DNA of 35,574 bases from a virus. A program made the position numbers and the translations under genes. The notes under the pieces are model-generated. The model had not been told where the DNA came from. It searched no databases and saw only the letters and a list, made by a program, of their open reading frames with translations. Position 1 is the first letter of the stretch. Each line of letters opens with the position of its first letter. Shown here piece by piece: positions 1-35,574 of this stretch. Where the stretch lies: positions 1 through 35,574 of the IMG/VR virus record IMGVR_UViG_3300047562_002752; one strand, 5' to 3'.

Positions 1-2
1 CT

Positions 3-317
3 AGTGCTACTGCTGATAGAAAAGCAAAGCAAGAAGCATTGGCGAAGTCTTTGGCAGCAAGGTTAAATAAAGAAGAGGCAGCGAAGTTAAAACCAAAACC
101 AGCTAAACCACCATCGCAAAGTGGTGCTACTAGACCAGCAGCATCCTCTTCGTCATCATCATCAGCATCCTCATCAACTACTGCTGTTATTGCACCACCA
201 TCTCAAGGTGTAGGAGCAAAAACAGCAGCAGCAATGGGGTCTTTCGGTGATAATGTCCCCGCAGGAAAGACCAGTGCAATGGTGTTTGCCGACTTCTTAT
301 ATCCAGATTTAGTATAA
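3..317 (+). CDS. C-terminal part of a Ser-rich tail-associated protein (5' end outside window)
   Basis: The reading frame is open from the left edge of the window, so the true start lies upstream; an internal TTG at 39 is not needed. About 104 residues are visible. First comes a charged, Lys/Ala/Glu-rich segment that looks helical, then a Pro/Ser low-complexity linker with a long run of serines, then a short hydrophobic C-terminus ending FLYPDLV. The stop is 2 bp before the hub gene, so the two are probably co-transcribed and translationally coupled. In many myoviruses the gene before the hub is the tape measure or another baseplate hub component, but nothing visible here proves either. I do not recognise the family; the virion role is inferred from position only. 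Confidence 0.6.
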   Translation, partial: SATADRKAKQEALAKSLAARLNKEEAAKLKPKPAKPPSQSGATRPAASSSSSSSASSSTTAVIAPPSQGVGAKTAAAMGSFGDNVPAGKTSAMVFADFLYPDLV

Positions 318-319
318 CA

Positions 320-1726
320 ATGGCAGTAGAAAACGCAAGACAATTTGAAGTAGAATCTATTCTACTCGTGCCCATTCAAGGGAAGACGCTGGATATTACT
401 CAGCTGGTGTTGGAGTTTAGTATCTATGAAAGTATTAACAATCCATATGTCCTTGGTGAAATTGTTGTAGAAGATACTAGTGTCAACCTATTAGCAAACT
501 TACCAATCCAAGGTAGAGAGACAGTAATCATTAAGGCAAAGACTCCTACGTTTAGCGACACAACATATGAGTATGAGTTGTCTGTATCTGGTATCGATGC
601 TCGTGTTATCTCTGGCAGACAACAGGTTTACAAATTAAACTTAATGAGTTATATTGGGATGGTCAATGAGGGAGTTAGAATTGCTGGTATTTTAAAGGGG
701 ACGGGAGATAAGGTTGTCCAAGACATTCTTACAAATGTTTTGAAGACAGAGAAAACTCTTAGTAGTGAGCCTGCCAAGTTTGAGCAGAAGTGGTTGCCAA
801 GTTTGAAGAGACCATTTGATTTCATTTATCAACTAGCACCTATCACTATCTCTGGACAAGCAAAAGAAAGTATTGGCGGCACGTCAGAAGAAAGAGCAAC
901 GTCTGATGGTGAGGGAGTATCATCTCTCAAGACAGACAATTTACCTAAGATGTCTGGCAGTGCAGGATATGTTTTCTTTGAAACGCATGACGGTTATGTG
1001 TTTAAGTCACTCGACATGCTTGCAGATGATGGTGAGAAGTTTGGTGGTGATAAAGTAAAATATACTTATAACTATGGATATGTAAACACGGAAGGTAAAG
1101 CAGGCACAGAGCATCTAAACATCCTCGACTATACATTCTCAGATGAATTGAATATGCTCAAGCAATTACGCGAGGGATTATATTCAACAATGTGTATTTT
1201 CTTTGATGTCAATAGCATGTATTACGAAGAGAATATCTTCAAGATGACAGATACTTTTGATCAGATGGCACACTTAGGAAGTCAAGATAAAATTCCAGAG
1301 GGTCAGAAGATATTGTCAGAGCATTCAACCAGAGTCATGGCACAAATGATTAATAATGAAATGTTTCATGACACACCAGAGACATCTGGAAAGGATGATG
1401 CAGCATACAAGGACTACAATAGATATGCTATCGCACAATCAAACGCTAGGTATAAACTAGCTTCAAATCAAGAGCTAAATATTACAGTCCCACCTAACCT
1501 AACGATTAGAGCAGGTGATAAGTTGGAATTATTGTTTCCAAATATGACAACTGACGAAGATAGGAAGACAAACCCCTATGATGAAGAGCACAGTGGTAAC
1601 TATCTAATTAAAAATATTGGTTACAATTTTACCATGCGCGGTGCTCAACCAAAGACTGGCACCACTAACATTACTCTCATTAGAGATTCCTTTGGGAGAA
1701 AAAACACAGCTAGTAAGGTAAAGTAA
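320..1726 (+). CDS. Baseplate hub protein, T4 gp27-like
   Basis: A 468-residue protein that I read as the hub ring onto which the gp5-type spike docks. The N-terminal third (residues about 10-110) has the alternating beta pattern of a tail-tube-like hub domain, with ITQLVLEFSIYESI and YVLGEIVVED resembling the first beta-barrel of hub proteins. A C-terminal segment, LTIRAGDKLELLFPN followed by SGNYLIKNIGYNFT, resembles the second tube-like domain of the gp27 family. It is somewhat longer than T4 gp27 (about 390 residues); the extra length is a central Ser/Gly-rich insertion near residues 185-215. Position supports the call: the gp5-like OB-fold and spike genes follow directly. The match to T4 gp27 is architectural, not strong in sequence. 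Confidence 0.72.
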   Translation: MAVENARQFEVESILLVPIQGKTLDITQLVLEFSIYESINNPYVLGEIVVEDTSVNLLANLPIQGRETVIIKAKTPTFSDTTYEYELSVSGIDARVISGRQQVYKLNLMSYIGMVNEGVRIAGILKGTGDKVVQDILTNVLKTEKTLSSEPAKFEQKWLPSLKRPFDFIYQLAPITISGQAKESIGGTSEERATSDGEGVSSLKTDNLPKMSGSAGYVFFETHDGYVFKSLDMLADDGEKFGGDKVKYTYNYGYVNTEGKAGTEHLNILDYTFSDELNMLKQLREGLYSTMCIFFDVNSMYYEENIFKMTDTFDQMAHLGSQDKIPEGQKILSEHSTRVMAQMINNEMFHDTPETSGKDDAAYKDYNRYAIAQSNARYKLASNQELNITVPPNLTIRAGDKLELLFPNMTTDEDRKTNPYDEEHSGNYLIKNIGYNFTMRGAQPKTGTTNITLIRDSFGRKNTASKVK

Positions 1727-1727
1727 A

Positions 1728-1940
1728 ATGGAAAGTATTGAAAAGCATATTGAAGCAGACAAGCAAGAGCTTGAAAACCCTAACATCTCTGCACAACGTC
1801 GTCGCCATATTGAAGGTGAGTTGGAAGAGTTGGAAGCATATCGCGCCAACCATCCAGAAGATCATCATGACCCCACTCCACTTGAGTTGTATTGTGATAG
1901 CAATCCATCAGCACTTGAGTGTAAAGTATATGACGACTGA
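1728..1940 (+). CDS. CP12-like small protein
   Basis: A 70-residue acidic, helical peptide. Its C-terminus, LELYCDSNPSALECKVYDD, is an almost canonical CP12 tail: C56 and C65 are separated by eight residues as in cyanobacterial CP12, followed by the [KR]VYDD end. Upstream, ELEELEAY sits where the CP12 core AWDxVEEL motif lies, in degenerate form. The N-terminal cysteine pair of full-length CP12 is absent. CP12 is an intrinsically disordered redox switch that ties PRK and GAPDH into an inactive complex and so restrains the Calvin cycle; cyanophage cp12 genes are known. The gene starts 2 bp after the hub gene and ends 2 bp before the gp5-like gene, so it is embedded in the virion operon. A structural role cannot be excluded. 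Confidence 0.72.
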   Translation: MESIEKHIEADKQELENPNISAQRRRHIEGELEELEAYRANHPEDHHDPTPLELYCDSNPSALECKVYDD

Positions 1941-1942
1941 CT

Positions 1943-4873
1943 ATGGCATTTGAAAGTTACGGTGTTCGCTCGTCTAACTTTGTAGGTAAAGATGGTTTCC
2001 ACTGGTGGGTGGGACAGATTGAAAAGAAGGACGATAACAATAAAAATTCTAACAGATACAAAGTAAGAATCGTTGGTCACCATCTCGCTGATTGCGAGAG
2101 TCAGGGGACTGATGATTTACCATGGGCGAATACCGTAGCACCTACAACCGAATCATTCTCATCCGCAGGTGGTGCAACAACTAACCTGGAGTGGGGTGAT
2201 TGGGTCATTGGATTCTTTATGGATGCTGAGATGGCTCAGCAACCATTTATTCTTGGTAGTATTGGTGCAGTCAGAAATGCTAGAGGAGAATCTGACTCAG
2301 CAATCTCACAGTTTTTAAATGAAAATTCAGAAGGGTGTAGAGCATTCAAACAGTTTGCTCCTGGTCCAGTAGCAGGCACCCCCTATGTAGTAACACCACT
2401 CAACACAGCAGAGGTCCAAGCAGCTGCAGCGGGTCAGGTAGCACAGGCAGGAGCACCCGCAGGCACAGCAACCAATCCAGAAAAAGGTTTTGGTCAACCA
2501 CCACCAATCGCATACTTGAATTGTCCTGGCAGCGCAATGAATGAAGCTGCTGTCAAATGCACAATCATTTCTCAAGCAAGTTGCCCAACAGGTAAGACGG
2601 CATCGAAGCTTGAGATTGTATTGTCTGAAATGTTTAAGGCAATCTCAGAGTCTGGTGGACAAGTAGGAAGTTATCTTACTAGTAAGACCACAGGATATGT
2701 CCGTGAAGGTGAAGCATTCATCATGGGATATATCAATAAGATTATGGCAATCATCAACCAGAGTTTCTCATGGTTGAAAGGTAAGTTATATAATCTTGTT
2801 AAAGATGGTGTCCAACTACTTATCAATACTCTGCTCAGTTTAATTACTGACAAAGCAAAACCAAAGGATGCCAAACCACCTTACGACCCTAAGAATCCAG
2901 AGAAGATTCTTGATAAAATTCAAAAATTTTTAGAAGATACTCTAGCAAAGATTGGATGTAGTATCGAAGACATTTATGAAAGATTATTAGCATGGATTAC
3001 TGACTTTATTTTTGGTGCCCTTGATGACTTCTGGTCGAATGCTCTCTGTGGTATCGAGACTCTAGTTAATGGATTGCTAAGCGGAATTGAAAGTTTCTTG
3101 AGTGGTGCTATCAATGCTATTGTCGAGCCTTTACTTAGTATCTTAGAAGGTGTTGCAGCACCACTCAATGATATTTTCTCAACTATCTCTGAAATCATGG
3201 ACTTCCTGGGCATCTCTTGCTCTGGTCTTCCCGCTGAGTGTAAAGATGTTATTCAAGATTGTGGAGAAGGACCAAAGACAAAGGCAAAAGGATTGTCGGA
3301 TAAGCTAGATGATTTACTTGCTGCTATTGCTGCAGATACTAAACCATCACCTTCTATTGCTGCTTGTGATGACGCAAAGAGTCCTGTCACACCAGTAACA
3401 AACATTGCAATTACTGGTGGTGTATTTAAACCAACAACTACGGGGACTGCAACTATTTCTCCTATATCTACTGTGACTGCTACTGTTGGCACACCAACAT
3501 TAAGCATACTGATTGACCCGAAATCGGCTACGATTACTACGGGTGGGTCTCATACTTTCACTGTAGTTGCTGCGACATCAGACAACAGTGCTATCAGTTA
3601 TCAGTGGCAGAAATATAATTTCACTACAGCATCTTATGATACTATTGCTGGTGCCACATCAGATAGTCATACAGAAACGGTAGAGGGATTCTATCGTTGT
3701 GTAGTATCTTCCCCCAGCAGTTCAACTATTCCTGTCTCAGTAGACTCTGCAGATGCACAGTTAACAGTTAACCCTGCTCCTGCTGCACCACCTACTATTC
3801 CATCGAGCTATGGATATTCTGGTGGTGTTTCTCTTGGTATATCTTCAACGATTAATACAATCACTAATATCAATGGTTTAAATACTTTCTTTAATGGTAG
3901 TCCATCAGGAAATTCTGCAATACCATCTATCAGTATTGGTGGTAGTGCAAAATCATCATTTACTGCCGCCACGTTTACACCCATTGGGTCTAGTGGTATC
4001 ACATATAGTTTAACCGCTTCTCCAATTCTTGTCAACGCTGGTGGCACAGTTACACTAGAGTTGACTACAACTAATGTCCCTAATGGCACAGTATTAGATT
4101 TCTACATCTTTGCTCCTGAGTTAGCAGTATCAGATTTAATTTCCAAAACTCTATCGCATAAGTTTACAGTATCAAATAACAAAGCAAAGAAGATACTTAC
4201 ATTTGAAAACCCATTGAGTTTCAGCACAAAGATTCTAGTTTTTTCTGCTCTTAAGAATGGTGGTGCTGCTACACAGTTTGCAGTCCAAGGTAACGCACCA
4301 TTCCCTGCTCCAACACCAACACCTGTCACACCAACACCACCCATCGCTTGCAACCCTGTGGTGTCACCAACAGGAAAGGTCATTGACATCGCTATTTGTA
4401 AGCAAGGCAGTCCATATATTCAAGCACCAAAGATTTATATTCAAGGTAATGGTGCAGGGTATGGTGCTTCTGCAGTAGCAGACCTAGATAAAGATGGATT
4501 CCTCAAGAGAATCAGAGTTGTAAGACCTGGCAGAGGTTATCCTCCCAATCCACCAGAGAATCTAGACTGTATCATCTCAGGGTTTACTATTTTGAAACCT
4601 GGATTTGGATATGACCAACCACCAGCAGTATTTGTTGATGGAGACTTGGACGTTGCCGAAGCAGTGATAGAGAATGGTGTATTGATTCGTATTGATGTGA
4701 AGGATAAGGCAAGGACATACACAGAGTATCCTAGCGTAAAAATTATCCCCACATCTAGAGGTGTAGGTGCCATTGCACTCGCTAACGTTGCTTGCCTAGA
4801 TAAGCAAGACGTAAGAGATGTTGCAGAGGTGGTCGGACCAACACCAGTTGGCGAATACATCGACTGTCCGTAG
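1943..4873 (+). CDS. Baseplate hub OB-fold protein, T4 gp5-like, with Ig-like domain and GxGY repeats
   Basis: A 976-residue central spike-complex component. Residues about 18-112 match the gp5 OB-fold: the WWVGQIE start, RYKVRIVG, the DDLPWANTV segment, then GDWVIGFFMD and PFILGSIG, the order seen in T4 gp5. No lysozyme domain follows. Residues about 220-430 are a hydrophobic helical region with scattered cysteines, preceded by an Ala/Gly/Pro linker. Residues about 518-610 form an Ig-like domain (TFTVVAATS, SYQWQKY, GFYRCVVSS, AQLTVNP). Residues about 860-960 hold GxGY-type repeats (GAGYG, GRGYP, GFGYD) common in cyanophage tail proteins. The beta-helix that T4 carries at the gp5 C-terminus is in the next gene. 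The OB assignment is firm; the other domains are read from motifs. Confidence 0.82.
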   Translation: MAFESYGVRSSNFVGKDGFHWWVGQIEKKDDNNKNSNRYKVRIVGHHLADCESQGTDDLPWANTVAPTTESFSSAGGATTNLEWGDWVIGFFMDAEMAQQPFILGSIGAVRNARGESDSAISQFLNENSEGCRAFKQFAPGPVAGTPYVVTPLNTAEVQAAAAGQVAQAGAPAGTATNPEKGFGQPPPIAYLNCPGSAMNEAAVKCTIISQASCPTGKTASKLEIVLSEMFKAISESGGQVGSYLTSKTTGYVREGEAFIMGYINKIMAIINQSFSWLKGKLYNLVKDGVQLLINTLLSLITDKAKPKDAKPPYDPKNPEKILDKIQKFLEDTLAKIGCSIEDIYERLLAWITDFIFGALDDFWSNALCGIETLVNGLLSGIESFLSGAINAIVEPLLSILEGVAAPLNDIFSTISEIMDFLGISCSGLPAECKDVIQDCGEGPKTKAKGLSDKLDDLLAAIAADTKPSPSIAACDDAKSPVTPVTNIAITGGVFKPTTTGTATISPISTVTATVGTPTLSILIDPKSATITTGGSHTFTVVAATSDNSAISYQWQKYNFTTASYDTIAGATSDSHTETVEGFYRCVVSSPSSSTIPVSVDSADAQLTVNPAPAAPPTIPSSYGYSGGVSLGISSTINTITNINGLNTFFNGSPSGNSAIPSISIGGSAKSSFTAATFTPIGSSGITYSLTASPILVNAGGTVTLELTTTNVPNGTVLDFYIFAPELAVSDLISKTLSHKFTVSNNKAKKILTFENPLSFSTKILVFSALKNGGAATQFAVQGNAPFPAPTPTPVTPTPPIACNPVVSPTGKVIDIAICKQGSPYIQAPKIYIQGNGAGYGASAVADLDKDGFLKRIRVVRPGRGYPPNPPENLDCIISGFTILKPGFGYDQPPAVFVDGDLDVAEAVIENGVLIRIDVKDKARTYTEYPSVKIIPTSRGVGAIALANVACLDKQDVRDVAEVVGPTPVGEYIDCP

Positions 4874-4885
4874 GAGATTTAATAG

Positions 4886-6514
4886 ATGGCAAGCGATACA
4901 TATGCAGGCGTAAAATATGGAGACCCAAATGCCAATTTCTTTTCGGCAGCTGCTAATCTCCCACAAACTGATTGGTCTGATACCAAGGCATTATACCCTT
5001 TAGAGGGATGTCAAGTCAGTATTATTCCACCAGCATCTGACATTCAAATCAGGAAGAATGTAATCTCATATCGAGCAGAAAATGAGCAAGGCGATAGTAG
5101 CTTCGGCACCATATCAAGTAGCGGGTCTCACATTAGTGTAGATGAGAAGGGCACCGTCCAAATCAAAGCATCAAGTCCAGTCGCAGAAGATTTAACTTGT
5201 GGCAGGATTGAAGTCGAGTCTCAATCCAACATGAGAGTTAATGTTGGCACATCTCTTGCTATCAATGTCAATGCATCTGGTCAGCATGATGAAGAGGGTG
5301 ATGTTAGTAACTCAGAGTCACAATCAGTAGACAAGAAAAGATATCCAGCATTCTCTATCAATGTAAGTAATGGTGGATTAGATATTGAATGTGCTGATGG
5401 TGACATTTTCTTTAGTGGCAGAAACATTACTTTAAATGCAGCAGAAACTTTATCATTAAATGCTACCAGAGCAGTCAATATTCTATCAGGATATGAGCCA
5501 GCACAGGTAGCAACTGCTGCCCTAGGTGGACTATTTGGTTTTGAATTACCTGTATCAGGCGGTGGTGAGGTGGTCATCAAAGCAGGTAAGTTTACCAATG
5601 ATTCTACCACAATTGCAAACAATTCGTGTAAAACATCAGAGAAAACCTCAGCGTCTAAGATAACAGAAACTGGGTCACCGATGGGCACTACATCAGAAAG
5701 ACAATCTGGTGATAAAGTTATTGCTACATCTGGCAACGTCTGGATTCAGGCTGGTCAGAAGATGAGGATTGAAGCACAAGGCATGGTCACAAATCCAACT
5801 GGTCCTTCAACTCCACCAGTCTGGGGCGTCTCTCAGTTAGAACCATTGGTAATTTCTGTCAACAAAGATAATACACCAGTTGATAGAGCTATGCTTATCG
5901 AAGTTGATAATGGCGATTTTGTTGCATCTATTAAGAAAACTGGTGATGCTGCTATTACAACAGAGACAGGATTCTTAGGTCTATATGCTGGCAGAGGCGA
6001 TCAGAAGTCAACTTCTGCAACACCAGGAGACCTTATTCTTGAGTCAATTAAAGGAAGTGTCTTAGGCACAGCAAAACTCGATGCTAAATTTAAAGGCGTT
6101 ACAAGTGCTGAAATTGGTATCGGTGAGGAGGCGGCAAGCACAGACTTCCTTAAATTTGAGAGCGCAGCAAATAGTTTAACTACCACAAAGCCATTTACAA
6201 TTACTGGCACTGGGTCTTTAACTTCATCACTTACTGGCGATTTCAAGAGCACTATCACTGGTGCTATTACCAACACAGTTACTGGCACAACCACAAATAC
6301 ATATACAGGCGCTTATACGGTAACAAGGACAGGTGCTGTTACAGATACTATTACGGGTGCATTTACCCAGACAGTTTCTGGTATTTCAACCATGATTGGC
6401 ACAGGTGGGGCAAAAATTTCTGGTGGCACAGTTGATATCAAGGCTGATGGGGCAGTTAACATCACAGGTAGCACTGTCAAGGTGGACGGACCTTCAGGTA
6501 TTTACCTAAATTGA
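4886..6514 (+). CDS. Tail spike / needle protein with beta-helix C-terminus (gp5 C-terminal equivalent)
   Basis: A 542-residue protein beginning 12 bp after the gp5-like gene. Short valine/isoleucine-alternating strands run through it, for example ITLNAAETLSLNA and VNILSG, as in VgrG and gp5 triple-stranded beta-helices. Residues about 430-500 are a Thr/Gly-rich repeat of the form TGxxTxTxTGA with a period of about 8, consistent with a needle shaft. The end VNITGSTVKVDGPSGIYLN resembles the terminal strand of phage and type VI spikes. I infer that it trimerises under the OB-fold protein and pierces the host envelope. No catalytic motif was recognised. The stop at 6514 is followed by about 200 bp of regulatory sequence, so this closes the hub/spike gene string. 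Confidence 0.75.
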   Translation: MASDTYAGVKYGDPNANFFSAAANLPQTDWSDTKALYPLEGCQVSIIPPASDIQIRKNVISYRAENEQGDSSFGTISSSGSHISVDEKGTVQIKASSPVAEDLTCGRIEVESQSNMRVNVGTSLAINVNASGQHDEEGDVSNSESQSVDKKRYPAFSINVSNGGLDIECADGDIFFSGRNITLNAAETLSLNATRAVNILSGYEPAQVATAALGGLFGFELPVSGGGEVVIKAGKFTNDSTTIANNSCKTSEKTSASKITETGSPMGTTSERQSGDKVIATSGNVWIQAGQKMRIEAQGMVTNPTGPSTPPVWGVSQLEPLVISVNKDNTPVDRAMLIEVDNGDFVASIKKTGDAAITTETGFLGLYAGRGDQKSTSATPGDLILESIKGSVLGTAKLDAKFKGVTSAEIGIGEEAASTDFLKFESAANSLTTTKPFTITGTGSLTSSLTGDFKSTITGAITNTVTGTTTNTYTGAYTVTRTGAVTDTITGAFTQTVSGISTMIGTGGAKISGGTVDIKADGAVNITGSTVKVDGPSGIYLN

Positions 6515-6542
6515 AAATCGACCTTTGATTACCAAAATGGGC

Positions 6543-6586
6543 GCAAAAAAATCCCGCCAATTTTTTGCCTAAAAAGGTTTTTGGGC
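6543..6586 (+). terminator. A/T-rich hairpins after the spike gene (possible weak terminator)
   Basis: Two adjacent inverted repeats lie 29 bp after the spike stop. One pairs GCAAAAAA (6543-6550) with TTTTTTGC (6561-6568) over a 10-nt loop. The other pairs GCCTAAAA (6567-6574) with TTTTGGGC (6579-6586) over a 4-nt loop, with one G-U pair. They share two bases, so they would be alternatives. Neither is GC-rich, so termination would be weak. The position between a late structural operon and consensus promoters makes an operon boundary plausible. Confidence 0.35.
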
Positions 6587-6615
6587 TTGACAGGGGGTCC
6601 TGGCGGCAGTATAAT
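6587..6615 (+). promoter_or_regulatory. Consensus sigma70-type promoter P1
   Basis: TTGACA at 6587-6592 and TATAAT at 6610-6615 with exactly 17 bp between them, a perfect host-type promoter in the only long intergenic stretch of this part of the window. Transcription would start near 6622 and run into the small gene at 6719 and on to the tRNAs. Host RNA polymerase should read it without phage factors, which suggests early expression. Confidence 0.8.
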
Positions 6616-6664
6616 AACGATGTGCTCGGTTGAAGGGACGAGTCTTTTGAGTCTCATTAGAGGC

Positions 6665-6693
6665 TTGACAAGTCCCCCTCTGGGTGCTATTAT
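6665..6693 (+). promoter_or_regulatory. Second sigma70-type promoter P2, tandem to P1
   Basis: TTGACA at 6665-6670 and TATTAT at 6688-6693, again with a 17-bp spacer, 78 bp downstream of P1. The predicted start near 6700 leaves a leader of about 20 nt before the ATG at 6719. The sequence between P1 and P2 shows no convincing gene. Confidence 0.7.
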
Positions 6694-6718
6694 ACATACA
6701 TTCAAACAGACACACACC

Positions 6719-6946
6719 ATGCTTGATTACGGTAATGACGGACAAATCAAAGAAGTTGAGTCCGATGATGTACAAGAAGTTATTGATGATATTCTAGAAT
6801 TGTTTGAAAATCGTATGACACAACTTGAGGCAGAAGACCGCTACCGTGATATTCTTGCTATTTGTCAAGAATTTCATGAATGGGGAGTTGCTGAAGATGG
6901 TGATGAAATTGGTTACTTGTTTATGCCACGTTTAGCAGATGATTGA
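6719..6946 (+). CDS. Small acidic hypothetical protein
   Basis: A 75-residue, strongly acidic protein with a predicted helical middle (VQEVIDDILELFENRMTQLEAEDRYRDIL). The frame is open further upstream to 6581, but a start there would lie across both promoters; the ATG at 6719, about 20 nt after the expected P2 start, is the sensible choice. The stop overlaps the next gene by 8 bp. No family was recognised. The acidity and early-type promoters would fit a small host-interaction protein, but that is inference. Confidence 0.65.
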   Translation: MLDYGNDGQIKEVESDDVQEVIDDILELFENRMTQLEAEDRYRDILAICQEFHEWGVAEDGDEIGYLFMPRLADD

Positions 6947-7121
6947 CAGTAACACAAAAATCCTTGACATTATTACTGTTGACCTGTATAATAAAAAGGT
7001 AATCTTGAGAGGAGAAGACCAATCAGTGATTACCTTTAGATGCTGCTCTATCAATGAATTAATAGAATTGATAGAGCAGTGTAAAAAGATGTTAAAAACT
7101 GACAACGTTAGAGTTAGATAA
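6939..7121 (+). CDS. Small hypothetical protein overlapping the previous gene
   Basis: A 60-residue protein with a beta-strand-rich first half (ILDIITVDLYNKKVILRG) and a helical second half (INELIELIEQCKKML). The ATG overlaps the end of the preceding gene by 8 bp, which favours coupled translation. Its first 50 bp also contain a perfect promoter (see 6964-6992), so coding and regulatory roles may coexist. It stops 1 bp before the first tRNA. Function unknown. Confidence 0.55.
   Translation: MIDSNTKILDIITVDLYNKKVILRGEDQSVITFRCCSINELIELIEQCKKMLKTDNVRVR
6964..6992 (+). promoter_or_regulatory. Internal consensus promoter upstream of the tRNA cluster
   Basis: TTGACA at 6964-6969 and TATAAT at 6987-6992 with a 17-bp spacer, inside the small gene that starts at 6939. 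It lies about 130 bp before the first tRNA and points at it, so it may drive the tRNAs and downstream genes independently of P1/P2. Chance occurrence inside AT-rich coding sequence is possible, but the match to both boxes and the spacing is exact. Confidence 0.55.
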
Positions 7122-7122
7122 T

Positions 7123-7194
7123 GGGACTGTCGCCTATTGGTTAAGGCCCACTGCTTATAACGGTGTGAATCGGGTTCAATTCCCGACAGTCCTA
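7123..7194 (+). tRNA. tRNA-Ile(UAU)
   Basis: A full cloverleaf of 72 nt. The acceptor GGGACTG pairs with CAGTCCT (one G-U), the D-stem is GCCT/AGGC, the anticodon stem is CACTG/CGGTG (one G-U), the anticodon loop is CTTATAA and the T-stem is TCGGG/CCCGA with loop TTCAATT. The anticodon at 7156-7158 is TAT, which decodes AUA isoleucine. No CCA end is encoded. UAU anticodons are rare in bacteria, which usually read AUA with a modified CAU tRNA. Confidence 0.85.
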
Positions 7195-7198
7195 CCTT

Positions 7199-7270
7199 GG
7201 GAGATTAGCTCAGTGGTAGAGCAACGTGCTGATAACGCGGAGGTCGCTAGTTCAAATCTAGCATTTCCCA
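7199..7270 (+). tRNA. tRNA-Ile(GAU)
   Basis: A cloverleaf of 72 nt, 4 bp after the previous tRNA. The acceptor GGGAGAT pairs with ATTTCCC (one G-U), the D-stem is GCTC/GAGC, the anticodon loop is CTGATAA and the T-stem is GCTAG/CTAGC. The anticodon GAT at 7231-7233 reads AUC/AUU. The outer pair of the anticodon stem is an A-G mismatch (7224/7240), otherwise the fold is normal and resembles bacterial tRNA-Ile(GAU) around the anticodon. No encoded CCA. Confidence 0.88.
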
Positions 7271-7274
7271 CCTT

Positions 7275-7359
7275 GGGAGCATGGTGGAATCGGTAGACAC
7301 ACCAGACTTAAAATCTGTTGGGCATTACGCCCGTGGGAGTTCAAGTCTCCCTGCTCCTA
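7275..7359 (+). tRNA. tRNA-Leu(UAA)
   Basis: A class II tRNA of 85 nt with a long variable arm (a TTGGGC...GCCCG hairpin). The acceptor GGGAGCA pairs with TGCTCCT and the T-stem is GGGAG/CTCCC. The anticodon loop CTTAAAA gives TAA, reading UUA leucine, a codon favoured in AT-rich phage genes. It starts 4 bp after tRNA-Ile(GAU); the three were probably processed from one transcript. Confidence 0.9.
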
Positions 7360-7360
7360 T

Positions 7361-7385
7361 TTCCACTAAATATAAAGTAGTGGAA
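7361..7385 (+). repeat. Perfect 8-bp inverted repeat between tRNA-Leu and the next gene
   Basis: TTCCACTA (7361-7368) and TAGTGGAA (7378-7385) flank a 9-nt loop, immediately after tRNA-Leu and 5 bp before the ATG at 7391. No T-tract follows, so it is not an intrinsic terminator. It could guide tRNA 3' processing or fold around the translation start of the next gene. Confidence 0.5.
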
Positions 7386-7390
7386 ATGTT

Positions 7391-7657
7391 ATGAAATACA
7401 CATTATCACAATCTTACTGTTTCTATATGGGACAGGTCGTGCGAATGTATTTCATTCAGGGATTGCCGTATACATTTGATGAATTACCTCAAATTGTGCA
7501 AGACCACCCTGCGATACAAACTGAAGCATTAAGTCAACGTGATTATGATGACGAAGATTTGTATCAAATTAGCAACTACCTTATTATGGAAGAAATGCAT
7601 CCTTTGATGTTTTCCATAGAAGTAGAGAATCCCGAATTACTGCCTATTGATGATTGA
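7391..7657 (+). CDS. Hypothetical protein between tRNAs and bilin reductase
   Basis: An 88-residue acidic protein. The first half contains hydrophobic and aromatic residues (YCFYMGQVVRMYFIQGLPYTF) and the second half is Asp/Glu-rich, ending LLPIDD. The ATG lies 5 bp after a perfect hairpin. The stop is 9 bp before the bilin reductase start, with GAGGA between them serving as that gene's ribosome site. The pair is therefore probably one transcription unit. No family was recognised. Confidence 0.65.
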   Translation: MKYTLSQSYCFYMGQVVRMYFIQGLPYTFDELPQIVQDHPAIQTEALSQRDYDDEDLYQISNYLIMEEMHPLMFSIEVENPELLPIDD

Positions 7658-7666
7658 GGACAATAT

Positions 7667-8314
7667 ATGTTTTGGGGTAAATACCATGATTTATTATTCA
7701 AGTATATTGACTTGAAACAAACATATAATACTTCTCATAGTCATAAGGATATTCGTATGGATTCCTTTCTACTTGAAGGAGAGTATGTTAAAAAGGCAAG
7801 AGTCACTGACATTAGTCATGGTGTGACTGCCATATATAATAACATCATCTATCCAAAAACAGGCAGCAACCTGCCCTGCCTGGGAATGGATTTGATGGCG
7901 TTTTTTGAGAAAAAAGTTATTCTTACATTCGATTTCCAGCACCCTAAACCTTATTATGATTTTGACAATGAAATTGTGAGGGAATGTATGGGCGAATATG
8001 CTGGCAATACCAAAGAAATTCGTTTCTTTGAGCCAGGTAATCATTTTTCTCGTTATGTGTTTGTGCGTAAGTGTCATATGGACGAAGTTGAGCAATATTT
8101 GCCTGATTTCGAGAAATATGTAAGCACTTACGCCAAACTACTAGAAGCAGCAAAACCAACTGGTGATGATGTAACAGAATTTGGCAATTTTGACAAATAT
8201 ATGTTAGAATTAGACCCAGTGACAGGTTATATGCAATCCAATTTTGGTAAAGAATTTGGTGAAAAATATACTCATGAATTCTTATTTGAATATGCAAATT
8301 TAGCAGATAACTAA
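7667..8314 (+). CDS. pebS: Ferredoxin-dependent bilin reductase, PebS/PcyX type
   Basis: A 215-residue member of the ferredoxin-dependent bilin reductase family. Phage PebS reduces biliverdin IXa to phycoerythrobilin with electrons from host ferredoxin; the related phage enzyme PcyX makes phycocyanobilin. Diagnostic stretches are IYPKTGSNLPCLGMDLM, FDFQHP, EIRFFEPGNHFSRYVFVR and the C-terminal YMLELDPVTGYM, closely resembling phage P-SSM2 PebS. The two catalytic aspartates of PebS correspond to D75 (GMDLM) and D183 (ELDPV). The N-terminus is shorter than in P-SSM2 PebS (about 233 residues). GAGGA lies 8 bp before the ATG. The biliverdin-producing heme oxygenase is not in this window. The family is certain; whether it makes PEB or PCB cannot be settled by eye. 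Confidence 0.88.
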   Translation: MFWGKYHDLLFKYIDLKQTYNTSHSHKDIRMDSFLLEGEYVKKARVTDISHGVTAIYNNIIYPKTGSNLPCLGMDLMAFFEKKVILTFDFQHPKPYYDFDNEIVRECMGEYAGNTKEIRFFEPGNHFSRYVFVRKCHMDEVEQYLPDFEKYVSTYAKLLEAAKPTGDDVTEFGNFDKYMLELDPVTGYMQSNFGKEFGEKYTHEFLFEYANLADN

Positions 8315-8320
8315 TTTTGC

Positions 8321-8392
8321 GCCCCTGTAGCTCAGTGGTAGAGCAGCGGTTTTGTAAACCGCTGGTCGCAAGTTCAAATCTTGTCGGGGGCT
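8321..8392 (+). tRNA. tRNA-Thr(UGU)
   Basis: A cloverleaf of 72 nt starting 6 bp after the bilin reductase stop. The acceptor GCCCCTG pairs with CGGGGGC, the D-stem is GCTC/GAGC, the anticodon stem GCGGT/ACCGC is perfect, the anticodon loop TTTGTAA gives TGT (reads ACA) and the T-stem is GCAAG/CTTGT. No CCA is encoded. Confidence 0.92.
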
Positions 8393-8394
8393 TA

Positions 8395-8402
8395 CATAAA
8401 TA
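8395..8402 (+). promoter_or_regulatory. Possible T4-type late promoter (CATAAATA)
   Basis: CATAAATA matches the NATAAATA late motif reported for T4-like cyanophages. It begins 3 bp after tRNA-Thr and lies 25 bp before the start chosen for the next small gene. An 8-bp motif in AT-rich DNA can occur by chance; the placement in a gene boundary is the support. Confidence 0.4.
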
Positions 8403-8426
8403 CAGAGTAATATTGCTGTACCATCC

Positions 8427-8639
8427 GTGACAGAGCGGAGAACGTTTTTTGTTGAGACTAGAAACGACTGGAATCCCTGCATTTATCAAATGTTAAAATA
8501 CATCGATAAATTGCAAGAGTATTACATTCGCACAGGGGATTATTTTTACGAAGAGCAATCAGAAAAGATAAGAAAATTGATTAAAGAGCATAAAAAACAT
8601 ATTCACGAAATCGAAGGATTTGACGGTCCACCATTTTAA
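8427..8639 (+). CDS. Small hypothetical protein after tRNA-Thr
   Basis: A 70-residue protein with a predicted helical body (YIDKLQEYYIRTGDYFYEEQ, then KIRKLIKEHKKHIHEI). The start is GTG at 8427, giving an N-terminus VTERRTFFVETRNDWNPCIYQ that looks conserved; an ATG at 8490 would leave only 49 residues. A late-type motif lies just upstream, and a host-type promoter spans its last codons. Function unknown. Confidence 0.6.
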   Translation: MTERRTFFVETRNDWNPCIYQMLKYIDKLQEYYIRTGDYFYEEQSEKIRKLIKEHKKHIHEIEGFDGPPF

Positions 8640-8648
8640 TGCTATAAT
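8620..8648 (+). promoter_or_regulatory. Near-consensus sigma70-type promoter directly before a terminator
   Basis: TTGACG at 8620-8625 and TATAAT at 8643-8648 are spaced by 17 bp and overlap the stop of the small gene at 8427-8639. Transcription from near 8655 would meet the terminator at 8674-8704 after about 20 nt of leader. This suggests either a roughly 50-nt RNA or an attenuated leader. Confidence 0.6.
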
Positions 8649-8654
8649 ATGTTA

Positions 8655-8704
8655 TCCGTGTGAAGGAAGTCGTAAAAACCTCAGGTTTCCCCTGGGGTTT
8701 TTTC
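8655..8704 (+). ncRNA. Candidate ~50-nt small RNA between promoter and terminator
   Basis: A deduced transcript only: a promoter at 8620-8648 fires into a terminator whose U-tract ends near 8703, leaving about 50 nt made of a 20-nt leader with GAAGGAAG and the terminator hairpin. No RNA family was recognised. It may be a real small RNA or a leader with conditional read-through into the giant structural gene. Confidence 0.3.
8674..8704 (+). terminator. Strong intrinsic terminator
   Basis: An 11-bp stem pairs AAAACCTCAGG (8675-8685) with CCTGGGGTTTT (8691-8701), with one G-U pair, a 5-nt loop and a run of T. It closes the tRNA/pigment island before the late structural operon. Confidence 0.85.
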
Positions 8705-8705
8705 T

Positions 8706-8713
8706 TATAAATA
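8706..8713 (+). promoter_or_regulatory. T4-type late promoter (TATAAATA)
   Basis: An exact TATAAATA, the T4 late promoter consensus read by the phage sigma factor gp55, lies immediately after the terminator and 45 bp before the ATG of the giant structural gene. It would start the fibre operon from 8759 onward. Confidence 0.72.
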
Positions 8714-8758
8714 AGTTGAGAAAGAATTCTTTGTGCCACCTAGGGGTCCCTGAAGACT

Positions 8759-11700
8759 ATGCCATTAACTAAGTTAGAGAATCTAATTTCCAGTAAAACT
8801 GGAAGATATCTATATGTTTCGCCTGATGATTTCAATGCTTCCGATGCATTAGACAACAGAGGTAATTCGCCAACGAGACCCTTTCTCACAATTCAGAGAG
8901 CATTCCTAGAGGTTGCTAGGTATTCGTATGTTCCTGGTCAAGAAAATGACAGATTTGACCAGTTTACGATTATGTTGTCGCCAGGTAATCACTATATTGA
9001 TAACCGTCCTGGTATTTTAAATCCTGAGGAAATTGTTCCATTTGCTTTCAATCAAGCAACACAGGAGTGGGAAGATGAGTCTATTGTTGATCTCAGTAAT
9101 CCTAATAACATTCTTTACAAGTTTAATGGTCCTAATGGCGGTGCCACTATTCCCCGTGGCACCTCGCTGGTGGGTATGGACCTTCGTAGGACTCGTCTAC
9201 ACCCTCTGTATGTACCTGACCCTGCTGATTCTAGTGTTGGCAGAACGACACTCTTTAATGTTACGGGCGGTTGCTACTTCTGGCAATTTACTATTCTAGA
9301 TGGTGATGTAGAGCCTAATTCACCTCTTTATGATGCACAGGAAGGAATTGGTAAAGTTTATTCTCAACCAAATTCAACTCTTACAACAATTCCTTATTAT
9401 TCTCACCACAAAATTTGCAACTTTGAGTTTGCTGACAGAGATGACCTAGGTCTACTCTACAGAAAGATTGCTCGTGCATTCTCACAATTCCAACCAACTA
9501 TTGATGATCCAGGCGAATTCGAGCAGAGACCACAAGAAAACAGAATCGTTGGTCCTCTTCAAGACGCTATTCGTATCGATTCTATTGAAGTTAATAACGT
9601 TGCTGGCACAACTGCACTCGATGTTACTGTTAAGACCAAAACCAATCATGGTTACTATGTTGGTCAAGCAGTTGCAATGGCAAACCTACGCTCTACATTA
9701 CCTGCAGGTGCATCTGAGCCTATTCCTCTGTCCAATGACCCTCTAACTGGTGTATTCTCTGTTAGAGAAATTAGCATCACTGACCCTAAAGAGTTTACTT
9801 ATCGTGTTATCGGTAAGAACGCAGCTGCGGTTGGTCTTGGCGATAAGATTGGCACTCCTATTTCACCACCAGACCTTGATACAAACGCTATCACACAGGC
9901 AGAAATCGACTCGGTAGAATCTGCTTCACCATACGTCTTCAACGTTTCTATTCGCTCTACATGGGGTATTTGCGGCATCCACGCTGATGGTAGCAAGGCG
10001 ACTGGTTTCAAGTCGATGGTTATCGCACAGTATACTGGTGTTTCTCTACAGAGAGACGACCGTGCGTTTATTCGTTATGATGAATTCTCTAATACTTGGA
10101 ATCAAGCACCTCTAACTGATGCATTTGCTACGACACCTTATCACGCTAAAGGTGATGCATATTGGAAGGATGACTGGAGAAACTTCCACGTTAAAGCATC
10201 TAACGATGCATTTATTCAAAACGTTTCGATTTTCGCTGTTGGTTTCGCTGATCACTTCCTGATGGAGTCAGGTGGTGACATGTCCATCACCAACTCTAAC
10301 TCTAACTTTGGTAACACTTCTCTACACGCTATTGGTTATAAGGGATATGCATTCTCCCAAGACCAAGGTGGTTACATTTCACACATTGTTCCACCAAGAA
10401 AGGTTACCACTACAACTAAAAAATATCAATACTTCACATTTGACCAGACCAAGATTAGAGGTAGCAGCGCATTAGACACAAGTCTTGGTGCTTACAATCT
10501 TGTTAGATTGTATCTTGCTAATGATGAAGCATCTGATCCATTGCAGAAACCTGCAACTACTGTTAATGGATATCGTTTAGGTGCTCAATCCCACGATAAA
10601 ATTTATGTAAAACTTGACCCTGCAACTGGTTTTACTGGGTCTATTCGTGAAGCAGAGATTGCTCCTGCAGGTTATAGAAAATGGGAAGTTGCTCTTTCTA
10701 TTCTTTCTCCATCTTCCAATAATGCGGTCATTTCAAATAATGACCAAGATGCAGCAAATTTAATTGACCTCAACAGAGACTTTATTGCTGCTGAGACATA
10801 TGGTTATATTACTCGTAAGTATCCATATCTTCTCACACGCACCAGCATTACTATTGGCAAGTGCCGTCGTGACGTAGGTTATATTTTAGAAGCAGTTGCT
10901 AATGACCTTCGTGTTGGTGGTAATGTCAATAGCGTCCAAGCAGGTCAAGCATACTACACTGGTAATAATCTAGACTTTATTGATGGTGAGAAAGAAGAGA
11001 CTCTAGATGCATTCAACTATGCTAGAAGTCTTGCAGTTGCAGCAATGCGTAACTGGGAATTCCGTATTGAAAATTGTAGCACTTTCTTAAATAATGATGT
11101 TGTAACTATTCCTTCTGGTATTACTACAATTGGTATTGTTGAGGGTATGGAAGTTACAGCAACTCCTGTTGCTGGTCAAAATAACCCAATTCCTGCTGGC
11201 ACATATGTCAAGGAAATCATCAGCACAACTCAAATTAGACTTGGTAATGCTGCCGATACAGACACAGTAAACGCTACTGCAACGATTACTGCTACTGGTC
11301 CTGCTGCTGGCGGCATCACTCTCAATTTTGAATTAAAGTCATCTAAATTTGCTAGCTCTTCTGGTAGAGCATTTGATGCTGGCACTCTAATTACTCTTAA
11401 TAAGGACTTTATTGCTGAAGAAGCACTTATTCTTGCTAAGCAGTGGGACCCTACTACAGCTGTTCCCGATGAAACTAAGTGTAAGCGCGATATTGGTCTT
11501 ATTCTTGATGCTCTTGTTGGCGACCTCAGGACATTTGGTAATGCTGGCATGGTGGAAGCAGCAGAATCATATGTTGGTGCCCCTTCTCGTTACTTTGATG
11601 CTAAGAATCTTATTCTTGCAAACAGAAGAGAGATTATTGATAAAGCAGCAGCAAAACTTGCTATTGAGTATCCTGATTTCTACTATGGTGGCAGTGGATT

Positions 11701-14700
11701 TACCAATGGTGGTGATGACCAGACTAACGTATATTCAAGATATAAGGATTCTTATCGTCTAATTCAGCAGAATAAGAGACATATTCAAGACTATGCTACT
11801 GCTGAAGTTGCAATTGCATTTCCAGATTTTTATTTCCCAGGTGACCAACAGACAGACAATGGGTCTAGATTTGCAGATTCGTATCGTTTAATTAAGCAAA
11901 ATAAGACAGAAATTGTCCAAGCAGCATATGATGAAATTGTTTTACAGCATCCTGGTTTTGTAAATCCAGATACTGCCAAGTGTCTTCGTGACTTAGGCAT
12001 TTTTGTTGATTCTGTAGCTCTTGATTTATTCCAAGGTGGTAATAGATACACCAGACTATTTACTTTAGAATATTTTAGTGGTGTTGGCGCTGGGTCTCTG
12101 ACAGGTGAAGAAGCGGAAACAAATACTGCTCTTAATAAAGCAGGTGATATGATGAAAAAAGCTGTCACTAACCAATTGACAGTAAAAGACCTTACAATCA
12201 CTGCTGACCCTGCAACTAATAGCAATACAAGTCCATTATCTTGCTCCAATGTCCGTACAACAATTGATAACTTAGTAGGTATTCCTGTTGCAAGTATTAC
12301 TGCTGGTAATACCAACTCACTTCCAAATGAGTCTGTTGGAAGCATTATTACCGCAGGTGAAGAGAAGTGTAAGCGTGACATTGGTTACTTTGTTGATGCA
12401 ATTTCAACAGACCTCACAACACTTGGTAACTCTTACTCTATTGATTTCATTCGTCAATACTTTACTGATGGTAAAGTCAACGGCAAAATTTTAACCTTTA
12501 CTAATACTGCTGGCACAACTCTTCTCAATAGAGCAAATAGAGTTTATAATGGTGTCACTACTACAACTAATGGTAGCGGCGTAGGTGCTACATTCCGTGT
12601 AACTAGAGATTCTGCTGGTGCTATTGATTCGGTTACTATTCTTGAAGGTGGATATGGTTATGCCGCTGGCAATCTTGTTACTATTCCAGGAAGTAAAATT
12701 GGTGGTGTTGATATCGCTAATGATGTAGTGGTTACTGTTTCTACAGTAGAGACTGCATGGATTACCGCAGGTCTACAGGGTGAAGAGCAGCAATCAATTA
12801 CTGCATATACAGCAGCGGTTGATGCAATGAAACTTGCTATTACCAACCAGTTGTTTGTGAAGGACCTTACTCTTACTGGAGACCCATTACCTGGCAACGC
12901 TGGTTCTGGTCTTAGCGTATTTGGCACTCCTGGTGTCACTACAAACAATCAGGATACACAATCCTGCTCTAATGTCCAGGCAACATTAGACACTCTATCT
13001 GAGATTATCTTTGGTAGAATTCGCCAGGGTGATATGGTTACTGGCACAGCAACCAACCCTGCACTCCCCGAGATTAATTATGGTAGCGCACCAATCAACC
13101 AAGAGAAGTGCAAGCGTGATATCGGATTTATTGTTGATGCCATTGCAGAAGACCTAGCATTAGGTGGCAACTATAATATTAAGCAGGCAACTCTGTCATA
13201 TTTTGATAGCACTGGCAATACTCTTATCAACAATGGTCTTGCTGGCGAGCTCGCCCAGTCTGTTACTGCATTTGAAGAAGCAAGACAACTTTGCTTTAAG
13301 GCAGTTACTAATCAACTCAACATCAGAGACTTTGATATCTCTGAGGGTCCTGCTGAATTAGGTGTCGCTGGCCCAAATATTCCAAATGATAATCCCAATT
13401 CTTGCTTGGATGTAAGAAATACTATTGATACTCTCTTTAGTATTCTTCTAGACAAGTTACAAAATGGTGCAGCGATTCTTCCTGCAACCAATTATAATGC
13501 TGGTGCTGAGTCACTTGCTGGCGAATTGAATATCAGTGTATATGCATTTAAGAAGGTTAGAGACCTTGCAATTCTTGCAATGCGTAACTGGAGGACTGGT
13601 GATGGCACACCTTCAGACCCATTGTATGTCAAGGAAGCAACCAATCCTCTAGATATTCAAGTAGATGCTACTATTGATACTACAACTGCTGGTATTCCAG
13701 CATGTGCAGACGTAGCATATACTATTGCTACTGAGTTTGATATTCTCATTGAAGCACTTGAAAATACTGGTCCTCTACCTCCAAGAAATACTGGCAGTGA
13801 TGAGTATGTTGCTAAAACTGCACCAGAAAGAGATGATAGCATTACTGTTGATACAAGCAATAATAAGTGTGCTAGCACAAAGGATGCAATCATCGAGAAG
13901 ATGCGTGTTATTGACAGCATCATTCGTAATGGTGTAGATGCAGAGCCTCTTGTTTCTCAGTTAGTTAATACTTCCAACTTTGCAACCAGAGCAACATTAT
14001 TCAGAGTTGCTGGCAGTAATCCACACAACCTAGAAACTGGCACACCAGTAAAACTTGTCCCTGTTGCTAAAAATGCAAATGTAGACAAGCGTCTTATCAG
14101 ATTACCTAAGGGATTTGACACTAATACTAAGTATTATGTCATTGCTCCTGGTAAGATTACTCAACCAGAAGATTATTCATCTGGTGGTGCTACTGCACAG
14201 TTTAATGATTCCCAGACTTTCATGCTTGCAACTAGCATCGAGAATGCTACTGCGGGTAACTACATCTATTCGTCCGAGACAACTTCAATTGACCCAGATA
14301 TTCAGATTGAAGTCCATCAGTATCTAACTGATGTTAACTATGACCTACATCGTTATACTTGCTCACTAGTCAGCTCCAGAGTATTTGAGACTACAACTAA
14401 CCACGTTTTTGATACTGCTATCAGCGGCGTACAAGTCCAGCAAGTCTTCTTCTACCCACTAGAGGAAAACCTAGTCAATGGTGAGGCAGTTGGTGCTGCT
14501 CTAGACACTCTACCAACTAAGACTTCTGGTACTAGATTAGAGATTAATAGACCATACTATGTTGGACGCCCAGCAACTTACACTAAGAATAATGAATTCT
14601 CGCTATATCTTACTGTCCAAAATGCTATTGACAAGCAAAATGCTGTCCAGTTTAATTACCCAAGCGGCCAGTCATTCCATGTCTTTGCAACTAAGAAGAG

Positions 14701-17700
14701 AAGTCCTCTTGGTTACGATCCAGCACAATCATGCTGGTATATTAAATCTCTTGCTTCTGGTAATGAGATTTATGAAAGAATCACAATGTCTGATGCATCG
14801 AGAGGAAGTCTATATGTCAATAAGCCACCTCGCACTCCAGACTCATTCTTCTATAGAGCGGATGATACTAGAGAGAAAGAGGATAAGACATATAAACTAC
14901 GTTATGTGATTCCTAACTACCGTGATGATGTCAGAGACCCACTTGAAGGTTTCGCAATTAGAATCAGGACTGACGAAAAGAGAAAACTTCTACCACAGAA
15001 GCTACTCCTCAAGCCTGTCGCTGCTGGCGTCCAGAAGGATGCTACATTCTTTGAAGAAGGTCCATCACCAAAAGAAAGACTTGGTGTATCTGCTGCTCTA
15101 ACTGAGTATGACCCATATAATCCTACGTTTGCAAAGCGTATTGAGGGCACTAAGACAGAATCTAACGTATCATTTACCATCCAATCTGCTAAAATTAATG
15201 CTGATGGATATCTAGAGATGACGGTCTTCGACCATGGTCTAGACCTAGAATCACTCAAGGCAGAAAGATTTGTTACTGTTAAAGTTGCTCAACCTCAAGG
15301 TGGCAATGGTGATTTTGTTGAGGGTGCTACTGTTACATGGTATGGTGAGTATACTGGTAGTGCAGTTGTCCACTCTTGGTTTGGCAATGAGAATGTCGAA
15401 GGCGGATTAGAAGAGTTTAATTATCTAATTCTTAAGGCAGTCCAAGGTGAATTAGACTTTGATACAAGCACACAGACATTCATCAGACAAACTATTGCAG
15501 GTCAAGCAGACGTTACTGCTGAAGTCCTAGATAGACCCAACTTCGGTAAAGAAGATAAGAAGGAATATCTATATGGTGTTGAGGCAGCAAACGTCTACAC
15601 AATGACCCCTGGTGATGTTATCACTGATGATGCTGCTAGACAGTATAGAGTTGTTAGCGTAGAAGATGTCTCCGACCTAACTGAAACATACTATATCTAC
15701 AGTATCGAAGAGATTCAGAGAAGAATTCCACGTCAGCAAGATGGTGTTTACTATCTAACAGTTGTCCGTGGTGATATTTCACCTCTACCTCTTGGTTCTG
15801 GTATTGGCACAAACTTCAGAAAATTCAAGTTTAGTCAGCCTGTATCTAGACTCTATCCTCTCACCTATAAGAATGACCCACTACTATTCCAGTATGATGG
15901 TAGTGATGAGCAGGGTGGTAATCAAGATGCTACACTTCTAGACCCACCAGCAGCAGTTTGTGCCGCTGACAACTATATTCACGGTCTAGTAACAATCAAC
16001 GATGCCAAAAATTCTGCTACTAAGGAGGCAATTCTAGACTTTATTCAGAATCCTGGGTCTGGTGAGTATACTTACACTGGTGCAAATGCTATTAAGGCAC
16101 AAACTGGTGCAGCATCATCTGGTGCAGAAGAGAGACTCATTCCAATCGCAGGTGACTCTGCATTCCCACTAGAGCAAAAACTCTTTGTTGAATTACGTCG
16201 TCCATCTATTGCTCGTGCTGGTAACCACACGTTTGAGTATCTAGGTTTCGGTCCTGGTAACTATTCAACTGGTTTCCCTGCAAGACAGACAGTTATTCTA
16301 ACTGATGTCCAAGACTACTATGCACAATCCAAGCGTCAAGATGCGGGTATCGTATTCTATACTGGTATTAACTCTAACGGTGAATTGTATATTGGTAATC
16401 GTAAGATTAATGCTATTACAGGTGAAGAAGAATTCTTAGACGCATTAATTTTAGAAGAGGAAGATGGTGAAGATGGTGAATTCGGAAGTTTAGTTACGGT
16501 CTTTGAAGACCCCGTAACATTTGAAAATATCATCACTCTTAATGCTCCTCCAAATTTAACCAACTTCTTTAACTCACCAGTCATTGTCAACGTTGATCCT
16601 GAGTTTGAAGCGAAGATGACTCCTCCTTCACTCAGAATTGTATCACGTCCTGGTGATAGACAAGGTGTGCTTCCTGGTGATGATGACCCACGTCTAGACA
16701 CAACAGCATCTGGTGATATTATTATTGACAAGAATAGAGTCAGAGCTGCTATCTTTGATCTCAATCCAAGAGGTACACAGAGATATACAGTTAGGTCTGG
16801 TATTGATAATACCGCGCCAAACCAGGCAACGTCTGGCACTAAGGCAAGATTTTCTTCTTCTCAATCTATTAGTTTTGGATCTGCTGTTCCATTATCGGGC
16901 GACATCCTGTTTAAAGGTGGTGAAGTAGGTTACACTGGATCTCTTGGTTGGATTTATGCTAACTCTTACGTCCCATACACTTTGGGTGCTGCCCCTGGCA
17001 ATGAGTCATCAATTGATATTACTGGCATTGAATTCTTCCCCAACCTCAATGTTATTAAACTCATTTTCCAGGTTGGTAAAGTTAATTTCAGTGCTTCTAA
17101 CCCAGGCGCTTCCTTGGGAATCACACTCACGAGTCAGATTAAGATTACTGGTGGTGAAGGCGATAGACTTTCTACAATTAATGGTGTCCACACAGTTTAT
17201 AATAATGCCGCTGAAGGTTATGAGTATCTAGAGTCTAACAGCTATGTTTACTTGTTAACGGAAAGAGCATCTGAAGCAGCATTAACTGGCAATCCTCCAT
17301 ATCTAGCAAACACCGCTCCTGGTGCTCAACCAAATCTAGAAATTTCTCTTGGTGCATCTCAGTGGAAAGAAGTTGGTGTTGTTGGTGCTGAAGCACTACG
17401 CACAGAAACTGAAGTTTATGGTGACTATAAGTTAGGTATTAACACTGTTGCAAGAGCAGTATCAACTGATTATGAAAATGGATTTAATTCGACTGCAACT
17501 TATCCAAGAGCAAACTTAGATCTTGTTGGTAATGCATTTATAAGTGGTAGGAAGCAAACTACTTTATCTGATGGTAGCGGTGGGTCACCTACAGCAACAA
17601 ATTATGCACTTCTCGTTGGTGGTGCTAGCGATAATCCAGATTCAACTGCTGAGTTTAGAATTGCCACAACTACACTAGCTCAAGCAGGCAGGACTGAAGG

Positions 17701-20602
17701 TCCAACTGCTGATATTGACAATGGTAGAGTCGGTATTAACGTCAATGATGCAGCACTAGATAAGAACTTTGTTGTTTCTGGTGATGCAAGAATTACTGGT
17801 GACTTCACATTCCAGACTGATATTGATGTAAATGGTGGTGACATTCGCTCCACTGCTGCTACATTCTCTATTGCAAATCAGTCTTCAACCACTTCGTTGA
17901 ATCTCGCTGGTTATGCACAGAATATTGCAATCGGTGACTTAACAACCAACACTCAAACGATTAATATTGGTACTGCTGCAACAGGTAGCGCCACTCTTAA
18001 TATTCATACTGATGCTACGAATTCGACTATTGATATTGGCTCTGTCAATAATACTGGAGCATCAAATACTTCACAGATTACAATCGGTGGTGCGTTTGCT
18101 AACAAGCAATCCAGTATCTTTAATGTAAAGAATTATCAGACTATTATTGATGGTATTCTAACACTACAGGGTGGTGAAATTAATACTACTGCAAACATTG
18201 ACGAGTTTACTATTTTCCCATCTGGTATTACTAAGTTAAATATTGGTCTTTCTGTTGGTGAATTGACTCTCGGTGGTGTTGCTGGCGAGACACAGATTAG
18301 AAATGGTATTCGTGTCCAAGGATCTTCATTCTTTGAATCGGATATTACTCAGAATGGTGGTCTCAAAAATACTAATCTTGGTATTGATAGAAATATCTTT
18401 GGCACGATTCGTATTGCTACTCTTGCCAGAAGTAGCAATGTAGCAACAGTGACAACTGTTAATCCACATAGCTTGACAACTAATAATACTGTTGAAATTG
18501 ATTCTAGTATTGATTCATTCAATACAGTTGGCGCAGTATCAGTCACAGTAGTTGACGCAAATACATTTACATATAGCAATAATGGAGCAAACTTTACTAT
18601 TGCCGCAGCAACTGGTACTGTTATTACTAATGTTGGTGCAACTCAGTCTACAGGATCTCTAGCAAATCTAAACATTGATTACTTCAGTGTAGTAGATGAT
18701 TTCAGTGGTATTGTAAATATCACAACAGTTACAAACAATAAGATTCTAGTTGATAGCAATGGACACTTCTTCAATACAAATGAAGCAATTCAATTTATTG
18801 ATGTTGGTAACTTAACTGGTCTTTCTACTTCAGACACATATTATATCTTAAGTAGAGATGCTCTTGGTTTTACACTGAAAGATGTAAATGACAATCAAAT
18901 CACGATTGGATTGCAAAGTGGAAGCACTGATGCTGGCACGGCAAGAGCTAAGATTTCAGAAACTGTAATTGATACAGTTGGTGCTCAACCTTGGGGTGAT
19001 GATTCCTATAAGTATCAGGTGCTCAATGGTGAGCAAACATGGTTGATACCAATTAGCAATCCTTCTGGTATTGGTATCAATGAATTATATCTCGTTGGCA
19101 CTGAAATCATTAGGACTATTAACTTCCCAACAACTTATGTCCCAGATTCCCCACAACCATATACAGTTGAGGTAACTAGGGGCGAGAGAGGCACAGCACA
19201 ATCTGCACATGCTGATGGTGAAAGTTTAATTAGATTAGTTGAGCAGCAAAATGCTTCGTACATCTTCCCAAATCCATTAACAGCATTAGATTCTACAATT
19301 AATGTTGCAGAATTCTCTGCTGCAATTAAGCAAGGTGACTTATTCCGTCTCAACAAGACTGATTTAGATAATGGTGGTGAATATGTAAGAATTACGGTTA
19401 TCAACCCTGCTGATGCTCAGTCTTTCACCATCAATAATGGCGATTTTGGCACTACAGTATTGCCTAAGGACCCACTTGAAGTATTCAAGACTATTTCTAC
19501 AACAGGTAACACTCAGATTAGTGGTGATGTTGTAATTGGTTACGATACTACAAAACCATTTATTAATGCAACAAATGACCAGAATCTTGCTGATGCTTAT
19601 GGAAAGAATAGCAGTGAAGCAATTGGTGCTGCTATAACTGATACTGGTGGTGGTAACTTAACAGTACATAACTCTATTGAATTGAGTGGCAACACCTCAA
19701 CATCTCTACCAAGTAAGCAGTATTTTGTAATTACCAACGGCACATTACCTAAATTCTATGTTGAATCTGCAAGTGGCAACACTAGCATTTACAACGGTGG
19801 TAACCTCAAGGTTTTCAAAGATTCATTCTTTGCAACTGGTTCTTTCGACAAGGAGAGAATTGATGCTGCAAACAATATTGCTCTTGAAGTCTTGGGTGCA
19901 ACTGGTAATACTAAGATTGCTGGTAGTTTGAGAACTGGTGATGACTTCTCTGTCGGCACACTAGCAACTCCTGCTAATGCTGAGAGTGGAAGTAATGTCC
20001 ACACAGCAAGATTTACAGTTGATGCACAAACTGGTGATACTTATGTTGGTAGATATCTAGAGGTCAATGGCGCAGCTGCTGCTACACCATCTGCTGCAAC
20101 CGAGGTTGTCCAAATTAATAACATGGGAGTTAATGGTGCTAAACCATTCACCTTCAGACAAGATGCATCTATCGAAGCATTTGGTCAAGAAAACTTTTAT
20201 AATGCTAACGGTGGTAGAAAGACTATCTTTGTCAGCACGCAGGGTAATACTGATGCAACTGCTTTCCAGTTAGAATCTAACCTACAGTATCTTGTAATTC
20301 CTTCATCTACTCTGGTCTTGAGACTACCAAGTAATGCTATTACTGGCGACACTATCAGAATTGTCGATGTTGGCGGCGCACTAAACTTTGCTAATAACTT
20401 AGTTGTTAGAGCACCACTAAATGTTAAAATTCAAGGGTCTGACACGGGTAGCAATCTCGGTGGTGTTTCTAACTACGCGGGCGGTGAATTGGTTGTTAAT
20501 ACACCAAACGCAGCATTTGGTCTAATCTACGCAGGAAACGATGACCTAGAAGGTAATGGTATTCCTGATGCATTCCAAGGTTGGTGGTTAATGGAGATTT
20601 AA
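8759..20602 (+). CDS. Giant virion structural protein (tail fibre / baseplate appendage), 3947 aa
   Basis: This single gene fills a third of the window. The N-terminus (residues about 15-110) has the parallel beta-helix opening SPTRPFLTIQRAF and FTIMLSPGNHYI seen in pectate-lyase-like proteins. Residues about 700-1730 contain a repeated, probably helical unit with KCKRDIG, NQLxVKDL and SCSNVxxTID motifs. From about residue 2900 onward it is Ser/Thr/Gly-rich with short beta repeats (INIGTAATGSATLNI, TGDFTFQTDID), typical of fibre shafts. The C-terminus, with LVIPSSTLVLRLP, GDTIRIVDVGG, FGLIYAG and the end WWLMEI, is one I associate with cyanophage virion structural proteins. A late promoter precedes it. 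Host attachment or baseplate periphery is the likely site. It has no T4 counterpart of this size; a precise gp number is not assignable. Confidence 0.8.
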   Translation: MPLTKLENLISSKTGRYLYVSPDDFNASDALDNRGNSPTRPFLTIQRAFLEVARYSYVPGQENDRFDQFTIMLSPGNHYIDNRPGILNPEEIVPFAFNQATQEWEDESIVDLSNPNNILYKFNGPNGGATIPRGTSLVGMDLRRTRLHPLYVPDPADSSVGRTTLFNVTGGCYFWQFTILDGDVEPNSPLYDAQEGIGKVYSQPNSTLTTIPYYSHHKICNFEFADRDDLGLLYRKIARAFSQFQPTIDDPGEFEQRPQENRIVGPLQDAIRIDSIEVNNVAGTTALDVTVKTKTNHGYYVGQAVAMANLRSTLPAGASEPIPLSNDPLTGVFSVREISITDPKEFTYRVIGKNAAAVGLGDKIGTPISPPDLDTNAITQAEIDSVESASPYVFNVSIRSTWGICGIHADGSKATGFKSMVIAQYTGVSLQRDDRAFIRYDEFSNTWNQAPLTDAFATTPYHAKGDAYWKDDWRNFHVKASNDAFIQNVSIFAVGFADHFLMESGGDMSITNSNSNFGNTSLHAIGYKGYAFSQDQGGYISHIVPPRKVTTTTKKYQYFTFDQTKIRGSSALDTSLGAYNLVRLYLANDEASDPLQKPATTVNGYRLGAQSHDKIYVKLDPATGFTGSIREAEIAPAGYRKWEVALSILSPSSNNAVISNNDQDAANLIDLNRDFIAAETYGYITRKYPYLLTRTSITIGKCRRDVGYILEAVANDLRVGGNVNSVQAGQAYYTGNNLDFIDGEKEETLDAFNYARSLAVAAMRNWEFRIENCSTFLNNDVVTIPSGITTIGIVEGMEVTATPVAGQNNPIPAGTYVKEIISTTQIRLGNAADTDTVNATATITATGPAAGGITLNFELKSSKFASSSGRAFDAGTLITLNKDFIAEEALILAKQWDPTTAVPDETKCKRDIGLILDALVGDLRTFGNAGMVEAAESYVGAPSRYFDAKNLILANRREIIDKAAAKLAIEYPDFYYGGSGFTNGGDDQTNVYSRYKDSYRLIQQNKRHIQDYATAEVAIAFPDFYFPGDQQTDNGSRFADSYRLIKQNKTEIVQAAYDEIVLQHPGFVNPDTAKCLRDLGIFVDSVALDLFQGGNRYTRLFTLEYFSGVGAGSLTGEEAETNTALNKAGDMMKKAVTNQLTVKDLTITADPATNSNTSPLSCSNVRTTIDNLVGIPVASITAGNTNSLPNESVGSIITAGEEKCKRDIGYFVDAISTDLTTLGNSYSIDFIRQYFTDGKVNGKILTFTNTAGTTLLNRANRVYNGVTTTTNGSGVGATFRVTRDSAGAIDSVTILEGGYGYAAGNLVTIPGSKIGGVDIANDVVVTVSTVETAWITAGLQGEEQQSITAYTAAVDAMKLAITNQLFVKDLTLTGDPLPGNAGSGLSVFGTPGVTTNNQDTQSCSNVQATLDTLSEIIFGRIRQGDMVTGTATNPALPEINYGSAPINQEKCKRDIGFIVDAIAEDLALGGNYNIKQATLSYFDSTGNTLINNGLAGELAQSVTAFEEARQLCFKAVTNQLNIRDFDISEGPAELGVAGPNIPNDNPNSCLDVRNTIDTLFSILLDKLQNGAAILPATNYNAGAESLAGELNISVYAFKKVRDLAILAMRNWRTGDGTPSDPLYVKEATNPLDIQVDATIDTTTAGIPACADVAYTIATEFDILIEALENTGPLPPRNTGSDEYVAKTAPERDDSITVDTSNNKCASTKDAIIEKMRVIDSIIRNGVDAEPLVSQLVNTSNFATRATLFRVAGSNPHNLETGTPVKLVPVAKNANVDKRLIRLPKGFDTNTKYYVIAPGKITQPEDYSSGGATAQFNDSQTFMLATSIENATAGNYIYSSETTSIDPDIQIEVHQYLTDVNYDLHRYTCSLVSSRVFETTTNHVFDTAISGVQVQQVFFYPLEENLVNGEAVGAALDTLPTKTSGTRLEINRPYYVGRPATYTKNNEFSLYLTVQNAIDKQNAVQFNYPSGQSFHVFATKKRSPLGYDPAQSCWYIKSLASGNEIYERITMSDASRGSLYVNKPPRTPDSFFYRADDTREKEDKTYKLRYVIPNYRDDVRDPLEGFAIRIRTDEKRKLLPQKLLLKPVAAGVQKDATFFEEGPSPKERLGVSAALTEYDPYNPTFAKRIEGTKTESNVSFTIQSAKINADGYLEMTVFDHGLDLESLKAERFVTVKVAQPQGGNGDFVEGATVTWYGEYTGSAVVHSWFGNENVEGGLEEFNYLILKAVQGELDFDTSTQTFIRQTIAGQADVTAEVLDRPNFGKEDKKEYLYGVEAANVYTMTPGDVITDDAARQYRVVSVEDVSDLTETYYIYSIEEIQRRIPRQQDGVYYLTVVRGDISPLPLGSGIGTNFRKFKFSQPVSRLYPLTYKNDPLLFQYDGSDEQGGNQDATLLDPPAAVCAADNYIHGLVTINDAKNSATKEAILDFIQNPGSGEYTYTGANAIKAQTGAASSGAEERLIPIAGDSAFPLEQKLFVELRRPSIARAGNHTFEYLGFGPGNYSTGFPARQTVILTDVQDYYAQSKRQDAGIVFYTGINSNGELYIGNRKINAITGEEEFLDALILEEEDGEDGEFGSLVTVFEDPVTFENIITLNAPPNLTNFFNSPVIVNVDPEFEAKMTPPSLRIVSRPGDRQGVLPGDDDPRLDTTASGDIIIDKNRVRAAIFDLNPRGTQRYTVRSGIDNTAPNQATSGTKARFSSSQSISFGSAVPLSGDILFKGGEVGYTGSLGWIYANSYVPYTLGAAPGNESSIDITGIEFFPNLNVIKLIFQVGKVNFSASNPGASLGITLTSQIKITGGEGDRLSTINGVHTVYNNAAEGYEYLESNSYVYLLTERASEAALTGNPPYLANTAPGAQPNLEISLGASQWKEVGVVGAEALRTETEVYGDYKLGINTVARAVSTDYENGFNSTATYPRANLDLVGNAFISGRKQTTLSDGSGGSPTATNYALLVGGASDNPDSTAEFRIATTTLAQAGRTEGPTADIDNGRVGINVNDAALDKNFVVSGDARITGDFTFQTDIDVNGGDIRSTAATFSIANQSSTTSLNLAGYAQNIAIGDLTTNTQTINIGTAATGSATLNIHTDATNSTIDIGSVNNTGASNTSQITIGGAFANKQSSIFNVKNYQTIIDGILTLQGGEINTTANIDEFTIFPSGITKLNIGLSVGELTLGGVAGETQIRNGIRVQGSSFFESDITQNGGLKNTNLGIDRNIFGTIRIATLARSSNVATVTTVNPHSLTTNNTVEIDSSIDSFNTVGAVSVTVVDANTFTYSNNGANFTIAAATGTVITNVGATQSTGSLANLNIDYFSVVDDFSGIVNITTVTNNKILVDSNGHFFNTNEAIQFIDVGNLTGLSTSDTYYILSRDALGFTLKDVNDNQITIGLQSGSTDAGTARAKISETVIDTVGAQPWGDDSYKYQVLNGEQTWLIPISNPSGIGINELYLVGTEIIRTINFPTTYVPDSPQPYTVEVTRGERGTAQSAHADGESLIRLVEQQNASYIFPNPLTALDSTINVAEFSAAIKQGDLFRLNKTDLDNGGEYVRITVINPADAQSFTINNGDFGTTVLPKDPLEVFKTISTTGNTQISGDVVIGYDTTKPFINATNDQNLADAYGKNSSEAIGAAITDTGGGNLTVHNSIELSGNTSTSLPSKQYFVITNGTLPKFYVESASGNTSIYNGGNLKVFKDSFFATGSFDKERIDAANNIALEVLGATGNTKIAGSLRTGDDFSVGTLATPANAESGSNVHTARFTVDAQTGDTYVGRYLEVNGAAAATPSAATEVVQINNMGVNGAKPFTFRQDASIEAFGQENFYNANGGRKTIFVSTQGNTDATAFQLESNLQYLVIPSSTLVLRLPSNAITGDTIRIVDVGGALNFANNLVVRAPLNVKIQGSDTGSNLGGVSNYAGGELVVNTPNAAFGLIYAGNDDLEGNGIPDAFQGWWLMEI
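10858..13960 (+). repeat. Degenerate protein repeats inside the giant structural gene
   Basis: Five copies of a KC(K/R/L)RDxG motif begin near 10858, 11477, 11978, 12365 and 13106, each followed by VDAIxxDL-like sequence. Three copies of (A)VTNQLxVKDL-like sequence follow, and four to five of an xCxxVxxTIDxL-like motif (near 12240, 12963, 13405, 13700, 13865). A second duplicated segment containing DSYRLIxQNK occurs near 11750 and 11880. Units are unequal (about 130-250 residues), so this is old duplication followed by divergence and insertion. Confidence 0.75.
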
Positions 20603-20605
20603 TCG

Positions 20606-21712
20606 ATGGCATTTGTAGACGCAGCAAAATATAACGAAGTCAGAAAAATGAGAGGTCTGCCAATCGGGGCTATTGTTCCCTGGGCGGCAGAATCCTCTGC
20701 AATTCCAACTGGGTGGGTAATTTGCAATGGTCGTGCAGAGAATATCGAAAAATATCCACTACTATATGAAGTTATTGGTAATACTTATGGCGGCACTGCT
20801 GGGTCAACGTTTAGGGTGCCAAAATTAACAAATAGTCAAAAAGCAATTGTTGATATCTTTCAGGGTCATTTTAATTGGTTGCAATCAAAAGGTGCTGCTC
20901 ATACACCAGAGTATAGCAATAAATCTGATGATGAATTTTGGACAATTGTTGGCGGTGGCACAAATGGGGATGAAGGTAGTAATAATCAACAGACATGGAT
21001 ATCTACTATTGATTTAGTTGGAGAAATTGCCAGCCCTCCTAATTTTCTAGCATCTTATGATCCAATAACAATATCTGAAGGTAATTATTTTGCAGTAGCA
21101 ACATATGAGGGCACTCATTTATATGATTATCATATGAATATGCACTCTCACGGTATTGCAAATACATCTAGCACAGAAAGTACTGCATATCAACATGGTA
21201 GTGGACAAGCAGTGCATTGTCCTGGTAGTGGATGGCCTAAAGGTAGTTGTAAAATGGTTTGTAACCAGACTCCATGCTTGAGACCTAGAAATGGATTGAA
21301 ATATGCTAACAATAGTGGTCATTTGAATTCAGAATTTGGCAAATGGGCATCTCCAGCTGCTGGCGGCGGCAGTGTCTTGCCAGTTCCAGGCGGAGAAACT
21401 GCTTCTGGTGGTTATTATCCAGGCGATGGTAGATGCTCTGGTAGCATGACATGTGCATCTTTTGGTGGTAATGATCAAATTTTGTTTACTAGTTTATCTA
21501 ATGATGAAACTTCGCCAACAAATCAGCACGCTCATGGCACCAACTCTTATATTTTTGAGTCAACTTTCGGTGTTACGAGTCCAGGTATCGTTAACAATAT
21601 TGGGATAAATAATGTTGCAATCGTAAATTCTTCTGGACTTAATTTTGGTAGTATAACAGCAACCACAGCAACTCCTTCTTTAGACGCCGTTTTCATTATC
21701 AGAGCTTATTAA
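20606..21712 (+). CDS. Collar-domain tail fibre protein (368 aa)
   Basis: It starts 3 bp after the giant gene. Residues about 15-75 form a phage tail collar domain: LPIGAIVPW, PTGWVICNGR, YPLLYEVIGNTYGG and TFRVPKL. The C-terminal half resembles the receptor-binding end of T4 gp12-like short fibres. It has an HSH motif near 21143 and HAH near 21528 with a Cys/Gly-rich insert between them (CPGSGWPKGSCKMVCNQTPC and GRCSGSMTC). In T4 gp12 and gp37 such His-x-His motifs bind metal along the trimer axis. The protein ends VFIIRAY, a typical collar-protein terminus. I infer a trimeric adhesin. Confidence 0.8.
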   Translation: MAFVDAAKYNEVRKMRGLPIGAIVPWAAESSAIPTGWVICNGRAENIEKYPLLYEVIGNTYGGTAGSTFRVPKLTNSQKAIVDIFQGHFNWLQSKGAAHTPEYSNKSDDEFWTIVGGGTNGDEGSNNQQTWISTIDLVGEIASPPNFLASYDPITISEGNYFAVATYEGTHLYDYHMNMHSHGIANTSSTESTAYQHGSGQAVHCPGSGWPKGSCKMVCNQTPCLRPRNGLKYANNSGHLNSEFGKWASPAAGGGSVLPVPGGETASGGYYPGDGRCSGSMTCASFGGNDQILFTSLSNDETSPTNQHAHGTNSYIFESTFGVTSPGIVNNIGINNVAIVNSSGLNFGSITATTATPSLDAVFIIRAY

Positions 21713-21717
21713 TAAAC

Positions 21718-22641
21718 ATGGCAAATTATTCGTTCGAAAAAGGAAAATACGGAGGTCCATGTGGAGCTATTTTCCCCTTCTTCAGGGAAATCAATGGCAC
21801 TCTTCCCACTGAGCAAGATTATAGCGACTATATTCCAGCGGGTTTTTTGAAATGTAATGGTCAAATCTTGTCTGCAGATCAATTTCCACAATTAGCGGAT
21901 TTGATTGGAGTTGGAGATTCTTGTATTTACAAAAAAGCAGGAACAACTTTAGCAAATAGAAATGATGATGGCACTGGTGGCACAATTCAAATACCAGATT
22001 TTGGTAGTAAGTATATATCTACTGCTTCAAACCCTGGTATCTATGCTAATGATGTTACTACAAATCCAACAACAAATTTGGAAGTGCAACGTGCTGGTAT
22101 AGCAGTGCAATTATTATCTAATGGGGATTCGGTAGATTTTACATATACTGGAGATTTTTCTGCACCAGGAGTTGCGGCATTGAATTTTACTGGTGTGTGG
22201 AAAACAGTTTCTCCACCAAGTAAGACACCAGAAACTACGATTACAATGGGCAATTTTGTTGCTCACGGTCATAGAGCGACACATACAATTACTCACTCTA
22301 TTAACCAGAATAATCAAGGTATGCAAAGTGGGTCGTGGGCAGGCGCTTTTTATGGTGGTGGTATTTTATGCTATCAACCAGCAAAAGTTGTTTGTACTGC
22401 TGACGCAAATTATGGTGTTACTTTTGTGAGTCTTGATATTACAGAATCGGGGTCGGAGTCTAAACACACTCACCAACTTGGTAGTGTAAGTTTGAGTGAA
22501 TCATATAGCGGCACCATACCATCAACCACCATGACAGCTAGTGGTTTGGTGACAACTGTCAATATCAAAACTAAAAATGTTTTTAAAATGGATGATATTG
22601 CACCCAAATTTATTCTTTGTGAATATCTAATCAAGTATTAA
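21718..22641 (+). CDS. Second collar-domain fibre protein (307 aa)
   Basis: Another short-fibre-like adhesin, 5 bp after the previous gene. Residues about 12-100 form the collar domain (GGPCGAIFPFF, IPAGFLKCNGQ, FPQLADLIG, TIQIPDFGSKYI). The C-terminal part has HGH near 22264 and HTH near 22465 with two cysteines between them (GILCYQPAKVVC). It ends FILCEYLIKY, similar in position to the IIRAY end of its neighbour. Sequence identity to the 368-residue protein outside the motifs looks low, so this is probably a diverged paralogue or a second adhesin specificity. Confidence 0.78.
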   Translation: MANYSFEKGKYGGPCGAIFPFFREINGTLPTEQDYSDYIPAGFLKCNGQILSADQFPQLADLIGVGDSCIYKKAGTTLANRNDDGTGGTIQIPDFGSKYISTASNPGIYANDVTTNPTTNLEVQRAGIAVQLLSNGDSVDFTYTGDFSAPGVAALNFTGVWKTVSPPSKTPETTITMGNFVAHGHRATHTITHSINQNNQGMQSGSWAGAFYGGGILCYQPAKVVCTADANYGVTFVSLDITESGSESKHTHQLGSVSLSESYSGTIPSTTMTASGLVTTVNIKTKNVFKMDDIAPKFILCEYLIKY

Positions 22642-22647
22642 AGACAT

Positions 22648-25600
22648 ATGGCAATCACTATTAGCTCACTGACTCCACCAGAACCAATTGTAGTAACTGA
22701 GGGAGATACTATCAATTTTGCAGTTTCTGCAAATGATGATGGTGGTGCCACTCTGTCGTATCAATGGCAGATATCAGTTGATGGTGGCACTACATATTCC
22801 GCCAGCGGACTAACTAATAATACTAATTCATTTTTTAATTTGGGTCCAGTTGATAGTGGGTCTAATGGTATTTTTGTTAGAGTTGTCATAACTAATGGTG
22901 TAGATACAATTTATAGTGATCAAGAAAGTGTAGGTAGTAGATCTGTTACAGTTACATCTGCTCCAATTATTTTAGTTTTGGTTGAAAATACACAGGATGA
23001 TTATCCAGTATCGGAAACGATAGATGTTGGCGATGCTTTTGATTTTACAGTAACATCATCACTACAAAATGCAGATATTTCGACAACAACAAATGTTGAT
23101 AATATTTTTATTCAGTGGCAAGAAAGCACCGATGATGGAGCTTCATGGAGCAATATAACTTCTGGTGGAGATTATGCAATTGTTACTACCACTCAAGCAT
23201 TTACAACTGGAGGCACTACAGCTTACTATAGAAAATCCACAATAACAGTTTCAAATAGTGGATATTCTAGAAACTTAAATCAATATCGAGCAGTTGTGAG
23301 TTACTCTGGAGCATCTAATACTCCAGTAAACATGTCTGCAATTTTGCTATATGTTTCTCCAGTTATCAGTATCTTTAAACAACCTGGCACAGATCCTAAT
23401 GATACTCAAGAGTTTCAGTGTTTTAAAACTGGAATTTCTGGCAGTGGAAATGTAACCGTCAGTGTTGGTGCTTTTTCTACATCTGGACAATCATTGTCGT
23501 ATCAATGGCAACTTTCCGTCGAAGATGAAGCAGGATATCCAGAGCAGTCTTGGAGTGATTGTGATGACCCAGCAAATACTAATTCTTGGTCATTGGTCCC
23601 AGGCACAGACGATCAATCTCCAACATTACAGATACAGAGACTTATTTTCTATAATGTAGTTGCTTTTAGATGTAATATTACTGGATCTGCAAGTGAGCCA
23701 CCAGTAACTACTGCCATACATTATGTTTATCCTACTGATGTTGAAACAACACCAACAATACCATCTACTTATGAATTTGTTGAGGATAAGTATGGAGATA
23801 TTGCAAATAGAGATTTATATCCAGAACCTATTCAAGCTGGTGAAATTGTAGGATCTATTAATTTTGGTAGAAATACTGGTCAAAATGGTGACTTGCAACT
23901 TACATTGCAAAAGCAAGCACCAGGAACAACAACTTGGACTGATGTTTTAGTTGGCACTCAAGAATTTACGGAAGACTATCTGGTAGTTTATACTGGATTC
24001 CCAGGTGATGATGCTGCTCCCGTAGATATTACATATACTACTCCTCCATTGAGAAGGGATGTTGATAATGGCACTAAATTTAGAGTAAAAGCAGAATCTT
24101 CGGCTGTTTTTACTTCTGGCACTGGAGCAAGCAAGACGATAGAGCCTTTCTACTCCAGTGAATCTACTCTAACTGTTTATAGGACAGTTTATATTACTAA
24201 TCAACCATCAACTGCTACTGGTTATGTAAATCAAAGCACCGCTTTTGCTGTTGGTGCAACACCATCAAGTGGATCTGCATCTACGATTACCTATCAATGG
24301 CAGTATAGTACAAATGGAAATGCTAACAATTGGGTAAATATAACAAATGGTGGCATTTATTCTGGTGCTACTACAGATTTATTGCAGATATCTGCAATTC
24401 CTACACCAACAAATAATGTGTATCCTTTCTATCGTTGTGTGCTATCAGTCCCAGACCAGCTAGCATCTGTAACTACTATAGCAGTTGTGCTTTATGTAGA
24501 AGAAGATTTGTTTACTTCTATTACTAATTTAAACGACATATATGCAGAGGAAACGGATAATATTTCGTGGACAGTTACCGCAACCTCTTTATCAGCAGCA
24601 ACTGTAACATATCAGTGGGAAAAAAGCACAGATTTTAATCCAACTACTGAAACTGGCACTTGGACAGAATTGACTGGTGAAACATCAGCAACATTTAATA
24701 TTGCTAGTGCTGCTTTAAGTGATATTGGTTATTATAGATGTAAAGTTACTAGTTTTGGTGGCACTGTAAAATATACAAATGCTGCACAATTGACAGTGGC
24801 ACAGTTAATTATTACTATTCTTACTGATATTACTCCATCATTAACATTCCTAGAAGGAATTGGAGGATCTTATACATTTGAGTGTAAAGGATTATCTTCC
24901 AATAGTAGTGTAGTTGAGTATCAATGGGAAATACAACCACCAGGAGGAAGTTTTGCACCAGCTGGTCCTGGATTCCTTCAATCTGCAGATAATACTAGAT
25001 TTTATACCCCAAGCGCATTTGCTAGGTCTGATGATGGGTCTAAAATTCGTTGTAAGATGTCTTCTAGTAGTATTCCAAATCCAACATATACCACAGAATG
25101 TGACCTTACAGTCAATAGAAGATTCACATATTTTGCAGATAATTCCCCAAAAGTAGTTACTATTGGGTCTACACTGTATTTGGATATTAATCCACAATGG
25201 ACTGGTGGAAGTCCCACGTTCCAGTGGCAATTGAATGGGTCTGATATTTCTGGTGAAACTACATCATCTCTTGTTGTTAACAATGTAGACGCTACTTTTA
25301 ATGGCAGAGTTTATCGTTGTGAGGTTACACTAGCGGATTGTAATGAATATGCATATACACAAAATAATTCGGTAACTGTTGTCTCTGCATCACCAGTTGA
25401 TTATACACAATCTGTTACTATTTCTACAACGACTGCTGCACAAAAACCAAAATATTATAGTATTCAAACTATGAAGAGCGGAGCAGCAATAGGCACTGTA
25501 ATTTGCGTGCCAAAACCAAGTGGTTATGTTAATAATGCTGCTGCAACAACAGATGATTTATCACAGTGGAATGTATCTGTATCGGGAGATGAAAGTAACT

Positions 25601-26610
25601 CATCTGCAAGTAGTGCAAGTTCAGTAGTATCTAGTGGGTCTGTATATAATTCTAATACACCATCTTGGGTTTCAAATTCTAGTCACCAAACTCCAAAGTG
25701 GTTGCAGGAAAATGATAGATTTCCTGGATATATTGAGATGCGAGGTCAGTATTTGAAGGCCCAGGATTTTCCAGAATTGGCAAGATTATTTGGCACTAGT
25801 TATGGTGGAACTATAACAGGAGTTTATCCAAAATATGGTAGCAATGATGTCTTTAGAATGCCATTAACTTATGGTAAGAAACTTATGGGTACTGGTAATG
25901 TAAGTGGTAATAGTGGCAGCGTTTCTGTCATTCCTGAATACGCTGCAAATGGTTCTTCTGGTGGTGATAAACTCATTCCAGGATCTATGGGTGGAGTATA
26001 CAACTATATTAAATCTGCTCAACTTCCACCTGGATCTCCTGGTGTTGCAGGTCTTGCAGATGGCACGGCAGATGGGTCAATCAATGCAGAAACATTTACT
26101 ATTGGTACTTTCAAAACAGAAGGAATTGATTCGGTGGAAGGATTTGTGCAACCAACATTCTCTGGCACACTAACTTACACTTTACCATCATCTAATGCTG
26201 CTAATGTTACCAACCCAGTTCACGCACACTCTGGCGTGACTTGTGGGGGAATAGATAATTATTATGCAGTTAACAATGGATGTAATGGAAATAATAATTG
26301 TTTGAATACATGTAGCTTCCCTGGATCATTTAAACCTGTCGAAGGTAGTGCGGGAGAGATTCTTAGTGGACCATATGGATTGAGTGATTCTAGTGCGGGT
26401 CAACAACACAATCACACAACAACTGGCACTGTTGGTAGTTTTGATATGGTCAAAGATGCTGGTATGATTATTTCTGATACTACTGTCAGAATGAATTTAC
26501 AATCTAAACAATTATTTGACAACTCATTGAATTTCTATTTGAGAAATAACGAAAACGTGCCTGTAAACGCACCATACTTCAGATTGAAGTATATGATTAA
26601 AGCATACTAA
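22648..26610 (+). CDS. Multi-Ig-domain fibre protein with C-terminal collar domain (1320 aa)
   Basis: A long adhesin built as a string of Ig-like domains capped by a collar domain. The recurring YQWQ/YQWE strand with a YRCxV-type partner appears near residues 38, 154, 285, 549, 655, 757 and 858, and a degenerate copy lies around 415, so about eight domains. Residues about 985-1020 form a Ser-rich linker. The collar domain follows (PGYIEMRGQYLKAQDFPELARLFG condensed: PGYIEMRGQYLKAQDF), with VFRMPLTYGKKLMGTGNV. The tip has HAH (near 26221) and HNH (near 26407) flanking a Cys-rich insert, and ends YFRLKYMIKAY. Ig-like domains on phage virions often bind cell-surface carbohydrate weakly. The gene closes the adhesin trio. 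Confidence 0.8.
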   Translation: MAITISSLTPPEPIVVTEGDTINFAVSANDDGGATLSYQWQISVDGGTTYSASGLTNNTNSFFNLGPVDSGSNGIFVRVVITNGVDTIYSDQESVGSRSVTVTSAPIILVLVENTQDDYPVSETIDVGDAFDFTVTSSLQNADISTTTNVDNIFIQWQESTDDGASWSNITSGGDYAIVTTTQAFTTGGTTAYYRKSTITVSNSGYSRNLNQYRAVVSYSGASNTPVNMSAILLYVSPVISIFKQPGTDPNDTQEFQCFKTGISGSGNVTVSVGAFSTSGQSLSYQWQLSVEDEAGYPEQSWSDCDDPANTNSWSLVPGTDDQSPTLQIQRLIFYNVVAFRCNITGSASEPPVTTAIHYVYPTDVETTPTIPSTYEFVEDKYGDIANRDLYPEPIQAGEIVGSINFGRNTGQNGDLQLTLQKQAPGTTTWTDVLVGTQEFTEDYLVVYTGFPGDDAAPVDITYTTPPLRRDVDNGTKFRVKAESSAVFTSGTGASKTIEPFYSSESTLTVYRTVYITNQPSTATGYVNQSTAFAVGATPSSGSASTITYQWQYSTNGNANNWVNITNGGIYSGATTDLLQISAIPTPTNNVYPFYRCVLSVPDQLASVTTIAVVLYVEEDLFTSITNLNDIYAEETDNISWTVTATSLSAATVTYQWEKSTDFNPTTETGTWTELTGETSATFNIASAALSDIGYYRCKVTSFGGTVKYTNAAQLTVAQLIITILTDITPSLTFLEGIGGSYTFECKGLSSNSSVVEYQWEIQPPGGSFAPAGPGFLQSADNTRFYTPSAFARSDDGSKIRCKMSSSSIPNPTYTTECDLTVNRRFTYFADNSPKVVTIGSTLYLDINPQWTGGSPTFQWQLNGSDISGETTSSLVVNNVDATFNGRVYRCEVTLADCNEYAYTQNNSVTVVSASPVDYTQSVTISTTTAAQKPKYYSIQTMKSGAAIGTVICVPKPSGYVNNAAATTDDLSQWNVSVSGDESNSSASSASSVVSSGSVYNSNTPSWVSNSSHQTPKWLQENDRFPGYIEMRGQYLKAQDFPELARLFGTSYGGTITGVYPKYGSNDVFRMPLTYGKKLMGTGNVSGNSGSVSVIPEYAANGSSGGDKLIPGSMGGVYNYIKSAQLPPGSPGVAGLADGTADGSINAETFTIGTFKTEGIDSVEGFVQPTFSGTLTYTLPSSNAANVTNPVHAHSGVTCGGIDNYYAVNNGCNGNNNCLNTCSFPGSFKPVEGSAGEILSGPYGLSDSSAGQQHNHTTTGTVGSFDMVKDAGMIISDTTVRMNLQSKQLFDNSLNFYLRNNENVPVNAPYFRLKYMIKAY
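22755..25350 (+). repeat. Array of Ig-like domain repeats
   Basis: About eight protein-level repeats of roughly 100-130 residues, each marked by (Y/I/F)QW(Q/E) and, where complete, a later Y(Y/F)RC(K/N)V strand. The anchors in DNA are near 22760, 23111, 23500, 24291, 24610, 24918 and 25220. DNA identity between copies looks low. Confidence 0.7.
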
Positions 26611-26613
26611 ATA
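26606..26613 (+). promoter_or_regulatory. Weak late-promoter-like motif (ACTAAATA)
   Basis: ACTAAATA overlaps the stop of the 1320-residue fibre gene, 23 bp before the next ATG, and matches six of eight positions of TATAAATA. The same octamer occurs at 7365-7372. It is suggestive only. Confidence 0.25.
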
Positions 26614-26635
26614 CTTTTATTCCAAGGAAAATACA

Positions 26636-27766
26636 ATGGCAGTACAAGTTGCTGATCGTGTCATCACGGTAAGATTACAACGTCAACAGTTTTACTCTGA
26701 TAGAGCTGAGAAATATATTGTCTACAATGGTAGTAGATTGGACCTCAGCGAGGCGGAATTTAATGACTTCTTGACAAGAATGCCATCCCTATGGAATAGT
26801 GATAAAGATAGATTGATTTATTTTGTTTTATTTGAAGATAAATCATATCTCTGTCAAAGAATTAAAGATGTCTACAACTATGGCACCAGACAAACTGAAG
26901 AAAAACTTTATAATTTTGATGAAGCAAACGAAATTGAGTTAAATGCTTTTGTTGCTTTTGTTGCAAATTATTATACAGATTTGAAACTTCAGAGAGCAGA
27001 AAATTTTTATGAGGAAGTAGTTTCTAAAGTTACTGATGTTTCTTACATGAAATATCAACTGTTGGAAATGAGAGCTTCTCAATTAAAAGCAACCGATTAT
27101 ATCGTTTTACCTGATTATCCAATCAGTGATGAAGAAAAACAGCAGTGGGTTGAATATCGTCAAAAACTCAGAGATATTACACTTCAAGATGCTTGGTTGA
27201 ATAACGATTTCCAAGCAGTTGTTGTGCCAGTAAGTCCAAGACCCAAGGACCAAATTGTTGAGATGTTTAATATGGTTGGTAGCGCATATGCAAATGCTGC
27301 TGAGCTTCCACCATCATTGCTAGATTCTGTCAGAGAAAACATTGATGGATTGGGTATTTCTGGTATAATTGAAAAGTGGACTGAAATTACTTTGAAGGTT
27401 GAGATTTTACGAGGTATTGCAAAATTAAAGGTGCCTGAGGGTCTTACAGTGGATGAGCTTTCTGCTATTGACCAATTAATTCCTCATGGAGCAACAGATT
27501 TAGTACCAGAAGAACAGTTAGCTAATCTTGATGCAGCAACTAAAGGTCAGTTAAACAACTGGCAAGACTATTTGAATTCTGTTGATGATAAGATTGATTA
27601 TGTAAATAGTAAACTCAACAGTCTATCTGCTAACTTTACACTATCAGATGTCATTCAAAAGGTGGCAGCAGATATGAAGGCAAAGGCAGACGCTCATGAT
27701 GCACAAATTGAAGCAGAAAGATTAATTCAAGATTTGACCATTGATGAAATTACGGGTGAAGAATGA
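26636..27766 (+). CDS. Fibre-associated protein with tail-fibre-assembly-like segment
   Basis: A 376-residue protein preceded by CCAAGGAAAA, a good ribosome site. Residues about 160-190 (PISDEEKQQWVEYRQKLRD) match the hallmark of tail-fibre assembly chaperones (PxxxExxxWxxYRxxLRDI). Most of the protein is helical. The C-terminal part (residues about 300-370) is Ala/Asp/Glu-rich and probably coiled coil. Assembly chaperones of this type help trimerise fibres and are usually encoded right after them, which fits here. It is longer than typical chaperones (about 150-200 residues), so a structural adaptor role is possible. Its last base pairs overlap the next gene by ATGA. Confidence 0.65.
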   Translation: MAVQVADRVITVRLQRQQFYSDRAEKYIVYNGSRLDLSEAEFNDFLTRMPSLWNSDKDRLIYFVLFEDKSYLCQRIKDVYNYGTRQTEEKLYNFDEANEIELNAFVAFVANYYTDLKLQRAENFYEEVVSKVTDVSYMKYQLLEMRASQLKATDYIVLPDYPISDEEKQQWVEYRQKLRDITLQDAWLNNDFQAVVVPVSPRPKDQIVEMFNMVGSAYANAAELPPSLLDSVRENIDGLGISGIIEKWTEITLKVEILRGIAKLKVPEGLTVDELSAIDQLIPHGATDLVPEEQLANLDAATKGQLNNWQDYLNSVDDKIDYVNSKLNSLSANFTLSDVIQKVAADMKAKADAHDAQIEAERLIQDLTIDEITGEE

Positions 27767-28116
27767 TGAAATTTAACGAAGATTATTTCTACACAGAATC
27801 TGTATTACAGCAACTGTCTATGAAATCTGGACAACCAGTAATGTATGCAAGAGCAGATGGTCCAAATACAGTCACAGACCCAGCAGAATTGGAAGAGATT
27901 TGGGGGTTCTATCTCGGCAAATGTCCCCTGGAAATTCTAAATGCACTTAGGTCTAAAGGTGAAGTATACTGCTACTTTAGGACACAGACTGCAGCAGATA
28001 ATGCTTTTCATGAGTGGTTTCCTCAGAAAAATCAATTGCTGGACGAAGAGATGGGATACTACATCTATGCAAATGTTATAAATGCATCGGAAGGAGTAAA
28101 TAATGTGAATGGGTAA
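27763..28116 (+). CDS. Hypothetical protein coupled to the fibre-assembly gene
   Basis: A 117-residue soluble protein overlapping the preceding gene by 4 bp (ATGA); a second ATG follows immediately, so the start may be 27766. It is rich in aromatic residues in the middle (IWGFYLGKCPLEIL, EVYCYFRTQT) and lacks signal or membrane segments. The tight coupling suggests a partner of the fibre-assembly protein. Family not recognised. Confidence 0.6.
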   Translation: MMKFNEDYFYTESVLQQLSMKSGQPVMYARADGPNTVTDPAELEEIWGFYLGKCPLEILNALRSKGEVYCYFRTQTAADNAFHEWFPQKNQLLDEEMGYYIYANVINASEGVNNVNG

Positions 28117-28121
28117 AAAGT

Positions 28122-29072
28122 ATGAGTTTATATTCTGGTAAAGCGAAACAATATATCACAAATCTTTTTGCTAAACACAACGTCAAACTAGAGTTTGAAA
28201 GTCCAAAAGATGTTTCTGATGCATTAGAAGAAGTTATTAGAGACTCTGTAAAAATTCATATTGCACAAACAAAGAAAAACCTTTGTGGTGCTGAAATGAA
28301 GGAGTATGATGTTTTTCAGAGAGAGTATCTGTCTAATATTAAAGGATATACTTATGCGTGGTTAAGTATATTGGCAGATGAAAAAGTTGCTACGCAAATA
28401 CAATTAATTAAAAAAGCATATTATTATTTTGATGGATTACTAGATTTATCATCACCTTGGGCAGTATCTTATATCAAGAATACTAATTCTATTGAAGGAT
28501 ATTATTATTCTTTTTCTGATAGAAATTTGTTAGGAAGAAGTGATGAATTTGTGGAGACAGTATATGATAGTATGTCATTGTCTGATAAAAGTAGATTATT
28601 TCTTCGCAGTTTGCGAATAGCAAATCCAGACAACTTCAATATGCACTATCTGGCATTTGATACTAATAATATCCCCAGAAAAATTGGATTTAGATGTAGT
28701 ATTGCCGAAGTTATTGATAGCAATATCGAAGAAGTATATGGAAATTATGTGCATCTTTCTAATATTGTTGAGTGTTTAAGAAATGCATCTGACCACTCTA
28801 CTGAAGTAGGATTTCAATTTATACCAGAAAAAAATTACTTTGGTGTTGACATCAATGTGCAGAATGAAGATGTAGTTGCAGCAGTTGATGCTATGCAATC
28901 TCTGAATATTATTGGAGACCAAGAGTCTGCGTATATGAAAACACTTTTTTATCAGGGAATTGAGAGAGATATTTCAAATATCACTTGGAAATACAGATGG
29001 ACATCTCCTAGCAAATTTACCATCAAGCAGTATAATTATTACGATCGGGACAAGCACCCACGGTTCGTTTGA
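28122..29072 (+). CDS. Unrecognised 316-aa protein
   Basis: A soluble protein of 316 residues, rich in Tyr, Asn and Asp, without membrane segments. Recognisable landmarks are SPWAVSYIKNTNSIEGYYYS (residues about 111-130), MHYLAFDTNNIPRKIGFRC (about 175-193), FQFIPEKNYFGVDINVQ (about 232-248) and a basic C-terminus YYDRDKHPRFV. The alternating strand pattern of the second half suggests an alpha/beta enzyme-like or binding fold. It begins 5 bp after the previous gene and is followed by a host-type promoter, so it ends the fibre operon. I cannot name a family; nearness to oxygenase genes and a halogenase-like gene makes an enzymatic role possible but unproven. Confidence 0.65.
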   Translation: MSLYSGKAKQYITNLFAKHNVKLEFESPKDVSDALEEVIRDSVKIHIAQTKKNLCGAEMKEYDVFQREYLSNIKGYTYAWLSILADEKVATQIQLIKKAYYYFDGLLDLSSPWAVSYIKNTNSIEGYYYSFSDRNLLGRSDEFVETVYDSMSLSDKSRLFLRSLRIANPDNFNMHYLAFDTNNIPRKIGFRCSIAEVIDSNIEEVYGNYVHLSNIVECLRNASDHSTEVGFQFIPEKNYFGVDINVQNEDVVAAVDAMQSLNIIGDQESAYMKTLFYQGIERDISNITWKYRWTSPSKFTIKQYNYYDRDKHPRFV

Positions 29073-29097
29073 CAAAACGCTCCAGATGCTATATACT
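29069..29097 (+). promoter_or_regulatory. Sigma70-type promoter of the accessory region
   Basis: TTGACA at 29069-29074 overlaps the stop of the 316-residue gene, with TATACT at 29092-29097 and a 17-bp spacer. The predicted start near 29104 lies about 14 nt before an ATG, with GGAGAGA between. It probably drives the micro-ORFs and oxygenase genes that follow. Confidence 0.75.
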
Positions 29098-29117
29098 GTT
29101 GTGGCACGGAGAGACCA

Positions 29118-29243
29118 ATGACTATCCCCAACTGGCAACACCATTCAAAAAAAGACCAGAAACGTCATTTAAAACCACAAGCAATGCGTCAAGCAAAAGC
29201 AAGACGACAAGCTCTCAAGCGTAAATTGACATCATTAAAATGA
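29118..29243 (+). CDS. Very basic 41-aa peptide
   Basis: The ATG is preceded by GGAGAGA and by a strong promoter. The 41-residue product begins MTIPNWQHHSKKDQKRH and continues with an Arg/Lys/Ala-rich helix (RQAKARRQALKRKL). It contains almost no acidic residues. Its stop overlaps the next ATG (ATGA). A nucleic-acid-binding or host-interaction role would fit its charge, but this is inference. Confidence 0.55.
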   Translation: MTIPNWQHHSKKDQKRHLKPQAMRQAKARRQALKRKLTSLK

Positions 29244-29431
29244 CACATTACGATAAACTGATGGATGCTATTAAAGATCATTTGTATGCCTATTATATTA
29301 GTGGCACACATAATGATGGGTGGGATGAAGCAGATGCTCAAGAATCTGCTAGTCATATTCTACAAACTGTAGAAGAGTTTCAACAAGTAAGACACTCAAT
29401 AGGTTTAAAAGCATGGAGAGCATCAGATTAA
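29240..29431 (+). CDS. Small hypothetical protein
   Basis: A 63-residue protein, largely helical (YDKLMDAIKDHLYAYYI, ESASHILQTVEEFQQV), coupled to the basic peptide by a 4-bp overlap and overlapping the oxygenase gene by 19 bp. No family was recognised. Confidence 0.6.
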   Translation: MTHYDKLMDAIKDHLYAYYISGTHNDGWDEADAQESASHILQTVEEFQQVRHSIGLKAWRASD

Positions 29432-29964
29432 AAATATTTGATGAATATTCTTCAGATATAAATGAAATACGTCAACATGCTATTCAAGATGTATACTATC
29501 CACCAACAATAAATGACTGGTGGATGGGGTTTAGAACTAAACTTTATACAGAAAAAGATGATAATGTTGTTGGTAATTTGTGTAAGCAGATAATCAAAGA
29601 TTTAGACAATGAATATTATCATGGTCAAAAATTTGAATTTGAAGCATATTTTCATTACTGTCCATCATTGTCACAAGAGTTTGCTGGACCGAAAGTTTGG
29701 GAAACATTGAGGTTTCATAGAGATTATAAATCAAATTTTGCTGGTTTATATTTTCTCGCACCAGATCCTCCAGCATATACTGGGACAAGTTTTAGGTCCA
29801 AAGGAAAAGAGCATTTAGTTGACAATATATACAATCGACTAATTATGTTTGATTCTAAAATACTTCATGGACCACAAGATTTCTTTGGTGATGATATTAC
29901 CAACGCAAGATTAAATTTAGTTTTCTTTTCAGAAAAGGTGATTAACACATATGGCACTATCTAA
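29413..29964 (+). CDS. Probable 2OG-Fe(II) dioxygenase-like protein (DUF6445-like)
   Basis: A 183-residue protein with the double-stranded beta-helix facial triad: H102-x-D104 in LRFHRDYKS, H152 in SKILHGPQ, and R166 in NARLNLVFF, in the right order and spacing for Fe(II) and 2-oxoglutarate binding. YYPPTINDWW and GLYFLAPDPPAYTGTSF resemble proteins of the DUF6445 type, which often occur beside flavin-dependent tryptophan-halogenase-like genes; such a gene lies at 34967. The start at 29413 overlaps the previous gene by 19 bp; a later start would shorten the N-terminal helix. Substrate unknown. The DUF number is from memory and should be checked. Confidence 0.65.
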   Translation: MESIRLKIFDEYSSDINEIRQHAIQDVYYPPTINDWWMGFRTKLYTEKDDNVVGNLCKQIIKDLDNEYYHGQKFEFEAYFHYCPSLSQEFAGPKVWETLRFHRDYKSNFAGLYFLAPDPPAYTGTSFRSKGKEHLVDNIYNRLIMFDSKILHGPQDFFGDDITNARLNLVFFSEKVINTYGTI

Positions 29965-30151
29965 ATCAGTTGAAGAATCGCTTAAAGAAGCAGAATCAGA
30001 TTTACGCAATGCTTTGGCATTTGCTGCTAGACAAGAGCGACCTATTGTATGCAAACAAATTTCAGATATGATTGCTACTATTGATACTATTGGTAGTTTT
30101 GACAGTCTACTTGACACACTTGATGAGATGAAAAATGATCAGCAGAAGTGA
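29951..30151 (+). CDS. Small hypothetical protein
   Basis: A 66-residue, predicted all-helical protein (VEESLKEAESDLRNALAFAA, then VCKQISDMIATIDTIGS). Its ATG overlaps the oxygenase gene by 14 bp and its end overlaps the next gene by 17 bp, so it belongs to a tightly nested gene chain. Function unknown. Confidence 0.6.
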   Translation: MALSKSVEESLKEAESDLRNALAFAARQERPIVCKQISDMIATIDTIGSFDSLLDTLDEMKNDQQK

Positions 30152-30323
30152 ATTAATTCATTATAAAATTCAGGCAGCAATGCGGGAGCATTACTTTGAA
30201 GAAGACCAGATGAAATACCTTGGTGTTCGTGAAGGAGAGCATTGGTATCTTGTTGCTAATGAGCACGAGGTACCAGTTTCTGCTATTGAAGATTTTGAAT
30301 ATGCAGGTATGGTTGATGAATAA
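30135..30323 (+). CDS. Small hypothetical protein
   Basis: A 62-residue acidic protein: an N-terminal helix (LIHYKIQAAMREHYF) followed by a beta-rich segment (GEHWYLVANEHEVPVS). It overlaps both neighbours (17 bp and 8 bp). No family was recognised. Confidence 0.55.
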   Translation: MISRSELIHYKIQAAMREHYFEEDQMKYLGVREGEHWYLVANEHEVPVSAIEDFEYAGMVDE

Positions 30324-30489
30324 AGTAAAAACAACCCCAGAGAATGTAAAAGAAGCGCATGAAGCACTATTTTATAGCAGAATGAATTTACCTGCCGCAG
30401 CAGCACATTGCGGTATGACTCAAAAAGAAATGAAAATGACTTTCTGGGAATATCTGAAGTATAATCCACCTACTTTTAGTAATGAATAA
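30316..30489 (+). CDS. 57-aa protein with a possible helix-turn-helix
   Basis: The frame is open upstream to 30220, but that extension is a shadow of the preceding gene, so the ATG at 30316 (8-bp overlap) is preferred. The product has LPAAAAHCGMTQKEMKMTF, whose pattern (AAxxxGMTxxxxxxxF) resembles a helix-turn-helix, followed by WEYLKYNPP. It could be a small DNA-binding regulator; the motif is short and the call tentative. It overlaps the second dioxygenase gene by 8 bp. Confidence 0.5.
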   Translation: MNKVKTTPENVKEAHEALFYSRMNLPAAAAHCGMTQKEMKMTFWEYLKYNPPTFSNE

Positions 30490-31072
30490 ACAATTTGAGG
30501 AGCAAGGATACTTATATATTCCAAATTTCATCGATAAAGATACTATGTCATTGATGAAACATTATTTTTTTCTTAGGATAAAAGCAGGTCATGCAAATCA
30601 TTCACCTAAGGAAAAAAATGACATACAAGCTCCATTTGCTCATTCATTTTATGCTGACCCATTCGCAGAAACTATATTGGAGCGCACTGGTTGGAAATTA
30701 TCTGAAATTCTGGGAGAAGATTTAACGCCAACTTATTCTTATACTAGAATGTATGGAAAGGGGGATGAATTAGTAAGACATATTGATAGAGAATCGTGCG
30801 AAATATCTGCTAGCCTACATCTTTCTAGACCAAAAGATACACCAGTAAGTCCTCTATATTTCAGTAAAAATAGAGATGGTAGCGATGCATCATCAGTAGA
30901 ATTAAATTCTGGTGATATTGTTGTTTATAAAGGGTGTGATGTGTGGCACTGGAGAGAAAAATTTGTAGAGCATAACTGGTATCTTCAAATGTTTCTTCAT
31001 TATGTGAGGAAAAATGGTCCAAATGCTCATTATGCACTAGATAAAAGACCTATGTTAGGTTATCAGTTATGA
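30482..31072 (+). CDS. 2OG-Fe(II) oxygenase (prolyl-hydroxylase-like)
   Basis: A 196-residue protein with the iron-binding motif H100-x-D102 in LVRHIDRESCEIS and the distal H156 in DVWHWREKF, on a double-stranded beta-helix frame (TYSYTRMYGKG, SASLHLS, SGDIVVYKG, LQMFLHYV). It belongs to the phage-common 2OG-Fe(II) oxygenase group. The usual Arg/Lys for 2-oxoglutarate about ten residues after the distal His is not evident; a Gln (Q169) lies near that position. Possible substrates are proteins, nucleotides or small metabolites; none can be named. It overlaps the next gene by ATGA. This is the second such enzyme within 1.1 kb. Confidence 0.75.
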   Translation: MNKQFEEQGYLYIPNFIDKDTMSLMKHYFFLRIKAGHANHSPKEKNDIQAPFAHSFYADPFAETILERTGWKLSEILGEDLTPTYSYTRMYGKGDELVRHIDRESCEISASLHLSRPKDTPVSPLYFSKNRDGSDASSVELNSGDIVVYKGCDVWHWREKFVEHNWYLQMFLHYVRKNGPNAHYALDKRPMLGYQL

Positions 31073-31257
31073 TTAAAATGAAAGAATATTTAGAAAATGT
31101 CAAAAAACGAGCACAGATTATTCTGTTGACAGCAAACATCCTCCTTGCTTGTGCCAATTTGTGGATTGTCACATATAGACTTGACAGGTTGGGACAGAAG
31201 ACGGTATACTACTGTCAAATGGATTCTCCTATCACCTCCATTTGCTTAGAGCAATGA
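31069..31257 (+). CDS. Small membrane protein
   Basis: A 62-residue protein with one membrane segment (residues about 18-37, IILLTANILLACANLWIVTY), a basic N-terminus (inside by the positive-inside rule) and a short external tail with two cysteines. The start may be ATG 31069 or 31078. The 3' half carries the promoter for the next gene. It overlaps both neighbours by 4 bp. Function unknown. Confidence 0.55.
   Translation: MIKMKEYLENVKKRAQIILLTANILLACANLWIVTYRLDRLGQKTVYYCQMDSPITSICLEQ
31181..31210 (+). promoter_or_regulatory. Sigma70-type promoter inside the membrane-protein gene
   Basis: TTGACA at 31181-31186 and TATACT at 31205-31210, spacer 18 bp. The start near 31217 gives a leader of about 37 nt before the ATG at 31254. 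Confidence 0.6.
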
Positions 31258-31667
31258 CTTACAATGCAGAAGTACAATTTAAGTTTGATGCCACCTTCAC
31301 CCCCACCTATGGGACATCCTCCTGGACTTCAGATGATTTTGTCCCTGAAGAGCATTATCTTATCACTGCGCCTGCATCAGACCTTAACGCCAAGCAGTAT
31401 TTCAAACTTTTTGAAAAGTTTCTCCTCTGTGTAGGTATGGCACCTGAATCTATTCGCTCTGGTGCTATGTCATTGGTCTTTAATGACTATGTGCGTGAAG
31501 ATGACCAGCGTAAGGTGTGTCAAGAGTATGAATTGACTATGGATGAAGACCTTGACAAGAAGTTTGAGGAATGGAAAAAGCGTGATGAAGAATGGGTAAA
31601 ACTGAAGAAGTATCCACTCGGTACAGTAATGGAAGAATTTGAAGACAGTGCAAATGGAGTAGCATAG
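31254..31667 (+). CDS. Hypothetical protein (137 aa)
   Basis: The frame can be read from a TTG at 31242, but the ATG at 31254 overlaps the preceding stop as ATGA and is preferred. The 137-residue product has a beta-rich N-terminus (AEVQFKFDATFTPTYG) and a charged helical C-terminus (DKKFEEWKKRDEEWVKL). Its codons look more GC-rich than those of the genes just upstream (CGC, CTC, GCC, GAC used often). No family was recognised; possibly a cyanophage-conserved early protein given its promoter. Confidence 0.65.
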   Translation: MTYNAEVQFKFDATFTPTYGTSSWTSDDFVPEEHYLITAPASDLNAKQYFKLFEKFLLCVGMAPESIRSGAMSLVFNDYVREDDQRKVCQEYELTMDEDLDKKFEEWKKRDEEWVKLKKYPLGTVMEEFEDSANGVA

Positions 31668-31978
31668 TGACGCATGATGAAATGATAGAAGAAGCAGAGC
31701 GTAGGGAGCGAGCAAATCGTATCCTAGAGCGTTACAATCACTTCTATAATGTAGAATGCTCTGGTCTATCACATGGCACACCCATTACACCAGAGTTTCA
31801 ACAAGCGATGACACTAGAGTGTATGCTTGATGCCCTACGTTATGAGAATCTCAACTATGAGTTTGATGCAGTGTCCACTGCTGATATCAATGATCTCATT
31901 GACAATCTGTATCAACAAGGAAAAGATTATCTTGAGCAAGTCAAGAAAAACAATGAGGAGTTTTGGAAATTTAAATGA
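31667..31978 (+). CDS. Hypothetical protein (103 aa)
   Basis: It starts at GTG 31667, overlapping the previous stop by 1 bp; an ATG at 31682 would remove five residues. It is helical and acidic (MIEEAERRERANRILERYNH, DINDLIDNLYQQGKDYLEQV). It overlaps the next small gene by 4 bp. Function unknown. Confidence 0.6.
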   Translation: MTHDEMIEEAERRERANRILERYNHFYNVECSGLSHGTPITPEFQQAMTLECMLDALRYENLNYEFDAVSTADINDLIDNLYQQGKDYLEQVKKNNEEFWKFK

Positions 31979-32148
31979 ATCTTACATTTAAACAACATTG
32001 TATTTTATTAGCAGGACTTACATCTTTGTACGATCATGCTGAAAAAGTTGGTAATTCTGAAATGCAGCGCGAAATTCTAGAACTTTCTGATATTATTCAA
32101 GAGTATGCTGAAAGGAAGCAAAGAGAAGATGAGAGGAGGCAAAAATGA
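31975..32148 (+). CDS. 57-aa hypothetical protein
   Basis: The ATG overlaps the previous stop (ATGA). The product begins MNLTFKQHCILLAGLTSLYD, then EMQREILELSDIIQEYAER, and ends with a Glu/Arg-rich tail (KQREDERRQK). It is probably two helices. Its end, GAGGAGGC, also supplies a strong ribosome site for the next gene, which it overlaps by 4 bp. Confidence 0.55.
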   Translation: MNLTFKQHCILLAGLTSLYDHAEKVGNSEMQREILELSDIIQEYAERKQREDERRQK

Positions 32149-32327
32149 GTAGATTTGTAAAGAATCCAGACGAAATTGTGCTGGAAAATGTTAGAATGCT
32201 TCATTATGAAACTATGGAAGAAGGACGCCATGTATGGATTGGCATTTACCAAGACGATGGTAAAATCTACCACATGAATATCAGTGGTGACAACCTTAAA
32301 GTATATTACTCAAATGAAACTCTTTAA
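32145..32327 (+). CDS. 60-aa hypothetical protein
   Basis: Preceded by GAGGAGGCAAAA, the best Shine-Dalgarno match in this stretch. The product is beta-rich (HVWIGIYQDDGKIYHMNIS, NLKVYYS) and could be a small beta-sheet domain. It overlaps the next gene by 14 bp. No family was recognised. Confidence 0.6.
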   Translation: MSRFVKNPDEIVLENVRMLHYETMEEGRHVWIGIYQDDGKIYHMNISGDNLKVYYSNETL

Positions 32328-32589
32328 CTACTACCACTACGAAGATTACGGGCACGAATGGTATTTTCAACTGCTCTCATGGTATCCACACTTCGCATTG
32401 ATGGATGTTGTCATTCAGTGGGATGAATATCCTGCCACTGAGATATTCCCAATGCTGCTGATTAGTTTCGGTAGTCGCTCACTCACAGGATTCTCATTCC
32501 GCTGGAAGTGGTTTGAGATTCGCTGTGATTTTCTCACATCAGCACCACGCAACTTTAACAGATACCATCGTGGAGATTCGTATCTATGA
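32314..32589 (+). CDS. 91-aa aromatic-rich hypothetical protein
   Basis: The ATG at 32314, inside the end of the previous gene, is preferred over a TTG at 32284. The N-terminus is unusually rich in Tyr, His and Trp (MKLFNYYHYEDYGHEWYF), followed by hydrophobic strands (FPMLLISFGSRSLTGFSF) and FRWKWFEIRCDF. It probably adopts a beta fold; no family was recognised. It overlaps the next gene by 4 bp. Confidence 0.6.
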   Translation: MKLFNYYHYEDYGHEWYFQLLSWYPHFALMDVVIQWDEYPATEIFPMLLISFGSRSLTGFSFRWKWFEIRCDFLTSAPRNFNRYHRGDSYL

Positions 32590-32696
32590 TATACTTTCTC
32601 ATCATTTCTGCTGCTGTTGCTTGGGCATGTATTGCGTTGTTCTCACCTTGGTTCAATCATTTAGATAACATCGAAAACCATGGAAAAAAGCGATAA
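32586..32696 (+). CDS. 36-aa membrane micro-protein
   Basis: It overlaps the preceding stop as ATGA. One membrane helix (residues about 2-20, IYFLIISAAVAWACIALFS) is followed by a short polar tail ending HGKKR. The basic tail suggests a cytoplasmic C-terminus. It overlaps the next gene by 17 bp. Confidence 0.5.
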   Translation: MIYFLIISAAVAWACIALFSPWFNHLDNIENHGKKR

Positions 32697-32820
32697 GGAT
32701 AAGTTATACATCGTATTATTTTTACTAATACTCTTCCTACTTGACATGGCGGTGATAGGTGGGTTATTATTACATGGTAAAGCAAACTTCCCTGAGCTGC
32801 TCAAGCATTTAAAAGCATGA
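32680..32820 (+). CDS. 46-aa membrane micro-protein
   Basis: A charged start (MEKSDKDK) is followed by one membrane helix (residues about 9-31, LYIVLFLLILFLLDMAVIGG) and a short amphipathic tail (FPELLKHLKA). It overlaps the previous gene by 17 bp and the next by 4 bp. Paired with the preceding micro-protein of probably opposite orientation; function unknown. Confidence 0.5.
   Translation: MEKSDKDKLYIVLFLLILFLLDMAVIGGLLLHGKANFPELLKHLKA
32741..32770 (+). promoter_or_regulatory. Possible sigma70-type promoter inside a micro-protein gene
   Basis: TTGACA at 32741-32746 and TATTAT at 32765-32770, spacer 18 bp, ahead of the gene at 32817. The -10 is imperfect. Confidence 0.4.
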
Positions 32821-33032
32821 GAAAGGTCGTTGTAAAACCTAAGAGTAGCAAGGCAAAGAATCGTCTTGCTAACACAATGGAAGGCAATCCTGTCTGCATT
32901 GTAGAGCAGGATACTGGAGGAGAATTGTTTCTCGCTAGTGAGAATCGTAAATACTTCTTCTGGGTAAGCACACGCACTGGCACTAATCGTTTCGGTGACA
33001 AATCTGATTCACACTGGGAGGTGATTGAATGA
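32817..33032 (+). CDS. 71-aa hypothetical protein
   Basis: A basic N-terminus (MRKVVVKPKSSKAKNRL) is followed by a beta-rich body (GNPVCIVEQDTGGELFLAS, RKYFFWVSTRTG). It looks like a small beta-barrel-type domain, possibly nucleic-acid binding, which is inference from charge only. It is coupled to both neighbours by 4-bp ATGA overlaps. Confidence 0.6.
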   Translation: MRKVVVKPKSSKAKNRLANTMEGNPVCIVEQDTGGELFLASENRKYFFWVSTRTGTNRFGDKSDSHWEVIE

Positions 33033-33262
33033 CTGAAGAGCAACAACTATATGATATTGTAGCAGACTGGTGGGATGAAGTATTCTGTAATAATCCAGCA
33101 CCAGTAGATCGTGATGGTGAGTATCTTGATAAGAATCCTACTATTATTGATCTCGTCAATGCTATCATGGAGTGGAGAAATCGAGATGAGTATGTAGAAG
33201 ATCCCTGGAATCTACGCCCACGTCAACCTATGCAACCAGTATGGAAAGAGCCAAATTTGTGA
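33029..33262 (+). CDS. 77-aa acidic hypothetical protein
   Basis: Acidic and Trp-rich: LYDIVADWWDEVFCNNPAP, IDLVNAIMEWRNRDEY, then a Pro-rich tail (RPRQPMQPVWKEPNL). The ATG overlaps the previous stop (ATGA). The tail overlaps the next gene by 22 bp. Family not recognised. Confidence 0.6.
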   Translation: MTEEQQLYDIVADWWDEVFCNNPAPVDRDGEYLDKNPTIIDLVNAIMEWRNRDEYVEDPWNLRPRQPMQPVWKEPNL

Positions 33263-33420
33263 CAATCTCACGAGTCATTGACCCCAAGACTCGTATTCAT
33301 TACCTAGATGCCATTGACATTAACGGATATCATTGGACTGCCGAAATGTCACCACACGAAGAGCAATGGATGTGCTATACTGATACCTGGAAGAAAGATC
33401 CCCAACAACCCTATGACTGA
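33241..33420 (+). CDS. 59-aa hypothetical protein
   Basis: It starts at the ATG inside the tail of the previous gene. The product MERAKFVTISRVIDPKTRI continues with YLDAIDINGYHWTAEMS and a Trp-containing end (EQWMCYTDTWKKD). The beta-rich pattern and the ATGA overlap with the next gene make it plausible as a real gene. Function unknown. Confidence 0.5.
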   Translation: MERAKFVTISRVIDPKTRIHYLDAIDINGYHWTAEMSPHEEQWMCYTDTWKKDPQQPYD

Positions 33421-33652
33421 ACAAGATAAGTATGCACTGAAAGAAGTGCTCCAAGGTGCTGGTATTGTTGTTGGTGCATTTGCTGCATTCACGATTGTGA
33501 TGTTTGTAATAGCACAAGTCAGCACAGGTGGTGAACCTCTCAAAGCATCATTTGAAGTGGTTGACAAGTACAAAGAGTGTGATGTAGTCAGATATGCACC
33601 ACATCAAGTTGCTGAATACAAGTATTTCCTGTATTGTGAGAAAAACAAATGA
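33413..33652 (+). CDS. 79-aa membrane protein
   Basis: The ATG at 33413 overlaps the previous stop as ATGA and is preferred over an upstream start at 33308. One membrane helix (residues about 12-33, AGIVVGAFAAFTIVMFVIAQ) is followed by a periplasmic-type domain of about 45 residues with two cysteines (YKECDVVRYAPHQVAEYKYF, LYCEKNK). The ending resembles a small cyanophage protein type that I recall with CxVxxY...YKYFLxC. Orientation N-in is likely. Confidence 0.65.
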   Translation: MTEQDKYALKEVLQGAGIVVGAFAAFTIVMFVIAQVSTGGEPLKASFEVVDKYKECDVVRYAPHQVAEYKYFLYCEKNK

Positions 33653-33798
33653 CTAACTGGCCCTACAATCATAGACATACATCTGAACTATGGGATATTG
33701 CTGCTGAGATTCTCTCAGAATTATCCCGTAGAGATGAAGTAACATATCAAGTAAAAGCAACCCCTGAATCTGTAAAAGCAAAGGTAGAATCATTGTGA
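33649..33798 (+). CDS. 49-aa hypothetical protein
   Basis: The ATG overlaps the previous stop (ATGA). A helical, soluble product (HTSELWDIAAEILSELSRRD) with a charged C-terminus (ESVKAKVESL). The stop overlaps the next GTG. Function unknown. Confidence 0.5.
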   Translation: MTNWPYNHRHTSELWDIAAEILSELSRRDEVTYQVKATPESVKAKVESL

Positions 33799-33971
33799 TT
33801 ACATTACTTTCTGCTTGTTTTATTCTGATGGGTTGTGCATCTGATGTGCCAATCATTGTATCAAATAATTCCATTCGATCATATCTTGTCAGACCACACA
33901 AACGAAAGATAGACAAAACTCAATATTCCTGCTATATAGAGGGAGTATTCTACGAATCATGTCCACGATAA
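33795..33971 (+). CDS. 58-aa possible lipoprotein
   Basis: The GTG start overlaps the previous stop (GTGA). The N-terminus MITLLSACFILMGCASD has a lipobox (L-M-G-C14) at the expected distance, which would give a mature lipoprotein of about 45 residues with a basic middle (RPHKRKIDK) and two further cysteines. The signal lacks the usual N-terminal Lys/Arg, which weakens the call. Small lipoproteins of this size serve as outer-membrane spanins (Rz1-like) in other phages; the membrane protein at 33413 could be a partner, but that is speculation. Confidence 0.5.
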   Translation: MITLLSACFILMGCASDVPIIVSNNSIRSYLVRPHKRKIDKTQYSCYIEGVFYESCPR

Positions 33972-33983
33972 ATTTTAAATAAC

Positions 33984-34367
33984 ATGGCAGAAATTATTAA
34001 TTTTAAATCTACACAACATGAAGAAGAATATTATCTAGTATTTGAAGAGCATCTGGCACATTACATGAAAATGCTCTATCGTGTCAAAGAAGAGATGTAT
34101 GGTACTGGTGGTGGTAACTTTTCCAATCTTCCTGGTTCATGCACTCAGCAGGTAGTAGAAGTAACAAACTCATTGCTATATCCTGTTAATAATACATTTA
34201 AAACAAATTATCCTGAATATAAAACTGAAGATGATGAGATGTTTATCCCATATCGTAGTTTTAAGGAAAATGTAAGTGATGCTCTAAATGAAGCACTTGA
34301 TAAACGTAATACTCCATGGGCACATCCTGAGAGTAATTTAAACAATCTTACACTTGGAGACAAGTGA
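33984..34367 (+). CDS. 127-aa hypothetical protein
   Basis: A soluble acidic protein with a helical N-terminus (EEEYYLVFEEHLAHYMKML), a Gly/Asn-rich turn (GTGGGNFSNLPGSCTQQ) and a helical C-terminus (FKENVSDALNEALDK). It begins 12 bp after the previous stop. Its stop overlaps a GTG start. Family not recognised. Confidence 0.65.
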   Translation: MAEIINFKSTQHEEEYYLVFEEHLAHYMKMLYRVKEEMYGTGGGNFSNLPGSCTQQVVEVTNSLLYPVNNTFKTNYPEYKTEDDEMFIPYRSFKENVSDALNEALDKRNTPWAHPESNLNNLTLGDK

Positions 34368-34522
34368 CTTACGAAGTGCAAACATGGGATGACACACACA
34401 AGTGTGTTCGCTATCATAGCGTAGTAGATGCTATTGATTATGAAGATGCCCGTGACTTTATTCGAGGTATGCATCCAGAGCAAAAAGTACTCGCTGTTGT
34501 GAAACGCCATGAAAGAATTTGA
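34364..34522 (+). CDS. 52-aa hypothetical protein
   Basis: GTG start overlapping the previous stop (GTGA). The product VTYEVQTWDDTHKCVRYHS then VVDAIDYEDARDFIRGMHP and QKVLAVVKRHERI has an alternating strand-helix-strand pattern suggestive of a tiny alpha/beta domain. It overlaps the DUF4385 gene by 14 bp. Confidence 0.5.
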   Translation: MTYEVQTWDDTHKCVRYHSVVDAIDYEDARDFIRGMHPEQKVLAVVKRHERI

Positions 34523-34970
34523 TTATGGACTTGATTACAAAGATCTGGATTTTACAGAATCCAACAATCGAAGAAAGTATCGTATTGGCAGAGGGGAGCA
34601 GGGAGTCCTTCTTGTCCGCCCTTATACTGACGATATTTGCAAGCATTGGAGATTTGTAGATGAGGATACGGCTCGCAAATCTTCTGCTACGATATACAAG
34701 ATGTTCTGTAATTATCGAGAGCGAAAAGATTTCATTGGTATGGACATGGCGAGGAAATTCCTTGAGATGGGATTTACTCGTGCGAGGCGATACGCAAACC
34801 ATAGTAGTGGTAGAAAATACGGTAAGAATCGTGAAATTCTCCCACAATGCGAGGATTGGAAAACAAACGAAAAAGCAAAAGCAGCACAGGTCTTCAAAGA
34901 AGTGAGAGACCTTGCTGCTTATGATGCTATATACCAGCAAATGCGTAAGCAATGGAGAAAGAGTGAATGA
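34509..34970 (+). CDS. DUF4385 family protein
   Basis: A 153-residue protein with the hallmarks I know from the DUF4385 family of cyanophages and bacteria: FDYGLDYKDLDF at the start, YRIGRGEQGVLLVRPY, HWRF, the segment DFIGMDMARKFLEMGFTRA and RRYANHSSGRKY. Length matches the family. The function of the family is not established. Its strongly basic helical second half would suit nucleic acid or an acidic partner. The stop overlaps the halogenase-like gene (ATGA). Confidence 0.82.
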   Translation: MKEFDYGLDYKDLDFTESNNRRKYRIGRGEQGVLLVRPYTDDICKHWRFVDEDTARKSSATIYKMFCNYRERKDFIGMDMARKFLEMGFTRARRYANHSSGRKYGKNREILPQCEDWKTNEKAKAAQVFKEVRDLAAYDAIYQQMRKQWRKSE

Positions 34971-35574
34971 AGAAAAGAATTGCAGTTATTGGAAAAGGAA
35001 CTGCTGGAGCACAATCTGTAATTCATTATCTTCGACATATGGACAATTGTGAAGTGCATTGGTATTTTGATGAAAAAATACCAACACAAGCAGTTGGAGA
35101 AGGATCTACATTAACTCTGCCAAGGAATCTTTTTGAAAATATTAATTTGAATTATTTGAATCTTGATAAAATTGATGCTACATTAAAAACGGGAATTTAT
35201 AAATCTGGTTGGGGAAAATCAGGAAAAGAATTTCTTCATTCATTTCCACCTCCCGCAGTTGGTCTCCATTTTAATGCAATATCTCTTCAAAATTATATCT
35301 TTGAAGAAGTTAAAGATTTGGTGACAATACATAATGAAAGCATAAATTCTTTTGATGTTGATGCTGATTATATAATGGATTGTTCTGGTAAACCAGAATC
35401 ATATGAAGACTATGATCAAGCACAGTATATACCAGTAAATTCTGCTTATGTCACCCAATGTTATTGGGATTATCCTAGATTTAATTACAGTTTAACCATT
35501 GCTAGACCATATGGATGGGTTTTTGGCATACCATTGCAAAACAGATGTTCCATTGGTTACTTGTTTAATTCTTC
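34967..35574 (+). CDS. Flavin-dependent tryptophan-halogenase-like protein (3' truncated by window end)
   Basis: The gene runs off the window; 202 residues are visible. The N-terminus has a dinucleotide-binding start (IAVIGKGTAGAQ, residues 5-16). It is followed by AVGEGSTLTLP (42-52), matching the VGEATxP motif of flavin-dependent halogenases. TLKTGIYKSGW places a lysine, K74, where the catalytic Lys of PrnA (K79) falls. The later motif GWVFGIPLQNR (residues 183-193) corresponds to WxWxIP, with Phe replacing the second Trp. The motif comes much earlier than in PrnA, so this is a compact variant. FADH2 from a host reductase would be needed. Many phage members have unknown substrates; activity is not shown by sequence. 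Confidence 0.78.
   Translation, partial: MKKRIAVIGKGTAGAQSVIHYLRHMDNCEVHWYFDEKIPTQAVGEGSTLTLPRNLFENINLNYLNLDKIDATLKTGIYKSGWGKSGKEFLHSFPPPAVGLHFNAISLQNYIFEEVKDLVTIHNESINSFDVDADYIMDCSGKPESYEDYDQAQYIPVNSAYVTQCYWDYPRFNYSLTIARPYGWVFGIPLQNRCSIGYLFNS

Follow-up and report, generated by a model that had tools for sequence, protein, structure and literature searches.

A CP12 gene packed between gp27-like and gp5-like baseplate hub genes in a viral genome fragment, and the promoter pattern of its cyanophage relatives

The stretch of DNA analysed here (IMG/VR record IMGVR_UViG_3300047562_002752, positions 1 to 35,574; 35,574 nucleotides in all, hereafter the window) comes from a virus infecting marine cyanobacteria and carries a gene for a 70-aa CP12 homologue, cp12 (1728..1940, + strand), between two genes of the baseplate hub. 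The upstream gene (320..1726, +) encodes a gp27-like tail/baseplate hub protein of the T4-GC15 type, matching the tail protein family phrog_350 with E=1.6e-99. The downstream gene (1943..4873, +) encodes a gp5-like baseplate hub subunit and tail lysozyme, matching phrog_1922 with E=6e-145; a Gp5_OB match of the same product (E=1.5e-4) lay under the cut-off of Pfam. These family matches bear out the gene order gp27-like/cp12/gp5 given in the first-pass annotation of this DNA. That annotation had also placed 2-bp gaps on both sides of cp12, which holds for cp12 and gp5 (2 bases), but not for the gp27-like gene and cp12, where the gap is 1 base. A weak Shine-Dalgarno-like site, TAAGGT (1714..1719, +), is present within the end of the gp27-like gene.

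Translation of the ORF 1728-1940 (+) gave the 70-aa product MESIEKHIEADKQELENPNISAQRRRHIEGELEELEAYRANHPEDHHDPTPLELYCDSNPSALECKVYDD, which matched Pfam PF02672 with E=7.3e-14 and 52.7 bits (curated cut-off 22.7 bits), residues 3-69 being aligned onto profile positions 4-70 of 70. The product also matched phrog_627 (E=1.8e-32). Using tblastn, it matched 379 phage records, nearly all of them cyanophage and several annotated as CP12 or carbon metabolic regulator, and all 42 viral relatives in the alignment individually matched PF02672. When a profile of the viral relatives was searched against the PDB, CP12 chains only were retrieved, the alignment with T. elongatus CP12 running over the full length. 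The AlphaFold2 model (mean pLDDT 93.4) comprised helices at residues 4-15, 22-41 and 51-58, and its top PDB fold match was 6gfo_F, CP12 complexed with cyanobacterial GAPDH (E 0.026, probability 0.95, TM-score 0.42); with a TM-score of only 0.42, this predicted likeness is supportive and not decisive by itself. When pooled over close cp12 pairs, dN/dS was 0.15 (N part) and 0.10 (C tail), and both halves of cp12 are under purifying selection. Lack of a CP12 profile match, or conservation confined to the part unrelated to CP12, had been named beforehand as grounds for dropping the CP12 assignment. The profile match was above the cut-off over nearly the full domain, and conservation spanned the CP12-defining tail as well as the helical part, which answers that test in favour of CP12. 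The data confirmed that the ORF 1728-1940 is a genuine gene encoding a true CP12, and as judged from the sequence comparisons its resemblance to CP12 is not due to chance.

C56 and C65, flanking P60, are the only cysteines of the product, whose last residues are KVYDD. The C-x8-C pattern followed by KVYDD, the absence of an N-terminal pair (there being no further cysteine) and a degenerate core devoid of the AWD motif were as originally described. The C-terminal loop CDSNPSALECKVYDD (1893..1937, +) corresponds to the GAPDH-binding part of characterised CP12s; it retains the cysteine pair CxxxPxxxxC and the YDD end, and can be aligned with 3zdf_C and 3b1j_C, two CP12 peptides whose structures were solved together with GAPDH. 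Column conservation was computed over 66 distinct phage CP12 proteins. The CxxxPxxxxC loop with its central P was found in 66 of 66, while neither the N-terminal cysteine pair nor the AWD tryptophan was found in any of the 66. The codons for RRRHIEGELEEL (1797..1832, +) form the counterpart of the canonical AWD_VEEL core, as seen from column conservation and the alignment with T. elongatus CP12; here the core is replaced by IEGELEEL, with the EEL end alone retained. Among the phages, core columns R25, R26, H27, E31, L32 and L35 were nearly invariant, with no W, and the residues invariant in all 66 were H7, I8, D11, L15, R26, H27, E31, L32, L35, Y38, D48, P49, E53 and E64. The AWD_VEEL core is dispensable for CP12 membership, as cyanobacterial CP12 classes without it exist (PMC3906501). 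The N-terminal cysteine pair is not required either, because the CP12 of S. elongatus PCC7942 also lacks it and still forms the ternary complex (PMC9406205).

Most of the viral contigs found have the gp27-like gene just 5' of cp12 and gp5 on its 3' side, directly or after a few genes. The same slot was present in the annotated isolates S-RSM4, Syn9, S-RIM4, S-WAM2, S-SZBM1, S-CAM9, Sf-CH5, P-RSM1, S-SSM6b, ACG-2014d, P-SSM7, S-SM1 and S-SSM5. Its cargo in relatives often includes cpeT, pcyA, 2OG oxygenase genes and tRNAs, and in the window cp12 is the sole cargo; going by gene content, the slot is a cargo site used by many cyanomyoviruses for metabolic genes and tRNAs. Elsewhere in the genome, cp12 was located in at least 7 phages (P-HM1, P-HM2, S-TIM66, P-TIM68, S-SKS1, S-SRM01 and RB11-B), preceding talC in the psbA region in P-HM1 and P-HM2, and it was absent in S-PM2. 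Variable positions of cp12, near gp5 included, were reported by Sullivan et al. 2010 (PMC3037559). Each of the 12 phage records searched had one CP12 copy; a second CP12, which would free the window copy for another role, was found neither in these 12 nor in the window record. On a single contig (L052:627-3392), the loss of 155 bases, comprising the gp5 start and about 48 residues, left cp12 joined in frame to a truncated gp5, the relative L054 being intact; this is either a deletion or an assembly error. The cp12 genes of Syn9, S-RIM4, Sf-CH5 and many others (L088:8001-8213, L089:8001-8213, L095:4001-4228) are labelled merely gp17 or hypothetical protein, and annotation-based surveys therefore undercount phage cp12. 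A scan of genome contigs for CP12 returned no cyanobacterium; apart from one chance match, it gave cyanophage contigs that had been binned into other MAGs. Two of these cyanophage CP12 contigs (L084, L085) sit in MAGs under the names Euryarchaeota and Rhodopirellula, probably as phage contamination.

The late-promoter motif NATAAATA was described for S-PM2 and is found in all cyanophage genomes (PMC2984593). We searched 60 bases upstream of cp12 in 73 distinct gp27-like/cp12 junctions, with dinucleotide shuffles as control. The motif was present within -38 to -24 of the cp12 ATG in 27 of the 73 junctions (shuffles: mean 0.8, maximum 4), at -27 to -37 in those 27, and at no other position of the 60 bases in any of the 73. 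Of the 60 junctions left when the set was thinned at 70% identity, 24 carried it as compared to 0.6 in shuffles. Its distance was nearly fixed with respect to the cp12 ATG (sd 2.0) and variable with respect to the gp27 stop (sd 22.5), which assigns the motif to cp12 and shows that it does not simply come along with the stop codon. As an internal control, gp5 genes following closely had the late motif in 0 of 36 cases, and those following after a longer gap in 10 of 21. Seven junctions had the late motif, and nine more the shorter core TAAATA, ahead of a cp12-gp5 pair with at most 12 bases in between; there, the late unit of gp5 would thus begin with cp12. Among the 26 packed junctions, in which cp12 follows the gp27-like gene after less than 20 bases, 25 were without even the TAAATA core. 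Similarly, no NATAAATA was present within 200 bases upstream of the window cp12, and no promoter motif was found between the genes. Having no promoter of its own, cp12 of the packed group must depend on transcription from upstream; the start of the operon and the upstream promoter lie beyond the window. The window cp12 therefore probably rides on the hub-gene transcript.

Sigma-70-like matches before cp12 in relatives were 3-fold over those in the gp27 body. In the long-gap phages S-SM1, S-SSM5 and S-H25, the gap held a sigma-70-like match as well as the late motif. Before cp12 of P-HM1 and P-HM2 these two kinds of motif overlapped; a dual start would fit the expression of P-HM2 cp12, which belongs to the middle genes and reaches a high level in light (PMC5082946). 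For the packed loci, a sigma-70-like promoter ahead of cp12 was considered and rejected: TTGACA lies inside the gp27-like gene, read as xTT GAC Axx and at the same codon position wherever the frame was worked out. The packed-locus matches are probably explained by coding sequence, the long gaps of S-SM1, S-SSM5 and S-H25 excepted. The match nearest to the window cp12 on the + strand was 9/12 at 1265-1293. From this motif pattern, which is no measurement of transcript starts, we infer that the window cp12 is expressed late and linked to the hub. The late timing proposed in the first-pass annotation is plausible and indirectly supported by the promoter anatomy in relatives and the lack of an own promoter in the window, although the P-HM2 gene, beside talC, is a middle one.

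The sole exact copy of the late-promoter motif in the window, TATAAATA (8706..8713, +), is located 46 bases before a giant tail-fibre gene at 8759. With one mismatch allowed, 60 copies of TATAAATA were found over the whole window against 68 expected, which is chance level, and hence only the positional test across relatives was used. The region 6587-8713 holds a bilin reductase gene (7667-8314; Fe_bilin_red E=2e-18) and a cluster of tRNA genes (Ile-TAT, Ile-GAT, Leu, Thr), lying among strong sigma-70-type matches, two of which, at 6587 and 6964, are perfect (12/12). These genes are followed by the exact TATAAATA at 8706, and by these motifs the region marks a sharp switch from late-type to host-type candidate promoters beside the hub genes. 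The 3947-aa tail-fibre protein (8759-20602) showed a match to the Phycobilisome domain PF00502 at about 11855-12076 (E=9e-10, in a 350-aa piece scanned), with repeated CKRDIG/CLRDLG motifs and no PDB sequence match at E 0.1; it could be a real borrowed fold or a chance resemblance. Near its end (34509-35572), the window has the gene for a DUF4385 protein and the first part of one for a tryptophan halogenase.

We consider it quite likely that the gene encodes a phage CP12 carried in the gp27-like/gp5 cargo slot, which inhibits the Calvin cycle and is transcribed with the hub genes, mainly late. Going by its family, the protein would insert its oxidised C-terminal disulphide loop and its YDD tail into the active site of GAPDH, with the predicted helical hairpin helping to hold PRK. 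With GAPDH and PRK held, carbon fixation would use less NADPH and ATP, and carbon would be diverted to the pentose phosphate pathway, from which phage nucleotides would be made. Packed at 1 and 2 bases from its neighbours without a promoter of its own, cp12 would be transcribed along with the hub genes, mostly late. Phage cp12 is known to be expressed during infection, and inhibition of the Calvin cycle has been proposed (PMC5082946). S-RSM4, which has cp12 in the same slot, halts host carbon fixation about 2 h before S-PM2, which has no cp12, as cited in PMC10665884; S-RSM4 also has other carbon genes, so that the faster shutdown is not specific to cp12.

The extent of PRK binding and the time of expression may differ from this proposal. 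The AWD motif is replaced across the phage family (by IEG here), and PRK binding may accordingly be weak or lost. A product which inhibits GAPDH only, firm PRK capture having been lost with the N-terminal cysteines and the AWD core, would explain why the C-terminal loop and YDD tail are conserved when the N-terminal pair and the tryptophan are missing in all 66 proteins. We hold this to be possible but doubtful, for ten of the invariant residues (H7 to Y38) lie in the N-terminal half, which is also under purifying selection and is predicted as a confident hairpin, and the ternary complex formed by the S. elongatus PCC7942 protein without the pair (PMC9406205) points the same way. It is similarly a tentative possibility that CP12 is made at middle time, by read-through or from a hidden promoter inside the gp27-like gene, as suggested by the middle cluster to which P-HM2 cp12 belongs (PMC5082946) and by the occurrence of both motif types before cp12 in P-HM1, P-HM2, S-SM1, S-SSM5 and S-H25. 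The gene of P-HM2, the closest relative with measured expression, however, sits in a different genome place, the window has neither a gap nor a strong sigma-70-like match near cp12 (the 9/12 match at 1265-1293 being the nearest on the + strand), and TTGACA in the other packed loci is probably coding sequence.

The position of cp12 and its likely translational coupling with two hub genes, together with the contig in which it is fused to gp5, would be in keeping with a CP12 which also forms part of the baseplate or virion, or which is packaged for injection. We regard such a role as very improbable. The fusion, a deletion or assembly error, is confined to one contig and costs gp5 about 48 residues, and baseplate-wide conservation was not seen: cp12 is missing from S-PM2 and relocated in the at least 7 phages listed above. 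By its distribution, cp12 is mobile between genome places, unlike a structural gene. The published list of S-SZBM1 virion proteins includes S-SZBM1_65 (536 aa), identified from its length and gene order as the gp27-like neighbour, and CP12 (S-SZBM1_64 by inferred numbering) is absent from it, a weak negative from one relative. In S-SM1 virions gp5 and the gp27-like T4-GC15 were found, and the article text, as far as accessible, does not name CP12 among the virion proteins (PMC3037559). The second role as a baseplate protein raised in the first-pass annotation is thus not supported, the product being CP12 in sequence and predicted fold throughout. It is equally far-fetched that CP12 of the packed lineage, made strictly with the hub, leaves in the virion and shuts the Calvin cycle of the next host at entry.

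The window cp12, read as a Calvin cycle inhibitor transcribed with the hub genes, adds a further copy of an auxiliary metabolic gene that was known before, as was the slot. Its novelty falls away since cyanophage CP12 without N-terminal cysteines and its place near gp5 are already published (PMC3037559, PMC3906501). The promoter pattern across relatives is a useful addition, no statement of it having been found in the accessible literature. In the packed subgroup (the window, Sf-CH5 and many contigs), cp12 seems, from gene spacing and motifs, to be tied to the hub genes. CP12 is thought to be among the main tools of cyanophages for turning off carbon fixation in the commonest photosynthesisers of the ocean. 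If cp12 of many phages is under late or hub control, the published picture of a middle gene serving nucleotide synthesis, derived from P-HM2, would not be group-wide, and some other reason, e.g. ATP saved for virion assembly, would have to be sought for carbon fixation being shut down late.

A plasmid search found no CP12 on plasmids. Cyanobacterial and plant CP12 (6gfo, 3b1j, 2lj9) share with the window protein the CxxxPxxxxC loop, the YDD/YDN end and an aligned helical region. The N-terminal cysteine pair and AWD_VEEL core of canonical CP12 are absent in the window and all phage copies, and are partly absent in some cyanobacterial CP12 classes as well (PMC3906501). The CP12 of P-HM1 and P-HM2, for the latter of which expression was measured (middle cluster; PMC5082946), belongs to the same family, but unlike in the window, cp12 of these phages is paired with talC in the psbA region and has sigma-70-like and late motifs that overlap. 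The CP12 of S-RSM4, S-WAM2, Syn9, S-SM1 and S-SSM5 (T4-GC337; phrog_627) has the same family, cysteine pattern and gp27-like/gp5 slot. These phages have gaps of 21-97 bases with the late motif or a one-mismatch relative of it, whereas the window has gaps of 1 and 2 bases and none; the slot of Syn9, S-SM1 and S-SSM5 also holds cpeT, tRNA or other cargo, unlike that of the window. The isolate Sf-CH5 (PV340852, cp12 annotated as hypothetical protein) is packed like the window, with 1-base overlaps on both sides, and its CP12 of 75 aa, with an EIEAGDHHD-type insert, shows 56% identity to the window protein.
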